Source of the DNA: Rhodobacter calidifons
Lineage (GTDB): Bacteria; Pseudomonadota; Alphaproteobacteria; Rhodobacterales; Rhodobacteraceae
Direction of reading: 5' to 3'
Length of the DNA stretch: 64,000 nucleotides
NCBI RefSeq assembly: GCF_011174775.1
Contig: NZ_JAANHS010000002.1
Span: 1 to 64,000, forward strand
Below, piece by piece: positions 1 to 64,000 of the stretch. The first letter of the stretch is position 1; every line of letters begins with the position of its first letter. The notes under the pieces are model-generated. The model made no database searches, was not told the DNA's origin, and worked only from the letters and a program-made list of their open reading frames with translations. The position numbers and the translations under genes are program-made.

Positions 1-41
1 TTCTTCGCCAGGTCGAGCCCGACAGTGGTAACATCCAGCAT
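1..41 (-). CDS. IS110-family transposase, N-terminal fragment (cut by window edge)
   Basis: Only the first 13 codons are inside the window, reading MLDVTTVGLDLAK. The V-G-[LI]-D-[LV]-[AS]-K start is typical of IS110/IS1111-family transposases, whose first catalytic Asp of the RuvC-like DEDD domain lies in this strand. A strong AGGAGG Shine-Dalgarno sits 6 bases upstream of the ATG. The rest of the gene lies left of the window, so I cannot tell whether it is intact. Family assignment rests on a short motif and is fairly but not fully secure. Confidence 0.6.
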   Translation of the reverse strand, partial: MLDVTTVGLDLAK

Positions 42-200
42 GACCGTCCTCCTTTGTGGATCCTCGCAGACCCACCTCGGCACATCGATGCCGTCGGGGG
101 GCGGTCACATCATCCGAGCCCCGTGCCAGGACAAAATTGGCCAAAGGTTGCTCGGATCCCCGCCGCTCGCATCGAGAGCGAGGGACCGTCGAAAGCGACT
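1..200 (-). mobile_element. Upstream end of an IS110-family insertion sequence (boundary approximate)
   Basis: The sequence upstream of the transposase start carries no gene and holds short inverted repeats, for example CGCTC at 164-168 pairing with GAGCG at 176-180. IS110-family elements have no long terminal inverted repeats and encode a structured bridge RNA in a non-coding end, so a structured stretch here fits the family. The outer boundary cannot be fixed without a second copy or an empty site; the next gene ends at 229. Confidence 0.4.
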
Positions 201-228
201 TCGACTGTGAAGCGCGGGGCCGGTCGCG

Positions 229-1020
229 TCACCTTCGGAGCAGGGCCAGCGCGGTTGCAGCCGGGGAAACTGACCCGGCCCGGTCCTGAATTTCCGATCG
301 CAGAACGAACCTGCGGATCAATGCGTCAAGTTTTGCCGGATCGTTGAACTGCGCAAGATCCGGCGACCCGAAGGCCGCCTCGGTCTTCGCCCGCAATGTT
401 GCGACTTGCTGGTCAAGGTCGATTGCCGCGAAGCTTTTCGGCAATCCGAATGCCGTCTGGATCATTTCGCGCAAGGGCGGATTGGCAAGAAGACTGTACC
501 ACTTTGCCTTCTCGCTGGACGACCTGGTGGCAAGATCCGAGATCTCCCTTTCGGCATTGAGGGCAAGGCGATAGGTGTTGTTCTGAGTGCCGACGTCCTT
601 CTCGAAGCTGCGTGTCCTGAACAGGGACAGGATCTCTTCCGGAAAGGTCGAGATCATCGTGCGCGGAACCGAGAAATCCCCGTAGCCGAAGGCGGCTGCA
701 AGCTTCTGATACTGCTTGTTGGCAAGCCGGTTCGCGAGACTTCCCTCCTTGAGCGTACCACCCTCCAGTACCTTCTGGATGAATGCCTTGCTGTTCACAT
801 CGCCCTCAAGCCCGAAGGCCGTGAGAGCGATGCGCAGAAGCCGCTTGTCGTTCACCAGCTTCTCGGCCGTATCAGCCGTGCCGATCCTGTCCCGGAAGTA
901 GGCCTCGTCGCGCCGTTGTGCCGGAAGCGCCTGCTGAACGGCCTGCTGTCGGGCCATCGTGCGCTTGAGGAAGGTCCAGCCCGAATAGCCCGAGAATGGC
1001 AAGAGCGGCTGGAAGGTCAC
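229..1020 (-). CDS. DUF1217-family flagellar-locus protein
   Basis: A 263-residue protein of the DUF1217 type, which in Rhodobacterales is found among flagellar genes. It is soluble-looking and mostly helical, with no signal peptide or membrane segment. The repeated pattern 'AFGL/AFGY/AFGS' with flanking helices is visible (residues about 69, 110, 192 and 217). Its ATG overlaps the stop of flbT in an ATGA junction, so it is the last gene of a flaF-flbT-DUF1217 operon. Biochemical role unknown; a part in flagellar assembly or regulation is inferred only from context. Confidence 0.75.
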   Translation of the reverse strand: MTFQPLLPFSGYSGWTFLKRTMARQQAVQQALPAQRRDEAYFRDRIGTADTAEKLVNDKRLLRIALTAFGLEGDVNSKAFIQKVLEGGTLKEGSLANRLANKQYQKLAAAFGYGDFSVPRTMISTFPEEILSLFRTRSFEKDVGTQNNTYRLALNAEREISDLATRSSSEKAKWYSLLANPPLREMIQTAFGLPKSFAAIDLDQQVATLRAKTEAAFGSPDLAQFNDPAKLDALIRRFVLRSEIQDRAGSVSPAATALALLRR

Positions 1021-1421
1021 GCGCGACCAGCGGCGAGGAGCCGCTCCTCTCGTGGAAGCAGGGCGCGCAGGGCTTTCAGGGCCTGATAATGCTGATCCTC
1101 AATCACCGCACGACTGGCGATGGTGAGCTGCGTGCGGCTGTCATAGTCAGTCAAGACCTGCGAAAGCTGCTCGATCCCGCGCAGAAGCTGCAACTTTGCT
1201 TCTTCGGCATCTGCGTCGCCGGACAACACCAGTTGCGCGATATAGCAGACCCTGCGGACTGGCGTGTTCACCTGTTCTGGGTGGATTGCATCCCGCAGAC
1301 GCAAAATGTTGGCATTTGGCGTCATGACGGCAAGGCGCGACCGCTTGTCGCCGTTCTCGATCACCGCTCCGTTGATCAGCACCCGCTCATGCGGTCCAAG
1401 CTTGAGGACAAGGCCACTCAT
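1017..1421 (-). CDS. flbT: Flagellin synthesis regulator FlbT
   Basis: A 134-residue protein with the FlbT pattern: N-terminal MSGLVLKLGPHERVLINGAV, then a central 'ILRLRDAIHPEQVNTPVRRVCYIAQ'-type block and a helical C-terminus. In Caulobacter FlbT binds the 5' untranslated region of flagellin mRNA and represses its translation until the hook is complete. Length matches the family. It overlaps flaF upstream by 4 bases and the DUF1217 gene downstream by 4 bases, so the three are translationally coupled. The flagellin gene lies directly upstream. Confidence 0.93.
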   Translation of the reverse strand: MSGLVLKLGPHERVLINGAVIENGDKRSRLAVMTPNANILRLRDAIHPEQVNTPVRRVCYIAQLVLSGDADAEEAKLQLLRGIEQLSQVLTDYDSRTQLTIASRAVIEDQHYQALKALRALLPREERLLAAGRA

Positions 1422-1789
1422 CTGCCGCCCCCTTCCCCACGCAGACCACGCATGACGGCCATGTTGATGTCCGTCAGGACTTCGACGCTGGCCTTATCGT
1501 CAAGGACAGCGCGGCTGTGGTGGACAGTGAACTCGTAGAGGTAGAATAGCCGTGCACGCAGGGCGGCCGGAAGCGTGTTGCCAGGCAGCGCGACGTCGGA
1601 TGCGAGCGTCGACCAGAGCTGCATGTTGTCGGTCACGGCGCGCACCAGAGCCGGAAAGTCGGTTGTCCGGGAGGCCCAGGCGCTGCGCAGACGCTGGGTG
1701 ACCTGCGCAAGAAGATCGTATTCGACCGAGCGCTGCGACCGCGTTGGCGCCTCTGGTCGAGCGTAGCTTATGGCGGAGTGGAAGGTCAT
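1418..1789 (-). CDS. flaF: Flagellar biosynthesis regulator FlaF
   Basis: A 123-residue protein with FlaF features: N-terminal 'YARPEAPTRSQRSVEYDLLAQVT', the 'LWSTLASDVALPGN.LP..LRA.L..L..FT..H' block, and a conserved C-terminal helix. FlaF is the positive partner of FlbT and promotes flagellin secretion or translation in alphaproteobacteria. It starts 71 bases downstream of the flagellin stop, behind a strong hairpin, and overlaps flbT. Full length for the family. Confidence 0.92.
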   Translation of the reverse strand: MTFHSAISYARPEAPTRSQRSVEYDLLAQVTQRLRSAWASRTTDFPALVRAVTDNMQLWSTLASDVALPGNTLPAALRARLFYLYEFTVHHSRAVLDDKASVEVLTDINMAVMRGLRGEGGGR

Positions 1790-1826
1790 GGGGTGTCCAT
1801 CTGTTCGAAAGCGTCGGGGTGAAGGT

Positions 1827-1852
1827 GGCCGCGGAGGCCATTCTCCGCGGCC
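1827..1852 (-). terminator. Hairpin between flagellin and flaF
   Basis: A perfect 9-bp stem, GGCCGCGGA at 1827-1835 and TCCGCGGCC at 1844-1852, with an 8-base loop. It sits just after the flagellin stop on the transcribed strand. There is no T-run on the minus strand, so it may act as an mRNA-stabilising 3' end or a partial terminator that sets flagellin above flaF/flbT output. Confidence 0.55.
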
Positions 1853-1860
1853 CTAAGTGC

Positions 1861-3063
1861 TTAGCGGAACAGAGACAGAAGGCCCTGCGGCTGCTGGTTG
1901 GCGATCGACAGCGCCTGGGTGGCCAGCTGCTGCTGGACCTGCAACGCCTGGAGGCGGGCCGAGGCCTCCTCCATGTCGGTATCGACCATGGCGCCGATGC
2001 CGGTCTTGAGCGAATCGGTCAGCTTGCCGACGAACTCGCTCTGGATCTCGACCCGCTTCTGCGCCGAACCGAAGGAAGCGGCGGCGTCGATCGAGGTCTG
2101 CAGCATCCCCTCGATGTTGCCCAAAGCCGCAAGGGCGCCGGCTCCGGTCGTGACATCCAGACCTGTCAGGGCCCCCAGGCCACCTGCGTTGGCGTTCTTG
2201 AACTGGGCGCTGACCGAAAGGTCCGACGCACCGCCATTGGTGAGAGACAGGGTCCCGGGAGCGCTGCTGTCATAGTCGATGGTCAGACCAGCAATCCCGA
2301 GGCTTTCGATCGCAGTCTTCAATCCGACCGCCGCCACGCCCTCCGGCGTGGTGGACGCCACATCGGCGGCCGTGAAGGTATATGAGGCCGTCTTGCCGCC
2401 GATCGTGATCGACAGGCGGTCGCCTGCGGCAAAACCCGCGCTGCCATCGATGACGATATCACCGGTACCGGTGCCGGCGGCCAGAGCAAATCCTGCCGTA
2501 TCCGCCCCGGTGGACACGCCGGTGGTGCCGGTGAAGGCCGCCTTTGCCACATAGGCACCGGTGGACAGGTTCTGCGCATTCACCTCGATGTTGTTGGAGG
2601 AAACGCCGGTCTGGCTGCGGTCCAGCGACGACAGGATGTTGACCTGGGTCTGCGAGCCATTGACGAGGTTCAGGCCATTGAACTGCGCCGCACCGACGGT
2701 GGATTCGATCTGCTTGGTCAGCGCCTCGATATCCGTCTGGATCTTGTTCCGATCGACGTTCTCTGCCTGGGCGGCGACGATCTTGCCCTTCATTTCGGTC
2801 AGAAGTTTGGTCACGGTTTCCGCCGCGTTGCGCGCGACGGTCAGAGTGGCAGAGCCGACCGCAAGGCTGTCGGAGATGCCCTTGAAGCCCTCGACATCGG
2901 ATTCCATCACCTTCGAGATGGCCCAGACGGCGGCGTTGTCCTTGGCGCTGGCCACCGACTTGCCGGTGGAGATGTCGGCCTGCGTCTTGTTCAGGTTGGC
3001 ATTGATGCCCTTCATCGTCTGGAGGGCCACCATTGCGCTGGTATTGGTCAGAATCGACGACAT
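1861..3063 (-). CDS. fliC: Flagellin
   Basis: A 400-residue flagellin. The N-terminal D0/D1 helices (MSSILTNTSAMVALQTMKGI, then 'L.KTQ.DISTGK.V.SAKDNAA.WAI') and the C-terminal D1/D0 helices (ending 'ATQALSIANQQPQGLLSLFR') are classic. The middle, about residues 165-310, is a Gly/Ala/Thr-rich surface domain. The start is set by the conserved N-terminus and an AAGGA ribosome site. There is no signal peptide, as expected for export through the flagellar type III apparatus. flaF and flbT downstream regulate it after transcription. The short 'SAKDNAAVWAISKVM' motif is of the alphaproteobacterial type. Confidence 0.96.
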   Translation of the reverse strand: MSSILTNTSAMVALQTMKGINANLNKTQADISTGKSVASAKDNAAVWAISKVMESDVEGFKGISDSLAVGSATLTVARNAAETVTKLLTEMKGKIVAAQAENVDRNKIQTDIEALTKQIESTVGAAQFNGLNLVNGSQTQVNILSSLDRSQTGVSSNNIEVNAQNLSTGAYVAKAAFTGTTGVSTGADTAGFALAAGTGTGDIVIDGSAGFAAGDRLSITIGGKTASYTFTAADVASTTPEGVAAVGLKTAIESLGIAGLTIDYDSSAPGTLSLTNGGASDLSVSAQFKNANAGGLGALTGLDVTTGAGALAALGNIEGMLQTSIDAAASFGSAQKRVEIQSEFVGKLTDSLKTGIGAMVDTDMEEASARLQALQVQQQLATQALSIANQQPQGLLSLFR

Positions 3064-3232
3064 GTTTCAGTCCTTGCTGCAAGGCCGCAGGTTTCACGGC
3101 CGGAAAAGCCACGGATCGTGGCAGTTGTGGCGTTCTGTCCATGCCGCCGGGTGACCGGAAGCGCCGCCCCGTCATGAGGCGCGAGGACCATCAAGCCGCA
3201 AAGCGCCTAATCATTTCCTAACCTGGCAAAGG

Positions 3233-3249
3233 CAAATGCCCGGCATTTG
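3233..3249. promoter_or_regulatory. 17-bp palindrome upstream of flagellin
   Basis: CAAATGCC at 3233-3240, a central C, and GGCATTTG at 3242-3249 form a perfect 8+1+8 palindrome in the 236-bp gap between the flagellin start and the 3' end of the CoA-ligase gene. The one-base centre fits a dimeric regulator site better than a terminator. I could not identify a confident sigma-28 or sigma-54 promoter in this gap. Confidence 0.35.
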
Positions 3250-3299
3250 AATGACTTCTGATCGAATCCTGCCGTCTTCAAGCAGCCTTGCCTGTGGAT

Positions 3300-4931
3300 T
3301 CAGGACGGGCCGGTCGCAGCGCGGCGCAGTTGAAACCGCTGGATCTTGCCTGTGGGGGTCTTGGGCAGCGCCTCGGCAAAGACCACGCTGCGCGGGTATT
3401 TGAACGGGGCAATGACCCGTTTCACATGGTCCTGCAGCGTCCTGACCATCAGTGCGTCGCCCTGTTGCCCGGGCGCAAGCACGACATGGGCCTGGACGAT
3501 CTGGCCGCGTTCTGCGTCGGGGACGCCGACGACCGCGCATTCCAGAACCGCCGGGTGCTGAAGCAGCGCCGCCTCGACCTCGGGTCCGGCGATGTTGTAG
3601 CCGGCGGACAGGATCATGTCGTCGGTGCGGGCGGCGAAGTGGAAGTAGCCGTCCTCGTCTTGCCAGAAGGCATCCCCGGTCAGGTTCCAGCCGCCCTGCA
3701 CATAGTCGCGCTGGCGGGCATCGGCGAGGTAGCGGCACCCCGTCGGGCCGCGCACGGCAAGGCGGCCGACCTCGCCCCGGGGTTTCTCGACCATCTCCTC
3801 ACCCAGGATCCGGGCCTCATAGCCCCTCACGGGCCTTCCGGTGCAGCCGGGCCGGTTATCGTCGAACCGGTTACTGATGAAGATGTGCAGCATCTCGGTC
3901 GCGCCGATCCCGTCCAGCATCGCCTTGCCGGTCTTGGCGCGCCATTCCTCGTAAACCGGGGCGGGCAGCGTCTCGCCTGCCGAGACGGCGGCCCGCAACG
4001 AGGAGAGGTCGGCGCCCTCGTCAATGGCTTTCAGCATGACGCGATAGGCTGTCGGCGCGGTGAAACAGATTGTGGCTCGATGTTCTTCGATCATCGCCAC
4101 AATGTTCGGCGGCGAGGCCTGCTCCAACAGCGCCGCGGCCGCGCCGAACCGCAGCGGGAAGACGGCCAGACCGCCAAGACCGAAGGTGAAGGCAAGCGGA
4201 GGGCTGCCGATGAACACGTCCTCCGGCGTCATGCGCAGCACTTCACGCGCGTAGCCGTCGGCAATGACCAGGAGGTCGCGGTGGAAATGCATCGTCGCCT
4301 TCGGTTCGCCGGTGGTGCCAGAGGTGAAGCCCAGAAGCGCCACGTCGTCGCGTCCGGTAAGGACGGCCTCGAACCGGACCGGCTTCTTCAGTGCGCGGCG
4401 GTCGAGTTCGGCGTCATGATTGGCGGTGCCGTCAAAGCCGACAACGGTCGTCAGGAACCGGCTGTCCTTGGCGCAAAGGACAAGCTCTTCCATCAGCCGG
4501 GTATCGCAGAGCGCATGACTGATCTCGGCCTTGTCCACGATCTTCGCCAGCTCGCCCGCGCGCAGCATCGGCATTGTGTTCACCACCACCGCCCCGGCCT
4601 TGGTGGCCGCCAGCCAGCAGGCCACCATGGCCGGGTTGTTCGCCGAGCGGATCAGAACGCGGTTTCCGGGCTTGACCCCGTAGTCCTCGATCAGGACATG
4701 CGCGATCCGGTTGGTCCAGTCGGTCAGTTCCTTGTAGGTCCGGCTGCGGCCATTGCCGATCAGGGCAACATGATCACCGAACCCCTGAGCGACCATGCGG
4801 TCGGTCAGCTCGACCGCGACATTCAGCATCTCGGGGTAGTCGAAGCCGGTCAGATCGATCGGCGGCCAGTCCTGCGGGGCGGGAAGCCGGTCGCGGGTGA
4901 AACTGTCAAGGTGTCCGGTTGGTCCAAGCAT
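3300..4931 (-). CDS. abmG: 2-aminobenzoate-type aryl-CoA ligase
   Basis: A 543-residue ANL-superfamily enzyme that would activate an aromatic acid to its CoA thioester by way of an acyl-adenylate. The phosphate-binding TSGTTGEPK lies at 203-211, the 'TGDAFW.DEDGYF.F..R.DDMI' hinge region near 410-430, and the catalytic C-terminal Lys in 'KTPTGKIQRF' at 529. The overall style matches benzoate and 2-aminobenzoate CoA ligases. An AAGGAG site precedes the ATG. It is the last gene of a leftward operon, 45 bases after the RidA-like gene. The substrate is inferred from the monooxygenase/reductase at the head of the operon; salicylate or benzoate are alternatives. Confidence 0.75.
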   Translation of the reverse strand: MLGPTGHLDSFTRDRLPAPQDWPPIDLTGFDYPEMLNVAVELTDRMVAQGFGDHVALIGNGRSRTYKELTDWTNRIAHVLIEDYGVKPGNRVLIRSANNPAMVACWLAATKAGAVVVNTMPMLRAGELAKIVDKAEISHALCDTRLMEELVLCAKDSRFLTTVVGFDGTANHDAELDRRALKKPVRFEAVLTGRDDVALLGFTSGTTGEPKATMHFHRDLLVIADGYAREVLRMTPEDVFIGSPPLAFTFGLGGLAVFPLRFGAAAALLEQASPPNIVAMIEEHRATICFTAPTAYRVMLKAIDEGADLSSLRAAVSAGETLPAPVYEEWRAKTGKAMLDGIGATEMLHIFISNRFDDNRPGCTGRPVRGYEARILGEEMVEKPRGEVGRLAVRGPTGCRYLADARQRDYVQGGWNLTGDAFWQDEDGYFHFAARTDDMILSAGYNIAGPEVEAALLQHPAVLECAVVGVPDAERGQIVQAHVVLAPGQQGDALMVRTLQDHVKRVIAPFKYPRSVVFAEALPKTPTGKIQRFQLRRAATGPS

Positions 4932-4976
4932 GGCGGCTCCTTACGCGCGGTCCCGGTCCCGCCGGGAAACGGTGCC

Positions 4977-5375
4977 TCAGTCGGGAACGATGGCCGTGGC
5001 CTCGATCTCGACCTTGGCGCGGTCCTCGATCAAGGCGACGACCTGGACCACGGCCATCGGCGGGTAGTGGCGGCCGATGATCTCGCGGTAGATGCGGCCC
5101 AGCGCCTTGGGATCGGCCAGATAGGCGTCCTTGTCGGTGATGTACCAGGTTAGCCGCACCAGATGCTCGGGACCTGCGCCGCCTTCGGCCAGAACGGCAA
5201 CGACGTTGCGCAGGGTCTGTTCGACCTGGCCAAGGAAGGTGTCGGTCTCGAACTGACAGTCCGCGTTCCAGCCGATCAGCCCGCCGGTCAGGACCATCCG
5301 CCCCCGCGCGGTCGCCCCGTTGGCATAGCCTTTTGCCGGTTTCCAGGCCGGCGGATGCAGGATCGTGATGCTCAT
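4977..5375 (-). CDS. RidA/YjgF-family protein lacking the catalytic Arg
   Basis: A 132-residue Rid-family protein. The start is the ATG at 5375, which overlaps the thioesterase stop as ATGA; a longer upstream reading is not credible. The C-terminal signature 'KVEIEATAIV' is present. At the position of Escherichia coli RidA Arg105, in the 'YP.RS' segment, this protein has Met107 (YPPMAVVQVV). Rid proteins without that Arg generally lack 2-imino-acid deaminase activity. Its place in an anthranilate-type operon suggests a role with an enamine or imine intermediate made when the amino-substituted ring is reduced, but this is inference and the missing Arg argues for a changed reaction. Confidence 0.8.
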   Translation of the reverse strand: MSITILHPPAWKPAKGYANGATARGRMVLTGGLIGWNADCQFETDTFLGQVEQTLRNVVAVLAEGGAGPEHLVRLTWYITDKDAYLADPKALGRIYREIIGRHYPPMAVVQVVALIEDRAKVEIEATAIVPD

Positions 5376-5779
5376 GTCGTCTCCTGGAAAGCTGCGATGC
5401 GGTCGCGCAGGTCCTGTGGCCAGGACCTTGGGCGACCCGTTTCGTTGACGTGGACCAGGGTCAGGCTTGCCGAAAGCCGAAGCTCGCCCGCGCCATGCGC
5501 CCGCAGGGCAAGGCCTGCGGAACTGCGGCCCAACCTGGTCACCGACAGGTGCCAGTCCAGCATGTCGTCCAGACGCGAGGGGGCGTGGAACACCGTCTCG
5601 ATGGCCACGGTCGGCACGCCTGTGCGGCTGGCCGTCATCTGCCCGAAGGTGCATCCGGCCACGTCGCGGAAGAAATTCTCGATGACCGAGTTCATCATCT
5701 CGAAATAGCGCGGGTAAAAGACAATGCCGGCGGGATCGCAGTGGTTGAACTCGACGCGGATGCTGCGGGCATAGGTCAT
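5372..5779 (-). CDS. 4HBT-type acyl-CoA thioesterase
   Basis: A 135-residue hot-dog-fold thioesterase. The start at 5779 lies 4 bases after the preceding stop. The N-terminal motif 'RVEFNHCDPAGIVFYPRYFE' holds the Asp (residue 15) that is catalytic in Pseudomonas-type 4-hydroxybenzoyl-CoA thioesterases. In this operon it may rescue CoA from dead-end aryl- or acyl-CoA esters. The exact substrate cannot be read from sequence. Confidence 0.85.
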   Translation of the reverse strand: MTYARSIRVEFNHCDPAGIVFYPRYFEMMNSVIENFFRDVAGCTFGQMTASRTGVPTVAIETVFHAPSRLDDMLDWHLSVTRLGRSSAGLALRAHGAGELRLSASLTLVHVNETGRPRSWPQDLRDRIAAFQETT

Positions 5780-5783
5780 GCTG

Positions 5784-6932
5784 TCACCCGCCCAGAACGC
5801 TGCGAGCAATCACGACGCGCTGCACGTCGCTGGCCCCTTCATAGATACGCAGGGCGCGGATCTCGCGGTAAAGCTCTTCGACCTTCACCCCGTGTCGCAC
5901 CCCGTCGCCGCCGTGCAGCTGGACTGCCATGTCGATGACCTCCTGCGCGGCTTCGGTCGCGTAAAGCTTGGCCATCGCGGCCTCCCGACTGATCCGGGCA
6001 GTGCCCTGATCCTTGGTCCAGGCGGCGCGATAGACCAGCAGGGCCGCCGCATCGACCTTCAGCGCCATGTCTGCAAGGTGCCCCTGCACCATCTGCAAGG
6101 CGGCCAGCGGCTCGCCCTGGATCCGGCGCGCGGCGCTGCGGGCAAGGGCCTCTTGCAGCGCGCGGCGTGCCAGGCCCAGCGCCGCGGCGCCGACGGTCGA
6201 GCGGAAGACATCCAGCACCGACATCGCCAGCTTGAAGCCGTCACCGGCACGACCGATCAGCGCGGCATCGGGCAGTTGCGCATCGGTCAGTTGCAGCGTG
6301 GCCAGGGGATGCGGCGCCATGACCTCGATCCGCTCGGTCACGGTCAGACCCGGGACATCCGCGGGCATCAGGAAGGCTGACAACCCGCGCGCGCCGGGGG
6401 CCTCGCCCGTGCGGGCGAAGATGACATGGATATCGGCGATGCCACCGTTCGAGATATAGGTCTTGGTCCCGTTCAGGCGCCAGCCGCCCGCGACCTTTTC
6501 GGCCATGGTCGAAGTGGCAGCGACATCCGAGCCCGACGCCGGCTCGGTCAGGGCAAAGGCGGCGATTGCCGCGCCGGACCGGGTCCGGTCCAGCCAGGCC
6601 CGCTGCGCGTCTGTCCCGAACAGCGAGACGGCACCCATGCCCAGGCCCTGCATGGCAAAGGCGAAATCCGCAAGGGCATCGTGGCGGGCCAGCGTCTCGC
6701 GGATCAGGCAAAGCGTCCGGACGTCCAGCCGCTCTCCTTCGGACGCCCCCGTGTGGCGCAGCCAGCCGCCAGCGCCAAGCATCGCAACCAGAGTCCGGCA
6801 GGCGGCGTCCACATCGTCATGCGGGACGGGCAGGTTGGCGGCGCACCAGGCCTCCAGCCTTGCGGCCAGATCGCGGTGCTGCGGCTCGAAGAACGGCCAA
6901 TCCAGGAAGCTGCGGTCCACGTCCCCTGCCAT
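5784..6932 (-). CDS. Acyl-CoA dehydrogenase
   Basis: A 382-residue FAD acyl-CoA dehydrogenase. The start ATG at 6932 is 4 bases after the hydratase stop; the longer reading frame upstream is rejected. Family motifs are clear: '[15 protein letters not shown]' (substrate/FAD loop), '[14 protein letters not shown]', and the C-terminal '[11 protein letters not shown]', whose Glu is the usual catalytic base. It probably oxidises a ring-opened or alicyclic CoA ester from 2-aminobenzoyl-CoA breakdown. Electrons would go to ETF; no ETF gene is in the window. Confidence 0.92.
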
Positions 6933-6936
6933 GCGG

Positions 6937-7764
6937 TCAGTTCCCCTCGAACACCGGCTTTTCCTTCGCCACGAAGGCCCGATAGGCCCGTTCAAAGTCC
7001 TTCGTCTGCATGCAGATCGCCTGGGCCTGCGCCTCGGCCTCGATCGCCTGTTCCAGCCCCATGTTCCATTCCTGGTTCAGCTGGGTCTTGGTGATCCCCT
7101 GCGCGAAGGTCGGCCCCGCCGCCAGTTGCCGGGCCAAGGCCATCGCGGCGTCGTCCAGCCCCTCGGTCGGGTGCAGCGCATTCCAGAAGCCCCAGGCATG
7201 GCCCTCTGCCGCCGTCATGACCCGTCCGGTGTATAGAAGTTCGGCCGCCCGGCCCTGCCCGATGATCCGCGGCAGCATCGCACAGGCCCCCATGTCGCAG
7301 CCGGCAAGCCCGACGCGTGTGAACAGGAAGGCGCATCTTGCGTCGGGCGTGGCCAGCCGCAGATCCGAGGCCATGGCCAGGATCGCGCCCGCCCCCACCG
7401 CGATGCCGTCCACCGCCGCGATCACCGGCCTGCCGCAGCCGATCATCGCCTTGACCAGGTCTCCGGTCATCCGGGTGAAGGCGAGGATATCTGTCATCTC
7501 CATTCCGACCAGCGGGCCGATGATGTCGTGCACATCCCCGCCGGAACAGAAATTGCCGCCGTTCGAGCCCAGCACCACCACATCGACATCCGTCGCATGG
7601 GGCAGGGCGCGGAACAGGTCGCGCAGTTCGGCATAGCTGTCGAAGGTCAGCGGGTTCTTCCGATCCGGGCGGTTCAGCCTGAGGATGCCGATCCGGTCCC
7701 GCACCTCCCACAGAAAATGCAGCGGTTTCAGGTCGGCAAGCGCGGTGCGGGTCAGAAGGCTCAT
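6937..7764 (-). CDS. Crotonase-fold protein without the hydratase glutamate pair
   Basis: A 275-residue enoyl-CoA hydratase/isomerase-superfamily member. The oxyanion-hole segments are present ('[12 protein letters not shown]' and '[20 protein letters not shown]'). The first catalytic Glu, normally in GGGCELAM, is Ile here (GAGAILAM). The second, normally in the Q-P-E segment, is replaced, with '[18 protein letters not shown]' following and contributing an Asp. It is therefore unlikely to be a plain hydratase. Within crotonases such changes accompany C-C bond hydrolysis, isomerisation or other chemistry, so a ring-opening role is plausible. It overlaps the marR stop/start region by 4 bases. 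Confidence 0.85.
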
Positions 7765-8192
7765 CGTTTCGCCGCCCTCTTCAGGATTTCGGTCAATGTC
7801 TCCACATCGGCGTCGCTCAGCCCGGCAAAGATCCGGGCCACCTCGGCCTCATGATCCCGCGCGAGTGTCTCGAAATGCGCGAGCCCCTCGGGCGTAAGCG
7901 AGACATGCACGGTGCGCCGGTCGCTTTCGGACGGTCGCCGCACGACCAGGCCATCCGCCTCAAGCCGGTCCACCACCGCCGTCACATTGCCGTTCGAGAC
8001 CAGCAGCATCCGGCTCAACTCGCTCATGCTGACCGGATCGCGGCGGCGGTAGAGGGCGGCCATCACGTCGAAACGGGGCAGGGTAGAGCCGTGCCGCACC
8101 CGCAGGTATTCCCGCAGCTCGGCCTCGGCGGTGCGGGTGACGGACAGAAGCCGGACCCACAGCTTGAGGCGGCGTTTCGATCCCTCGCTCAT
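7761..8192 (-). CDS. MarR-family transcriptional regulator
   Basis: A 143-residue winged-helix MarR protein, start at 8192 in an ATGA overlap with the SDR gene. The '[58 protein letters not shown]' core is canonical, with the wing 'SESDRRTV'. It lies inside the operon it probably controls. MarR proteins of aromatic pathways are usually repressors released by the aryl-CoA intermediate. The near-perfect palindrome at 11271-11299 in the divergent promoter is its likely operator. Confidence 0.92.
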
Positions 8193-8941
8193 GCCTCTCC
8201 CCCTGCGATGGCAAGCGTCTGCCCATTGATGCCCTCGGTCCCGGCGCTGCAAAGCCAGAGCGCGGCCGACGTTACCTCGGCGGGCTGGATCAGGCGTCGC
8301 TGCGGGTTATGATCGGCCAGAGTCTGCCGCGCGGCTTCGGGTGTCATGCCGGTCTTGCCGACAATGGTTTCGACCGAGCGGTCGGTCATCTCGGTGTCGA
8401 GAAAGCCGGGGCAAAGCGCATTGACCGTGACGGCCTTGCGCGCGACCTCCAGAGCAAGTGACCGCACCAGTCCCACCACGCCGTGCTTGGCGGCCGCATA
8501 GGGCGCGACGTAGGGATAACCCTTCAGCCCGGCGGTCGAGGCCACGGCAATCAGCCGCCCCCAGTCGCCGAACTGTGCTAGCCCGGCGCGAAAGGTCAGG
8601 AAGACGCCGGTCAGGTTGACCGCGATCATCGCGTTCCAGTCTTCCAGCGTCGTCCTGCCAAATGGGGCGCTGGTCGCGGCCCCGGCATTGGCGATCACCA
8701 CGTCGCAGCGACCGGCCTCGGCGAAAAGGCGTTGCACACGGGCCTCGTCGCTGACGTCGGCCAGAACGATGTGCGCCCCGGTCGCGTCGGCAACCTTGCG
8801 CAGCGGAGCTTCGCGGCGGCCGCAGATCACCACCTCGGCCCCGGCTTCGGCGAAACCGCGCGCAAGGTCCGCCCCGACCCCGGTGCCGCCACCGGTGATC
8901 AGCACGCGCCCGCAGCGTGGATCAAGCCCGGAGACCGTCAT
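8189..8941 (-). CDS. Short-chain dehydrogenase/reductase (3-hydroxyacyl-CoA type)
   Basis: A 250-residue classical SDR. It has the nucleotide-binding TGGGTGVG near residue 17, the 'NAGAA' motif, the catalytic Ser in 'VASTAGLKGY' and the YAAAK active-site pair. The C-terminal '[23 protein letters not shown]' is typical. It overlaps both neighbours by 4 bases. It probably oxidises or reduces a hydroxy/oxo group on a CoA-bound intermediate of the pathway. Confidence 0.9.
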   Translation of the reverse strand: MTVSGLDPRCGRVLITGGGTGVGADLARGFAEAGAEVVICGRREAPLRKVADATGAHIVLADVSDEARVQRLFAEAGRCDVVIANAGAATSAPFGRTTLEDWNAMIAVNLTGVFLTFRAGLAQFGDWGRLIAVASTAGLKGYPYVAPYAAAKHGVVGLVRSLALEVARKAVTVNALCPGFLDTEMTDRSVETIVGKTGMTPEAARQTLADHNPQRRLIQPAEVTSAALWLCSAGTEGINGQTLAIAGGEA

Positions 8942-11223
8942 GCGCGGATCACCTCCTGTTGCCGCTGGCGCAACCTGACCAGCAGGTCGCGGCCGCCGCG
9001 ATAGGGTGCGGGCCAGTCAACCTCGGTTTCGCCCTGTTCGGCGGCGGCATGCAGCGTCCAGTAGGGATCGGCCAGATGCATCCGCGCCAGCATGACCAGA
9101 TCCGCCCGGCCCGCCATCAGGATGCCGTTCACCTGATCCCAGTCGGTGATGTTGCCCACCGTCATCGTGGCCAGGCCCGCCTCGTTGCGAATGCGGTCGC
9201 TGAACGGGGTCTGGAACATGCGCCCGTAGATCGGACGTTCGGCCGGGTCGGTCTGCCCGGAGGAGACGTCAATGATGTCCGCCCCTGCCTCGGCGAACTG
9301 CCGGCCGATGGCGACGGCCTCTTGCGGCGTAACTCCGCCCGCGATCCAGTCGCATGCAGAAATGCGCACCGACATCGGCTTTTGCGCAGGCCAGACCTCG
9401 CGCATGGCCCGGAACACCGCCAGCGGATAGTTCATGCGGTTTTCCAGGCTGCCGCCATAGGCATCGGTCCGGTGATTGGTCACGGGACTGATGAAGCTGG
9501 CCAGAAGATAGCCATGCGCGGCGTGCAGCTCGATCATGTCGGCCCCTGCGCGGTCGGCCATCCGCGCGGCGGCGACGAACTGGCCCTTCACCCGCTCCAG
9601 GTCGTCCGCATCCATTGCCTTCGGCACCGCATTGTCGGTCCGGTAGGGGATGGCCGAGGCCGACAGGATCGGCCAGTTGCCCGCAGCAAGCGGGCGGTCG
9701 ATGCCGCCCTCCCATGGCACGCAGGTCGAGCCCTTGCGCCCCGCATGGCCGATCTGGATGCAGAATCTGGCATCCGTTTCGGCATGGATGAAGTCCGCCA
9801 GCCGTTTCCAGGCGGCCTCGTGTTCGGGCGCGTACAGGCCGGGGCAGCCGGGCGTGATGCGCCCCTCGGGGCTGACGCAGGTCATCTCGGTATAGACCAG
9901 CCCGGCCCCGCCCTTGGCCCGTTCGGCGTAGTGAACCAGATGCCAGTCGGTCGGGCAGCCGTCCACCGCCTTGTATTGCGCCATCGGGGATACGACGATG
10001 CGGTTCTTCAGCGTCATGTCGCGCAGCCGGTAAGGCGCGAACATCGGTCGGCTTCCCTTGCGGCCGCCCGCCTGTTCCTGGAACCAGTCTTCCGCCGCGC
10101 TGAGCCAGTCGGGGTCGCGCATCCGCAGGTTTTCATGGCTGATCCGCTGCGAGCGGGTCAGCAGCGAATAGGCGAACTGGATCGGCGGCATGTCGAGGTA
10201 ACGCTCGACCTCTTCGAACCATTCCAGGCTGTTCCGCGCCGCCGATTGCAGGCGCAGCACCTCGACCCGCCGCTCCTCCTGATAGCGGCGGAAGGCGTCC
10301 TCCATGCTGGCCTCGGAGTGCAGATAGTCAGCCAGCGCGATCGCGCTGTCGAAGGCCAGCCGGGTCCCCGAACCGATCGAGAAATGCCCGGTCGCCGCAG
10401 CGTCGCCCATCAGGACCACGTTCTGGTGATACCACTTCTCGCAGATCACCCGGGGGAACTGGATCCAGACCGCCGAGCCGCGCAGATGGGCCGCATTCGA
10501 CATCAGGTCGTGCCCGCCGAGATGCCGCTCGAATATCCTGCGGCAGGTCTCGACCGTTTCCTCCTTGCTCATCCCGGCAAAGCCGAGGCGGTCCCAGGTC
10601 TCGGGCAGGGTCTCGACGATGAAGGTCGCGGTGTTGTCGTCGAACTGGTAGACATGGGCCCAGACCCAGCCATGTTCGGTCTTTTCGAAGATGAAGGTGA
10701 AGGCGTCGTCGAATTTCTGGTGCGTGCCAAGCCATACGAACTTGCAGCGCCGGGTGTCGATGTCGGGACGAAAGACTTCGGCATATTCCTGCCGGACCAG
10801 GCTGTTGATCCCGTCACAGCCGACAACGAGATCATATTCCCGGCGATAGTCCTCGGCGGACCGGAAGGTCGTCTCGAACTCCAGCCTCACACCCAGGTCC
10901 CGTGCGCGGGCCTGCAACAGGATCAGCATCGCCTTGCGGCCGATCCCGGCAAAACCATGCCCCCCCGACACGGTGCGCACACCGTCATGGACCACGGCAA
11001 TATCGTCCCAGTAGGCAAAACTGGACCGGATCACCTCGGTCGAGACGGGATCGTTCTTCTGCATCCGGGCCAGCGCCTCCTCGGACAGGACGACGCCCCA
11101 GCCGAAGGTGTCGTTCGCGCGGTTCCGCTCCAGCACGGTGACGTCATGCGACGGATCGCGCAGCTTCATCGAGATCGCGAAGTAAAGACCGGCCGGCCCG
11201 CCGCCGAGGCAGAGTATCTTCAT
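8938..11223 (-). CDS. abmA: 2-aminobenzoyl-CoA monooxygenase/reductase (bifunctional flavoprotein)
   Basis: A 761-residue fusion. Residues 1 to about 385 form a class-A flavin monooxygenase: GGGPAGL at 7-13, 'VVGCDGINS' and 'LMGDAAATGHFSIGSGTRLA'. From about residue 393 an Old Yellow Enzyme-type FMN reductase follows ('FAPYRL.DMTLKNRIVVSPMAQY', 'IGHAGRKG', 'ELHAAHGYLLASFISPVTN'). This exact fusion is known from 2-aminobenzoyl-CoA monooxygenase/reductase of Azoarcus evansii and from salicylyl-CoA 5-hydroxylase-like proteins. It would hydroxylate and dearomatise the aryl-CoA. It heads the leftward operon. The ATG at 11223 is chosen; an adjacent in-frame GTG at 11226 is also possible. Confidence 0.88.
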   Translation of the reverse strand: MKILCLGGGPAGLYFAISMKLRDPSHDVTVLERNRANDTFGWGVVLSEEALARMQKNDPVSTEVIRSSFAYWDDIAVVHDGVRTVSGGHGFAGIGRKAMLILLQARARDLGVRLEFETTFRSAEDYRREYDLVVGCDGINSLVRQEYAEVFRPDIDTRRCKFVWLGTHQKFDDAFTFIFEKTEHGWVWAHVYQFDDNTATFIVETLPETWDRLGFAGMSKEETVETCRRIFERHLGGHDLMSNAAHLRGSAVWIQFPRVICEKWYHQNVVLMGDAAATGHFSIGSGTRLAFDSAIALADYLHSEASMEDAFRRYQEERRVEVLRLQSAARNSLEWFEEVERYLDMPPIQFAYSLLTRSQRISHENLRMRDPDWLSAAEDWFQEQAGGRKGSRPMFAPYRLRDMTLKNRIVVSPMAQYKAVDGCPTDWHLVHYAERAKGGAGLVYTEMTCVSPEGRITPGCPGLYAPEHEAAWKRLADFIHAETDARFCIQIGHAGRKGSTCVPWEGGIDRPLAAGNWPILSASAIPYRTDNAVPKAMDADDLERVKGQFVAAARMADRAGADMIELHAAHGYLLASFISPVTNHRTDAYGGSLENRMNYPLAVFRAMREVWPAQKPMSVRISACDWIAGGVTPQEAVAIGRQFAEAGADIIDVSSGQTDPAERPIYGRMFQTPFSDRIRNEAGLATMTVGNITDWDQVNGILMAGRADLVMLARMHLADPYWTLHAAAEQGETEVDWPAPYRGGRDLLVRLRQRQQEVIRA

Positions 11224-11270
11224 CACCCGGTGCTCCCCTTTGTCCGGAAGTGTCGCAGGTCGGCGATGAA

Positions 11271-11299
11271 TTTCAAGCTTAAAACTTTTATGCTTGAAA
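11271..11299. promoter_or_regulatory. 29-bp palindromic operator in the divergent promoter
   Basis: TTTCAAGC at 11271-11278 and GCTTGAAA at 11292-11299 are outer arms; the inner part reads TAAAA C TTTTA at 11280-11290. Fourteen-base arms around the central C at 11285 match at 13 positions. It lies in the 104-bp gap between the abmA start and the divergent hydratase start, where promoters for both operons must be. The MarR regulator at 7761-8192 is the obvious candidate protein. Confidence 0.75.
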
Positions 11300-11327
11300 A
11301 TTTTCCGCCTTGTCTCATGCTGCGGTC

Positions 11328-12083
11328 ATGGATCATCTGCTGGAGATCGACGAAGGCGCCTGGGTGCGGCTGGTGCTGAACCGGCCGGCGGCGCGCAATG
11401 CGCTGGACACGGCGTTGCTGGGCGATCTTGCTGCAAGCCTGGAACGCCTTGCCGACCGACCCTCCTGTCGGGCGGTCCTGCTTCAGGGCGCCGGGGGCAA
11501 TTTCGCGGCCGGGGCGGACATCGCCGAGATCGAGACCAGAACCGCGGCCGAGGCAGCGACCGACCCACGCAAGGCCCATTGGGCGGCGATCCGCGCCTTC
11601 CCGAAACCCATGGTCGCGGCCATCGAAGGCTTTGCGCTGGGCGGAGGGCTGGAGCTTGCCTTGATGGCCGACCTGATGGTTGTCGGCGACACTGCCCGCC
11701 TCGGGCTTCCCGAGACCAACCTCGGCCTGATCCCCGGCGCGGGTGGCGGCCAGCGGCTGCTGTCCCGGATCGGTCCGGCCCGCGCGGCCCGGATGGTCCT
11801 GACCGGAGAGATCATGGATGCGGATACCGCCTTCGCATGGGGCATCGCCTCGCATCGTGCGCCGGATGCCATCGCCGAAGGCGCGGCTCTGACCGCCCGG
11901 CTGGCCGACCGCGCGCCCCTGGCGCTGAGGGCGGCCAAGGTGGCCCTTGTCGCGGGCGCCGAGGCATCCCTTGCCTTCACCGAAGAACGGGCAGGCTTCG
12001 AGGCACTGCTGTCCTCGGCCGACAAGCAGGAAGGCATCCAGGCCTTCCGCGCGCGTCGCAAGCCCGAGTTCCAGGACAGGTGA
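11328..12083 (+). CDS. Enoyl-CoA hydratase
   Basis: A 251-residue crotonase with a complete active site. Both catalytic glutamates are visible, one in 'ALGGGLELALMADL' and one in 'GLPETNLGLIPGAGGGQRLL', together with the oxyanion-hole 'GGNFAAGADIAEIE'. The ATG at 11328 is preferred over an upstream TTG. It heads a rightward three-gene operon (hydratase, 3-hydroxyacyl-CoA dehydrogenase, thiolase) forming a lower beta-oxidation-like module. It contrasts with the crotonase at 6937-7764, which lacks this glutamate pair. Confidence 0.92.
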   Translation: MDHLLEIDEGAWVRLVLNRPAARNALDTALLGDLAASLERLADRPSCRAVLLQGAGGNFAAGADIAEIETRTAAEAATDPRKAHWAAIRAFPKPMVAAIEGFALGGGLELALMADLMVVGDTARLGLPETNLGLIPGAGGGQRLLSRIGPARAARMVLTGEIMDADTAFAWGIASHRAPDAIAEGAALTARLADRAPLALRAAKVALVAGAEASLAFTEERAGFEALLSSADKQEGIQAFRARRKPEFQDR

Positions 12084-12088
12084 GACGC

Positions 12089-13213
12089 ATGGATCCGACA
12101 GCCATCGGCGTCATCGGTCTTGGCACGATGGGAATCGGGATCGTCCAGGTCTTCGCATCGGCCGGCTATCAGGTGCTGGCGACCGACAGCCAGGCACCGG
12201 CCTGCGCCAGCGCCAATCACCGGCTGGCCGCCGCCCTCGCGTCACGGGTTCAGGCCGGAAAGCTGACCGAGACGGACAGCATCGCAATTCTTTCGCGGGT
12301 CCGGGTGGTCGATGGCCCTGCCCGGATGGCCCCTGTCGCGCTGGCCATCGAGGCCGTGGTCGAGGATCTGCCCGTCAAGCGGGCGATCTTCTCGGCGCTG
12401 GAACGGGTGATTGCGCCGGATTCCATCCTGGCCAGCAACACCTCGTCGCTGCCGATCGCGCAGATGGCAGAGGGTCTTGCCTGTCCCGGGCGCCTTGTCG
12501 GTCTGCATTTCTTCAACCCGGCCCCGGCGATGAAACTGGTGGAACTGGTGGCCCATGCCGACACTGCCCCTTGGGTTCTGCCGCAGGTGCGGGCGCTCAT
12601 GAAGCCTGTCGGCAAGACGCTCATCGACTGCCCGGACCGCCCCGGCTTCATCGTCAACCGCTGCGCGCGGCCCTTCTATGGCGAGGCGCTGGCCCTGCTT
12701 GAAGAAGGACGCTCAGCCGCCGCGATGGACGCCGCGATGCTGGCGGCGGGCTACAGGTTGGGTCCGTTCTCGCTGATCGACCTTGTCGGCGCCGACATCA
12801 ACCTTGCCGCGACCGAAGGGCTGAACCGTGCGATGGGCGGGCACCCGCGTTACCACGTCTTTGCAGCCCTGCGGGCGCAGGCGGCCAGCGGCAATCTCGG
12901 ACGCAAGACAGGCAAGGGCTTCGTCTTTCCCGACCAGCCCGGCTCTCCTCCCGGCGACGCCGATGCCATTGTCCTGCGGATCGAAGCGACGCTGGCCAAC
13001 GAGGCCGCCTGGCTGCTGGCAGAGGGCGGCACAACGCGCGAAGGGATCGACACCGCCATGAAGCTTGGGCTGAACCTGCCGCGCGGGCCCTTCGAGTGCC
13101 TCGAGGCGCAGGGCACCGACAGGATCATCGCCGAATTGGCCCGCCTTGAAGGCGCTGCGCCCGCGCATCTGCGTGGACGCTATCTGCCCGCACCAGAACT
13201 TGTTCCAGCATGA
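12089..13213 (+). CDS. 3-hydroxyacyl-CoA dehydrogenase
   Basis: A 374-residue NAD-dependent enzyme. N-terminal Rossmann motif 'GLGTMGIGIVQVFASAGY', then 'ASNTSSLPIAQMA' and the catalytic His region 'GLHFFNPAPAMKLVEL'. Two C-terminal 3HCDH domains follow ('RPGFIVNR...', then 'LGPFSLIDLVGADIN' and 'LGLNLPRGPFECLEAQG'), as in PaaH-type enzymes acting on 3-hydroxyadipyl-CoA. It starts 5 bases after the hydratase stop and overlaps the thiolase by 4 bases. Confidence 0.92.
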   Translation: MDPTAIGVIGLGTMGIGIVQVFASAGYQVLATDSQAPACASANHRLAAALASRVQAGKLTETDSIAILSRVRVVDGPARMAPVALAIEAVVEDLPVKRAIFSALERVIAPDSILASNTSSLPIAQMAEGLACPGRLVGLHFFNPAPAMKLVELVAHADTAPWVLPQVRALMKPVGKTLIDCPDRPGFIVNRCARPFYGEALALLEEGRSAAAMDAAMLAAGYRLGPFSLIDLVGADINLAATEGLNRAMGGHPRYHVFAALRAQAASGNLGRKTGKGFVFPDQPGSPPGDADAIVLRIEATLANEAAWLLAEGGTTREGIDTAMKLGLNLPRGPFECLEAQGTDRIIAELARLEGAAPAHLRGRYLPAPELVPA

Positions 13214-14388
13214 CCCGAGACGTCTTCCTCTGCACCATGCGCCGCACGCCGATCGGTCGCTACGGCGGGGTCCTGGCCAGCCTTCGCCCCGACGACATGG
13301 CCGCGCTGGTGATCGACGGCCTGCTTGACCTTTACCCGGGTCTGCCGGTGGACGAGGTGATCTTCGGCTGCGCCAACCAGGCGGGCGAGGACAACCGCAA
13401 TGTCGCCCGCATGGCCGTGCTGTTGTCGCGGCTGCCGGAAACCGTTCCCGCCCTCACCGTCAACCGGCTTTGCGCTTCAGGCCTGGATGCAGTCATCGCC
13501 GGGGCCCGCGCGATCCGCGACGGGGCCGATCTGGTCATCGCAGGCGGCGTCGAAAGCATGAGCCGCGCGCCCTTCGTGATGCCCAAGGCCGAATCCGCCT
13601 TTGCCCGGAAGACGGAAATCCACGACACGACCATCGGCTGGCGGTTCGTGAACCAGCGGATTGCGGATCTTTACGGAATCGATTCGATGCCCGAGACGGC
13701 CGAGAACGTGGCTGCGGATCACGCGATCAGCCGGGCCGACCAGGACGGCTACGCGCTGCGCTCGCAACAGCGCTACGATGCGGACTGGCATCGCGCCGAC
13801 ATCCTGCCCGTGACCCTCCGCTGGCGGTCCGGCGAAGCCGTCATCGACACGGACGAACATCCCCGCGCCACATCGGCAGACCGTCTGGCAGCCCTGCCAA
13901 CCCCGTTCCGCGCCAACGGGACGGTGACGGCAGGCAATTCCGCCGGCGTCAACGACGGGGCCGCCGCTGTGCTGCTGGCCTCGGCCCGGGGTCTGCAACG
14001 GGCTGGCCTGACACCCCTGGCCCGGATCGGTCGCGCAGCATCCGCCGGAGTTGCCCCGCGCGTCATGGGCATCGGTCCGATTGCGGCTGTCGAGCGGCTG
14101 GTCTCCGCCGGAGTGCGCCCGCCGGCCGAACAGGACGTGATCGAACTGAACGAGGCTTTCGCCGCCCAGGTCCTGGCCTGCACCCGCGCCTGGGGACTGG
14201 AGGACGCCGATCCCAGAGTCAACGCGCAGGGCGGGGGCATCAGCATGGGCCATCCACTGGGCATGTCCGGTGCCCGCATTGCCGCGACGGCCGCGCGGCG
14301 TCTTGCGGAAGGCAGGGGCAAGTCCGCTCTGGCGACACTGTGTGTCGGGGTCGGACAAGGCGTCGCGCTGGAACTCCTCCCGGTCTGA
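13210..14388 (+). CDS. Thiolase, 3-oxoadipyl-CoA type
   Basis: A 392-residue thiolase with the acylated Cys in 'NRLCASGLDA', the NEAFAAQ motif, the His in 'GGGISMGHPLGMSGAR', and the second Cys in 'TLCVGVGQGVAL'. The 'GGVESMSRAPFVMPKAE' segment is close to PcaF-type 3-oxoadipyl-CoA thiolases, which yield succinyl-CoA and acetyl-CoA. This would be the terminal step that channels the degraded ring into central metabolism. Last gene of the rightward operon. Confidence 0.9.
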   Translation: MTRDVFLCTMRRTPIGRYGGVLASLRPDDMAALVIDGLLDLYPGLPVDEVIFGCANQAGEDNRNVARMAVLLSRLPETVPALTVNRLCASGLDAVIAGARAIRDGADLVIAGGVESMSRAPFVMPKAESAFARKTEIHDTTIGWRFVNQRIADLYGIDSMPETAENVAADHAISRADQDGYALRSQQRYDADWHRADILPVTLRWRSGEAVIDTDEHPRATSADRLAALPTPFRANGTVTAGNSAGVNDGAAAVLLASARGLQRAGLTPLARIGRAASAGVAPRVMGIGPIAAVERLVSAGVRPPAEQDVIELNEAFAAQVLACTRAWGLEDADPRVNAQGGGISMGHPLGMSGARIAATAARRLAEGRGKSALATLCVGVGQGVALELLPV

Positions 14389-14449
14389 GACGGCACAGGC
14401 TGTCCTGCTCTGCCTGGCGGTTGGGTCGGTGCCCTCCGACCGGGGCCCG

Positions 14450-14761
14450 TCAAACGCGATGCGTACGCCCGGGACCCTCGATGGGAACTGGCGCCTTCTG
14501 CCCGCGCGCGTTGTAGGTGTTCAGTTCCGGACCCCTCGTGATCTCGCTCATCCGCAAGCGGGCGGCGCGGACCCCGCGGCTTGCCGCCTCGATCAGCCGC
14601 GCGTTCCGCTGGGCCTTGGCAAGTACCGATTCCGCCAACCGCGCATCGCCGCCCGGGATGCTGCTGGAGTCGATCTGGGGCGCCAGCCGCGTCAGGGCCG
14701 CAAAGTCGCCAGTGGTCAAGGCCTCTGCGACCTCATCCAGCAGGGCTTCAAGCCTGTCCAT
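14450..14761 (-). CDS. Small FlgN-like flagellar-locus protein
   Basis: A 103-residue, mainly helical protein (MDRLEALLDEVAEALTTGDF...). Size, helical pattern and position beside a CheL/FlgJ-like gene suggest an FlgN-type chaperone for hook-associated proteins, but the similarity is weak by eye. It overlaps the upstream gene by 14 bases and is probably translated with it. Confidence 0.5.
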   Translation of the reverse strand: MDRLEALLDEVAEALTTGDFAALTRLAPQIDSSSIPGGDARLAESVLAKAQRNARLIEAASRGVRAARLRMSEITRGPELNTYNARGQKAPVPIEGPGRTHRV

Positions 14762-15020
14762 TCTCGGCCTCCGTCATCGCCTTGAAGATCATTTCGGCCA
14801 GCCCGATTCCTCCACTCTGCACGATCAGTCTTGCCTGCTCTTGCCGCAGGAACGAGGCAAACTGTGTCTCGCCCGCCCCGCCGCCGAAAGCCCCCTCCAT
14901 CGCGCCAAGACCGGAATGTCCCAACATCTCGGACAGGAATGTCGCCTCCAGTTCCCGTGCCTTGGTCATAAGCAGATCGATGCGCGCCGGCGCCGGGATC
15001 TTTACCGAGGATACGTCCAT
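14748..15020 (-). CDS. Rod-binding protein, FlgJ N-terminal domain (CheL-like)
   Basis: A 90-residue protein matching the N-terminal rod-binding domain of FlgJ ('ARELEATFLSEMLGHSGLGAM', 'FASFLRQEQARLIVQSGGIGLAEMI'). It has no peptidoglycan-hydrolase domain, as is usual in alphaproteobacteria where the protein is called CheL. It would help cap the growing flagellar rod in the periplasm. It reads leftward from the gap it shares with fliK. Confidence 0.82.
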   Translation of the reverse strand: MDVSSVKIPAPARIDLLMTKARELEATFLSEMLGHSGLGAMEGAFGGGAGETQFASFLRQEQARLIVQSGGIGLAEMIFKAMTEAENGQA

Positions 15021-15128
15021 CGCATGCTCCAGAAGGGTCGAATTTTCCGCAAGGATCAGGGATGCGGGTAAAGAATGGGTAACTTCTGCACCGGATAACG
15101 GTCTGGCAGCGGCAGATGTCGTGGACCC

Positions 15129-16973
15129 ATGCAGAACGCAGTTTCAATCGCATCGATCACCGTTCCTGTCAGTGACATCGGGCCGATGCCCGCCGCACCG
15201 ACGGGCCGCGGGTTTGCCTTCACGCTTTCGGAACCGGTCACGGACCCCCTTCACGCCAGCCAGTCGCCCGACGGGGCCGAGGCGAGCCCCCCTGGTGTCC
15301 CATTCCGGAACGAACGCCTCTTCGTCAGATCGACCCTTGGCAGCGGATCCGACCCGGAAAGGTGCGCTCTGAACTCCGCCGTTGCCGACCAGACGGGTTG
15401 TCTGCCCATCGGTTGGGCGGGTCCATGGCAGGCACTGTTGCCCATCGCTGCTGATGCAGGTGCCGTCGGACGGCAGGCCGGCCCGACCAGGCCGGACACC
15501 GAAGGAACGATGCTTTCTGCGGCAGCGGCGGATCCGTGGTCGGAGCTTGTTCCCGCTTCGCCACCCGGTTCGGACTGGACCCCCGACACTCCTCTTTCCA
15601 TGGCAGGTGGCCGCACTGCCGCACCGGAATTCACAGGGCCATCGCCTGTGGCGGACTCTCGACCGACGCAAAGTGCTGGTTCTGTCCCGGGAACACCCGC
15701 AGGCGAAGCCGGGCCGGATGCCACATCCCTTGTTGTGATTCCCGCCGGCGGCGCAGATGTCGCGACAGCCGCCTTCCACTTCCGGCGTGGGGCAGCTGAA
15801 AACGAGGACGCTGCCGCCAACCTGCCGAAACCTGTCGAGCCGGCCGAGCCGGCCGAGCTCCTGACCGGAGCGGGATCCGCGGCCGGATCTGAAACAGATG
15901 CCGCCACCCCCAATCCGTTGAAGGTCGGGTCCGGCGATGCGCCGACGCACCGTCCCACGCCCAGCACCTTCGGGCCACGGCCGGACCTTGCGGAGGACCT
16001 GCCCGCCCATCCGATACCGGCTTCCGCGTTCCGGCAGACCGGGGCGGACCAGACAGGTCCGACGCTGCCGTCCGAGTCGGATCAGACCCCTCCTGCCGCT
16101 CAGGCGTTCGATCCCGATCGAACAGCGTACGGGGGCCGGAGGTCCGGCAGCATCTGGGAGCGTGCTTTCCTCGACACGACCCGTGACCATGCGGCCGGTC
16201 CGTTCCCTCCCGCCTCGAATTCGCCCGAGGATGATCCGGCCGTTCCCGTGGCGGTCCTTCAAACCGGCATGGCGGGCCCGGTAACAGTTTCTGGTCATGT
16301 TTCTGTCGATCCGGGGCCTTGGCCGGTCGCTCCGATCACCGCAGGCGCATCGGGGATCATCCCCGAACCACCAGAAGCCCTTGCCGCTATCCGCCCGGCA
16401 GTGCGGTCAGCCGATGGACGCCCGGTCAACCATGTGGTCGGGATGCTGGTGGAATCATGGCCCGACCCATCGCCTGGCCGCAGCGATGCCCCCGAGGAAC
16501 AGACGGCCGTGGCTGTGATGGTATCTTCCCCCGGTCAGGCAAGCCCCTCCGGCGCGAAGGTCGATCTTGCCCCGCACCTCTTGTCGCATGTGGGGGTGCA
16601 ACTCGCAGCCGTCCTGTCCCATGGTTCCGGCGGTGTCACCGAGCTTGCGCTGGCGCCCGCCGAACTGGGCCGGGTCCGGTTGCGGATGAAGCCGGACGCA
16701 GCGGATCCGGACCGACTGGTCGTCATCATCACGGTCGAGCGACCTGAGACGCTGGATCTTTTCCGGCGTCATGCCGGAGACCTTGCAGAAGCGATCCGCA
16801 ACGCCGGCTTCTCCGGATCAAGCATCGATTTCGCGCATGACGGCGAAGACCGCCTGACCAGAGCCGGACACGAGGATCGCGGAATCGGCGCCTCGGCGGT
16901 GCCGGAGGACGAACCCCCCACCCAAACCCCGATGCGTCATCTCCTCGGGGAAACCCTTGATCTCAGATTGTGA
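15129..16973 (+). CDS. fliK: Flagellar hook-length control protein FliK
   Basis: A 614-residue protein, low-complexity and rich in Pro, Ala, Gly, Asp and Thr over residues 1 to about 480. A compact C-terminal Flg_hook domain follows (about 495-590: 'LAPAELGRVRLRMKPDAADP', 'LVVIITVERPETLDLFRRHA'). This two-part build is diagnostic of FliK, the secreted ruler that ends hook growth and switches export to late substrates. flgD starts 7 bases downstream. Confidence 0.88.
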   Translation: MQNAVSIASITVPVSDIGPMPAAPTGRGFAFTLSEPVTDPLHASQSPDGAEASPPGVPFRNERLFVRSTLGSGSDPERCALNSAVADQTGCLPIGWAGPWQALLPIAADAGAVGRQAGPTRPDTEGTMLSAAAADPWSELVPASPPGSDWTPDTPLSMAGGRTAAPEFTGPSPVADSRPTQSAGSVPGTPAGEAGPDATSLVVIPAGGADVATAAFHFRRGAAENEDAAANLPKPVEPAEPAELLTGAGSAAGSETDAATPNPLKVGSGDAPTHRPTPSTFGPRPDLAEDLPAHPIPASAFRQTGADQTGPTLPSESDQTPPAAQAFDPDRTAYGGRRSGSIWERAFLDTTRDHAAGPFPPASNSPEDDPAVPVAVLQTGMAGPVTVSGHVSVDPGPWPVAPITAGASGIIPEPPEALAAIRPAVRSADGRPVNHVVGMLVESWPDPSPGRSDAPEEQTAVAVMVSSPGQASPSGAKVDLAPHLLSHVGVQLAAVLSHGSGGVTELALAPAELGRVRLRMKPDAADPDRLVVIITVERPETLDLFRRHAGDLAEAIRNAGFSGSSIDFAHDGEDRLTRAGHEDRGIGASAVPEDEPPTQTPMRHLLGETLDLRL

Positions 16974-16980
16974 GGCCGGA

Positions 16981-17637
16981 ATGGACATCTCAACCGTCAG
17001 CTCTTCGATGTATGTCGCGCAGCAGTCCGCGGCGCCGTCGAAGATCACATCGGACTTCAATACCTTCCTGCGCATGCTGACGGTGCAGATGCAGAACCAG
17101 GATCCCTTGAAACCGATCGATTCCGCGGACTACGCGGTGCAGCTGGCGACCTTCTCGGGGGTCGAACAGCAGGTGCGGACCAACCAGCTGCTTGCCGATC
17201 TGCAAAGCAAGTTCCAGCAGCTGGGCCTGGCAGAGATGGCCGGCTGGGTCGGCAAGGAAGCCAGATCCAATGCGCCGGTGCTGTACGAAGGGAGCCCGAT
17301 AACCCTTTCGCCCAATCCCGCCGTCGGATCAGACCGGGCGGTACTCGTGGTGCGTGACAGTGCCGGCAGGCTGGTCTCTCGCGAGGAGATCCCCGTCAGC
17401 ATCGAGCCTTACCAGTGGCTTGGCGCCGGAATCGACGGCGCGCCGCTGCCGACGGGAACCTACACGATCACGCTGGAAAGCATGCGCGGCGATACACGGA
17501 TCGACGCCAGACCTGTCGAACACTACGCCCGCATCGTCGAGGCAAAGGGCAGCAGCACGGGAACCACACTGGTCCTGCGCGGCGGGATCGAAGTGCCGGC
17601 CTCCAGCGTGACGGCATTGCGAAGCCCGCAGGGATAG
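16981..17637 (+). CDS. flgD: Flagellar hook assembly scaffold FlgD
   Basis: A 218-residue hook-capping protein. The N-terminal motif 'FNTFLRMLTVQMQNQDPLKP' followed by 'FSGVEQQVRTN' is the FlgD signature, and the C-terminal half is the expected beta-rich domain. The start at 16981 is chosen from the conserved N-terminus. It is transcribed with fliK. FlgD caps the growing hook and is absent from the finished flagellum. Confidence 0.93.
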   Translation: MDISTVSSSMYVAQQSAAPSKITSDFNTFLRMLTVQMQNQDPLKPIDSADYAVQLATFSGVEQQVRTNQLLADLQSKFQQLGLAEMAGWVGKEARSNAPVLYEGSPITLSPNPAVGSDRAVLVVRDSAGRLVSREEIPVSIEPYQWLGAGIDGAPLPTGTYTITLESMRGDTRIDARPVEHYARIVEAKGSSTGTTLVLRGGIEVPASSVTALRSPQG

Positions 17638-17805
17638 GTCGAGCTTCCCGCCCTTCGGCTGTCCGGTCATCGACAGCGGGCGCTTCTTTGCCAGCCTCCT
17701 GTGCGACGCAGGCGCTCTGCCAAGACAACGTCGCGGGGCGATAAGGTTTCCTTGCCCAGCCATGGCAGAGTCAGGTTCACGCCGCGGACGCTCGCGGGCC
17801 ACACT

Positions 17806-18633
17806 TCACTCGCGAAACCGGGCCTCGACCGGCTCCGGCTCCTGCGGCGCTCCGAGAAGAGGCATGAGCAGGCCGAACAGTTCAGCCTGGCTGGACAGGC
17901 CGCAGCGCGCATAAAGCTGGCGGCGAAACACCTTGACGGTCTGCGGACTGACCTGAAGTTGCAGCGCGATGGAGGCAGACGAATGGCCCTGGAGGATCAA
18001 CAGCGCCACATCTGCCTGGCGGGGGGTCAGGCGAATGCCGGCATCGGCCAGGCGGTCCCGGATCTTTCCGGCAACCGCCTCGGGGGCTACTCCTGCCGCC
18101 GAAAGCCCGGACCAATGCCCCTCGGCAAGCGCCAGGACGATCGGGGCAATCCTTTGGCAGGTCTCGATGGCGCGCGCCTCGAAAGCCCGAAGCGACTGGC
18201 CATCCCGACCGAGACAGAGGTTCAAGGTAACGCCGGGTGACGGATAGGCCACGAAGGTCAGCTCGTCGACCAGCGTGGTCTGGCGGTAATAGTCGTTGAA
18301 GTAGCGGCTGCGCTGGAAGGCGTCGGGGGCGACGTCCGACAGTCGGTAAAGTCCGGCCGGTGCCCGCGCCAGGTGAAGGGCGTGAAAGGGGTCAAGCAGG
18401 TAGGCCCCGCCCAGATAGGTGCTTTCCAGCTGACCGAAGACCGGACTGCCCGGGGCCGAGTGCCGGAACAGCACCTGTGGCGCAACCCCGTCACGATAGG
18501 CCAGCACGATCAGATTGTCCGGGGCAACGGCCCGGTGAAACCAGGCCCAGAGCGCGCTTTCGAAACCCGGCCGCGCCAGGCGCCGGACGGCTTCACCCAG
18601 GGCCTCCTCGGCGCAGTTGGGTTGCGCACGCAT
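17806..18633 (-). CDS. LuxR-family transcriptional regulator
   Basis: A 275-residue regulator. The C-terminal LuxR helix-turn-helix is clear ('RLTPRQADVALLILQGHSSASIALQLQVSPQTVKVFRRQLYARCGL', about residues 200-250). The N-terminal 180 residues form a sensor region with no match to acyl-homoserine-lactone binding motifs that I can see. The ATG at 18633 is preferred to a longer upstream reading. It is divergent from the pot-type transporter and probably controls it. Confidence 0.85.
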   Translation of the reverse strand: MRAQPNCAEEALGEAVRRLARPGFESALWAWFHRAVAPDNLIVLAYRDGVAPQVLFRHSAPGSPVFGQLESTYLGGAYLLDPFHALHLARAPAGLYRLSDVAPDAFQRSRYFNDYYRQTTLVDELTFVAYPSPGVTLNLCLGRDGQSLRAFEARAIETCQRIAPIVLALAEGHWSGLSAAGVAPEAVAGKIRDRLADAGIRLTPRQADVALLILQGHSSASIALQLQVSPQTVKVFRRQLYARCGLSSQAELFGLLMPLLGAPQEPEPVEARFRE

Positions 18634-18644
18634 GATACCTCTCT

Positions 18645-18703
18645 GGGGGTATATACCACCCGAAACACGATGGGCTATCCTTTCCACATAGTTTCGGGGG
18701 TAT
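18645..18703. promoter_or_regulatory. Repeats in the luxR/potA divergent promoter
   Basis: GGGGGTAT occurs at 18645-18652 and again at 18696-18703, 51 bases apart. CCCGAAAC at 18659-18666 and GTTTCGGG at 18691-18698 are inverted arms separated by 24 bases, and GGTATATACC at 18648-18657 is a perfect 10-bp palindrome. The cluster fills the 68-bp gap between the divergent genes and is a likely binding site for the LuxR regulator. The rightward GGGGGT also sits immediately before the potA start. Confidence 0.45.
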
Positions 18704-19769
18704 GGATGCGTCAATGACAGCCGCGGTGGATCTGAAGAACGTGGTCAAGCGCTATGGGCCGGTGACGGCGCTGCATGGTGTCTCTCTGGCCATCGCAGAC
18801 AACGAATTCTTCACGTTGCTCGGTCCCTCGGGCTGCGGCAAGACCACCCTCCTGCGCCTGATCGCCGGGTTCGAGGACATTTCGGAAGGAGAGATCCGGC
18901 TGTTCGACAAGGACATCGCCGGGCTGGAGCCCAATCTCCGGCCCGTCAACACGGTCTTCCAGCACTATGCCCTGTTCCCGCACATGACGGTTCTCGACAA
19001 TGTGGCTTTCGGGTTGAAGATGAAGGGGGTAGACCCGGTCGCCCGACGTGCGCGGGCCGGGCAGATGCTTGAGATGGTGCATCTTTCCGCCTTTGCCGAT
19101 CGGTTTCCCTCTCAGCTTTCCGGTGGCCAGCAGCAGCGGGTGGCCCTTGCCCGCGCCCTTGCGCCCGAGCCGAAGGTGCTGCTGCTGGACGAACCGCTTT
19201 CCGCGCTCGACCTCAAGCTGCGCCAGGCCATGCGGGTCGAGCTCAAGCAGTTGCAGGAACAGACCGGCATCACCTTCATCTTCGTCACGCATGACCAGGA
19301 GGAAGCGCTGACCATGTCGGACCGGATCGCCGTGATGAGCGCGGGCCGCGTGCAGCAGATCGGAACGGCGCGCGACATCTACGAGGCGCCCGAGAACCGC
19401 TTCGTGGCCGATTTCATCGGCGAGACCAACCTGTTGCAGGTGGATGTCGCAGCCGTCCGCGAAGGCAGGGCAACGGTCGTCCTGCCTGGCGGAAAGCAGA
19501 TCGTCTGTCCCGCCTCCGGCACGTCCAGCGGGCGCCATAACCTGTCGATCCGCCCCGAACGCCTGACCATTTCGGACAATGCCGACCTGATGGCGACGGT
19601 CGAACGGGTCGTCTACCTTGGCACCGATCTTCAGGTCATCGCCCATCTGGACAGCGGCGAGCCGATTTCGCTTCGGCTTCAGAATGCCGCCCGGGTCTCT
19701 CTGCCCGAGCCCGGCCAGCGCATCGGCCTGCATCTGGAGGAAGGCGGCGCCCGCCTTCTGGCCGACTGA
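18702..19769 (+). CDS. potA: Spermidine/putrescine-type ABC transporter ATP-binding protein
   Basis: A 355-residue ATPase. Walker A GPSGCGKTT near residue 44, signature LSGGQQQRVALARAL, Walker B VLLLDEPLSALD, and the H-loop 'FVTHDQEEALTMSD'. A C-terminal TOBE domain follows, as in PotA. It energises import through the two permeases downstream. The downstream ATG overlaps its stop by one base. An in-frame ATG at 18714 is an alternative start. Confidence 0.92.
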   Translation: MDASMTAAVDLKNVVKRYGPVTALHGVSLAIADNEFFTLLGPSGCGKTTLLRLIAGFEDISEGEIRLFDKDIAGLEPNLRPVNTVFQHYALFPHMTVLDNVAFGLKMKGVDPVARRARAGQMLEMVHLSAFADRFPSQLSGGQQQRVALARALAPEPKVLLLDEPLSALDLKLRQAMRVELKQLQEQTGITFIFVTHDQEEALTMSDRIAVMSAGRVQQIGTARDIYEAPENRFVADFIGETNLLQVDVAAVREGRATVVLPGGKQIVCPASGTSSGRHNLSIRPERLTISDNADLMATVERVVYLGTDLQVIAHLDSGEPISLRLQNAARVSLPEPGQRIGLHLEEGGARLLAD

Positions 19770-20686
19770 TGGCGGGCCCGGGTCGCGGCACAGGTTCCGG
19801 TGACGCCACCTACCGCGCGCTGGTGCGGCCGCTCTTGATCCCTAGCTGGCTGGTCATCGGCATCCTGATGGTGCTGCCGGTCGCATTGATGGCGGTCTAT
19901 TCCTTCCTGACGAAAGAGTTCCGCGGCGGCGTGATCTGGGACTTCACCCTTGCCGCCTACGACCAGTTCTTCCTGGACCGCGGCCTGTTCGGCGACGAGC
20001 CGCCGCGGATCGAGTGGACCTACATCACGATCTTCTGGCGGTCGATCTGGCAGGCTGTGCTCGCGACGCTTCTCTGCCTGCTGATCGGCTTCCCGACGGC
20101 CTGGTTCATTGCGACCCGACCCGCGCGGACAAGGGGAATCTGGCTGTTCCTCGTCACGATTCCCTACTGGGTCAATCTGCTGATCCGTACCGTCTCGCTG
20201 CGGTTTCTCTTGCGCGACCAGGGTCCGATGAACGAGGCGCTGATGAGCCTGGGCCTGATCAGCAGCCCGATCTCGATCATCAACACCAACCTTGCGGTGC
20301 AGATCGGGCTTTTCTACAGCTACCTGCCCTTCATGGTGCTGCCGATCTATGCCGCGGTCGAGCGCTACAATTTCGCCCTGTCCGAAGCCGCCGCCGACCT
20401 CTACGCCAGCCGCTGGGCAACCCTGCGCGAGATCGTGCTCCCGGTGGTCAAGCCCGGAATCATCGCCGGCTGCATCCTGGTCTTCATCCCCTCGCTTGGC
20501 GCCTTCCTTGCGCCCGACCTCCTCGGCGGGGCCAAGACCTTCATGATCGGCAGTCTGATCGACGAACAGTTCCGCGGCAGCCAGGGCAACTGGCCCTTCG
20601 GCGCGGCAGTGGCCATGATCCTGATGACGCTGGTGCTGATCGTCCTGCTGGTCTACGCCCGCGCACAAGGGAGGGCCCCGCGATGA
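19769..20686 (+). CDS. potB: ABC transporter permease, PotB type
   Basis: A 305-residue inner-membrane permease with about six membrane segments. The first is near residue 25 ([20 protein letters not shown]). The EAA loop '[27 protein letters not shown]' that contacts the ATPase is present. It is the PotB partner in a PotABCD-type importer. A palindromic GC-rich repeat separates it from potC. Confidence 0.9.
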
Positions 20687-20689
20687 TCC

Positions 20690-20825
20690 TGCCGCCAGCC
20701 CCCCACCCCCAACCCCTCCCCACGAGGCGGAGGGGAGCCGCCCGCCCCGGACCTCGGGCTCTCCCGCTGCCGCCTCGCGCCTCCCTCCCCCCTCGTGGGG
20801 GAGGGATGGGAAATGGGGGCCACCG
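20690..20825. repeat. GC-rich palindromic intercistronic repeat
   Basis: The 154-bp gap between potB and potC holds an imperfect inverted repeat: CCCCTCCCCACGAGG at 20713-20727 and CCTCGTGGGGGAGGG at 20791-20805, with further C-rich and G-rich flanks that also pair. Such repetitive palindromic elements are common between genes in this bacterial group. Here it separates two genes that are otherwise tightly coupled, so it may have inserted there and may affect transcript stability. Confidence 0.6.
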
Positions 20826-20840
20826 CAAGGGGGCGCGGTC

Positions 20841-21641
20841 ATGAAGGGTGTGCGGCATTATCCCGGCTTCCTGCCCCTGACCATTCTCTGCCTGGTCGTC
20901 CTCTACACCCCCCTGATCGTCGTCGCGGTCTACAGCTTCAACGCCTCGACCTCGATTACCAGCTGGGGCGGCTTCAGCTTGCGCTGGTATGGCGAGGTCT
21001 TCACCGGACGCGAGGCCGCGCGCTTTGGTCAGGCGGCCTGGAACTCGATCACCATCGCGCTGATGGCCGCGACCACCGCCACGGTGATTGCCACCGCCGC
21101 TGCGTTGGCGATGGTGCGCGGCGGGCCGTTCCGCGGCCGACAGGCCAGCTTTGCCCTCATCAACCTGCCGCTGATGGTCCCGGAAATCGTGATCGCCGTG
21201 GCGACCCTCATCTTCTTCTCCACCATCGGGCTGCGCACCGGCTATCTGACCATCCTTCTGGCCCATATCACCTTCTGCATCCCCTTCGCCTACCTGCCCA
21301 TCGCCGCCCGGCTGGAAGGGATCGAAGGCACCTACGAACAGGCCGCCCGCGACCTTTACGCCACCCGTGCCCAGGCCTTCCGGCTGATCCTGCTGCCCTT
21401 GATGATGCCCGGCGTGATCTCGGGCTGGCTTCTGGCCTTCATCATCAGCCTGGACGACTTCATCATCACCAACTTCGTCAAGGGTGCCGGGATGGAGACG
21501 CTGCCGACCGCGATCTTCGGGTCGGTCAAGCAGGGCATCAAGCCGAACATCATGGCCATTTCCACGCTGATGCTGCTGGTCAGCGTCCTTTTCGTCACCG
21601 CCGCCTACCTCATCAACCGCAAGGGCCGCCAGAGCCCCTGA
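20841..21641 (+). CDS. potC: ABC transporter permease, PotC type
   Basis: A 266-residue permease with about six membrane segments and the EAA motif '[31 protein letters not shown]'. The N-terminus '[25 protein letters not shown]' is the first segment and is typical of PotC. The start at 20841 follows an AGGGGG site. potD begins 17 bases downstream. Confidence 0.9.
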
Positions 21642-21658
21642 ACGACATGGAGAGATAC

Positions 21659-22678
21659 ATGAGAAAACTGCTTCTGACCTGGGTCTTCCTCGCTTCGCCC
21701 GCCTTTGCCGAGGGCCAGCTCAAGGTCTACCACTGGTTCGAATACATCCCCGACGACCTGGTGCAGAAGTTCGAGGCCGAGACCGGGATCAAGGTCACCA
21801 TCGACACCTATGATTCGAACGAGGCGATGCTGGCCGCGCTAAAGGCAGGCAAGCTTGGCCAGTATGACGTGGCCGTGCCGGCCGATTTCATGGTCGGCAT
21901 CATGGCCGCCGAAGGGATGCTGGACAGCTTCACCCCCGAAGAAATGCCGAACCTCGGCAATATCGAGCCGCAATGGCTGGACGTGCCCTTCGATCCGGGC
22001 CGGAAACATTCGATCCCCTACCAGTGGGGATCGACCTCGTTCAGCGTGAACCGTGACGTCTATCAAGGCGACATCTCGTCGCTTGCCACGATCTTCGACC
22101 CGCCGCCGGAACTGTCGGGCAAGATCAACGTGCTCGACAGCCAGAACGAATTGCTGATCCTGGGCAGCCTCTACCTTGGCATCCCGCAATGCACCCAGGA
22201 CCGCGAGGCGCTGAAGGCCCTGAACGACATGCTGCTTGCCGCCAAGCCGCATTGGGCCAGCTTCGGCTCGGACATTGCCAAGGACGTGCTGGTGTCGGGC
22301 GATGCGGCGGCCGGGATGATCTACAACGGCTTTTCCGCCAAGGCGCGTGCCGAGGGCGCGAATGTCGAATACGTCTATCCGAAGGAAGGCCATGTGGTCT
22401 GGATGGACAATGTTGTCCTCCTCAAGGATGCCCCGAACCGGGAGAATGCGTTGAAGTTCATGAACTTCCTGCTCGAACCCGAGAATGCGGCGGCCGTCAC
22501 CAACTACGCCGCCTATACCTCGGGCGTGATCGGGGTGGACCCGTTCCTGGACGAGGCGATCAAGACCAGCCCGGAAAACAACCCGCCCGAAGGGATCACT
22601 CCCGGCGTCTTCGCCCAGGCCTGCGACGAGGAAACCCAGCGCCTCTATGACGCGATCTGGACCAACCTGAAGAAGTGA
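21659..22678 (+). CDS. potD: ABC transporter substrate-binding protein, PotD/PotF type
   Basis: A 339-residue periplasmic protein with signal peptide MRKLLLTWVFLASPAFA cut before Glu18. The mature start 'LKVYHWFEYIPDDLVQKFE' and the 'GAKYDV/GQYDVAVPADF' block are like PotD/PotF polyamine-binding proteins. The second ATG (21659) is chosen for its GGAG spacing; an ATG 12 bases earlier is in frame. Ligand is not certain: this family also binds other organic cations, and the downstream enzymes point to an amine. Confidence 0.88.
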   Translation: MRKLLLTWVFLASPAFAEGQLKVYHWFEYIPDDLVQKFEAETGIKVTIDTYDSNEAMLAALKAGKLGQYDVAVPADFMVGIMAAEGMLDSFTPEEMPNLGNIEPQWLDVPFDPGRKHSIPYQWGSTSFSVNRDVYQGDISSLATIFDPPPELSGKINVLDSQNELLILGSLYLGIPQCTQDREALKALNDMLLAAKPHWASFGSDIAKDVLVSGDAAAGMIYNGFSAKARAEGANVEYVYPKEGHVVWMDNVVLLKDAPNRENALKFMNFLLEPENAAAVTNYAAYTSGVIGVDPFLDEAIKTSPENNPPEGITPGVFAQACDEETQRLYDAIWTNLKK

Positions 22679-22683
22679 CCGCC

Positions 22684-22709
22684 GGGGGCCGGATCACCCC
22701 GGCCCCTTT
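22684..22709 (+). terminator. Intrinsic terminator after potD
   Basis: GGGGCCGG at 22685-22692 pairs with CCGGCCCC at 22699-22706 around a 6-base loop, followed by TTT. A second GC-rich inverted repeat follows at about 22727-22755. The 86-bp gap to the amidase gene holds nothing else. Confidence 0.7.
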
Positions 22710-22764
22710 CATCCTTGCACAACCATCCCGGGGGGTCCGGGGGGCTGACCCCCGGTTCTGACAG

Positions 22765-23523
22765 ATGAAACTCGCACTCTGGCAGGGCACCTCGCCCGCC
22801 GCCGATCTGGACCGCGCCTGCGCCGAGGCCGAGACCGCCCTTGCCGCAGCCGCGGCGATGGGTGCGGCGGCGCTGGTCCTGCCCGAGCTCTGGCTGCCCG
22901 GCTACAACCGGCCGGACCTTCCCGCGCGGGCCCTGCCGCTGGACAGCGCACCGCTGCGCCGCCTTGCCTCGGCCGCGCGCGCCCACGCGACAGCACTGGT
23001 TGTGGGCTATGCCGAGCGCGACGGTGACAGGCTTTACAACTCTGCCGCCTGTTTCGGCGCGGACGGAGGCCTGCTGGCCAACTACCGCAAGGTTCAGCTT
23101 TACGGGCCGCGCGAACACGCGCTCTTCACTCCGGGTAGGTCCTTCGCGACCTTCCCTCTTGGCGGCCAGACGGTCGCACTGCTGATCTGCTATGATGTCG
23201 AGTTCGCGCCGCATGTGAAGGCGCTTGCCGACCGGGGTGTCCGCGCGATCCTGGCCCCTACCGCCAACATGGCCCCCTTCACCCATGTCGTGCGCCACAC
23301 GGTGCCCGCCATGGCCGCAAACCACGGGGTCAGCATCGCCTACGCCAATTACTGCGGCAGCGAGGACGACCTGACCTATGTCGGCGGCTCGCTGATCGCC
23401 GGGCCACATGGCGAGGTGCTTGCCCAGGCCGGAGATCACCCCGCGCTGCTGATCGCCGAGATCCCACCCCGCGACCCGGCCCGCCTGTCCACCCAGTCCG
23501 CCGATCTGAGGGCCATCGAATGA
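22765..23523 (+). CDS. Nitrilase-superfamily carbon-nitrogen hydrolase
   Basis: A 252-residue amidase-like enzyme with the full catalytic triad: Glu41 in 'LVLPELWLPGYN', Lys109 in 'NYRKVQLYG' and Cys142 in 'ALLICYDVEF'. Length and motifs fit the aliphatic amidase/N-carbamoyl-amine hydrolase branch. It overlaps the downstream flavoprotein by 4 bases, so the two act in one pathway, probably release of ammonia or an acid from an amide of the transported amine. Substrate unknown. Confidence 0.85.
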   Translation: MKLALWQGTSPAADLDRACAEAETALAAAAAMGAAALVLPELWLPGYNRPDLPARALPLDSAPLRRLASAARAHATALVVGYAERDGDRLYNSAACFGADGGLLANYRKVQLYGPREHALFTPGRSFATFPLGGQTVALLICYDVEFAPHVKALADRGVRAILAPTANMAPFTHVVRHTVPAMAANHGVSIAYANYCGSEDDLTYVGGSLIAGPHGEVLAQAGDHPALLIAEIPPRDPARLSTQSADLRAIE

Positions 23524-25601
23524 CCCGTCTCCTCGCACATGACATTCTGTTCACGCCGATGCGGATCGGCCCCAAGACAGCCCCGAACCGCTTCTACCAG
23601 GTCCCGCATTGCAACGGCGGCGGCTACCGCGACCCTTCCGCCGTGGTCGAGATGCGCCGCACCAAGGCCGAGGGCGGCTGGGGCGTGATCTTCACCGAAC
23701 AGACGGAGATCCATCCGACCTCTGAAATCACCCCCTTCATCGAACAGCATCTCTGGGACGACCGCGACATCCCGGCTCTGGCCCGGATGGCCGAGGCGAT
23801 GAAGTCGCACGGCGCGCTGGCGGGCATCCAGCTGGCCTATTCCGGCATCAACGGCCCGAACCTCTACTCCCGCGAGGTGCCGCTGGCCGTCTCCGGCGGC
23901 CCGATCCTGACCTTCACTTCAGACCCGGTTCAGGCCCGAACCATGGACAAGCAGGATATCCGCGACCTCCGCCGCTGGTTCGTGAATGCTTTCCGCCGCA
24001 GCCGACAGGCGGGCTTCGATCTCGTCTGCCTCTATGGCGCGCATGGCTTCGGCATCCTGCAACACTTTCTCAGCCGCGCGACCAACCACCGGACCGACGA
24101 ATACGGCGGCAGCCTGGAGAACCGCGGTCGGTTCCTGCGCGAAGTCGTCGAGGACTTCCGCGAGACCACGAAGGGAGAGATGGCCGTCACCCTGCGCATG
24201 TCGCTGCACGAAGCCGGCGCCTACGGCTTTTCCAATGCCGAACTGCGCGATTTCATCGCGATGCACGGCGACCTTCCCGACCTCTGGGACCTGGCCCACG
24301 GCACCTGGGAAAACTGCTCGGGCACCAGTCGCTTCAAGCCGGAAGGCGCGCAGGAAGACCTGGTCCGCGGGATAAAGGCGCTGACCTCGAAGCCCGTCGT
24401 GGGCGTCGGACGCTTCACCTCTCCCGATGCGATGGTGCGCCAGATCAAGGCCGGCATCCTGGACTTCATCGGCGCGGCGCGGCCCTCGATCGCCGACCCC
24501 TTCCTGCCGCTGAAGGTGCAGGAAGGCCGCTACGAGGACATCCGCGAGTGCATCGGCTGCAACATCTGCGTCAGCGGCGACATGACCGGCGCGATCAGCC
24601 GCTGCACCCAGAACACCGCCTTCATGGAGGAATGGCGCAAGGGCTGGCATCCCGAGCGCGCGTGGCCGAAAGGGGCGTCCGAAAGCGTCCTGATCGTCGG
24701 CGCCGGACCGACCGGGCTGGAGGCCGCCCTGCAAGCCGCAAGGCGCGGCTACAGGGTCACCCTGGCCGAGGCGACCACCACCCTCGGCGGCCGCGTCGCA
24801 AGGGAACGCGCCCTTCCCGGCCTGTCAGCCTGGGGCCGGGTCGCCGATTACCGCACCGGCCAGATGGCCCCGATGCCGAATGTCGAGATCTACCGCGACA
24901 GCCCCCTTGCGCCCGAGGACATCCTCGCCATGGGGGCCGACCATGTCGCCGTCGCCACGGGGGCGACCTGGCGCCGCGATGCCGTCGCGCGGCTGCATCT
25001 GCACGACATTCCGACCGATGCGCGCATGGCGCTGTTCACCCCCGACGACGTGATGGCGGGCCGCATGCCCGAGGGCATGACCGTCGCGCTTTACGACGAC
25101 GACCATTTCTACATGGGCTCGGTCCTGGCCGAACTTCTGGTGGCGAAGGACAACCGCGTGCATTTCGTCACCCCCGCCGCGAAGGTCGCGGAATGGACCG
25201 AAAACACGCTGGAGCAGGGCACGATCATGCGGCGCCTGCTGGAGCTTGGCGTCGAGCTTCACCTCGGCAAAGCCCCGGAAGCCATCGGCGCGCGCGAGAT
25301 CACCCTCGGCTGCGCCTGGACCGGACGGCAGATGGCGCTGCCCTGCGATGCGGTCCTCCATGTCACCTCCCGCAGCCCGAACGACCGGCTGTACCATGCC
25401 ACCCGGGCGCTGGACTGGCAGGGCGCCGGCATCCGCTCGCTGAAGCTGATCGGCGATGCCGCCGCCCCCGGACCGATCGCCTGGGCCACCTACGCCGGCC
25501 GCGCCTGGGCCGAGGCGCTTGACCAGCCCGATCCCGGCGACGCCCTGCCTTTCCGGCGGGAAATCGCCCAGCTGCTTCCGCCGGACCGGATCACACCCTG
25601 A
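23520..25601 (+). CDS. Trimethylamine-dehydrogenase-family FMN/4Fe-4S oxidoreductase
   Basis: A 693-residue enzyme of the TMADH/dimethylamine/histamine dehydrogenase family. The N-terminal FMN barrel keeps the Cys for 6-S-cysteinyl-FMN ('NRFYQVPHCNGGG', Cys31; Cys30 in TMADH). The 4Fe-4S ligands are Cys344, Cys347, Cys350 and Cys362, in 'ECIGCNIC' and 'RCTQN'. Rossmann-like domains follow ('VLIVGAGPTGLEAALQAARR'). The aromatic-bowl residues Tyr60 and Trp355 of TMADH are not kept (Gln61 and Asp354 here), so trimethylamine is unlikely to be the substrate. Probable oxidative deamination or N-demethylation of another amine, with electrons to ETF. Confidence 0.88.
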   Translation: MTRLLAHDILFTPMRIGPKTAPNRFYQVPHCNGGGYRDPSAVVEMRRTKAEGGWGVIFTEQTEIHPTSEITPFIEQHLWDDRDIPALARMAEAMKSHGALAGIQLAYSGINGPNLYSREVPLAVSGGPILTFTSDPVQARTMDKQDIRDLRRWFVNAFRRSRQAGFDLVCLYGAHGFGILQHFLSRATNHRTDEYGGSLENRGRFLREVVEDFRETTKGEMAVTLRMSLHEAGAYGFSNAELRDFIAMHGDLPDLWDLAHGTWENCSGTSRFKPEGAQEDLVRGIKALTSKPVVGVGRFTSPDAMVRQIKAGILDFIGAARPSIADPFLPLKVQEGRYEDIRECIGCNICVSGDMTGAISRCTQNTAFMEEWRKGWHPERAWPKGASESVLIVGAGPTGLEAALQAARRGYRVTLAEATTTLGGRVARERALPGLSAWGRVADYRTGQMAPMPNVEIYRDSPLAPEDILAMGADHVAVATGATWRRDAVARLHLHDIPTDARMALFTPDDVMAGRMPEGMTVALYDDDHFYMGSVLAELLVAKDNRVHFVTPAAKVAEWTENTLEQGTIMRRLLELGVELHLGKAPEAIGAREITLGCAWTGRQMALPCDAVLHVTSRSPNDRLYHATRALDWQGAGIRSLKLIGDAAAPGPIAWATYAGRAWAEALDQPDPGDALPFRREIAQLLPPDRITP

Positions 25602-25618
25602 CAGAGGTACCCCGGTCC

Positions 25619-25640
25619 TCCGGTCTTGCGCCAGACCGGA
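25619..25640. terminator. Bidirectional hairpin between convergent genes
   Basis: TCCGGTCT at 25619-25626 and AGACCGGA at 25633-25640 form a perfect 8-bp stem with a 6-base loop. It fills the 39-bp gap between the flavoprotein gene and the convergent GntR gene and can serve both. Confidence 0.65.
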
Positions 25641-26360
25641 TCAGACCGCCGGACCCAGCGTCCCGAGCGGCACGTCCTTCAGATGGTTCTGCGACAGATA
25701 GCGGACAAAGTTGTCGCGGAACTGCCGCGTGTGTTCATGGGCAAGCGCATCGGCGCGCGCCACGTCCCGGTCCCGGATCGCAGCCAGCATCTCGTCATGG
25801 CCGTCAGTCGAAAGCACGCCTTCCCCGCCTTGCTCCAGATAGGCGAAGTGCAGGTGCAGCAGGCGCCGTCCCTGGTTCAGCAGCCGCTCGTAGAAGGCCG
25901 CAAGATAGGGATTGCGGCCGGCATGTGCGATGGCCATGTGGAAGGCCTTGTTGGCTTCGGACATCGCCAGATGCTCGCCGCGCTGAACCGTGGCGATGAA
26001 CTCCCTTTGACGGCGGGCAATCACCTTCAGGTCCGGATCGGTGCGCAGTTCGGCGGCCAGCCGGGTGGTCATGCGCTGGGCGACATCCAGGGCCTCGACA
26101 AATTTCGGAAAGCTCTGCACGTCGATCGGCGCAACCACGGTCGAGCGGTTCGAAAGGGTCACCACCAGGTCATCGCCCGCAAGCCGGATCAGCGCCTCGC
26201 GGATGGGCGAGCGGGACATCGAGAACCGCTCCGCCAGCGATGTCTCGTCCAGGACCGCTCCGGGTTGCAGCTGCAACGCCAGGATTTCGTCCCGCAGCGT
26301 CTCGTAGGCGAACCTCACTCCGGTCCCCTTGACCCGTCTCGGTTCCGTCTCGTTCCGCAT
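25641..26360 (-). CDS. GntR-family regulator (FadR subfamily)
   Basis: A 239-residue regulator. The N-terminal winged helix shows 'AYETLRDEILALQLQPGAVLDETSLAERFSMSRSPIREALIRLAGDDLV' and the C-terminal domain is the helical FCD type ('FHMAIAHAGRNPYLAAFYERLLNQGRRL'). The ATG at 26360 follows GGGAGAGGGG. It is divergent from the SDR gene at 26743 and likely controls it or the amine operon whose 3' end it faces. Confidence 0.9.
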   Translation of the reverse strand: MRNETEPRRVKGTGVRFAYETLRDEILALQLQPGAVLDETSLAERFSMSRSPIREALIRLAGDDLVVTLSNRSTVVAPIDVQSFPKFVEALDVAQRMTTRLAAELRTDPDLKVIARRQREFIATVQRGEHLAMSEANKAFHMAIAHAGRNPYLAAFYERLLNQGRRLLHLHFAYLEQGGEGVLSTDGHDEMLAAIRDRDVARADALAHEHTRQFRDNFVRYLSQNHLKDVPLGTLGPAV

Positions 26361-26742
26361 GTCCCCTCTCCCGGTTCCCTGCGCAAAGCACCCTAGACCA
26401 GCGCCTGCCAACAAGTCGACACCATCCATTCCTGACGCGGACTGTCGTCATCATGTCGTCACAAGGGAAGACCGAACCATGGGCAAAACCGGCACGGGGA
26501 CGGCGACAGGGAGTGGCAGTCCACCAAAGGTTCGGATTATCTTGCAAGCGGCGGGGGTCCAACGGGTTCGACGGGCACGGACATGCGCCCGCACAAAAGG
26601 GCTGTTCCGCGGCACCGGACGGGGGCATCCTGCACGGAGCATGACTATCTTCGCGGCCCGGATGCGGCGAGAGCAGACCCCCGGCGCCCGGCCAGAGGTC
26701 AGGGCTGTTCCGAACCGATCAACCGTTGCAAAGGATCCACCC
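26361..26742. promoter_or_regulatory. 382-bp divergent promoter region with a direct repeat
   Basis: No convincing gene lies here; an open frame runs through it but its predicted residues are low-complexity and biased. TGTCGTCA occurs at 26443-26450 and 26454-26461, an 11-base period that places both copies on one DNA face. A GTCGAC palindrome lies near 26415. These are candidate operator sites for the divergent GntR protein. AAGGA at 26731-26735 is the SDR ribosome site. Confidence 0.4.
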
Positions 26743-27441
26743 ATGTCCCGCAAGGTTTGCATAGTCACCGGAGGAGGGCGCGGCATCGGCGCCGCCGTGG
26801 CCCGCGAGATGCATGCGCGCGGCTATGCGCTTGTGCTGATGTCTCCGTCCGGTTCCTGCGAGGCGCTGGCCGCGGAACTGGGCGGCGTCGCCCGGCGCGG
26901 CGTCGCGCAAAGCGCCGAGGATCTGAAGGCGCTGGTCGATCTTGCGCTGTCCACGCATGGCCGGATCGACGCCGTCCTCAACCATACCGGCCATCCGCCG
27001 AAGGGCGACCTTCTGTCCATCCCGGACGAAGGCTGGACCCTGGCGCATGACATGATCCTTGCATCGGTCATCCGGATGGCACGCCTCGTCACGCCGGTCA
27101 TGGAACAGCAGAAGGGCGGATCCATCGTGAACGTCACAACCTATGCCAGCCACGAGCCGTCCCTGTGGTTCCCGGCCTCATGCACCTACCGGGCAGCGGT
27201 TTCGACCTTCACCAAGCTTTTCTCCGACCGCTACGGCCCGTCGAACATCCGGATGAACTGCCTGGCCCCGGGGTTCACCGACAGCCTGGACGTGGCGAAA
27301 TACGCCGAACTGGCGGCGCTGAAGCGTATCGGTACCGTGCAGGAACAGGCCAAGGCGGCGGCCTTCCTGCTGACCGATGACAGCAGCTACATCACCGGCC
27401 AGACGCTGCGCGTCGATGGCGGCCTGACGCGGTCGGTCTAG
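26743..27441 (+). CDS. Atypical SDR-family protein lacking the YxxxK lysine
   Basis: A 232-residue short-chain dehydrogenase fold with TGGGRGIG near residue 9 and the C-terminal 'FLLTDDSSYITGQTLRVDGGL'. The active site is changed: the usual YxxxK reads YRAAV, so the Lys is Val. The structural NNAG motif reads NHTG, and the catalytic Ser position appears to be Thr. It may be a non-catalytic or mechanistically altered SDR. Start at 26743 follows the ribosome site at 26731. Substrate unknown; divergent from the GntR gene. Confidence 0.8.
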   Translation: MSRKVCIVTGGGRGIGAAVAREMHARGYALVLMSPSGSCEALAAELGGVARRGVAQSAEDLKALVDLALSTHGRIDAVLNHTGHPPKGDLLSIPDEGWTLAHDMILASVIRMARLVTPVMEQQKGGSIVNVTTYASHEPSLWFPASCTYRAAVSTFTKLFSDRYGPSNIRMNCLAPGFTDSLDVAKYAELAALKRIGTVQEQAKAAAFLLTDDSSYITGQTLRVDGGLTRSV

Positions 27442-27443
27442 CC

Positions 27444-27487
27444 TTGAGGACCGGACAGGACCTGTGCAACTGTCGCCTGTTCCTCAA
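27444..27487. terminator. Bidirectional stem-loop between SDR and galM
   Basis: TTGAGGA at 27444-27450 pairs with TCCTCAA at 27481-27487 and ACAGG at 27455-27459 pairs with CCTGT at 27476-27480, with a 4-base bulge and a 16-base loop. The galM stop codon lies inside the right arm. It separates two convergent genes. Confidence 0.5.
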
Positions 27488-28509
27488 CAGTCGGGTGTAA
27501 GGTCGAACAGCATGACGTGGCGGTAGGTCTCGCATGGGTCCAGCCGCGCCGAAGGGAAATGCGGCATGTTGGGAGAGTTCGGAAACCGCTGCGTTTCCGC
27601 CGCAAAACCGGCAAAGCGCGGATAGCGGGCGCCGCCCTTCCCCGGGCTGCCATCGAAATGCGCGCCAGTGTAAAGTTGCAGGCCCGGCTCGGTCGTCGAA
27701 AGCCGCATCTGACGACCCGAAACCGGGTCCCTGGCGCGCAGGCAGGGACGCAGTCCATCGGCGCCGGTCGGGGCGGAAAGGCACAGGTTGTGATCGAAGC
27801 CCGCTGGTCCGGGTAGTCGCGCACCGATGGGGCGCAGGGACCGGAAATCGAAGGCTGTGTCGCCCACCGTCAAGACTTCCCCGGTCGGAATCAGCCGGTC
27901 ATCAACCGGCAGGTAGAAGTTCGCCTCGACCTGCAACTCCTGCCGCAGGACATCGCCCGACCCATGGCCCGCCAGGTTGAAATAGGCGTGATTGACCAGG
28001 TTCACCGGCGTGGGAGCATCGGTCTGCGCCTCCATGGTGATCCGCAGGCCTACCCCCTCGATGCGATAGGTGACGCGCGCGGTCAGGGTTCCGGGATAGC
28101 CCATCTCGCCGTCGGGCGATCGGGTTGTCAGGATGGCGTGCTGGTCAGAGAAATCCTCGATCTGCCAGCACTTGCTGTCCAGCCCGGCCCGGCCGCCATG
28201 CAGGTGCTGCGCGCCCTCGTTCTGGTCCAGCTGGACCGTGCGGCCATCAAGCACCAGCCGCCCCCCCGCAACCCGGTTGGAATAGCGCCCGCAGGTCGCC
28301 CCCAGATAGCCGCCCCGGTCCCTCCAGTCGGACAGAGCGTCATAGCCAAGGACGATATCCGCCAGCGCCCCGGTGCGATCCGGCACCCAAAGCGCGGCCA
28401 GTCTTGCGCCATAGGTCAGGATTTCGGCCCTTAGACCCTGCGCGCCGGTCAGGGTGATGCGATGCACCTCCTGACCGTCGATCTGCCCGGCACTGGTTGG
28501 GGTGGCCAT
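27484..28509 (-). CDS. galM: Aldose 1-epimerase
   Basis: A 341-residue mutarotase. The catalytic His lies in 'NLVNHAYFNLAG', the catalytic Glu in 'GFAAETQRFPNSPN', and the N-terminal 'CGRYSNRVAGGRL' is typical. It interconverts sugar anomers so that the anomer-specific dehydrogenase upstream can act. It is the last gene of a long leftward sugar operon; the aldehyde dehydrogenase stop is 2 bases before its ATG. Confidence 0.92.
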   Translation of the reverse strand: MATPTSAGQIDGQEVHRITLTGAQGLRAEILTYGARLAALWVPDRTGALADIVLGYDALSDWRDRGGYLGATCGRYSNRVAGGRLVLDGRTVQLDQNEGAQHLHGGRAGLDSKCWQIEDFSDQHAILTTRSPDGEMGYPGTLTARVTYRIEGVGLRITMEAQTDAPTPVNLVNHAYFNLAGHGSGDVLRQELQVEANFYLPVDDRLIPTGEVLTVGDTAFDFRSLRPIGARLPGPAGFDHNLCLSAPTGADGLRPCLRARDPVSGRQMRLSTTEPGLQLYTGAHFDGSPGKGGARYPRFAGFAAETQRFPNSPNMPHFPSARLDPCETYRHVMLFDLTPDC

Positions 28510-28511
28510 CG

Positions 28512-30020
28512 TCAGTTCGCCCAGTCCTGCGGCAAAAGCGCATCGGGCATGTTCTGATAGGCCACCGGCCGCAGCCAGCGCCGGATCGACAGGGTCCCGA
28601 CCGAGGTCGCCCCGAAGTTCGTGCTGGCGGGGTAGGGGCCGCCATGGACCTGCGCGTCCACGACCTCGACCCCGGTGGGGAAGCCGTTCGCCAGAACCCG
28701 GCCCGCCTTCCGTTCCAGAACCGGCATGAGGGTGCGGGCAAGGTCGAGGTCCGCGTCGTCCAGATGCAGCGTGCAGGTCAGCTGCCCCTGCAAGCTGCGC
28801 GCCACGGCCTGCATCTCACTCGCGTGACGGACGCGGACGATCAGACCCAGCGGGCCGAACACCTCTTCGGCAAGGGCATGGTCCGCCAGCCAGTCGGCGC
28901 CCGACACCTCAAACAGATAGGGCGTCGCATTGCGCTGGTCGCAGGTGGTGGTCAGCACCGACCGGACCCCGGACCCGCGCGCGATCCTGTCCCGGCCGGC
29001 CCGGAAGGCCTCGGCAATTCCGTCCGTCAGCATGGTCTGCGGGCCGACCGCGCCGACCGCCTCTTTCGCCGCCGCGACGAAGCGGTCCGCATCGGCGCCG
29101 TCGATCATCACGGCGATCCCCGGATTGGTGCAGAATTGCCCGGCACCCAGCGTCAGGGAACCGGCCCAGCCCTTCGCTATGGCCTCTCCGCGCGCGGCCA
29201 GGGCGGCAGGCAGCAGGAACATCGGGTTGACCGACCCGAGCTCGCCGAAGAACGGGATCGGCTCGGGCCGGGCGGCGCAGAGGTTGAACAGCGCGCGTCC
29301 CCCCGCCAGCGATCCGGTGAAGCCGACCGCCTTGATGAACGGGTGCTGCACCAGAGCCTCGCCCACATCCCGCTTGCCGCCCTGCACCAGACTGAACACC
29401 CCGCGCGGCATGTCGCAGCCAAGGACCGCCGCCAGGATCGCCTGGGCGACGATCTCGCCGGTTCCCGGATGTGCAGAGTGCCCCTTGACGACTACCGGAC
29501 AGCCCGCCGCCAGGGCCGAGGCCGTATCGCCCCCCGCCACGGAAAAAGCGAGCGGGAAGTTCGAGGCGCCGAACACCGCCACCGGTCCGATGGGCCGCTG
29601 GATCATCTTCAGATCCGGCCGGGGCAGCGGCTGACGGTCGGGCAGGGCCGGATCGTGGCGTCGGTCAAGCCAGCCGTCCTTCAGGATATGGCTGGCAAAA
29701 AGCCGCAGCTGCATCGTGGTCCGGCCCCGCTCGCCTTCCAGGCGGGCGGCGGGCAGGCCGGTTTCCTGGGTTCCGATCTCGGTGATCTCGGCGCCGCGTG
29801 CCTCGATCTCGTCGGCGATCCGGTTCAGGAAAGCCGCGCGCCGTGCCCTGGGGACGGCGCTATAGTCCGCAAAGGCCGCTTCGGCGGCCGCGCAGGCCGT
29901 CTTTACATGCGCAGGGGTTCCCGTTGCAAAGCTGTGCGACGGGCCATGCGCCGGCGATGATTGGAACGTCTGGGCCGAACCCACCCATTCGCCGGCGATC
30001 AGGTGTTTTCCAGTCAGCAT
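28512..30020 (-). CDS. 2-oxoglutarate semialdehyde dehydrogenase
   Basis: A 502-residue aldehyde dehydrogenase with the nucleophile Cys in 'GAGQFCTNPG' and the general-base Glu in 'FFGELGSVNP'. The sequence style ('GPVAVFGASNFPLAFSVAGGDTASALAAGCPVVVKGH') fits the alpha-ketoglutaric semialdehyde dehydrogenases that end non-phosphorylating pentose pathways, making 2-oxoglutarate with NAD(P)+. It follows the sugar dehydrogenase gene by 11 bases. The context with a sugar-acid dehydratase and a GguC/AraD1 protein supports this role. Confidence 0.88.
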   Translation of the reverse strand: MLTGKHLIAGEWVGSAQTFQSSPAHGPSHSFATGTPAHVKTACAAAEAAFADYSAVPRARRAAFLNRIADEIEARGAEITEIGTQETGLPAARLEGERGRTTMQLRLFASHILKDGWLDRRHDPALPDRQPLPRPDLKMIQRPIGPVAVFGASNFPLAFSVAGGDTASALAAGCPVVVKGHSAHPGTGEIVAQAILAAVLGCDMPRGVFSLVQGGKRDVGEALVQHPFIKAVGFTGSLAGGRALFNLCAARPEPIPFFGELGSVNPMFLLPAALAARGEAIAKGWAGSLTLGAGQFCTNPGIAVMIDGADADRFVAAAKEAVGAVGPQTMLTDGIAEAFRAGRDRIARGSGVRSVLTTTCDQRNATPYLFEVSGADWLADHALAEEVFGPLGLIVRVRHASEMQAVARSLQGQLTCTLHLDDADLDLARTLMPVLERKAGRVLANGFPTGVEVVDAQVHGGPYPASTNFGATSVGTLSIRRWLRPVAYQNMPDALLPQDWAN

Positions 30021-30031
30021 GAGAGCCTCTT

Positions 30032-30952
30032 TCAGAAGTCGAAGGCGACGGTCGTCACCCGCTCGCCAAGGGTCAGGGCATCGGCCACATGCACCATAGG
30101 GGAAAGGTCAACCTCGCTTTCCCCGGCGCGGACCAGCTGGGCCATGCGCGCATAAAGCGCGGGATATTCGCCCATGATCGTGTTCTCTCCGGCCATGGGC
30201 TGCCCGTCGATTTCCAGCACGTTGCCCCCCATGCGCAGGGCTAGCCTGCCGGCGTCGGTGTCCACGTCGATGTCCCAGGTCTGCGGACCTTCCTGCCGCC
30301 AGTCGAAGTCGGCGGTGACATTGCCCGAGAAGGTCAGCTGTGCCGCGATCGGCGTCTGGCGGTTGGCGGGAAACTCCAGCCGGGCGCGGGTGAGGTGCAC
30401 GGGATCAGGCAGGATCTCGGTCAGGATCGACAGCGCGTTGATGCCGGGGTCGAAGACGCCCATTCCGCCGGGCTCGAACACCCAGTCCTGGCCGGGATGC
30501 CATTTCCGCACATCCTCGCGCCAGGTGATGTGGACCTTCCGGATCGCCCTGTCGGCAAGCCATGCCTTCGCCGGGGCGACGGCATGGGCCATGCGGCTGT
30601 GCCAGGTGGCGTACAGCGTCAGGCCCCGGTCGCGGGCCAGCGCCTGAAGCGTGTGCACCTCGGCCAGCGTGGCACCGGGGGGCTTTTCCAGCATCGCATG
30701 CCGGCCGGCCTTCAGCGCCGCCTCGGCATAGTCGAAGCGCGGCACCGGAGGCAGACAAAGCGAGACCACCGGCACGTCCGGACGCTCGGCCAGGAAGCTG
30801 GCGAAATCGGTGTAGGCCGACACGCCCGCAACCGTTCCCTTGCGGCTGACGGTTGCGGCAAGCTCCCAGTCCGGACTTGCCGCAATCGCCGGGACATGCT
30901 GATCCAGCGCGATCTTGCCGATACCGACCAGCGCGACCTTGGTGCGGGCCAT
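30032..30952 (-). CDS. Sugar 1-dehydrogenase (D-galactose/L-arabinose type, Gfo/Idh/MocA fold)
   Basis: A 306-residue oxidoreductase with N-terminal Rossmann 'VALVGIGKIALDQHVPAIAAS' and the EKPPGA motif (EKP of the Gfo/Idh/MocA family). It is shaped like D-galactose 1-dehydrogenase and the L-arabinose 1-dehydrogenase of Azospirillum. It would oxidise the sugar to its lactone. The start ATG at 30952 shares one base with the dehydratase stop. Which sugar is preferred cannot be read from the sequence; L-arabinose, D-galactose or D-fucose are possible. Confidence 0.82.
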   Translation of the reverse strand: MARTKVALVGIGKIALDQHVPAIAASPDWELAATVSRKGTVAGVSAYTDFASFLAERPDVPVVSLCLPPVPRFDYAEAALKAGRHAMLEKPPGATLAEVHTLQALARDRGLTLYATWHSRMAHAVAPAKAWLADRAIRKVHITWREDVRKWHPGQDWVFEPGGMGVFDPGINALSILTEILPDPVHLTRARLEFPANRQTPIAAQLTFSGNVTADFDWRQEGPQTWDIDVDTDAGRLALRMGGNVLEIDGQPMAGENTIMGEYPALYARMAQLVRAGESEVDLSPMVHVADALTLGERVTTVAFDF

Positions 30953-32697
30953 CAGTGGCTCTCCCGTGCCACGGCGTTGCCGCGGCATCCGACCAGAAAG
31001 TCCATGTCGGCCCCCTTGTCGGCGCCTTCGACATGGTCGTGGTAAAGCTTCGCATAGCCCGAGGCGGGCGGCTCGACCGCTGGTTTCCAGGCGGCGAGGC
31101 GCGCCTTCAGCTCTTCGTCCGGAATATCCAGATGCAAACGGCGGTTCTCAACGTCCAGTTCGATCATGTCGCCGTTGCGCACCACCGCCAGCGGGCCGCC
31201 GCGCGCGGCCTCGGGGCTGGTGTGCAGCACCACCGTGCCGTAGGCGGTGCCGGACATGCGGGCGTCGGAAATCCGCACCATGTCGGTGATCCCCTTGCGC
31301 AGGACCTTGGGCGGCAGGCCCATGTTGCCGACCTCTGCCATGCCGGGGTAGCCGCGCGGGCCGCAGTTCTTCAGCACCATCACGCAGGTTTCGTCGATGT
31401 CCAGCGCCTCGTCCTCGATCTTCGCCTTGTAGTCGTCGATGTCCTCGAAGACGACTGCGCGGCCCCGATGCTTCATCAGATGCGGGCTTGCTGCCGAGGG
31501 CTTCAGCACCGCCCCGTCCGGCGCCAGGTTGCCGCGCAGCACCACGATGCCGCCCGACTGCGTAAGCGCCCGGTCCGCCGGCAGGATCACGTCGTCGTTG
31601 TGGATGCGGGCGTCCTTCACCTCGTCCCAGATCGGCCCGCCCGAGACTGTCAGCGCGTCCCGGTTCAGCAGCCCCGCCTCGCCCAGCCGCCGGATGACGG
31701 CGGGCAGGCCGCCGGCGTAGAAGAATTCCTCCATCAGGTATTTGCCCGACGGCATCAGGTTGACGATGGTGGGCACGTTGCGGCCCCAGTCGTCCCAGTC
31801 GTTCAGCGTCAGGTCGATGCCGCAGCGCCCGGCAATCGCCAGCAGGTGGATCACTGCGTTCGTGCTGCCCCCGATCGCCGCATTGGTGCGGATCGCGTTC
31901 TGGAAGGCCGCGCGCGTCAGGATGTGGCTGGGGCGCAGGTCGTCCTTCACCATCTGCACGATGCGCCGCCCTGTCAGATGCGCCATCACCCGGCGGCGGC
32001 TGTCCACCGCCGGGATCGCGGCATTGCCCGAAAGGGTCATGCCCAGCGCCTCGGCCATCGAGGCCATGGTCGAGGCCGTGCCCATCGTGTTGCAGGACCC
32101 GGGGCTGCGCGACATCGAGGCCTCGGCCTCGACGAATTCCTCGGCGGTCATCTCTCCGGCCTTCACGGCCTCGGAGAACTTCCACAGATGCGTGCCGGAT
32201 CCGACACGCTCACCCCGATAATAGCCGTTCAGCATCGGCCCGCCCGAGACCATGATCGTGGGCAGATCGACCGAGGCCGCGCCCATCAGCAGGCTTGGTG
32301 TGGTCTTGTCGCAGCCGACAAGGCAGACGACGCCATCCATCATCTGGCCGCGGATGGTTTCCTCCACCGCCATCGCGGCAAGGTTGCGGAACATCATCGC
32401 GGTGGGGCGAAAGGCGCTTTCGCTGACGGAAAAGACCGGCACGATGATCGGGAAACCGCCCGCCTCATAGACCCCGTGTTTCACCCGCTCGGCCAGGTCG
32501 TTCAGATGCGCGTTGCAGGGGTTCGCCTCGCTGAAGGTATTCAGGATGCCGATGACCGGGCGGCCGTCGAACAGGTCGGCGGGCAGTCCCTGGTTCTTCA
32601 TCCAGCTGCGATGATAGATCGCGTCCTTCGAGTTGCCCGCGAACCATTCCTGCGAACGCAAGCGGCGCGGCCAGGGGGCGGGTTTGAAATTGCTCAT
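30952..32697 (-). CDS. L-arabinonate-type dehydratase (IlvD/Edd family)
   Basis: A 581-residue Fe-S dehydratase. Cluster cysteines lie in 'EANPCNAHL' (Cys61), 'LVGCDKTTPSLLM' and 'SPGSCNTMGTAST'. The sugar-acid branch of the IlvD/Edd family (arabinonate, xylonate, galactonate dehydratases) has this length and the 'SRSPGSCNTMGTA' block. It removes water from the aldonic acid to give a 2-keto-3-deoxy acid. It starts 9 bases after gguC. Confidence 0.88.
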   Translation of the reverse strand: MSNFKPAPWPRRLRSQEWFAGNSKDAIYHRSWMKNQGLPADLFDGRPVIGILNTFSEANPCNAHLNDLAERVKHGVYEAGGFPIIVPVFSVSESAFRPTAMMFRNLAAMAVEETIRGQMMDGVVCLVGCDKTTPSLLMGAASVDLPTIMVSGGPMLNGYYRGERVGSGTHLWKFSEAVKAGEMTAEEFVEAEASMSRSPGSCNTMGTASTMASMAEALGMTLSGNAAIPAVDSRRRVMAHLTGRRIVQMVKDDLRPSHILTRAAFQNAIRTNAAIGGSTNAVIHLLAIAGRCGIDLTLNDWDDWGRNVPTIVNLMPSGKYLMEEFFYAGGLPAVIRRLGEAGLLNRDALTVSGGPIWDEVKDARIHNDDVILPADRALTQSGGIVVLRGNLAPDGAVLKPSAASPHLMKHRGRAVVFEDIDDYKAKIEDEALDIDETCVMVLKNCGPRGYPGMAEVGNMGLPPKVLRKGITDMVRISDARMSGTAYGTVVLHTSPEAARGGPLAVVRNGDMIELDVENRRLHLDIPDEELKARLAAWKPAVEPPASGYAKLYHDHVEGADKGADMDFLVGCRGNAVARESH

Positions 32698-32706
32698 GAT
32701 GTTGCC

Positions 32707-33678
32707 TCACAGGGGATGGACGCGGCAGATGCCGGGCGCCTTGGGCGCGAAGGTCAGAGTGTTGCGCAGCGGTTGGCCGAAATCCGCGACTTCGATCTCG
32801 AAGATGTCGCCGGGTTCGGTCCTGATCCCGTCCGCAAAGGACAGGGTAGCTGTGCCGAAGAAGTGCACGTGCAGATCGCCCGGCTGGCGGAAGATGTCGT
32901 ACTTGAAGTGATGGTGTTCCAGATTGGCAAGGCTGTGCGACATGTTGGCCTCGCCCGACAGGAAGGGCTTTTCCCACAGCGTCTTGCCCTGCCGCAGGAT
33001 GCGGCTTTTCCCGCGCAGATCCGACGGAAGCGCGCCGACCAGGATTTCCGGCCCGAACGAGGCCACCCTCAGCTTGGAGTGCGCCAGCCAAAGATAGTTG
33101 ACCCGTTCGGTCACATGGTCCGAAAACTCGTTGCCCAGCGCCCAGCCGATCCGGTGCGGCGTTCCGTCCGGGCCGATCAGGTAGATGCCGGCAATCTCGG
33201 GCTCTTCGCCCCCGTCCTCGGCAAAGCCCGGGGCCTCAAGGGCTGCGCCCGGGGCGACCGCCGCGTGGCCGTTGCCCTTATAGAACCATTCCGGCTGCGC
33301 CCCGACCTCGCCTTCGGCAGGGCGGCCGCCCTCCAGGCCCATGCGGAACATCTTCATGCTGTCGGTCAGGGCTTCCGCGCCTTCCAGTGTGGCATGCATC
33401 GCATCGCGGGCTGCGGCGCTGCCCAGATGGGTCAGCCCCGTCCCGGTCAGGTGCAGATGCGCCGGGTCCGGATGGCTGACGGGCAGGTCGAACTCTGCCC
33501 GGGTCAGATCCACAGTCTCGCCCAGCCCGCGACGGGCGATCTCGGCCGCCAGACTCTGACCGGACCGGATAGCGGCGCCGGCCAGTTCATAGACCGAGGT
33601 GGTGTTGCGCAGGATGCGGGCATCAAGGCCCTCGCGCACGACGACCCCCGCGCCCCGGACGGTGGAAAGATGCAGCAT
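32707..33678 (-). CDS. gguC: GguC / AraD1-type 2-keto-3-deoxy-sugar-acid dehydratase
   Basis: A 323-residue protein of the fumarylacetoacetate-hydrolase-like family in which GguC and AraD1 fall. The start ATG is at 33678, 8 bases after gguB. Motifs such as 'PEWFYKGNGHAAVAPG' and 'GNEFSDHVTERVNYLWLAHSKLR' match this subgroup. AraD1 proteins convert 2-keto-3-deoxy-L-arabinonate to 2-oxoglutarate semialdehyde. A longer reading frame upstream is an artefact overlapping gguB. Confidence 0.82.
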   Translation of the reverse strand: MLHLSTVRGAGVVVREGLDARILRNTTSVYELAGAAIRSGQSLAAEIARRGLGETVDLTRAEFDLPVSHPDPAHLHLTGTGLTHLGSAAARDAMHATLEGAEALTDSMKMFRMGLEGGRPAEGEVGAQPEWFYKGNGHAAVAPGAALEAPGFAEDGGEEPEIAGIYLIGPDGTPHRIGWALGNEFSDHVTERVNYLWLAHSKLRVASFGPEILVGALPSDLRGKSRILRQGKTLWEKPFLSGEANMSHSLANLEHHHFKYDIFRQPGDLHVHFFGTATLSFADGIRTEPGDIFEIEVADFGQPLRNTLTFAPKAPGICRVHPL

Positions 33679-33686
33679 CGCCTGCC

Positions 33687-34856
33687 TCACTTGTTCTTGT
33701 TGTAGACATCGAAGATCACGGCGGCGAGCAGCACCAGACCCTTGATCATCTGCTGATAGTCGATGCCGACTCCCAGGATCGACATGCCCATGTTCATCAC
33801 GCCCATGATCAGCGCGCCGATCACCACGCCGATGATCTTGCCCGACCCGCCCGTCATCGAGGCTCCGCCGATGAAGACGGCGGCGATGGCATCCAGCTCG
33901 AACCCAGTCCCGGCCTTGGGCGTGGCCGAGTTCAGGCGCGCCGTCACCATCATCCCCGCCAGCGCCGCCAGCACGCCCATGTTGACGAAGCAGGCAAAGA
34001 CCAGCCGTTCGGTGTTGATGCCCGAAAGCTTGGCCGCCTTCTCGTTTCCACCGACGGCATAGATGCGCCGGCCCTGAACCGTATTCTCGGTGAAGAAGGC
34101 ATACAGCACGATCAGGATCGTCAGCACGACCAGCACGTTCGGCAGGCCGCGGAAGCTGGCCAGCTGCCAGCCCACAAAGGCCATGGCCGCGGCGATCACC
34201 AGCGTCCGGCCCCAGAACAGGCCCGCCGGCTCGGGCGTGATGCCGAATTCGGCGTCCCGTTTCCGCGCGCGCAGGCCGATCCAGACCACAAGGGCCATGG
34301 CCAGCGCCGCGATGATCAGGGTCAGCCCATGCGGCTTCATCACGCCGGTCAGGTCGGGAATGAAGCCCGAGGACATGGCCTGGAATTCCTTCGGGAAGGG
34401 GCCGATGTTCTGCCCGCCCAGAAGCCACAGCGTGGCGCCGCGGAACACCAGCATCCCGGCCAGCGTCACGATGAAACTGGGGATCCGCCAATAGGCCACC
34501 CAATAGCCCTGCGCGGCGCCGATCGCTCCGCCCACGATCAGGGTCAGCGGGATCACGACATAGATCGGTTGTTTCAGCTGGACGGTCAGATAGGCCGCGA
34601 CCGCCCCGGTGAAGGCCGCGACGGACCCGACCGACAGGTCGATATGACCCGAGACGATGATCAGCAGCATCCCCAGCGCCAGGATGATGACATGCCCGTT
34701 CTGAAGAAAGATGTTGGTGATGTTCGGCGCCTGCAGGAACATCGGCTTGCCCTGCATCGACACCAGCACCGAGAACAGCACCACGATCGCGACCAGCGCG
34801 AGAAGCATCCCGTTTTCGCGCAGGTGCCCGCCCAGAGAACCTTGCTTGTCAGCCAT
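33687..34856 (-). CDS. gguB: Multiple-sugar ABC transporter permease GguB
   Basis: A 389-residue monosaccharide-type permease with about 10 hydrophobic segments and the 'GHIDLSVGSVAAFTGAVAAYL' motif of sugar (ribose/xylose class) permeases. The C-terminus 'DYQQMIKGLVLLAAVIFDVYNK' is typical of GguB/XylH. Its start codon abuts the gguA stop. It works with GguA and ChvE. Confidence 0.9.
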   Translation of the reverse strand: MADKQGSLGGHLRENGMLLALVAIVVLFSVLVSMQGKPMFLQAPNITNIFLQNGHVIILALGMLLIIVSGHIDLSVGSVAAFTGAVAAYLTVQLKQPIYVVIPLTLIVGGAIGAAQGYWVAYWRIPSFIVTLAGMLVFRGATLWLLGGQNIGPFPKEFQAMSSGFIPDLTGVMKPHGLTLIIAALAMALVVWIGLRARKRDAEFGITPEPAGLFWGRTLVIAAAMAFVGWQLASFRGLPNVLVVLTILIVLYAFFTENTVQGRRIYAVGGNEKAAKLSGINTERLVFACFVNMGVLAALAGMMVTARLNSATPKAGTGFELDAIAAVFIGGASMTGGSGKIIGVVIGALIMGVMNMGMSILGVGIDYQQMIKGLVLLAAVIFDVYNKNK

Positions 34857-36398
34857 TCACGCCACCTTCCCTGTGGTCTTGCCATTGTCCTTGACGATCA
34901 GCGCCATGATCCGCTCCTGGCTCGCCTCCCCGCGCGCCAGCTCGCCGACGATCCGGCCCTCGTTCATCACATAGATCCGATCGCACATGCCCAGCAGTTC
35001 GGGCATTTCCGACGAGATCATCAGAACGCCGCGGCCCTGGTCGGCCAGATCCTTCATGATCGTGTAGATCTCGAACTTCGCGCCCACGTCGATGCCGCGC
35101 GTGGGTTCGTCCAGGATCAGGAGCTCCGGGTCGGTGAACAGCCATTTCGACAGCACCACCTTCTGCTGGTTGCCCCCCGACAGGTTCACCACCTTCTGCT
35201 GCACGCCCGGCGTGCGGATCGCCAGTTGCTTGCGGTAGGTCTCGGCCACCTGCGCCTCGCGCCGCTTGTCCAGAACCGACCGACGGGCGATACCGGCCAG
35301 ATTGGCCAAGCTGATGTTCTTCAGGATCGGCTCTTCCAGGATCAGGCCCAGCGCCTTGCGGTCCTCGGTGACATAGGAAATGCCGGCCTGGATCGCCTTG
35401 GTCACGGTCGAGACATCGACCGGGCGCCCGTGCATCTTCACCGTGCCCTGGTGCCCCTTGCCATAGCTTCGACCGAAGATCGACATGGCAAGCTCGGTGC
35501 GGCCCGTTCCCATCAGCCCGGCGATGCCGACGATCTCGCCCTTGCGGACGTTCAGACTGACCCCCTTGATCATCTGCCGCCCCGCCTGTTCGGGGTGCCA
35601 GCAGGACCAGTTCTCGACCTCGAACAGCATTTCGCCCGGATGGCTGTCGCGCTCGGGGTAGCGATGCGCCATGTCGCGGCCGACCATGTCCTTGATGATG
35701 CGGTCCTCGGAAATCTCTGCCTTGGTCAGGGTCGAGACCGAGGTGCCGTCGCGGATCACGGTGATCCGGTCGGCGACGCGGGAAATCTCGTTCAGCTTGT
35801 GGCTGATGATGATCTGGGTCACGCCGCGCGCCTTCAGCTCCAGCATCAGGTCCAGCAGCCGGTCGGCATCGGCCTCCTGCAACGCGGCGGTGGGCTCGTC
35901 CAGGATCAGAAGGCGCACGTTCTTCGACAGCGCCTTCGCGATCTCGATCAACTGCTGCTTGCCGACGCCCAGCTTGCCGACCACCGCGCCGGGGGGTTCG
36001 TTCAGACCCACCTGCCGCAGCAGCTCCCCGGTCTTCTTGAAGGCCATGGGCCAGGAGATCACGCCCTTCGACGCCACCTCGTTGCCCAGAAACAGGTTTT
36101 CGGCGATCGACAGAAGCGGGATCAGCGCAAGTTCCTGGTGGATGATGATGATGCCCTTGTGCTCGCTGTCGCGGATCCCGCGGTTGCGCAGGGGCTGGCC
36201 GTCATAGACGATCTCGCCGTCATAGCTGCCATGCGGATAGACACCCGACAGCACCTTCATCAACGTGGATTTTCCGGCCCCGTTCTCGCCGCAGATGGCG
36301 TGGATTTCCCCGGCCTCGACCGTCAGGCTGACCCGGTCAAGCGCTTTCACGCCCGGGAAGACCTTGCTGATCTCCCGCATTTCCAGAAGTATCGACAT
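34857..36398 (-). CDS. gguA: Multiple-sugar ABC transporter ATPase GguA
   Basis: A 513-residue fusion of two ABC domains. Domain 1 has GENGAGKST and 'LGVGKQQLIEIAKAL' with 'LLILDEPTAAL'. Domain 2 has the degenerate P-loop 'GLMGTGRTELA', then 'LSGGNQQKVVLSKWL' and 'LLILDEPTRGIDVGA'. This double build is the rule for ribose/galactose/xylose-class importers. The one-domain ATPase in the moc set at 45249-46016 contrasts with it. Confidence 0.93.
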   Translation of the reverse strand: MSILLEMREISKVFPGVKALDRVSLTVEAGEIHAICGENGAGKSTLMKVLSGVYPHGSYDGEIVYDGQPLRNRGIRDSEHKGIIIIHQELALIPLLSIAENLFLGNEVASKGVISWPMAFKKTGELLRQVGLNEPPGAVVGKLGVGKQQLIEIAKALSKNVRLLILDEPTAALQEADADRLLDLMLELKARGVTQIIISHKLNEISRVADRITVIRDGTSVSTLTKAEISEDRIIKDMVGRDMAHRYPERDSHPGEMLFEVENWSCWHPEQAGRQMIKGVSLNVRKGEIVGIAGLMGTGRTELAMSIFGRSYGKGHQGTVKMHGRPVDVSTVTKAIQAGISYVTEDRKALGLILEEPILKNISLANLAGIARRSVLDKRREAQVAETYRKQLAIRTPGVQQKVVNLSGGNQQKVVLSKWLFTDPELLILDEPTRGIDVGAKFEIYTIMKDLADQGRGVLMISSEMPELLGMCDRIYVMNEGRIVGELARGEASQERIMALIVKDNGKTTGKVA

Positions 36399-36462
36399 TC
36401 TTCCTCCCGCTGGCGGAACCTGCCTGCGCGGGAGCGGCGCAGGCAGGCCCTGTCAGATCAGC

Positions 36463-37533
36463 CTACTTCAGCTGGTCCGCCGTGTAGTAGCCCGAACCGA
36501 CAAGAACTTCCTCGTAGTTCGAGATGTCCACCGAAACCGGCTCCAGCAGATAGGACGGCACGACCTTGACGCCGTTGTCGTAAGTCGAAGTATCGTTGAT
36601 CTCGGGTTCACCGCCGCCAAGGACCGCATCCACCATCTTGACGGTGACCTTTGCCAGTTCGCGGGTGTCCTTGAAGATCGTCGAATACTGCTCTCCGGCG
36701 ATCATCGACTTGACCGAGGGGATCTCCGCATCCTGACCGGTGACGATCGGCATGGGCAGATCGCCCGAACCATAGCCGACACCCTTGACCGACGACAGGA
36801 TGCCGATCGACAGCCCGTCATAGGGCGACAGCACGCCATGCAGCTGCTTGTCGCCGTAGTTCGAGGTCAGCAGGTTGTCCATCCGCGCCTGGGCGACTGC
36901 GCCATCCCAGCGCAGGGTGCCGACCACGTCCATGCCCATCTGGCCCGAGGGGATCACGATGTCGCCCGCGTCGATCAGCGGCTGTAGGACCGACATCGCG
37001 CCGTTGTAGAAGAAGAACGCGTTGTTGTCGTCGGGCGAGCCGCCGAACAGCTCGACATTCCACGGCTTCACATCCGGGAAACGCTCCTTGAGACCCTTGA
37101 CCAGGCTTTCCGCCTGCTGCACGCCGACCTTGAAGTTGTCAAAGGTGGCGTAATAGTCCACCGACCCGCTTTCTCGGATCAGGCGGTCATAGGCAATGAC
37201 CTTGATGCCCTGCGCGGCGGCGTTGTCCAGCGCGTTCGACAGCGTGGTGCCGTCGATGGCCGCGATGACCAGTGCCTTGACCCCGCTGGTGATCATGTTC
37301 TCGATCTGGTTCAGCTGGGTCGGGATATCGTCTTCGGCATATTGCAGGTCGGTGGCATAGCCGGCCTCCTGGAACGCCTTGACCATCGATTCCCCGTCCG
37401 AGATCCAGCGCGACGAGGATTTGGTGGGCATGGCAATGCCGATGGTGCCCTTGTCCTGGGCAAAAAGCGGCATTGCCGAAAGGGCGGCGGTGGCGCCGGT
37501 CAGGGCCATGAGGCCACGGCGGGTCAAGATCAT
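36463..37533 (-). CDS. chvE: Sugar-binding periplasmic protein ChvE
   Basis: A 356-residue type I binding protein. The ATG at 37533 follows GGGAGG. The signal peptide '[20 protein letters not shown]' carries twin arginines and cleaves near 'PLFA|QDKG'. The mature part has the ChvE pattern ('[16 protein letters not shown]', '[18 protein letters not shown]'). ChvE binds several monosaccharides; in Agrobacterium it also informs virulence and chemotaxis. It heads the leftward chvE-gguA-gguB-gguC operon and a 58-base gap precedes gguA. Confidence 0.92.
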
Positions 37534-37673
37534 CTTGTTTCCTCCCGATGATTCTTCTTTGCATCCGATCTGGGCGTGCCTTTGCTGCCCTTGCACACGG
37601 ACGCAGCGCAGATTGCGCAGCAGATCCATATCTGTCAAATAGACGTTGTGCGATGAAACATGGCTAAATCGTT

Positions 37674-38606
37674 ATGAATATCACCGAGACCGGCCTTGCA
37701 ACGCAGCTGCGACGGCTCAAGCCTGCGCAATTGCGCCTGCTGGCCGAACTGGACGACACGGGCGCCCTCGGTCTTGCGGCGGCCAGGATCGGAATTGCGC
37801 AACCGGCCGCCTCGCGGCTGCTGGCCGACATGGAGGCGACGCTTGGCCTGTCGCTGCACGAACGCCACGGCCGCGGGTTGCAGCTGACAGTCGTTGGCCG
37901 TGCCCTGGCCCGGCGCGCCGCCCGGATCGAGATCGAACTGGCCGATGCCGCGCGCGATCTGGCCGAGGCCGCCACCGGGCGGGCGGGCGTCGTGCGGGTC
38001 GGCGCGGTGACCGGCCCGGCGCTCAGCCTGGTGATGCCGACGCTGATCACACTGCAATCCGATCTGCCCGACTTCCGCGCCGAGGTGACGGTGGCGACCT
38101 CGGTGACCCTGTGCGAGCTTCTGCGCGCGGGTCGGCTGGACTTTGCGCTTGCACGCCTGTCGCCCGGCGAAAGCCAGCTCGAGGCGCATGTGCTGGCGGT
38201 TGAGCCGCTGTCGCTTGTGGTGCGACGCGGACACCCGCTGCTGGTGCGCCCGATCCTGTCGCTTGACGATCTCCTGGGCTTCGACTGGGTCATGGGCGAC
38301 GACGAGACGCTGCTGACCCAGACCGTCCTGACCCGCCTGACGGAGCTGGGCCTGCCGCAGCCGAAGCGGCGGATCTCGACGTCCTCTTTCCTGTTCACGC
38401 TGGCGCTGCTGAACCAGACCGACGCCATCGCGCCGCTGGCAACCCCGGTCGTTGACAGCCTTGCGGGCAACCCCTCCGTGCCCTTCGTCTCGTTGCCGAT
38501 CGACCTTGGCCTGGCAGTCGCCCCGTTCAGCCTGGTGACCCGGATCGGGTCGCAGATGACGCCATCGGCCCAGCGCCTGGCCGACGCGGTGCTGGCCGCA
38601 GCCTAG
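37674..38606 (+). CDS. gbpR: LysR-family regulator, GbpR-like
   Basis: A 310-residue LysR regulator with HTH 'LRRLKPAQLRLLAELDDTGALGLAAARIGIAQPAASRLLADMEATLG' and a sugar-binding-like co-inducer domain. It is divergent from chvE across a 140-bp promoter gap, the position of GbpR, the galactose-binding-protein regulator of Agrobacterium. It is the likely activator of chvE-ggu and the pentose operon. A GCGCA-3-TGCGC inverted repeat at 37606-37618 is a possible site. Its stop shares CTAG with the convergent panB-like stop. Confidence 0.82.
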   Translation: MNITETGLATQLRRLKPAQLRLLAELDDTGALGLAAARIGIAQPAASRLLADMEATLGLSLHERHGRGLQLTVVGRALARRAARIEIELADAARDLAEAATGRAGVVRVGAVTGPALSLVMPTLITLQSDLPDFRAEVTVATSVTLCELLRAGRLDFALARLSPGESQLEAHVLAVEPLSLVVRRGHPLLVRPILSLDDLLGFDWVMGDDETLLTQTVLTRLTELGLPQPKRRISTSSFLFTLALLNQTDAIAPLATPVVDSLAGNPSVPFVSLPIDLGLAVAPFSLVTRIGSQMTPSAQRLADAVLAAA

Positions 38607-39400
38607 GCATTGCGATCCAGCCAGTCGGCAAAGGCCGAAACGACATCGGCGTCGCAATCCACAAGGTGCTGCGGCGCGGGATAGTCGCCCGCATGAACAT
38701 CGGCAACGTAGCGCCCCATGGCCTCGATCCGCATCCTCTGCAACCGGTCCTGTTCGGCCGCGAAGTCGGCATAGACCTTGGCGTGCCGGGGGATCCGGCC
38801 GCGGTTCTGGCCCAGGACGTCATCGGCGAACAGATACTGCGCATGCCCGCCCGCCCCCGCCCCCATCGAGATCAGGAAAAGGTCTGTCCGTTCCGCGATC
38901 AGGCGGGTGATGGAATGGGGGACGACCTCGATCTCCACGGCAAAGGCCCCGGCTTCTTCCAGCGCCCGGCACTGGCGCCAGACAAGCTGCGCCGTCTCAA
39001 GCGTCTTGCCGACCGCCTTGAACCCGCCGGTCCAGGTACGTTTCGCGGGGATCAGGCCGACATGGCCGCAGACCGGCAGCCCGTGGTCCGCCATCGCACG
39101 GACGGTCGCCAGCGCGCCGGAGCAGTATAAGGCGTCCGCCCCGTGCTTGAACAACGGGAAGGCCCAGCGCAGGAAGTCGTCCGTCCCGCCGATCTCGTAG
39201 AAATTGTCGCCGGGGAAGATGAAGGCATCGGGCGCCACCTCGCGGAAACGGCGGTCGAACACCATTGCGGGCGGGACAGACAGAAGCTCGACGCCGGCCT
39301 TCGCTGCGGCCTCGGCTTCCTCCAGCGACTCGACCCGCAGCATGGCGAAAGGATGCCTGCCCCGCTGGTCCAGCAGATCCCGCACGGTGGGCGGCGCCAT
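38603..39400 (-). CDS. PanB-like protein (ketopantoate hydroxymethyltransferase fold, divergent)
   Basis: A 265-residue TIM-barrel protein of the PanB superfamily. Landmarks are 'VCGHVGLIPAKRTWTGGFKAVGK', 'AGAFAVEIEVVP' (the position of the PanB catalytic Glu) and 'ISMGAGAGGHAQYLF'. The Mg-ligand Asp in the VGDS motif and the Lys in the KIEGG motif of E. coli PanB seem absent ('LLSVPPAMV' and 'DALYCSGA' instead). It therefore probably does not make ketopantoate. Its start shares one base with the mocE stop, so it belongs to the mocD-mocE operon. A one-carbon-acceptor role is a hypothesis. Confidence 0.7.
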   Translation of the reverse strand: MAPPTVRDLLDQRGRHPFAMLRVESLEEAEAAAKAGVELLSVPPAMVFDRRFREVAPDAFIFPGDNFYEIGGTDDFLRWAFPLFKHGADALYCSGALATVRAMADHGLPVCGHVGLIPAKRTWTGGFKAVGKTLETAQLVWRQCRALEEAGAFAVEIEVVPHSITRLIAERTDLFLISMGAGAGGHAQYLFADDVLGQNRGRIPRHAKVYADFAAEQDRLQRMRIEAMGRYVADVHAGDYPAPQHLVDCDADVVSAFADWLDRNA

Positions 39401-39711
39401 CACGCGACCTCGACAAGGACGCGGCCGCCTTCGACCCTGACGGGGAAGGTGCGCAGGTTCACGCAGACCGGCGCGCGCTTCGCCTCGCCCGTGCGATAGT
39501 CGAACTGGCCGTTGTGCTTGGGACATTCGATCAGGTGCCCCATCACCAGCCCGTCGCAGAGATGGACCTGCTCGTGCGTGCACAGACCCGCCGTGGCAAA
39601 GAACTCTCCCTCAGGCGAATGGTAGATCGCGAAGGTCTGTCCGCCATGATCCCAGCGGATCAGGTCTTCGGCGTCGATGTCCTCCGTCGCGCAGGCGTCA
39701 ATCCAGGGCAT
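39400..39711 (-). CDS. mocE: MocE-type Rieske ferredoxin
   Basis: A 103-residue Rieske [2Fe-2S] protein with ligands Cys44-His46 ('GLCTHEQVHLCDG') and Cys63-His66 ('ECPKHNGQF'). It is soluble, with no signal peptide. It would pass electrons to the membrane oxygenase upstream. In rhizobia mocD, mocE and mocF act together in removing the methyl group of 3-O-methyl-scyllo-inosamine. No ferredoxin reductase (mocF) is present in the window. Confidence 0.9.
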   Translation of the reverse strand: MPWIDACATEDIDAEDLIRWDHGGQTFAIYHSPEGEFFATAGLCTHEQVHLCDGLVMGHLIECPKHNGQFDYRTGEAKRAPVCVNLRTFPVRVEGGRVLVEVA

Positions 39712-39720
39712 GTCGGGTCC

Positions 39721-40812
39721 TCATTCTGCGGCGGCCGGGCGCATCATCCCCGGCACGTACTGGTGGAAGTCCTCGCGGTAGGGCCTGGCCGTCGGCGGCA
39801 GGTCGCGCTTGATGAAATAGTCCTCGTTCACCACCTGGCGCCTGATCGCGGGCCACATCTCGGCAAACGCTTCGGCGATGGAACGGTTGGGCGGGGGCAG
39901 GTCGTCCTTGATGACCTCGTGCAGGCGCGGAAGGGCGTGGTAGGGCACCATCGGGAACATGTGGTGTTCGACATGGTAATTCATGTTCCAGTAGATGAAG
40001 CGGGAAATCGGGTTCATGTAGACCGTGCGGCTGTTCAGGCGGTGGTCCACCACGTTGTCGGCAAGGCCCCCATGCTGAAGCAGCCCGGTCATCACATGGT
40101 GCCAGGCGCCGTACATCCGGGGCAGGCCGATCACCATCAGCGGCAGGATCGACCCCAACCAGAGCGCAAGGCCAAGGGTTGCCGCGTAGATCGACAGATG
40201 GATGATGGCGACGCGCTGCACCTTGCCCCATTCGCTTTGCGGCACGAAGGTCTTCTCCGCAGCCGTCGGGCCGGAAAGCGCGTTCCGGATCAGGGTCGGA
40301 AAGAACCTGATCACGTCCAGGATACCGAAGAAGTTCAGAAACAGCTTCGCCAGTTCGGGCGGGCGCATGACGGCGATTTCGGGGTCGCGGCCGACGATGT
40401 AGGTTTCCGAATGGTGCCGTGCATGGCTCCAGCGCCAGGTGGCCGAGTTGCGCATGATCATGAAGCTGGCGATCTCGTAGACGAGGGTGTTCATCCAGGG
40501 CGTCCGGAACGCGGTGCCATGGCCGCATTCGTGCCAGCGCGAATCGGAGGCCGAACCGTAGAGGACGCCATAGGCCAGCCAGAACGGCGCCGACCACCAG
40601 GACGGCCACAGTGCGATGCCGATGCCCGCAAGCAGGATCATGCTGCCATAAAGGATCACCGTGTCACGGATCGCCGGCCCGTCACTGCGCGCCATCAGCT
40701 CCTTCATCACCTTCCGCGGCACCTCGCTGTGATACCATTCCGCCGCCGTCAGCCCGCTTTCGACCGCGCGTTTGGCGTCGGGGCCGAAAGGACTGTAGTT
40801 GCGCTTTGCCAT
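39721..40812 (-). CDS. mocD: MocD-type membrane di-iron oxygenase (desaturase fold)
   Basis: A 363-residue integral-membrane enzyme. The ATG at 40812 follows AGGAGG. His boxes for the di-iron site are HxxxH (His94, His98), HxxHH (His130, His133, His134) and HxxHH (His280, His283, His284). Hydrophobic spans lie at about 52-70, 76-88 and 205-232. The fatty-acid desaturase/alkane hydroxylase fold with an adjacent Rieske gene matches rhizobial MocD. Substrate is inferred from the moc context; a lipid or alkane role is an alternative. Confidence 0.82.
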   Translation of the reverse strand: MAKRNYSPFGPDAKRAVESGLTAAEWYHSEVPRKVMKELMARSDGPAIRDTVILYGSMILLAGIGIALWPSWWSAPFWLAYGVLYGSASDSRWHECGHGTAFRTPWMNTLVYEIASFMIMRNSATWRWSHARHHSETYIVGRDPEIAVMRPPELAKLFLNFFGILDVIRFFPTLIRNALSGPTAAEKTFVPQSEWGKVQRVAIIHLSIYAATLGLALWLGSILPLMVIGLPRMYGAWHHVMTGLLQHGGLADNVVDHRLNSRTVYMNPISRFIYWNMNYHVEHHMFPMVPYHALPRLHEVIKDDLPPPNRSIAEAFAEMWPAIRRQVVNEDYFIKRDLPPTARPYREDFHQYVPGMMRPAAAE

Positions 40813-40909
40813 ATCAGCCTCCTGCCTCCCTGGTCCTAGGGGTGAAGCCACCCTGCGCCCTCGTGGATAAGGCAGCCGGAAACGGATCGCCAAGAACCCG
40901 GCTTGCAGG

Positions 40910-40962
40910 TTTCGTCAAGATCCGTCATCCTTCGGCAGCTTTCTGATGGTTTTTCGTCATCC
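40910..40962. promoter_or_regulatory. Repeated TTTCGTCA / CGTCATCC elements in the mocD/lacI promoter
   Basis: The 153-bp gap between mocD and the LacI gene holds TTTCGTCA at 40910-40917, CGTCATCC at 40923-40930 and TTTTCGTCATCC at 40951-40962. The nonamer TTTTCGTCA recurs in inverted orientation (TGACGAAAA, 41996-42004) just downstream of the LacI gene, in front of mocC. These shared elements are good candidates for the binding site of the LacI-family protein. Confidence 0.45.
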
Positions 40963-40965
40963 AAA

Positions 40966-41997
40966 ATGGCAAACCGGCCCACGATCAACGATGTCGCCCG
41001 CGAGGCAGGCGTGTCCAGCGCGACCGTGGACCGCGTGCTGAACGGGCGCGAAAGGGTGCGGGAGGAAACCGCCCGCAAGGTCTATGAGGCGGCACGGCTC
41101 ATCGGCTACCATGCCGCGCCGCTGATCGGGCAGAGGGTGCAGGCCGACCTTCCCCGGCTGCGGCTTGGCCTTGTGCTGCACAAGGAGCGGCAGGCCTTCT
41201 ATCAGGCCTTCAAGGCCGAGGCCGAGCGGGCCGTGACCCAGGCGACCGGGGTCCGTGCAAGCCTTCAGGTGGCTTTCGCCGCGTCACAGTCGCCCAGGGA
41301 CTTCACCGAGCTGATGGAGGGGATGGCCGGCCGCGTCGATGCCGTTGCCGCCACTGCCGTGACCCATCCCGAGGTGACAGAGGCGGTGGTGCGGCTGAAC
41401 GCCAGGGGCATCCCCTGCTTTTCGCTGCTGAACGACTTTGGCCAGGGTGTCAGACAAAACTATCTGGGACTCAACAACTTGAAGGTCGGGCGCATTGCAG
41501 CACACATGATTGCGACCGCCGCGCACCACGCGGGAAAGATCGCCGTCTTTGTCGGCGGCTACCGCTGGCACGGGCACGAGCTGCGGGAAACAGGCGTGCG
41601 CAGCTATTTCCGTGAACACGCACCGCAGTTCCAGGTGCTGGATACGCTCATCAACCTTGAGACGCGGCAGCTGACCTACGAGGCGACGCTGGACCTTCTG
41701 TCCCGCCATCCCGACTTGCGCGGCATCTACTGTGCGGGCGGCGGGATGGAGGGGGCCATTGCCGCTGTACGCGAGGCCAGGGCCCCCGGCGAGGTGGCCC
41801 TGGTCGTGAACGAACTGACGCCGGAAAGCCGCGCGGCCCTGATCACGCGGCATGTGACCATGGTGATCGCCACGCCGCTTCAGCGGCTTTGCAACGATCT
41901 CATCCGGCTGGCGACCGAGGCGGTGACCGAAGGCATGGTCCCCGTCCAGGGCCAGCATTTCCTGCCTCCGGACATCTACCTGCCCGAAAGCGTCTGA
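40966..41997 (+). CDS. LacI-family transcriptional regulator
   Basis: A 343-residue LacI regulator with N-terminal HTH 'TINDVAREAGVSSATVDRVLNGR' and a sugar-binding-protein-like effector domain of about 270 residues. The ATG at 40966 is chosen from the HTH; no strong ribosome site precedes it. It lies between mocDE and mocC and probably represses both sides. The effector is probably the transported cyclitol or sugar. Confidence 0.9.
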   Translation: MANRPTINDVAREAGVSSATVDRVLNGRERVREETARKVYEAARLIGYHAAPLIGQRVQADLPRLRLGLVLHKERQAFYQAFKAEAERAVTQATGVRASLQVAFAASQSPRDFTELMEGMAGRVDAVAATAVTHPEVTEAVVRLNARGIPCFSLLNDFGQGVRQNYLGLNNLKVGRIAAHMIATAAHHAGKIAVFVGGYRWHGHELRETGVRSYFREHAPQFQVLDTLINLETRQLTYEATLDLLSRHPDLRGIYCAGGGMEGAIAAVREARAPGEVALVVNELTPESRAALITRHVTMVIATPLQRLCNDLIRLATEAVTEGMVPVQGQHFLPPDIYLPESV

Positions 41998-42035
41998 CGA
42001 AAATCAATCATCGCTCTGCGTGATCATTCGTCAGA
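41993..42035. promoter_or_regulatory. Inverted repeat between the lacI gene and mocC
   Basis: TCTGACGA at 41993-42000 and TCGTCAGA at 42028-42035 are perfect inverted arms 27 bases apart. The left arm contains the LacI stop codon and extends into TGACGAAAA, also found in the mocD/lacI promoter. The gap up to mocC (42127) is 129 bp and carries a GGGAGG ribosome site at 42114-42119. Confidence 0.45.
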
Positions 42036-42126
42036 GATGATGGGAACGCCCCGCAACGGATTGACGCGGCGGGAGAGTCTCGCGGATGGTCCGGCCCAGG
42101 AAATCGCCGCGGTTGGGAGGCCGGGA

Positions 42127-42933
42127 ATGATCCAGTTTGCGTTGAACCACATGACCGTGGCCCGCATGTCCTTCCGTGACCTCGTGGCGCTGGCGAAACA
42201 GCTTGGCTGTGTCGGGATCGAGGTACGGAACGACCTGCCCCAGCCGCTGTTCGACGGGATGGAGCCGGCCGCGGGCGGTGCGCTTGTCCGCGAGAACGGC
42301 CTGCGCCTTCTGGCGGTGGCCGAGGTGAAGCGCTTCAACGACTGGTCGTCGGACAGGGAGGCCGAGGCGCTGGCGCTGATACGGATCGCCAGGGCAGCCG
42401 GAGCCGAGGCGGTCAGCCTGATCCCGCGCAACGACAATCTCGGCATGGGCAATGGCGAACGCCAGGCAAATCTGCGCGTGGCGCTGAAGGCGCTGAAGCC
42501 GATGCTCGAGGATCACGATCTGGTCGGCATGGTCGAACCCCTGGGCTTCGAGACCTGCGCGCTGCGCTACAAGGCCGAAACGGTCGAGGGGATCGAGGCG
42601 GTCGGCGGCCGGGGCCGGTTCAAGCTGGTCCACGACACCTTTCACCACACGCTGGCCCATGGCGGGCCGCTGTTCCCGGATCATACCGGCATCGTCCATG
42701 TCTCGGGCGTGGTGGATCAGCAGGTCGGGATCAGCGAGATGCGCGACCCGCATCGGGTGCTGGTGACGCCGGGCGACCGGCTGGGCAACCTGGACCAGAT
42801 CACCGCGTTGCAGGCGGCGGGCTGGGTCGGCCCGGTGAGCTTCGAGGCGTTCTCGGCGGAGGTTCATGCCCTTGCAGACCCCGCCAGCGCGCTGCGGTCC
42901 AGCATGGATCACATTGCGAATGTCCACGCATGA
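42127..42933 (+). CDS. mocC: MocC-like sugar isomerase/epimerase (TIM barrel)
   Basis: A 268-residue xylose-isomerase-like TIM barrel. The start at 42127 follows GGGAGG. Its N-terminus 'MIQFALNHMTVARMSFRDLV' and internal 'LVHDTFHHTLAHGGPLF' and 'GIVHVSGV' resemble MocC of the rhizopine pathway and IolI/IolE-like proteins. The metal ligands are expected among Glu in 'VEPLGFE', Asp in 'VHDTFHH' and His in 'IVHVSG'. It likely isomerises or dehydrates a keto-inositol. It reads rightward from the LacI gene. Confidence 0.8.
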   Translation: MIQFALNHMTVARMSFRDLVALAKQLGCVGIEVRNDLPQPLFDGMEPAAGGALVRENGLRLLAVAEVKRFNDWSSDREAEALALIRIARAAGAEAVSLIPRNDNLGMGNGERQANLRVALKALKPMLEDHDLVGMVEPLGFETCALRYKAETVEGIEAVGGRGRFKLVHDTFHHTLAHGGPLFPDHTGIVHVSGVVDQQVGISEMRDPHRVLVTPGDRLGNLDQITALQAAGWVGPVSFEAFSAEVHALADPASALRSSMDHIANVHA

Positions 42934-42939
42934 TCGTCT

Positions 42940-42955
42940 TTGCAACCTGTTGCAA
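42940..42955. promoter_or_regulatory. LacI-type palindrome upstream of mocB
   Basis: TTGCAACCTGTTGCAA at 42940-42955 is a 16-bp palindrome with one mismatched central pair. The size and symmetry suit a LacI-family operator. It stands 6 bases after the mocC stop and 130 bases before mocB, where a promoter for the transporter operon would be expected. Confidence 0.5.
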
Positions 42956-43085
42956 GAATCGGTTGACCGGGGCGCGGCAGCGGCTCGGTCTGAACTGACG
43001 AATGGCTGCGACAGGCGGGAAGCGCGTCGCGGCATGGAATTGAACCGCTGTAACGGACAGCGGACAATAACGGGAGGAGTGACCC

Positions 43086-44027
43086 ATGAAGAAGACCCTT
43101 ATCGCCACAGGCTTCGCCGCGCTGATGACCACGACCGCCATGGCGGACGGAATCGGCGTGTCGATGGCGCTGTTCGATGACAACTTCCTGACCGTCCTGC
43201 GCAACGGCATCCAGAAGACCGCGGATGAACGGGGACTGAAGGTCCAGATCGAGGACGCGCAGAACGACGTGGCCAAGCAGCTGGACCAGATCAACAATTT
43301 CATCGCCTCGGGCGTTGACGCGATCATCGTGAACCCGGTCGATACCTCGGCCACCCAGGCCATGTCGGACGCCGCCGCTGCCGCCGGCGTGCCCCTTGTC
43401 TATGTGAACCGTCAGCCGATCAACGTGGACAGCCTGCCCGACAACCAGGCCTTCGTCGCCTCGAACGAAAGCGAATCCTCGCGCCAGGGCTTCATCGAGC
43501 AATGCAATCAGTGGAAGGCGGCCGGCAAGGAAGAGGTCAGTGTCTATGTCATGCAGGGCGAGCTGTCGAACCAGGCCGCCGTGCAGCGCACGCAGAACTA
43601 TTATGATGTGATGAACGAGGGGCTCTGCGCGGTGAAGGTCAACGTGATCGACCAGCAGACCGCCAACTGGTCGCGGGATCAGGCGCAAAGCCTGATGACC
43701 AACTGGCTTTCCACCGGCACCCCGTTCGACGGCGTCCTTGCCAACAACGACGAGATGGCGCTTGGTGCGATCCAGGCGATGAAGGCCGCCGGGATCGACA
43801 TGGGCTCGGTCATCGTCTCGGGCGTCGATGCGACCCAGGACGCGCTGGCCTCGATGCAGGCCGGGGAACTGGACATCACCGTGTTCCAGAACGCGGCGGC
43901 CCAGGGCAGCGGCGCGCTGGATGCGGCGGTCAAGCTGGCTGCGGGCGAGGCGGTGGACCAGAAGGTCTATATCCCGTTCGAACTGGTGACGCCGGCGAAC
44001 ATCGACGCCTACCTGACGAAGAACTAA
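43086..44027 (+). CDS. mocB: ABC transporter sugar/cyclitol-binding protein, MocB type
   Basis: A 313-residue periplasmic binding protein with signal peptide MKKTLIATGFAALMTTTAMA before Asp21. The type I fold pattern is present ('FDDNFLTVLRNGIQKTADERG', 'INNFIASGVDAIIVNPVDTSAT', 'ANNDEMALGAIQAMKAAG'). It resembles MocB and inositol-binding proteins. A GGGAGGAG ribosome site lies just upstream. It would deliver the substrate to the permease and ATPase downstream. Confidence 0.88.
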   Translation: MKKTLIATGFAALMTTTAMADGIGVSMALFDDNFLTVLRNGIQKTADERGLKVQIEDAQNDVAKQLDQINNFIASGVDAIIVNPVDTSATQAMSDAAAAAGVPLVYVNRQPINVDSLPDNQAFVASNESESSRQGFIEQCNQWKAAGKEEVSVYVMQGELSNQAAVQRTQNYYDVMNEGLCAVKVNVIDQQTANWSRDQAQSLMTNWLSTGTPFDGVLANNDEMALGAIQAMKAAGIDMGSVIVSGVDATQDALASMQAGELDITVFQNAAAQGSGALDAAVKLAAGEAVDQKVYIPFELVTPANIDAYLTKN

Positions 44028-44046
44028 GCCCCTTCCGGGCACCTCA

Positions 44047-44076
44047 GGGGCGGCCGGCGACGGTCGCCCCGCTTTT
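44047..44076 (+). terminator. Attenuating hairpin between mocB and the permease gene
   Basis: GGGGCGGCCG at 44047-44056 pairs fully (one G-T) with CGGTCGCCCC at 44061-44070 around a GCGA tetraloop, followed by GCTTTT. It looks like a partial terminator that keeps the binding protein more abundant than the membrane parts. Confidence 0.7.
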
Positions 44077-44133
44077 CTGTTGCAGGTGGGGCACATCGGC
44101 CAGCCTTGTTGAATTCTGGGGAGGGACGGCAAC

Positions 44134-45246
44134 GTGGCAGAAGCAACGCATGGCCTTGGCGGCCTGAAATACGACCCGGCAAAGCGCACCCGTGCGCCGG
44201 AATGGAACGTGTTCGGCGCGCTGGTCCTGATCATTGTGATCTTCGAGATCCTGAACCGCATGCAGGGCGGCTCGTTCCTCTTCAACATGCGCGACAATGT
44301 GGACGCGATCTTCAACAAGCAGCGGCTGGACATCATGATCCTTCAGGTCGCGATCATCGGGATCATCGCCCTGGGGGTGACGCAGGTCATCATCATCGGC
44401 GGCATCGACCTGTCCTCTGGGTCGGTCGTGGGCGCGACGGCGATGATCGTGATGAGCTTTGCCCAGACCGCCACGGTCAACGGCAACCCCAACCCCAAGG
44501 CGATCTTCGGCGATTGGGCGATGGATCTGCCGGTGATCGTGCCGATTGCCATAGGCCTTGCCTGCGGACTTTTGGCCGGGCTTATCAACGGCTTGCTTGT
44601 GGCCTACACCAGAATTCCGCCCTTCATCGCCACGCTGGGGATGATGGTCTCGGCGCGCGGTGTTGCGCGCTGGTGGTCCAACGGCCAGCCGGTCAGCTTT
44701 CCGACTGCCGAATACGGCCAGCTGGCCAACGGCGATCTTCTTGGCGGAATGACCTTCGGTCTCCTCACCTGGCCAGGCCAGAACCCTGCCGTGGTCTTCG
44801 TCCTGCTGGCCGTGCTGTTCCACGTCATCATGACCAAGACGCTTTATGGCAAGCGCTGCTATGCCATCGGCTCGAACGAGGCGGCCGCGCGGATGTCCGG
44901 GATCAACGTCGACCGCCACAAGGTGCTGGTCTATGCCATCGCCGGTCTCCTGGCGGCGGTTGCGGCGGTGCTTCTCACCTCGAAGAACCTTACCGCGCAG
45001 GCCGGGATGGGGGTGATGTACGAACTCGACGCCATCGCGATGGCGGTGATCGGGGGCGTGTCGCTGGCCGGTGGGCGCGGGTCGATCCTTGGCACGGTTC
45101 TGGGTGCCGCGATCTTCTCCGTCATCATCTCCGGCTTCACGTCGATCAAGCTGGACGCCTACTACCAGGAGATGGTCAAGGGCGCGATCATCGTGGGCGC
45201 CGTGGTGCTGGACCAGTGGCGTCAACGCAAGCGGGCAAGGGGGTAG
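44134..45246 (+). CDS. Sugar/cyclitol ABC transporter permease
   Basis: A 370-residue permease of the ribose/xylose/inositol class. It starts at a GTG behind GGGAGGG. The 'IGGIDLSSGSVVGATAMIVMSFAQ' motif and the C-terminal 'KLDAYYQEMVKGAIIVGAVVLDQWR' are typical. About nine membrane segments are visible. The ATPase gene begins 2 bases after its stop. Confidence 0.9.
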   Translation: MAEATHGLGGLKYDPAKRTRAPEWNVFGALVLIIVIFEILNRMQGGSFLFNMRDNVDAIFNKQRLDIMILQVAIIGIIALGVTQVIIIGGIDLSSGSVVGATAMIVMSFAQTATVNGNPNPKAIFGDWAMDLPVIVPIAIGLACGLLAGLINGLLVAYTRIPPFIATLGMMVSARGVARWWSNGQPVSFPTAEYGQLANGDLLGGMTFGLLTWPGQNPAVVFVLLAVLFHVIMTKTLYGKRCYAIGSNEAAARMSGINVDRHKVLVYAIAGLLAAVAAVLLTSKNLTAQAGMGVMYELDAIAMAVIGGVSLAGGRGSILGTVLGAAIFSVIISGFTSIKLDAYYQEMVKGAIIVGAVVLDQWRQRKRARG

Positions 45247-45248
45247 TC

Positions 45249-46016
45249 ATGTCGAAGATCATTCTGGAAACCCGCGGCCTGACCAAGCATTACGGCGGCG
45301 TCCATGCGCTGGAAGATGCGAATTTCATCCTGCATGACGGCGAGCATGTCGCCGTCGTGGGCGACAACGGCGCGGGGAAATCCACCTTCGTGCGCCAGGT
45401 GACGGCGGTGGAACAACGCACCTCCGGCGAGATCATCTTCGACGGCCAGCCGGTGCATTTCTCGGGGCCGCTCGAGGCGCGGCAGGCCGGGATCGAGACG
45501 GTGTTCCAGACGCTGGCGCTTGCCGATGATCTGGACGTGCCGTCGAACCTGTTCCTGGGGCGCGAGCTGTTCAAGTTCCGTCTCGGCCCGTTTTCCTGGC
45601 TGGACCGCAAGACGATGCGCGACCGGACGCTCGAGGCGCTGAAGACGACGGCGGTGAAGATCCCCAACATCGACAACCCGATCCGCAACATGAGCGGGGG
45701 CCAGCGCCAATGCGTGTCCATCGCACGGACGGCAGCCTTTGCGTCCAAGCTGGTGATCATGGACGAGCCGACGGCGGCGCTGGGGGTGCAGGAGACGGCG
45801 CAGGTCGAGAACATCATCCGCGGCCTGAAGGACCGGGGCATTCCGATGATCCTGATTTCCCACAACCTCCGGCAGGTCTTCGATCTGGTGGATCGGATCG
45901 TCGTTTTTCGCCGGGGTCGCATCGTCGCCTCCTTGCGGAAGGACGAGACCGACGGCAACGACATCGTCAGCTACATCACCGGCGTGAAGGGTGGTTCGGA
46001 CACCGCCTATGCCTGA
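45249..46016 (+). CDS. Single-domain ABC transporter ATPase
   Basis: A 255-residue ATPase with one ABC domain: GDNGAGKST, signature 'MSGGQRQCVSIART', Walker B 'KLVIMDEPTAALG' and 'LISHNLRQVFDLVDRI'. Many sugar importers of this permease class use a double ATPase, but single-domain forms occur and dimerise. It starts 2 bases after the permease and precedes mocA by 39 bases. Confidence 0.9.
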   Translation: MSKIILETRGLTKHYGGVHALEDANFILHDGEHVAVVGDNGAGKSTFVRQVTAVEQRTSGEIIFDGQPVHFSGPLEARQAGIETVFQTLALADDLDVPSNLFLGRELFKFRLGPFSWLDRKTMRDRTLEALKTTAVKIPNIDNPIRNMSGGQRQCVSIARTAAFASKLVIMDEPTAALGVQETAQVENIIRGLKDRGIPMILISHNLRQVFDLVDRIVVFRRGRIVASLRKDETDGNDIVSYITGVKGGSDTAYA

Positions 46017-46055
46017 CAGTGGAAAGCCGGGGTCGGCCCGGGACAAGGAGAAAAA

Positions 46056-47057
46056 ATGACGATCAGGTTCGGGCTTCTGGGTGCGGGGCGCATCGGGAAG
46101 GTGCATGCGAAGGCGGTGACGGGGAACCCGGGCGCGCGGTTGGTGGCGGTGTCGGATGCGATGCCGGCAGCGGCGCAGGCGGTTGCGGATCAGTATGGTT
46201 GCGAGGTGCGGACCATCGAGGCGATTGCGGCGGCCGGGGACATCGACGCGGTGGTGATCTGCACGCCGACCGATACCCATGCCGACCTGATCGAGCAGTT
46301 CGTGAAGGCCGGCAAGGCGGTGTTCTGCGAAAAGCCGATCGACCTGAGCCTCGCCCGCGTGAAGCAGTGCCTGGAGGTCGTCCGCGCCCACAACGGCACG
46401 CTGATGGTTGGCTTCAACCGCCGTTTCGACCCGCATTTCCGGGCGGTGCGGGGCGAGATCGACAAGGGGACCATCGGAGCGGTGGAGATGGTGGTCATCA
46501 CCAGCCGCGACCCGGGGGCGCCTCCGGTCGATTACATCAAGCGGTCGGGCGGGATCTTCCGGGACATGACGATCCATGACTTCGACATGGCCCGGTTCCT
46601 GCTGGGCGAGGAGGTCTCCGAGGTCTCGGCGATGGCTTCGGTGCTGGTCGATCCCGAGATCGGCCAGGCGGGGGACAGTGACTCGGTCCAGGTGATGCTG
46701 AAGACGGCCTCGGGGAAGATGGCGGTGATCTCGAACAGCCGCCGGGCGACCTATGGCTACGACCAGCGGATCGAGGTGCATGGGTCCGGCGGGATGGTGG
46801 CGGCCGAGAACCAGCGGCCCGTCAGCATCGAGGTGGCCACCGGGGCGGGCTATACCCGGCCGCCGTTGCATGACTTCTTCATGACCCGCTATACCGAGGC
46901 CTACGCGGCCGAGATCGCGGCCTTCATCGATGCGATGGCGGGGAAGGCCAAGGCGCAGCCTTCGGGGGAGGATGGGCTGGCGGCGCTCGCCCTCGCCGAG
47001 GCGGCCTTGAAGTCGGTCGCCGAGGGGCGGGTGGTGAAGATGAGCGAGATCCTGTGA
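46056..47057 (+). CDS. mocA: Inositol 2-dehydrogenase / MocA-like oxidoreductase
   Basis: A 333-residue Gfo/Idh/MocA enzyme. Rossmann motif 'FGLLGAGRIGKVHAKAV', EKPIDL motif, and 'GGIFRDMTIHDFDMARFLLGEE' with the catalytic Asp-His typical of inositol dehydrogenases (IolG) and MocA. It would oxidise a cyclitol or amino-cyclitol to its ketone with NAD+. It ends the operon. Confidence 0.9.
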   Translation: MTIRFGLLGAGRIGKVHAKAVTGNPGARLVAVSDAMPAAAQAVADQYGCEVRTIEAIAAAGDIDAVVICTPTDTHADLIEQFVKAGKAVFCEKPIDLSLARVKQCLEVVRAHNGTLMVGFNRRFDPHFRAVRGEIDKGTIGAVEMVVITSRDPGAPPVDYIKRSGGIFRDMTIHDFDMARFLLGEEVSEVSAMASVLVDPEIGQAGDSDSVQVMLKTASGKMAVISNSRRATYGYDQRIEVHGSGGMVAAENQRPVSIEVATGAGYTRPPLHDFFMTRYTEAYAAEIAAFIDAMAGKAKAQPSGEDGLAALALAEAALKSVAEGRVVKMSEIL

Positions 47058-47138
47058 GGGTGCGCCGCACGCGGTCACTTTTTTCGAGTGAATGAAATCA
47101 GACACTTGGCCGCGGGCATTCACGAATCGTTAGGAATT

Positions 47139-47164
47139 GGCCGGCCCTTCGGGGCTGGCCTTTT
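47139..47164 (+). terminator. Intrinsic terminator after mocA
   Basis: GGCCGGCCC at 47139-47147, TTCG loop, GGGCTGGCC at 47152-47160, then TTTT. A 9-bp stem with one G-T pair and a stable UUCG tetraloop. The rest of the 186-bp gap up to secB shows no other clear element. Confidence 0.85.
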
Positions 47165-47243
47165 CGGTTCCGCGGAACGGCGGCATTGAGAGCGGCCCCC
47201 CGGTCTGATAGAAGGCCGCAAATCCGTTTGGGAGACCCGGAAC

Positions 47244-47762
47244 ATGGCAGACGAAACCCCGGCAGGGAATGGCGCGGCGGCGGCCCCTGCGCAGATCAGG
47301 ATGCAGGTGCTGGCACAATATGTGCGCGACATGTCCTTCGAGAACGTGGTGGTGCAGAAGGGCCTGAGCGCCGGCGAGGTCCAGCCGGACATCCAGGTCG
47401 CGGTCAGCCTGGACGCCCGCAAGCGCCCGGCGCCGAACCAGTTCGAGGTCATCACCAAATACAAGGTCACCTCGAAGAACAAGGTCAACGGCGATGTGCT
47501 GTTCCTGCTGGAAGTCGAATACGGCAGCACCTTCCACATCGAGGGCGTGGCCGAAGAGCAGCTGCACCCCTTCCTGCTGATCGAATGCCCGCGCCTGATG
47601 TTCCCCTTTGTCCGCCGGATCATCTCGGACGTGACGCGCGACGGAGGCTTCCCGCCGCTGAACGTCGATACGGTGGACTTCATGGCGCTGTACCGGCAGG
47701 AATTGGCCCGGCGCGCGCAGGCGCAGGCGGCATCGGCGGCGCCGAACGAGCAGGTCAACTGA
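47244..47762 (+). CDS. secB: Protein-export chaperone SecB
   Basis: A 172-residue SecB. The core 'QVLAQYVRDMSFENVVVQKG' and 'IECPRLMFPFVRRIISDVTRDGGFPPLNVDTVDFMALYRQ' is diagnostic. N- and C-terminal tails are Ala-rich. It keeps precursor proteins unfolded and hands them to SecA. A GGGAGA site precedes the ATG. It is convergent with dnaQ, the conserved alphaproteobacterial neighbour on this side of the origin. Confidence 0.96.
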   Translation: MADETPAGNGAAAAPAQIRMQVLAQYVRDMSFENVVVQKGLSAGEVQPDIQVAVSLDARKRPAPNQFEVITKYKVTSKNKVNGDVLFLLEVEYGSTFHIEGVAEEQLHPFLLIECPRLMFPFVRRIISDVTRDGGFPPLNVDTVDFMALYRQELARRAQAQAASAAPNEQVN

Positions 47763-47770
47763 GAGACCCC

Positions 47771-47829
47771 GCCCCGGCCTTGTGCCGGGGCCTCGGGCAA
47801 CGGGGGAGGTCCCGGGTCAGGCCCGGGAC
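47771..47829. terminator. Two hairpins between secB and dnaQ
   Basis: GCCCCGGC at 47771-47778 pairs with GCCGGGGC at 47784-47791 (8 bp, 5-base loop). A second stem GTCCCGGG at 47809-47816 pairs with CCCGGGAC at 47822-47829. Together they insulate two convergent genes. The CCCGGGACGGG at 47822-47832 recurs inside dnaQ. Confidence 0.65.
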
Positions 47830-47853
47830 GGGTGTCCCCGTGATGATGTTGCG

Positions 47854-48591
47854 CTAGACGGGCTTCTTCCAGATGGCGGCATCGCCGAGCTTGCCGAGAA
47901 ATGCGGCGTGCGCGGCGGCCTCGTCTTCGGTGATCCGGGCGGGCAGCGGTTCGGGGCGCGGGCGCGGGCGCCAGGCGATCGCCTCGCCGCTGGCATTGCG
48001 CGCCGAGGCCGGGGCGGCGGCGGCAAGCACCAGGTCCGGCTGGCGGCCGCCGATCAGCTCCAGATAGACTTCGGCCAGGATTTCGCTGTCCAAGAGCGCC
48101 CCGTGCTTTTCGCGCATCGAATTGTCGATGCCGAACCGGCGGCAGAGCGCGTCGAGCGAGGCGGGGGAGCCGGGGAATTTCGTCCGGGCGAGCATCAGCG
48201 TGTCGGTCGCGCGCGAGAACGGCAGGCCCGGCAGGCCCGCGCGTTCGAGTTCGAAATTCAGGAATTTCATGTCGAAGGCGGCATTGTGGATCACCAGCTG
48301 CGCGTCGCCGACGAAATCGAGGAAGGCCCGGCCGATGCGCGCAAACACCGGCTTGTCGCGCAGGGTCACGCCCCCCGGGACGGGCTGGCCGGGGGGGTCC
48401 AGGATGTCATGGCCGATGCCGTGCACCTCGAAAGCCTCTTTCGGCATGGGGCGTTCGGGGTTGATGTACTGGTGCCAGGTGCGGCCCGTGGGCAGGTGGT
48501 TGTAAAGCTCTACCGCGCCGATTTCGACGATGCGGTGGCCTTCGGCGGGCTCGAAACCCGTGGTTTCGGTGTCGAGGACGATTTCACGCAT
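47854..48591 (-). CDS. dnaQ: DNA polymerase III epsilon subunit
   Basis: A 245-residue 3'-5' proofreading exonuclease. Exo motifs: '[14 protein letters not shown]' (Asp7, Glu9), '[17 protein letters not shown]' and the C-terminal '[17 protein letters not shown]'. The ATG at 48591 overlaps coaE by 8 bases. After 'HGIGHDIL' there is a Pro/Gly-rich insert, about residues 65-76 ([12 protein letters not shown]), that most DnaQ proteins lack as I recall them; it is coded by a GC-rich palindrome. Confidence 0.94.
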
Positions 48592-49180
48592 CAAGGGTCC
48601 GCCGGATGTCTGCCAGCACATCTTTCACCGCCTGCCGGGCGGCTGCAAGACTGGTCGTGGGGATGATGTAGTCCGCCCGCGCGCGCTTTTCGGCATCGGG
48701 CAGCTGGCGGGCGAGGATGGTCTGGAATTCGGCCTCGGTCATGGCGCCGCGGTCGAGGACGCGCTGGCGCTGGATCTCGGCAGGGGCGGAAACCACGGCC
48801 ACGGCATCGCAGGCGGCGTCCAGGCCGGTTTCGTACAGAAGGGGAACGTCGAGAAGCACGATGTCGTCCGCTTCATGGGCCTTCAGAAAGGCCGCCCGGT
48901 CGGCAGCGACCAGCGGGTGAACGGCGGCGTTCAGCCGGTCGAGAACGGTGCTGTCGGCCTGGATCAGCGCGCGAAGTCTGGCGCGGTTGACGCTGCCGTC
49001 GGCGTCGATGGCTTCGGCGAAAAGCGTTTTCACCGCGCGCGCGGCGGGCTGGCGGGGCTGATACAGGCGATGCACGGCGGCATCGGCGTCCCAGACCGGA
49101 AGGCCTTCGTCGGCGAACATCCGGGCGGTGGTGGACTTGCCCATGCCGATGGAGCCGGTGAGACCGAGGATGAAGCTCAT
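48584..49180 (-). CDS. coaE: Dephospho-CoA kinase
   Basis: A 198-residue kinase with P-loop '[17 protein letters not shown]', '[10 protein letters not shown]' and '[17 protein letters not shown]'. It phosphorylates the 3'-OH of dephospho-CoA, the last step of CoA synthesis. It overlaps aroE by 4 bases and dnaQ by 8 bases in a compact leftward operon. Confidence 0.95.
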
Positions 49181-50016
49181 GCCGAAAGGACGGCCTTGCG
49201 GGTGGCCTCATCCACCTCGGGCCGGATGCCGAACCAGCGTTCGAAACCGGGCGCGGCCTGGTGAAGCAGCATGCCGAGGCCATCGACGATGATGCCGCCA
49301 CGCTCTTCCGCCTCGATCAGGAACTGGGTCTTGAGCGGGGTATAGACAAGGTCGTTGCAGACCGCGCCGGGGTTCAGGCGGTGCATCGGCACGTTGAACT
49401 CGGCCTTGCCGGTCATGCCGAGCGCGGTGGTGTTGATGACGGTCACGGCGTCGTCCATCAGGTTTGCAGCCTGCACCCATTCATGGACGTGGATCTTGGC
49501 GCCGAAGTCCTGGCGGATGGCATCGGCCCGGGCGCGGGTGCGGTTGGCAAGACGGATTTCCGGCACGCCGACCTCGATCAGGGCCGCGACGACAGCGCGG
49601 GCGGCCCCTCCGGCGCCGAGGACCACGGCGGGGCCCGAGGCGGGTTTCCAGTCCGGGGCGTGCTGGCGCAGGTTGGCGATGAAACCGGAGCCGTCGGTGT
49701 TGTCGGCGTGGATCTTTCCGTCCTTGCGGAAGATCAGCGTGTTGGCGGCGCCGATCAGCGCAGCGCGGTCGGTGACGACATCGGCGATCTGGAGGATGGC
49801 CTCTTTATGCGGGATGGTGACGTTGCAACCGACGAAGCCCAGGTCCGGCAGGGTGCGGAGGAGGCGGGGCAGGTCGAGTGGCGCGATGTCGATGGGGATG
49901 TAGTGGCCCTTGATTCCGTAGCGTTTCAGCCAGTAGCCGTGCAGCGCAGGGCTGCGGCTGTGGGCGATCGGATGGCCGATGACGGCGGCAAGCGGGATGC
50001 GGGGGTGGTCGGTCAT
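49177..50016 (-). CDS. aroE: Shikimate dehydrogenase
   Basis: A 279-residue enzyme with the shikimate site '[18 protein letters not shown]', '[10 protein letters not shown]' with catalytic Lys, 'NTDGSGF', and the NADP-binding '[16 protein letters not shown]' with 'NRTRARA'. It reduces 3-dehydroshikimate in aromatic amino-acid synthesis. The ATG at 50016 overlaps the maf stop as ATGA. Confidence 0.95.
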
Positions 50017-50600
50017 GCGGGGATGATGCCCTTTGTGCCCGCCCAAGCCAACAGCGGTAACAGTGGCAGGCCGAGAATGGTGAAGTGGTCGCCCTGGATG
50101 GCCGAGAACAGGCGGACGCCTTCCTCTTCGATCCGGTAGCAGCCGACCGAGTAGCGGATGCTGTTCCAGTTCCGGGCAAGGTAGTCCTCCAGATAGGCGT
50201 CCGAGAAATCGCGCATGGTCAGGCGGGCTTCGCCGACGTGACGCCAGACGGGTCGGGCCGCCTGGTAGACGACGGCGGCGGAGAGGAGCTTGTGGGTCTT
50301 GCCCCGAAGGGCGCGCAACTGGGCGCGGGCGTCGTCGGGGGTTTCGGGTTTGGCGAAGGTCTGACGGTCGAGCGCGAGGACCTGGTCGCAGCCGAGGACG
50401 AGGTCGGTGGGGTGCTTCTCGGCGACCTTGCGGGCCTTCATCTCGGCCAGGGTGTCGGCGATGTCGCGGGGGGAGGCACCCTCGGCCACAAGCGCGTCGC
50501 GGATCGTCACCTCATCGACGCGGGGGGCGACGGGGGTGGGGTCGAGGCCCGCGGCGCGGAGCATGGCGAGGCGGGTGGGAGAGGTGGAGGCGAGGATCAT
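50013..50600 (-). CDS. maf: Maf-family nucleoside triphosphate pyrophosphatase
   Basis: A 195-residue Maf protein with N-terminal '[17 protein letters not shown]', 'KARKVA' and '[11 protein letters not shown]'. It hydrolyses non-canonical nucleotides. It is the first gene of the leftward maf-aroE-coaE-dnaQ operon and its start borders the origin-like region. The ppsR gene often found before maf in this order is absent. Confidence 0.92.
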
Positions 50601-51013
50601 GGGGGGTGTGGATATCCGCGGTTTGTTCCTGGGGTCATGGCGGGGGCGAAAGCCGGGTCGCAGGGGGGGCTGTGAGCATGTGACGCAGTCCGGGGTGCAC
50701 GGGCCAGAGATATCCCGCTGTGCACGGGATTGTCACGGGGGACGGGAAAACGTGTTGTGCCCGGGCTTGGGACAGCACTCGCCTGTGGATTGTGTTCGCC
50801 AGTGATACGTAATAAAGTATTGATTTGGAAGATATAATTTTGCAATCTTCCATCTGCGGTCCAGTTTTCCACGATTTGTCCCCAGGCCGCTTCTTGTGGA
50901 CGGATCTGGGGGCGACCGCGGAAATCCCGTCATCCACAGGCTCTACATCATCCACATTCCTTCTTTCATTTATTCCTTATAGTAGAAAGAACAGCGGCCC
51001 TCTGGTGGACAAG
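50601..51013. other. Probable chromosomal replication origin (oriC)
   Basis: A 413-bp gene-free region in the conserved alphaproteobacterial origin neighbourhood. DnaA-box-like sites: TGTGGATAT 50607-50615, TGTGGATTG 50784-50792, TTTTCCACG 50865-50873, TGTGGACGG 50895-50903, TCATCCACA 50930-50938 and TCATCCACA 50948-50956. AT-rich stretches at about 50802-50850 and 50958-50992 are candidate unwinding elements in a very GC-rich background. Genes to the left read left and genes to the right read right, away from it. Confidence 0.8.
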
Positions 51014-51475
51014 ATGCTTGGGACAATCACGGATTTTCTGGCCGACTGGTATCTGGTGACGAAGTCGCTGCATGTCGTCTCGGTGATTTCCTGGATGGCG
51101 GGGATCTTCTATCTGCCCCGGCTGTTCGTCTACCACGTCGAGCAGGTGCAGGCGGGGTCTACCACGGACGCGATATTCCAGACGATGGAGCGGCGGTTGT
51201 TGCGCGGGATCATGAACCCGGCCATGGTGGCGACCTGGGTCTTCGGACTGGCGCTGGTCTTCACGCCCGGTGTGGTGGACTGGTCCTTCGCCTGGCCCTG
51301 GGTGAAGGCGGCGGCGGTGCTGGGGATGACCTGGTTCCACCACTGGCTGGGCCTGCGCCGCAAGGAGTTCATCGCGGGCACCAACACGCGCTCGGGCCGG
51401 ACCTACCGGATGATGAACGAGGTGCCGACCGTGCTGATGGTCGTCATCGTCTTTTCGGTGATCCTGCGATGGTAA
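51014..51475 (+). CDS. hemJ: Protoporphyrinogen IX oxidase HemJ
   Basis: A 153-residue membrane protein with about four transmembrane helices. The pattern 'KSLHVVSVISWMAGIFYLPRLFVYH' and 'RLLRGIMNPAMVATWVFGL' and the C-terminal 'FRMMNEVPT'-like 'YRMMNEVPTVLMVVIVFSVI' is HemJ (UPF0093). It oxidises protoporphyrinogen IX in haem and bacteriochlorophyll synthesis. The first good ATG is 51014; a longer frame into the origin is rejected. Confidence 0.9.
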   Translation: MLGTITDFLADWYLVTKSLHVVSVISWMAGIFYLPRLFVYHVEQVQAGSTTDAIFQTMERRLLRGIMNPAMVATWVFGLALVFTPGVVDWSFAWPWVKAAAVLGMTWFHHWLGLRRKEFIAGTNTRSGRTYRMMNEVPTVLMVVIVFSVILRW

Positions 51476-52368
51476 GGCTGGCCAGCCTTCTGCTTCTGTG
51501 CGCCGGGCCCGTCTGGGCCGATCTTCTGGCTGCTGGACAGGATCGGCGCGACATCGTCTTTTCGGTCATCGACGGCAAGCCGATGCTGGAGGTGACGGTC
51601 AATGGCCAGCCTGGCCAGATGATGCTGGACAACGGCACGCCGGAGGCGGTGATGCTGAACCGCGAGGCGGCCGATCTGGCGCCGGGGCAAGAGGTGGCGC
51701 GGGGCAATGCGGCGTCTGGCCAGCCGATCATCGTCATGCTGCACGATGCGCCGGAGATGCTGGTGGACGGGGCCCCGCTGTCGTTGCCGCCGAAGGTGGT
51801 GAGCGGCGACTTCGGCTTTGTCGAAGCCCGGTTCGGCGCCGGGTTCATGGGCTTTCTCGGTTCACCCGCTGTCGAGCCGCATCCCTTCCTGCTGGACTAT
51901 GCGCGCAAACGTCTGATCGTGCTGCGCGAGGGCAGCCTTGCCCTGACCCCGGAGGACCTGCGCGGCGAGATTGTCTTCTCCTACTGGAAGGGCGAACAGC
52001 CGACCACCGCCGTGCAGATCGGCGATCAGGCGATTCTGGCCGACTTCGACACCGGCGACGGGGGAACCCTCTATGTGCGCCCCGAGACGCAAGCGGCGCT
52101 GACAGAGGCCGGGCTCTTGACCGGAGGACCCGATCTCTGGCAGCTGGCGTCGATCCGGCTGGGGGACATGACGTTCGGCCCGCTGACGGTGAACCTGGTG
52201 CAGGCTGGCGGCCCGCGGGATTTTCGCCACAGCGGCCCGGCGGATTTCCTGCGACTTGGCGCAAGGTTCCTGGCCGATACCCCGGTGTTGTGGGATTTTC
52301 CGCAGCATCGGCTGATCTTTCTGGCCCCCGGCGCGGCGCTGTTGGCCGATCCGGGTTTGCCAGATTGA
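51469..52368 (+). CDS. Secreted protein with two aspartic-protease-like motifs
   Basis: A 299-residue protein with signal peptide MVRLASLLLLCAGPVWA. Two repeats of the retropepsin/pepsin active-site pattern are visible: 'MMLDNGTPEAVML' (Asp54-Asn-Gly) and 'ILADFDTGDGGTLYV' (Asp194-Thr-Gly). The first triad has Asn in place of the usual Thr or Ser. It could be a periplasmic bilobal aspartic protease or a related binding protein. It overlaps hemJ by 7 bases, so the two are co-translated. Function unknown. Confidence 0.75.
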   Translation: MVRLASLLLLCAGPVWADLLAAGQDRRDIVFSVIDGKPMLEVTVNGQPGQMMLDNGTPEAVMLNREAADLAPGQEVARGNAASGQPIIVMLHDAPEMLVDGAPLSLPPKVVSGDFGFVEARFGAGFMGFLGSPAVEPHPFLLDYARKRLIVLREGSLALTPEDLRGEIVFSYWKGEQPTTAVQIGDQAILADFDTGDGGTLYVRPETQAALTEAGLLTGGPDLWQLASIRLGDMTFGPLTVNLVQAGGPRDFRHSGPADFLRLGARFLADTPVLWDFPQHRLIFLAPGAALLADPGLPD

Positions 52369-52485
52369 CTTTGACCGCCGCTGCGGTGTAGACCAGCGCC
52401 GCAGGACCGTCCGGTCCACGGCATCTCCCGTTGCACATCTGCTGAGACCCGCCGCATCAGGCCGTGGTCCGTCCGAAGGTATTCC

Positions 52486-53757
<1,272 letters not shown>

Positions 53758-53769
53758 AGGCGCGCGGCG

Positions 53770-55056
53770 ATGGACACGATCTATGCCCTCGCCACGGCGC
53801 GGGGTCGGGCGGGCCTCGCCGTGGTTCGGATCTCGGGACCGGCGGCGTTTGCGGCCGGTTCCGCGCTGTGCGGGACGCTGCCGGTTGCGCGGAGGGCGGG
53901 GCTGCGGCGGCTGATGTGGGGCGGGGAACTGCTGGACGAGGCGCTGGTGCTGTCCTTTGCCGAAGGCGCGAGCTTTACTGGCGAGGCGGTGGTGGAGCTG
54001 CATTGTCACGGCGGCCCGGCGGTCGTGGGGGCGGTGCTGCGGGCGCTGGCGGACCAGCCGGGTTTGCGGCTGGCCGAACCGGGCGAGTTCACCCGCCGCG
54101 CGCTGGAGAACGGCGTGCTGGACCTGGCGCAGGTCGAGGGGCTGGCCGACCTGATCGACGCCGAGACGGAAGCGCAGCGGCGGCAGGCGGTGCGGGTGCT
54201 TTCGGGGTCTGTGGGTCAGAAGGTGGAGGGATGGCGGCGCGATCTGATCCGGGCGGGGGCGCTGCTGGAGGCGACCATCGATTTCGCCGATGAGGAGGTG
54301 CCGGTGGATGTCTCGCCGGAGGTGCTGGCGCTGATCGACGGGCTGATGGCCGACCTCGGGCGCGAGGCGGCCGGGGTGGCCGCGGCCGAGCGCATCCGCG
54401 ACGGGTTCGAGGTGGCGATCGTGGGCGCGCCGAATGCGGGGAAGTCCACGCTGCTGAACCAGCTGGCGGGGCGGGAGGCGGCGATCACGTCGGAGATCGC
54501 GGGGACGACGCGGGATGTGATCGAAGTGCGGATGGAGATTGCCGGGCTGCCGGTGACGTTCCTGGATACGGCGGGCCTGCGGGATACCGCCGATCCTCTG
54601 GAGCAGGCGGGGATCGAGCGTGCCCTGGCGCGTGCCAGGGCGGCGGATTTGCGCCTGTTCCTGACGGACGGATCACCCTTGCCAGGGCTGGACCCAGAAG
54701 GCGATGATCTTGTGGTTTTAGGTAAGTCTGACACAAGATCAGGTGTTGATGGCCTGGCCGTCTCGGGCAAGACCGGGGCGGGTGTGCCGGAACTTCTGGC
54801 CCGGATCGGTGAAATCCTTGGTGAGCGGGTGGGTTCGGCCGGCGCCCTGGTGCGTGAACGGCATCGCGTGGCTGTGACAAGGGCGATTGCCGCTCTGGCC
54901 GAGTCACGGGCGGAAGTGGTAAGACCTGACTCGCGCGTCGAGCTGGCGGCAGAGCATCTGCGGCAGGCCGTCCGGGCACTGGATGCCCTGGTCGGCCGCG
55001 TGGATGTGGACGATCTTCTGGGCGAGATTTTCGCCAGCTTCTGCATCGGTAAGTGA
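53770..55056 (+). CDS. mnmE: tRNA modification GTPase MnmE
   Basis: A 428-residue MnmE. The N-terminal folate-binding domain begins [20 protein letters not shown]; the G domain has '[12 protein letters not shown]' and 'DTAGLRDT'; the C-terminus ends FCIGK with the catalytic Cys. With MnmG it makes the 5-carboxymethylaminomethyl group at wobble uridine. The guanine-specificity motif, usually NKxD, reads GKSD here. That stretch (about 54705-54750) also uses AT-rich codons unlike the rest of the gene. Confidence 0.95.
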
Positions 55057-55058
55057 GG

Positions 55059-55072
55059 GTTTCACGTGAAAC
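55059..55072. other. parS site over the mnmG start codon
   Basis: GTTTCACGTGAAAC at 55059-55072 is the perfect core of the ParB-binding parS palindrome. The mnmG GTG start at 55066-55068 lies in the CACGTG centre. The parAB genes are about 2.5 kb downstream. Confidence 0.93.
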
Positions 55073-56931
55073 ACTACGACGTCATCGTGATCGGAGGCGG
55101 CCATGCAGGCGCCGAGGCGGCAGCGGCGGCGGCCCGGATGGGCGTAGCGACGGCCTTGGTGACGCTGCGGATCGAGACCTTGGGCGCGATGTCCTGCAAC
55201 CCGGCGATCGGAGGCCTGGGGAAGGGCCACCTTGTGCGCGAGATCGATGCGCTGGACGGGCTGATGGGCCGGATGGCGGACCGGGCGGGAATCCAGTTCC
55301 GCTTGCTGAACCGACGCAAGGGCCCGGCTGTGCAGGGCCCGCGCGCGCAGATCGACCGGCGCCTCTACCGCGAGGCGATGCGGGCCGAGCTTCTGGCGAC
55401 GCCGGGGCTGGAGGTCATCGAGGGCGAGGTGGCGCGGCTGCGGCTGGCCGGCGGTGCTGTGGCGGGGGTTGTTCTTGCCTCGGGCGTCGAGTTGTCGTCG
55501 GGCCAGGTGGTGCTGACGGCGGGGACGTTCCTGAACGGCGTGATTCACATTGGCGACCGTCGGATGGCGGGCGGGCGGATGGGCGATTCGCCGTCGAAGA
55601 TCCTGGCAGCGCAGCTGTCCGAGCTCGCGCTGCCCGTGGGGCGGCTGAAGACGGGCACTCCGCCGCGGCTGGATGGCCGGACCATCGACTGGTCGCGGCT
55701 GGAAAGCCAGCCGGGCGACGAAGTTCCGTCCGTGTTTTCGTTCCTGAACCGCGCCCCCGAGGCCAGGCAGATTTCCTGTGGAATCACCCATACGTCCGAG
55801 GCGACTCACCAGATCGTGCGGGATAACCTGAGTCGCTCCGCCATGTATGGGGGCCATATCGAAGGTGTCGGTCCGCGCTATTGCCCGTCGATCGAAGACA
55901 AGGTCGTGCGATTTGCAGACAAGACCTCGCATCAGGTCTTCCTGGAGCCGGAGGGACTGGACGATAGCACCGTTTATCCGAACGGGCTGTCGACCTCGCT
56001 GCCCGAAGATGTGCAACACGCCTACATCCGCACGATTCCCGGTCTGGAACAGACCGTCATCCTGCAACCCGGCTATGCCATCGAATACGATTATTTCGAC
56101 CCCCGCTGTCTGCATCGGACGCTGGAGACCCGCGCGATCCGGGGTCTGTATTTTGCGGGCCAGATCAATGGAACGACGGGATATGAGGAAGCAGGGGCGC
56201 AAGGGATTGTTGCCGGCCTGAATGCAGCAGCAGCATCCAGGGGCCGCGCTCCAGTAGAGTTCAGCCGGACCGACAGCTACATCGGCGTGATGATCGACGA
56301 TCTGACAACTAGGGGGGTGACCGAGCCCTACCGGATGTTCACGTCGCGCGCCGAGTTCCGGCTGACGGTGCGGGCCGACAACGCCGATCGGAGGTTGACG
56401 CCCGTGGGCATCGCCGTCGGCTGCGTTTCGGCCGCGCGGCGGCAGGCGTTCGAGGCGAAACTCGACGCGCTTGAGTCGGGCCGCGCGGCGTTGCGGGCGG
56501 AAATGATCGCGCCAGGGGTGCTGAACGAAATCGGCATTGCAGTCAGCAGGGACGGCGGGCGGCGCTCTGCCTATGATGTGCTGTCCCTGCCGGGTGTGGA
56601 TCTGAATGTCGTGGCAGATGCGCTGCCAGCCTACCGGATGTTGAGCCGTGACGTGCTTGAGCAGCTGCAAATCGACGCGACATACGATCAATATTCCGAT
56701 CGTCAGGCCAAGGAAATCGCCGATCTGCGGCGACAGGAAACGCAGCGTATCCCTTCTGGCTTCGACTACACGCGGATTTCGGGCCTGTCGAACGAGCTGA
56801 AACAGAAGCTGGGTCGCGCGAAGCCCGATTCGATTCTGCAAGCGTCGCGAATCGAAGGAGTGACCCCAGCAGCTCTGTTGCTTCTGCTTGCGCATTTGCG
56901 GAAGCCGATTGCAGACCGGCTTGCAGGATGA
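55066..56931 (+). CDS. mnmG: tRNA uridine-5-carboxymethylaminomethyl modification enzyme MnmG
   Basis: A 621-residue FAD enzyme starting at a GTG. '[22 protein letters not shown]', '[24 protein letters not shown]' and '[16 protein letters not shown]' are diagnostic, as is the C-terminal helical domain ('[16 protein letters not shown]'-type). Partner of MnmE. The start codon sits inside a parS site and is 9 bases after the mnmE stop. rsmG overlaps its stop by 4 bases. Confidence 0.96.
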
Positions 56932-57554
56932 CGGCGACACGCAATCTTCCGGGGCTGGATGTTTCACGTGAAACATTGTCGGCCTTGCAAGCGTACGAAT
57001 CGCTTGTGCAGCGCTGGAACACGGCGATCAATCTGGTAAGCAAGGGCACGCTTGCGGATTTCTGGATGCGACACGTCGTCGATTCAGCGCAAGTCTTCAC
57101 GTTCTGCCCCGAAAAAGCGCAGACCTGGGTCGATCTGGGGTCTGGAGCCGGGCTTCCGGGGCTTGTTGTTGCGATAATCGCGCGAGAGTTGCGGCCAGGC
57201 TTGAGGGTAACGCTTGTCGAATCCGACCTGCGGAAAGCAACCTTCCTGCGCCAGGCAGCGCAAGCACTGGAGCTGTGCGTTACTGTTCTGAGCCAGCGAA
57301 TCGAATCGGTTCCAGCTTTGTCTGCGGATGTTGTTTCTGCGCGCGCGCTTGCTCCCCTTGCCGACCTTCTCGGGTTTGCCGATCAGCATCTTGCGCGTGA
57401 TGGCGTTGCGATCTTCCCCAAAGGTGCGCGCTATGAGACCGAGGTTGTCGAAGCCCGCAAAGCGTGGTCGTTCGACGTCGTCCGCCAGCCCAGCCATTCC
57501 GATGCAGAGGCAGCTCTTCTAGTAATCAGGAACATCCGCCGTGCCCAAGACTGA
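56928..57554 (+). CDS. rsmG: 16S rRNA (guanine-N7) methyltransferase RsmG
   Basis: A 208-residue methyltransferase with '[14 protein letters not shown]', the SAM-binding '[17 protein letters not shown]' and '[13 protein letters not shown]'. It methylates G527 of 16S rRNA. Codons 12-16 (VSRET) are written by a parS palindrome. The gene and the start of parA have visibly lower GC and different codon choice from their neighbours. It overlaps parA by 14 bases. Confidence 0.95.
56960..56975. other. parS site inside rsmG
   Basis: TGTTTCACGTGAAACA at 56960-56975 is a perfect 16-bp parS palindrome, matching the widely conserved consensus. It encodes part of residues 11-16 of RsmG. Confidence 0.96.
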
Positions 57555-58350
57555 CAAGACCTCCATCCTTGCGCTTGCCAACCAGAAAGGTGGCGTGGGA
57601 AAGACGACAACAGCGATCAATCTGGCAGCTGGCCTGGCAGAGTTGGGAAAGAAAGTTCTTCTTGTCGACATCGATCCACAGGGGAACTCTTCGACCGGTC
57701 TTGGCATCCGCCCGGACGCGCGGAAGAAGACGAGCTATGACTTGATTGTCGACGGTGCAGATCTACAGGATGTTGTGATCGAAACCGGTATTCCCGACGT
57801 CATGATCATTCCGGCGAACGCGGATCTTGCGTCGGCCGACCTGGACATCGTGTCCAACGAGAAGCGCAGCTACTTGCTGCACGACGCGCTGCGGCGGCCG
57901 GAAATGGACGCCTACGGCTTTGACTACATCCTGATCGACTGCCCGCCGGCGCTGAGCCTGCTGACGGTCAACGCTCTTGTCGCAAGCGATTCGGTGCTTG
58001 TCCCGCTGCAATGCGAGTTCTTTGCTCTGGAAGGGCTTTCCCAGCTGATGCTGACGATCCGGGACGTGCGGCGATCGGCCAACCCGGACCTGCGGATCGA
58101 AGGTATTGTGTTGACCATGCACGACCGGCGCAACCGGTTGACTGCTCAGGTCGAGGCTGATGCCCGGGCGAACATGGGCGACCTGGTGATGAAGACAACA
58201 ATTCCGCGCAACGTGCGAATCAGCGAGGCACCGTCCTTTGCGCTGCCGGTGCTGACTTATGATCCGGCGTCGAAGGGTGCGGAAGCCTATCGCGCGCTGG
58301 CGAGGGAAATCGCCGACCGCCGCAAAACCCCGGAAGTTTCAGAGGCTTGA
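57541..58350 (+). CDS. parA: Chromosome partitioning ATPase ParA
   Basis: A 269-residue ParA/Soj with the deviant Walker A KGGVGKTTT, 'LLVDIDPQGNSSTGLG' and 'ILIDCPPALSLLTVNAL'. It starts at a GTG inside rsmG. It forms DNA-bound dimers that move ParB-parS complexes to the cell pole. No long N-terminal HTH is present, so it is the chromosomal type. Confidence 0.97.
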   Translation: MPKTDKTSILALANQKGGVGKTTTAINLAAGLAELGKKVLLVDIDPQGNSSTGLGIRPDARKKTSYDLIVDGADLQDVVIETGIPDVMIIPANADLASADLDIVSNEKRSYLLHDALRRPEMDAYGFDYILIDCPPALSLLTVNALVASDSVLVPLQCEFFALEGLSQLMLTIRDVRRSANPDLRIEGIVLTMHDRRNRLTAQVEADARANMGDLVMKTTIPRNVRISEAPSFALPVLTYDPASKGAEAYRALAREIADRRKTPEVSEA

Positions 58351-58352
58351 GC

Positions 58353-59249
58353 ATGTCAAAGACGGAGAAGAGGGGCCTTGGCCGTGGATTGTCGGCTTTG
58401 ATGGCGGACGTCCATCTGGCGGGGCCGGAGCAGATGGCGGCGCCGCGCAAGGCAGAGCTGCACGTCCCGGTGGAGAAGCTGGAGCCGAATCCGCAGCAGC
58501 CACGGCTGGATTTCCGGCAGGACGAGCTGGAGAGCCTCGCTGATTCGATTCGGCAGAAGGGCGTGATCCAGCCTCTGATCGTGCGGCGGAAGCCGGGGCG
58601 GGATGTGTATGAGATCGTCGCGGGTGAGCGGCGCTGGCGGGCGGCGCAGTTGGCTCAGCTGCACGAAGTTCCTGTTGTAGTGCGGGAGCTTAGCGATACG
58701 GAAGTGCTGGAAGTCGCGATCATCGAGAACATCCAGCGATCGGATCTGAACGCCATCGAAGAAGCGCTTGGGTTCCGGCAGCTGATGACTCGATTCGGGC
58801 ACACGCAGGAGAAGCTGGCCGAGGCGCTGAGCAAGAGTCGCAGCCATGTCGCGAATCTGCTGCGGCTGTTGACGCTGCCGGATGATGTGCAGGATCTTGT
58901 GCGCGACGGGAAGCTGTCGGCCGGTCATGCCCGGGCGCTGATCGGCAGCCCGAAAGCCAGCGAACTGGCGGCGCAGATCGTGGCCAAGGGACTTTCGGTG
59001 CGCGAGGTCGAGCGGCTGATGAAGGCGCAGGAGACGGCGAAAACACCATCTGCGAAGGCTGCCAGGGGAGCGGAGAAGGACGCGGACACGCGGGCGCTGG
59101 AGGGGGATCTTTCGGCGAACCTGAAGATGCCGGTGCGGATCGAACATGCGCCGGGCGGAGAGAGCGGGGAGCTGGTGATCCGCTATGGATCGCTGGATGA
59201 CCTCGACAGGTTGTGCCGGATTCTGTCTCAGCTACCAGATGAAGATTGA
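58353..59249 (+). CDS. parB: Chromosome partitioning protein ParB
   Basis: A 298-residue ParB. N-terminal 'KRGLGRGLSALM' (ParA-stimulating), CTP-binding domain with GERRWRAAQLA, the 'ENIQRSDLNAIEEA' segment, HTH 'TQEKLAEALSKSRSHVANLLRLL', and C-terminal dimer domain. The ATG at 58353 follows AGAGG. It binds the two parS sites upstream. Confidence 0.97.
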   Translation: MSKTEKRGLGRGLSALMADVHLAGPEQMAAPRKAELHVPVEKLEPNPQQPRLDFRQDELESLADSIRQKGVIQPLIVRRKPGRDVYEIVAGERRWRAAQLAQLHEVPVVVRELSDTEVLEVAIIENIQRSDLNAIEEALGFRQLMTRFGHTQEKLAEALSKSRSHVANLLRLLTLPDDVQDLVRDGKLSAGHARALIGSPKASELAAQIVAKGLSVREVERLMKAQETAKTPSAKAARGAEKDADTRALEGDLSANLKMPVRIEHAPGGESGELVIRYGSLDDLDRLCRILSQLPDED

Positions 59250-60422
59250 TCAGCCCGCGCTTAGCCGGTCCGCCAGCAAGGCGCGGAGGATGCCGTTCAG
59301 CATCATGACCCCGGTCTCGGTCGTACGGATGCGGTCGCCGTCCTGATGCAGGAAGCCGAGATCGATCATTTCGGCAAGGCCCGCCGCGGACAGAGGCGAT
59401 CCCCGGAGAGCCTGGAACCGCGAGAGCGATGCCCCCTCTTTCAGCCGCAGGGCGAACATCAGGTATTCGGCGGCGCGTTCCTCGGGCGTGAGGCGTTCGA
59501 CGCGTTCCGCTGACCCGGGGTGGGTCAGGGTCTGATCCAGCCAGGGGGTCGGCTGACGCTCTGCTTCAGTGGCGAATCGGGCCGAATCGAGGGTGAGTCG
59601 GCCATGTGCGCCGGGGCCGATTCCCGCATAATCGCCCATGCGCCAGTAGATCAGGTTGTGGCGTGATTCGTCGCCCGGGCGCGCGTGATTCGACACCTCG
59701 TAAGCGGGGAGGCCAGCGGCGCGAGTGATCTCTTGCGTCAGTTCGAACATGTCGGCGGCGAGGTCTTCCTCGGGCAGGCCCTTCAGCAGGTTCTTCGCGT
59801 GCATCTTGCCGAAGACGGTGCCGTCCTCGATGGTCAGCTGGTAGAGCGAGAGGTGCGAGGTGCCGAAGTCTAGCGCGCAGTTCAGTTCGTCGCGCCAGGC
59901 GGAGAGGGTCTGGTTCTGGCGGGCGAAGATCAGGTCGATGGAGACGCGATCGAAGGTGGATTGGGCGATGGCGATGGCTCTGGCGGCCTCGTCCACCGTG
60001 TGCATCCGGCCGAGGCGACGCAGATCGTCTGGATCAAGCGATTGAATCCCAAGGGAAACACGGTTGACTCCGGCTTTGGCGTAGGCGTCGAAGCGGCCAG
60101 CCTCCACGCTGCCGGGGTTGGCCTCCAGCGTGATCTCCACGTCATTCGCCAGGGTCCAGGTGGCGCGGATGCGGTCGAGGATGCCCTGGACGGTCGCGGC
60201 CTCCATCAGCGAAGGGGTGCCGCCGCCGAAGAAGACGGTGTTGAGGATGCGACCTTCGGTGAGGGCGCCGATGCGGTCGATCTCATGCTGGAAGGCTTGC
60301 AGCCAGCGCGACTGGTCGATGCGGGCGGCGACGTGGCTGTTGAAGTCGCAGTAGGGGCATTTCGACTGGCAGAAGGGCCAGTGTATATACAGACCGAAGC
60401 CCGCATGGCGCCAGTCCTCCAT
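59250..60422 (-). CDS. hemW: Haem chaperone HemW (radical SAM)
   Basis: A 390-residue radical-SAM protein with 'LYIHWPFCQSKCPYCDFNSH' (CxxxCxxC) and 'VFFGGGTPSLM'. It lacks the extra N-terminal part of HemN and is HemW-like, likely a haem-transfer protein. The start shares one base with the rdgB stop. Its stop abuts the parB stop across TGATCA, so the two are convergent without a gap. Confidence 0.92.
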   Translation of the reverse strand: MEDWRHAGFGLYIHWPFCQSKCPYCDFNSHVAARIDQSRWLQAFQHEIDRIGALTEGRILNTVFFGGGTPSLMEAATVQGILDRIRATWTLANDVEITLEANPGSVEAGRFDAYAKAGVNRVSLGIQSLDPDDLRRLGRMHTVDEAARAIAIAQSTFDRVSIDLIFARQNQTLSAWRDELNCALDFGTSHLSLYQLTIEDGTVFGKMHAKNLLKGLPEEDLAADMFELTQEITRAAGLPAYEVSNHARPGDESRHNLIYWRMGDYAGIGPGAHGRLTLDSARFATEAERQPTPWLDQTLTHPGSAERVERLTPEERAAEYLMFALRLKEGASLSRFQALRGSPLSAAGLAEMIDLGFLHQDGDRIRTTETGVMMLNGILRALLADRLSAG

Positions 60423-61027
60423 CAGGGGAACATCGCCGCAACGAGTTTGCGGAAGGCATCGGCGCGGTGGGAAAGGCGGTTCTTTTCCCAACGGTCCATC
60501 TCGCCGAAGGTCTGGGCATAGCCATCGGGCAGGAAGATCGGGTCGAAGCCGTGGCCTTGCTCGCCGCGGCCGGGCCAGACGAGGCGGCCGGGGGATTTGC
60601 CTTCGAAGACAAGGTCCCGGCCATCGGGCGCGGCGAGGACGAGAGTGCAGCAGAACTGGGCGGTGCGCGGTTCGGGGGCGTGGATCGCCTCCAGCTCGCG
60701 CCAGACGCGCTCCATCCCGACCTTGAAGTCGCGGCCTTTCGCGGTTGTGGCCCAGTCGGCGGTGAAGACGCCGGGGGCCCCGCCAAGGGCATCGACCGCG
60801 AGGCCCGAGTCGTCGGCCAGCGCCACGAGGCCCGAGGCTTTCGCGGCGGCATGGGCCTTGAGGCGCGCGTTTCCGATGAAGGTCGTCTCGGTTTCCTCGG
60901 GCTCGGGCAGGCCGAGCTCTCCGGCCCCGACGACGGTCACGTCGAAGTCAGAGAGGAGATCGGCGATCTCTTCCAGCTTGCCACGGTTATGCGTGGCGAC
61001 CAGCAGTCGATCCCCGCGCTTGAGCAT
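60422..61027 (-). CDS. rdgB: XTP/dITP diphosphatase RdgB
   Basis: A 201-residue house-cleaning pyrophosphatase with 'LLVATHNRGKLEEIADLL', 'ALADDSGLAVDALGGAPGV' and 'FDPIFLPDGYAQTFGEM', and a C-terminal SHR motif (LSHRADAFRKL). It removes deaminated purine nucleotides. It begins 1 base after the rph stop. Confidence 0.95.
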   Translation of the reverse strand: MLKRGDRLLVATHNRGKLEEIADLLSDFDVTVVGAGELGLPEPEETETTFIGNARLKAHAAAKASGLVALADDSGLAVDALGGAPGVFTADWATTAKGRDFKVGMERVWRELEAIHAPEPRTAQFCCTLVLAAPDGRDLVFEGKSPGRLVWPGRGEQGHGFDPIFLPDGYAQTFGEMDRWEKNRLSHRADAFRKLVAAMFP

Positions 61028-61028
61028 C

Positions 61029-61745
61029 CTAGAGGCCCAAGGCCGCGCGTTGGGCGGTGACGAGGGCGGCGTTGCCCTGGCGGGCGAGGTCGAGGAGATG
61101 CAGCAGTTCTTCCTGGCTGAAGGCAGAGCCCTCGGCGGACATCTGCACCTCGATCAGCTTGCCCGCGCCGGTCATCACGAAGTTGCCATCGGTCCCGGCT
61201 GCCGAATCCTCGGCATAGTCGAGGTCGAGGACGGGTTGCCCGGCATAGACGCCGCAGGACACGGCGGAAACGTGGTCGAGGATCGGGTCGGAGGTGATGA
61301 CGCCGGAGGCCAGCAGCCTGTTCACGGCCAGCCGCAGCGCAACCCAGCCGCCGGTGATTGCGGCGCAGCGGGTGCCGCCATCGGCCTGGATCACGTCGCA
61401 GTCGATGACGATCTGCCGTTCGCCCAGGGCCTGCCGATCCACGCCGGCACGCAGGGCTCGTCCGATAAGCCGTTGAATTTCCTGAGTGCGGCCGGATTGC
61501 TTGCCCGCCGCCGCCTCTCTCCTCGTGCGCGAGTTTGTCGCGCGCGGCAGCATGCCATATTCGGCGGTGACCCAGCCCTGGCCGGTGTTCTTCAGGAAGG
61601 GGGGCGCCTTGTCCTCGATCGTGGCCGAGCAGAGGACGTGGGTTTCCCCCATCCTGATGAGGCAGGAGCCCTCGGCATGTTTCATCACGTTGGTTTCGAT
61701 TGAAACCGCCCGAAGATCGCTTAGTTTTCTGCCTGACGGGCGCAT
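61029..61745 (-). CDS. rph: Ribonuclease PH
   Basis: A 238-residue phosphorolytic exoribonuclease with '[19 protein letters not shown]', '[17 protein letters not shown]' and '[15 protein letters not shown]', then '[20 protein letters not shown]'. It trims tRNA 3' ends. It heads the leftward rph-rdgB-hemW operon and is divergent from hrcA across only 46 bases. Confidence 0.96.
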
Positions 61746-61791
61746 TGCCGAACCTTTCCTGGGAATGCGGCCACATATGCAACCAAGAGCG

Positions 61792-62883
61792 ATGGATGCA
61801 ACCCCGATTACCATGACGACGCCGCAACCCGTTCTGGCCGAGATGAACGACCGCACGCGCGAGGTGTTTCGCCGCGTGGTGGAGGGCTATCTGTCCTCGG
61901 GCGAGCCGGTGGGGTCACGCACGCTGACACGGAGCATGTCCGAGAAGGTCTCGGCCGCGACGGTGCGGAATGTGATGCAGGATCTGGAATATCTGGGCCT
62001 GCTGGACAGCCCGCATGTCTCGGCCGGGCGGGTGCCGACACAGATGGGCCTGCGGATATTCGTGGACAGCCTGCTGGAGGTGGGCCAGGTCGCGCCGGAG
62101 GATCAGGAAAAGATCGACGCGACCCTGGGCATGAACGATCAGGACGTGACGACGCTGCTGGATGAGGTGGGCGCGGCGCTGTCGGTGATCACCCGGGGGG
62201 CAAGCGTGGTGCTGGCGCCCAAGCGCGAGGCGGCGATCCGGCATATCGAGTTCGTCAGCCTGGCCGCCGACCGGGCGCTGGTGGTGCTGGTGTTCGCAGA
62301 CGGGCAGGTGGAGAACCGGGTTTTCGTGCCGCCGCCGGGGCAGACGCCGTCCTCGATGCGGGAGGCGGCGAACTTCCTGAATGCGCTGGCCGAGGGGATG
62401 ACGCTGTCCGAGCTTCGGGCACGGATTGCCGGCGAGATCGCGGCCAGACGGCAGGAGATTGATTCGCTCGCGCGCGATCTGGTCGAAAGCGGGCTGGCGC
62501 TGTGGGAAAACGCGGGCGAGCCGTCCGAGCGGCTGATCGTGCGCGGCCGGTCCAATCTGATCGACAACGTGGCCGATCAGGCGGAAATCGAGCGCATCCG
62601 CGTGCTGTTCGACGATCTGGAGCGCAAGCGGGATATCGCCGAATTCCTGAACCTGACCGAGGCGGGCGAAGGCGTGCGCATTTTTATCGGGTCCGAGAAC
62701 AAGCTTTTCTCACTTTCCGGTTCAAGTCTGGTGGTTTCTCCCTATATGAACGCGGATCGGAAGATCATCGGCGCGGTGGGCGTCATCGGTCCGACCCGGC
62801 TGAACTATGGCCGGATCGTCCCGATCGTCGATTACACCGCCCAGCTGGTGGGCCGCCTGGTCAGTGACCGCGGCAAGGGCTGA
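61792..62883 (+). CDS. hrcA: Heat-inducible transcription repressor HrcA
   Basis: A 363-residue HrcA with N-terminal winged helix '[43 protein letters not shown]' and the C-terminal '[21 protein letters not shown]' and '[25 protein letters not shown]'. It represses groESL through the CIRCE element, which I do not see here. The ATG at 61792 is a choice; 61777 and 61813 are also in frame. Confidence 0.93.
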
Positions 62884-62897
62884 AAAGGACGTTGTGA

Positions 62898-63428
62898 ATG
62901 TCGCAGGAAGAAATCTCTGCCGAGCAGGTGGAGCTGGAAGAGCTTGAAACCCCCGAAGTCGATGAGCTTGAGGCCCTGCGGGCCGAGCGCGACGAATTGC
63001 GCGACAAGTTCATGCGCGCGCTGGCGGATGCCGAGAACAGCCGCAAGCGCGCCGAGCGGGACCGGCGGGAGGCCGAGATGTATGGCGGCTCGCGCCTGGC
63101 GCGGGACCTGCTGCCGGTCTATGACAACCTGAAGCGCGCGCTTCAGGCCGTGCCCGAGGAGAACCGCGAGGCCAGCGCCGCCCTGATCGAGGGCGTGGAG
63201 CTGACGCTGCGCGAGCTGACCAATGTGATGACGAAGCACGGGGTGACGCCGATCTCTCCGGCGGTGGGGGACACGTTCGACCCGCAGTTGCATCAGGCGA
63301 TGTTCGAGGCGCCCTTGCCGGGGACGAAGGCCGGGCAGATCATCCAGGTGGCGACGGAAGGCTTTCTGCTGCACGACCGCCTGCTGCGCCCGGCGCAGGT
63401 CGGGGTGTCGTCGAACACGGCGGAGTGA
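62898..63428 (+). CDS. grpE: Nucleotide exchange factor GrpE
   Basis: A 176-residue GrpE: acidic N-terminus, long coiled coil ('LRAERDELRDKFMRALADAENSRKRAERDRREAE') and C-terminal beta domain ('VGDTFDPQLHQAMFEAP', 'GFLLHDRLLRPAQVGVS'). It drives ADP release from DnaK. It lies 14 bases after hrcA in a heat-shock pair. Confidence 0.95.
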   Translation: MSQEEISAEQVELEELETPEVDELEALRAERDELRDKFMRALADAENSRKRAERDRREAEMYGGSRLARDLLPVYDNLKRALQAVPEENREASAALIEGVELTLRELTNVMTKHGVTPISPAVGDTFDPQLHQAMFEAPLPGTKAGQIIQVATEGFLLHDRLLRPAQVGVSSNTAE

Positions 63429-63433
63429 ACCAC

Positions 63434-63480
63434 AGGGTGCGCTACAGCGCACCTTCGGACAGTGCGCTGTAGCGCACCCT
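63434..63480. terminator. Perfect 19-bp inverted repeat between grpE and mutS
   Basis: AGGGTGCGCTACAGCGCAC at 63434-63452 is perfectly inverted at 63462-63480 around a 9-base loop. Each arm is itself almost palindromic. It ends both convergent genes, and the mutS stop codon lies in the right arm. Confidence 0.8.
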
Positions 63481-64000
63481 ACACCAGGCTTTTGAGTTCG
63501 TAGATCAGTTTCAGGGCGTCCATCGGGGTGAGCTCGTCCGGGTGGATGTCCTTCAGCCGTTCCTCCACCGCCGAGACCTTCTGCTTCTGCGGCGGGGGAG
63601 GCGGGGGCGCGGCGCGGAACAGGGGGAGGTCGTCGATCAGCGTGGCCTGCTTGCCGCCTTCGCGCTCGCCCTTCTCCAGCGCCTCAAGTACGACCTTCGC
63701 CCGTTCGATGACCGACTGCGGCAGGCCCGCAAGGCGCGCGACCTGCACGCCATAGCTGCGGTCGGCCGCACCTTCGCGGACCTCGTGCAGGAAGATGACC
63801 TCGCCTTCCCATTCCTTCACCGTGACGGTGGCGTTCTTCACGCCCGGCAGCTTGCCCGCCAGCGCGGTCATCTCGTGGTAATGCGTGGCGAACAGCGCGC
63901 GGCAGCGGTTGACCTCGTGCAGGTGTTCCAGCGTGGCCCAGGCGATGGAGAGGCCGTCGTAGGTGGCGGTGCCTCGGCCGATCTCGTCAAGGATCACCAG
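63479..64000 (-). CDS. mutS: DNA mismatch repair ATPase MutS, C-terminal part (cut by window edge)
   Basis: The last 173 codons of MutS. The Walker B '[22 protein letters not shown]', the '[12 protein letters not shown]' segment and the C-terminal helix-turn-helix are present. A Pro-rich linker ('[11 protein letters not shown]') precedes the last 40 residues, '[19 protein letters not shown]'. The N-terminal mismatch-binding domain lies outside the window. Confidence 0.96.

Follow-up and report, generated by a model that had tools for sequence, protein, structure and literature searches.

A PanB-like gene tied to a moc-type oxygenase module in Rhodobacter calidifons and its possible role in methyl-inositol demethylation

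A family of proteins resembling PanB (ketopantoate hydroxymethyltransferase) is tied to the mocDE oxygenase module in a moc-type gene block of Rhodobacter calidifons, which lies within the window analysed here, a stretch of 64,000 nucleotides at positions 1 to 64,000 of contig NZ_JAANHS010000002.1. The link between this family and a demethylation module is the new part of the analysis: mocDEF has been interpreted as a rhizopine trait (PMC10107442, PMC3538637, PMC5789663), and it appears here as a widespread module carrying an extra gene annotated as one of vitamin B5 synthesis. The block is best read as serving the import of a methyl-inositol, of the pinitol or ononitol type, and its oxidative O-demethylation. 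The whole proposal, in which import and MocDE demethylation of a methyl-inositol would be combined with IolG oxidation and transfer of the C1 unit to tetrahydrofolate (THF) by the PanB-like protein, is considered fairly probable.

Gene content and order

A sequence-only reading had proposed a moc-type gene block at 38603-47057, and all of the genes that it listed are present (Table 1), but it overlooked the PanB-like gene that adjoins mocE. The block is not a chance grouping, since among 80 fetched MocD loci mocE was found in 79 and a LacI gene in 75. A chvE gene, an ABC ATPase gene and an AraD1-type gene adjoin the cluster, as they do in another MocD locus (L061).

Table 1. Features of the moc-type block, with positions in the window
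Feature	Coordinates	Strand	Evidence
PanB-like (proposed C1 acceptor)	38603..39400	-	PF02548 119.9 bits, C-terminal part only; start overlaps mocE stop (TGATG)
MocE, Rieske ferredoxin	39400..39711	-	TIGR02377 167.9 > 136.15 bits; CxH...CxxH motif
MocD, membrane di-iron oxygenase (FA_desaturase fold)	39721..40812	-	PF00487 137 bits
Operator-like repeats TGAYG/CRTCA	40902..40962	.	within divergent mocD-lacI promoter region
LacI-family regulator, FixV-like by position	40966..41997	+	PF00356 + PF13407
TIM-barrel sugar epimerase/isomerase, Msi119-like by position	42127..42933	+	PF01261 58.7 bits
Sugar-binding protein, MocB-like	43086..44027	+	PF13407 170 bits
ABC permease	44134..45246	+	PF02653 158.7 bits
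ABC ATPase, single domain	45249..46016	+	PF00005 94.7 bits
IolG, inositol 2-dehydrogenase	46056..47057	+	TIGR04380 432.3 > 355 bits

The identification of the Rieske gene as mocE holds, its product scoring above the MocE family model, as does that of MocD, which has the FA_desaturase domain and is 72% identical to MocD of S. meliloti 1021. When compared with locus L114 of Rhizobium indicum, which has a genuine MocR, identities are 66% for MocD, 61% for MocE and 57% between the binding protein and the positional MocB. Eight MocD histidines (94, 98, 130, 133, 134, 280, 283 and 284) are kept in 87/87 aligned homologues, and at least 573 of the 593 pattern matches listed in one scan encode MocD relatives. 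A lipid desaturase was set aside as an identity for MocD on indirect grounds, the best match among the NCBIfam models being DesB with 44.1 of 500 bits.

Two of the earlier assignments stand in part. The MocC-like isomerase matches at the superfamily level only, with no blastp match to the iolE/MocC candidate of L114 at E 1e-3, and its nearest solved chains are 4hgx and 2q02. The dehydrogenase described as MocA/IolG-like is an IolG, the sole one over the TIGR04380 cut-off among 11 matches in the genome, and not a MocA (28% identity to the positional MocA of L114). The block has no match to mocF, as had been noted, and a homologue, a 46% identical reductase, is encoded elsewhere in the genome (contig C33); the lower route likewise lies outside the block, with iolB, iolC and iolE found on contig C4.

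The LacI protein is 56% identical to the one encoded divergently from mocD in S. meliloti 1021, and aligning the window with 12 chosen relatives shows partial conservation of the operator-like repeats across the 13 sequences. A sigma-70 promoter scan gave 0 matches against a mean of 1.0 in shuffled sequences and is uninformative. A search of Rhizobium pisi for MocD found a single MocD, of the LacI type.

The arrangement most resembles that published for rhizobia as FixV/Msi119/mocDEF (PMC3538637), in which a LacI gene is likewise divergent from mocD, a TIM-barrel epimerase gene lies beside or downstream of it, and mocD is followed by mocE. This likeness is one of position, and the window differs in its Rhodobacterales host, in the absence of mocF from the block and in that the block carries an ABC importer and an IolG of its own. 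Neighbourhoods of this kind in rhizobia have been linked to an inositol derivative in the text of PMC3538637, which nonetheless terms mocDEF rhizopine genes. Homologues of mocDEF in R. mesoamericanum are described as 1.53-2.11-fold up in root exudate, and pinitol, at 145 uM, was the most concentrated component of that exudate; the authors infer rhizopine (PMC5789663).

The PanB-like protein

The PanB-like protein scores 87.2 with TIGR00222, below the PanB cut-off of 207.55. It shares the sequence family of PanB, and His136, Glu181 and Asp217 (E. coli PanB numbering) are kept in 32/32 aligned PanB-like rows, but Asp84, Lys112 and Glu114 are lost in 32/32 and Asp45 in 30/32 (it is kept in L056 and L065), about 19 residues are deleted relative to PanB, and the family forms a clade apart from true PanB with support of 100/100. 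The window protein has P, G, Y and S at D45, D84, K112 and E114, positions that at least 19 of the 20 true PanB proteins retain. These four are metal and substrate residues of PanB, and E181 is its catalytic base. As judged from the alignment, the metal-site residues of PanB are thus mostly lost in this family, and the catalytic glutamate and a histidine are retained. The vitamin B5 synthesis label carried by 23 of the 25 PanB-like records listed is suggested to be wrong for this subfamily.

The gene lies downstream of mocDE(F) in 61/80 related loci, and does so too in a rhizopine locus whose MocR is genuine; marker genes flank 21/25 PanB-like genes as against 0/19 true panB genes. Other carriers of a PanB-like gene are S. 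meliloti 1021, where it lies at L003:10857-11654 behind the mocF gene SM_b20820, and Rhizobium johnstonii 3841, at L086:12112-12921. More distant relatives adjoin oxygenases of the 'sterol desaturase family', a di-iron family unrelated to MocD, in 7/7 plasmid loci that were opened. Against the proposal, the gene is absent from 16 of the 70 MocD loci having enough downstream sequence, and one PanB-like locus (L152) has no oxygenase within 15.5 kb. No gene consistently takes its place in the 19 listed loci without it.

The gene purU was found in 10/80 MocD loci, all 10 of which also have the PanB-like gene (one-sided Fisher p 0.055, kinship uncorrected, a statistically weak link), and it immediately follows the PanB-like gene in the rhizopine-type loci L114 and L115. 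This pattern fits the proposed C1 transfer to THF. A scan of 100 loci for formaldehyde genes found frmA in 2 (L060 and L066) and fhs in 0. Against the proposal, the window genome has FrmA and no PurU, so that formaldehyde could go to glutathione in this organism.

Among the papers that a literature search listed, none was recognised as tying PanB to moc genes or demethylation; the words panB, hydroxymethyltransferase and purU are absent from the main texts of PMC10107442 and PMC5789663, and the first two from the main text of PMC3538637.

Proposed pathway

From these genes we infer a route in which the ABC transporter would bring in an O-methylated inositol, and MocD would hydroxylate its methyl group with electrons passed by MocE from a ferredoxin reductase encoded elsewhere. 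The resulting hemiacetal would yield inositol and a C1 unit at the level of formaldehyde, and the inositol would be oxidized by IolG and then enter the pathway of the iol genes, which lie on a different contig. Both operons, which run divergently, would be under the control of the LacI protein, with an inositol derivative as the signal. The PanB-like protein, probably co-translated with MocE, would load the C1 unit onto THF to give methylene-THF, and PurU in some relatives may release it as formate. It is possible, and is put forward tentatively, that the PanB-like family is a dedicated THF-dependent C1-capturing enzyme (methylene-THF synthase), working across Alphaproteobacteria alongside membrane di-iron demethylases of two unrelated families and doing for folate what Fae and Gfa do for their carriers; the loss of most of PanB's metal and keto-acid residues counts against the predicted folate role.

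Alternative explanations

True catabolism of rhizopine (3-O-methyl-scyllo-inosamine), as in S. meliloti L5-30, would agree with the likeness of MocD, MocE and the binding protein to those of L114, whose MocR passes its cut-off (739 > 650, NF052281), and the mocABCR-mocDEF loci L114 and L115 share the PanB-like gene with the window. Judged from its genes, however, the window block is not a rhizopine locus, because a LacI-family regulator stands in place of MocR, IolG takes the place of MocA as the dehydrogenase and there is no mocF; the block also lacks purU and has another TIM-barrel protein, and the same LacI type occurs in S. meliloti 1021. Rhizopine, which the sequence-only reading had offered among its O-methylated cyclitols, was dropped as the substrate for want of MocR and MocA and is regarded as very unlikely, while uptake and demethylation of such a cyclitol is the part of that claim which is best supported. 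NF052284, a rhizopine-binding model, was dropped as a marker of rhizopine loci, since neither binding protein of L114 passes it and the eight 3.9 kb loci that it brought in have no MocD, MocE or MocF match; it is passed by 7/394 genomes, and the window binding protein (41.9 of 420) and the positional MocB of L114 (39.8) score similarly low. The substrate class may be wider, since in three further loci (L004, L038 and L061) MocD has an aldose epimerase gene or sugar ABC genes beside it, and L061 shares its chvE, ABC ATPase and AraD1-type neighbours with the window. An O-methylated sugar handled by a general oxygenase module that various sugar clusters have borrowed is nevertheless unlikely here, as the module shares a block with the only IolG over the cut-off in the genome, IolG at 60% identity or more occurs in 31/80 MocD loci, and iolC follows iolG in L005.

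Other explanations concern the C1 unit. PanB is known to act on free formaldehyde as a folate-independent aldolase (PMC7610986), and the PanB-like protein might likewise join formaldehyde to a metabolite, or might act on the demethylated ring product. This is somewhat doubtful, as the aldolase chemistry uses a divalent metal (PMC7610986), the site residues for which are mostly lost here, and a role specific to the ring fits poorly with a protein that is paired with oxygenases of two unrelated families and whose gene neighbourhoods differ. The oxygenase might instead hydroxylate a C-methyl or other group, with a retro-aldol reaction of the PanB-like protein moving the hydroxymethyl group onto THF. 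Such C-demethylation of a branched cyclitol would be in keeping with PanB run backwards, which we infer to be dehydroxymethylation, and C-methyl inositols occur in algae. It is highly improbable, given that the compound handled by mocDEF in rhizopine loci is O-methylated (PMC10107442, PMC3538637) and that the metal-site residues are mostly lost.

Comparison with other C1-capturing systems

Formaldehyde capture by THF is described as spontaneous in a review (PMC8879981); if the PanB-like protein does capture formaldehyde on folate, an enzyme would be assigned to this step, and research on lignin or methylotrophy could draw on it for demethylation pathways. Fae and Gfa are likened to it by proposed job (faster formaldehyde capture by a carrier), not by sequence, and their carriers are H4MPT and glutathione (PMC8879981), as opposed to the THF proposed here. 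For demethylation onto THF involving folD and purU, the purU-mabO-folD genes of nicotine side-chain breakdown are a precedent (PMC3891541); there, too, a methyl-derived C1 unit is carried by THF, and purU adjoins some relatives of the window block. MABO, an oxidase, produces methylene-THF on its own (PMC3891541), whereas the window encodes a membrane di-iron oxygenase and a separate PanB-like protein.

Gene Organization and Distribution of the Module

The moc-like block comprises two divergent gene runs, in which all genes listed by the sequence-only reading were recovered, together with one that the list had missed, a divergent relative of PanB (ketopantoate hydroxymethyltransferase), termed PanB-like. 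Its start codon overlaps the mocE stop codon (TGATG, read from the sequence), suggesting that the two genes are probably translated together. The assumed Rhodobacterales host was also correct, since the window MocD shares 90% identity with its Tabrizicola aquatica counterpart; the assembly is 3.62 Mb in size.

Features of the moc-like block and of related loci
Feature	Location	Strand	Basis or remark
mocD, mocE, PanB-like, in that order	block, 38603–47057 (PanB-like, 38603–39400)	minus	gene calls and profile matches
lacI, TIM-barrel gene, binding protein, permease, ATPase, iolG, in that order	block, 38603–47057	plus	gene calls and profile matches
TGAYG/CRTCA operator-like repeats	40902–40962		divergent region; partly conserved (alignment, 13 sequences)
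ABC ATPase	45249–46016		single domain
chvE, ABC ATPase, permease, AraD1-type gene, LysR-like gene	32725–38606		adjoining cluster; chvE over model cut-off (542 > 460 bits), AraD1-type and LysR-like genes named by reading
Binding protein adjoining mocR	L114, 6285–7214		
Second binding protein	L114, 16493–17506		
Inositol oxygenase family gene, sterol desaturase family oxygenase, PanB-like, consecutive	L201, 4343–6825		Phaeobacter inhibens plasmid
mocD, PanB-like, without mocE	L157 (= L133 locus), 7507–9413		other genome of the same family
mocD, mocE, mocF homologues	L116, 9001–12000		Paenibacillus cellulosilyticus (Bacillota); 51–59% identity, no PanB-like match

One scan for MocD relatives gave at least 593 pattern matches, at least 573 of them relatives, and the best 80 were kept; their names include many Rhodobacterales, the remainder being mostly Rhizobiales. 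At these 80 loci, with early contig ends scored as misses, mocE was found 79 times, LacI 75, PanB-like 61, the TIM-barrel gene 57, the binding protein 51, the permease 47, mocF 38, IolG (at least 60% identity) 31, purU 10, iolC 4, iolE 3, and iolB 2. PanB-like is the next same-strand match at the 61 loci, separated by 3 to 149 bases from the preceding mocE or mocF match, and no recurrent substitute gene was found in the 19 loci without it. PanB-like was present at 54 of the 70 loci with at least 2.8 kb downstream, and all 10 purU loci carry it (one-sided Fisher 0.055, kinship ignored). In several rhizobia the corresponding cluster has a long-ATPase match (517 aa in locus L007) instead of the single-domain form; similar modules are served by two transporter types.

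The PanB-like Family and Its Oxygenase Partners

Aligning PanB-like (32 rows) with true PanB (20 rows; E. coli PanB numbering) shows D84, K112, and E114 lost in all PanB-like rows and D45 in 30 (it is retained in loci L056 and L065), with a deletion of positions 49 to 67 in at least 31; each of these four residues is retained in 19 or 20 true PanB rows. We take D45, D84, and E114 to be the metal-binding residues of E. coli PanB and E181 its catalytic base; E181, H136, and D217 are retained in 32/32 PanB-like rows, where new invariants include E156, H206, and R224 (window protein numbering). These losses, and the split of the two groups in the tree (100/100 support, long branches), make it unlikely that PanB-like makes ketopantoate; a true PanB is encoded on contig C22 of the same genome.

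A survey of 398 Pseudomonadota genomes found PanB-like matches at 1e-40 or better in 19, at 25 loci including the window's own, a sample not independent of the 80 MocD loci, as some genomes feed both. Marker genes (MocD, FA_hydroxylase-type oxygenase, MocE-type Rieske protein, or MocF), scored within loci of 2.5 to 3.8 kb, occur at 21 of the 25, against none of 19 true panB loci, comprising the window's own and 18 drawn from 14 of the remaining 18 genomes; in the other four, no true PanB reached 1e-60. Of the 21, L142 and L143 were counted through a Rieske gene, with an FA_hydroxylase-type oxygenase about 7 kb off at the opposite end of that gene run, and L150 and L151 have MocD relatives of only 31–33% identity. 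Markers were lacking at four loci: L132, close to the edge of its contig; L139, a partial match; L134, where IolG adjoins PanB-like and a Rieske ring-hydroxylating oxygenase lies about 3 kb off; and L138, with no oxygenase within 15.5 kb.

Some PanB-like genes adjoin PF04116 proteins (FA_hydroxylase, "sterol desaturase family"), which gave no significant blastp match to MocD. This pair occurs at 7/7 plasmid loci hand-picked among more distant PanB-like relatives, as confirmed by Pfam in L118 and L119 and by record annotation in L198 to L202; in L118, L119, L199, and L200 a ferredoxin and an FAD-dependent oxidoreductase also adjoin. Further neighbors differ: L118 has hydroxyproline-type enzymes (scores under their cut-offs), L119, L199, and L200 a ribokinase, and L201 an inositol oxygenase family gene. 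Because PanB-like proteins paired with FA_hydroxylase-type oxygenases do not form one clade in the tree (L118/L119 stand apart from L154/L155 and from L146/L147), the pairing has probably switched at least twice. With unrelated oxygenases as partners in differing neighborhoods, PanB-like is likelier to target the C1 product they have in common than the ring.

Proposed C1 Role

Formaldehyde would be the product of MocDE. PurU acts on 10-formyl-tetrahydrofolate (THF) to give formate, and the position of its gene next to PanB-like points to entry of C1 units into folate at these loci. A precedent is the purU-mabO-folD nicotine operon, in a passage that names formaldehyde as the PurU product (PMC3891541). 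The PanB family is described as using methylene-THF and as able to use free formaldehyde (passages of PMC7770189 and PMC7610986); a review section describes formaldehyde capture by THF as spontaneous, and capture by other carriers as accelerated by Fae and Gfa (PMC8879981). We propose a folate role for PanB-like, with a putative folate site. Against it count the absence of PanB-like from 16/70 loci and the gene content of the window's genome, which has a glutathione route and in whose contigs no PurU was found (best match 53 bits, 97 of 293 residues); the same genome also encodes FrmA (598.5 vs. cut-off 543.95 bits) and formate-THF ligase. A helper role would be consistent with, though not proven by, the loss of PanB-like in some lineages. 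The PanB-like family is a new element of the block, overlooked before, and yields a clear, testable claim; the PanB-moc link was not recognized in the literature searched, including word searches of the main texts of PMC3538637, PMC10107442, and PMC5789663.

Comparison with Rhizopine Loci and Rhizobial moc Genes

The sequence-only reading had proposed uptake and demethylation of an O-methylated cyclitol, either rhizopine or a methyl-inositol. The rhizopine-type plasmid loci L114 and L115 of Rhizobium indicum carry mocR, mocD, mocE, mocF, PanB-like, and purU consecutively; L114 MocR exceeds its family model cut-off (739 vs. 650 bits), and L114 MocA and MocB were named by position. Identity between the window and L114 reaches 66% for MocD, 61% for MocE, and 57% for both the binding protein and PanB-like, but the block has LacI in place of MocR, IolG in place of MocA (28% identity), and, as already noticed from the sequence, no mocF; contig C33 encodes a ferredoxin reductase with 46% identity to MocF. 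A rhizopine locus was rejected on these differences. The rhizopine-binding protein model NF052284 (cut-off 420) gives the window protein 41.9 bits and the two L114 binding proteins 39.8 (adjoining MocR) and 138 bits; as it fails for the MocR-adjacent protein too, it is of no help in judging the window protein and may describe some other system.

The nearest published arrangement is the FixV-like LacI/Msi119-type/mocDEF set of rhizobia. In several rhizobia, a LacI regulator resembling Mesorhizobium loti FixV is divergent from the mocD operon and in some is adjoined by an Msi119-type epimerase; in the same passages the signal is inferred to be an inositol derivative, with mocDEF still called rhizopine genes (PMC3538637). 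Such a set in S. meliloti 1021 (SM_b20817 to SM_b20820; an excerpt of PMC11387232) shares 56% (LacI) and 72% (MocD) identity with the window. The mocDEF homologues of Rhizobium mesoamericanum rise 1.53–2.11-fold in root exudate of Mimosa, in which pinitol is the most concentrated component (145 µM); PMC5789663 attributes the rise to rhizopine, whereas we offer pinitol as a possible cause. An O-methyl-inositol module of known kind, rather than a rhizopine locus, is the most likely identity of the block; the methyl-inositol half of the proposal is the better supported, and the rhizopine half is not supported.

The lower route lies elsewhere, as anticipated: iolB, iolE, and a fused iolC/aldolase gene on contig C4 pass their models, and an open frame in the iolD position is a candidate for that gene. 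Contig C22 holds another such group around 246 kb, in which iolC exceeds its model cut-off and an iolB-like gene falls short of its own. The window IolG is the sole one of 11 TIGR04380 matches in the genome to exceed the cut-off.

Alternative Neighborhoods

In Aminobacter (L061), ATPase, ChvE, and AraD1 relatives (63–73% identity) of the cluster adjoining the block stand beside mocDEF, without PanB-like. Aldose epimerase or sugar ABC genes lie near MocD in L004, L038, and L061, hinting at O-methyl sugar substrates, and in L034 MocD and MocE stand by themselves. The mocD and PanB-like genes of L133/L157 have secB-, dnaQ-, and aroE-like genes nearby (some of these identified by reading), a setting that resembles the window, where the cluster is followed by secB, dnaQ, coaE, and aroE.
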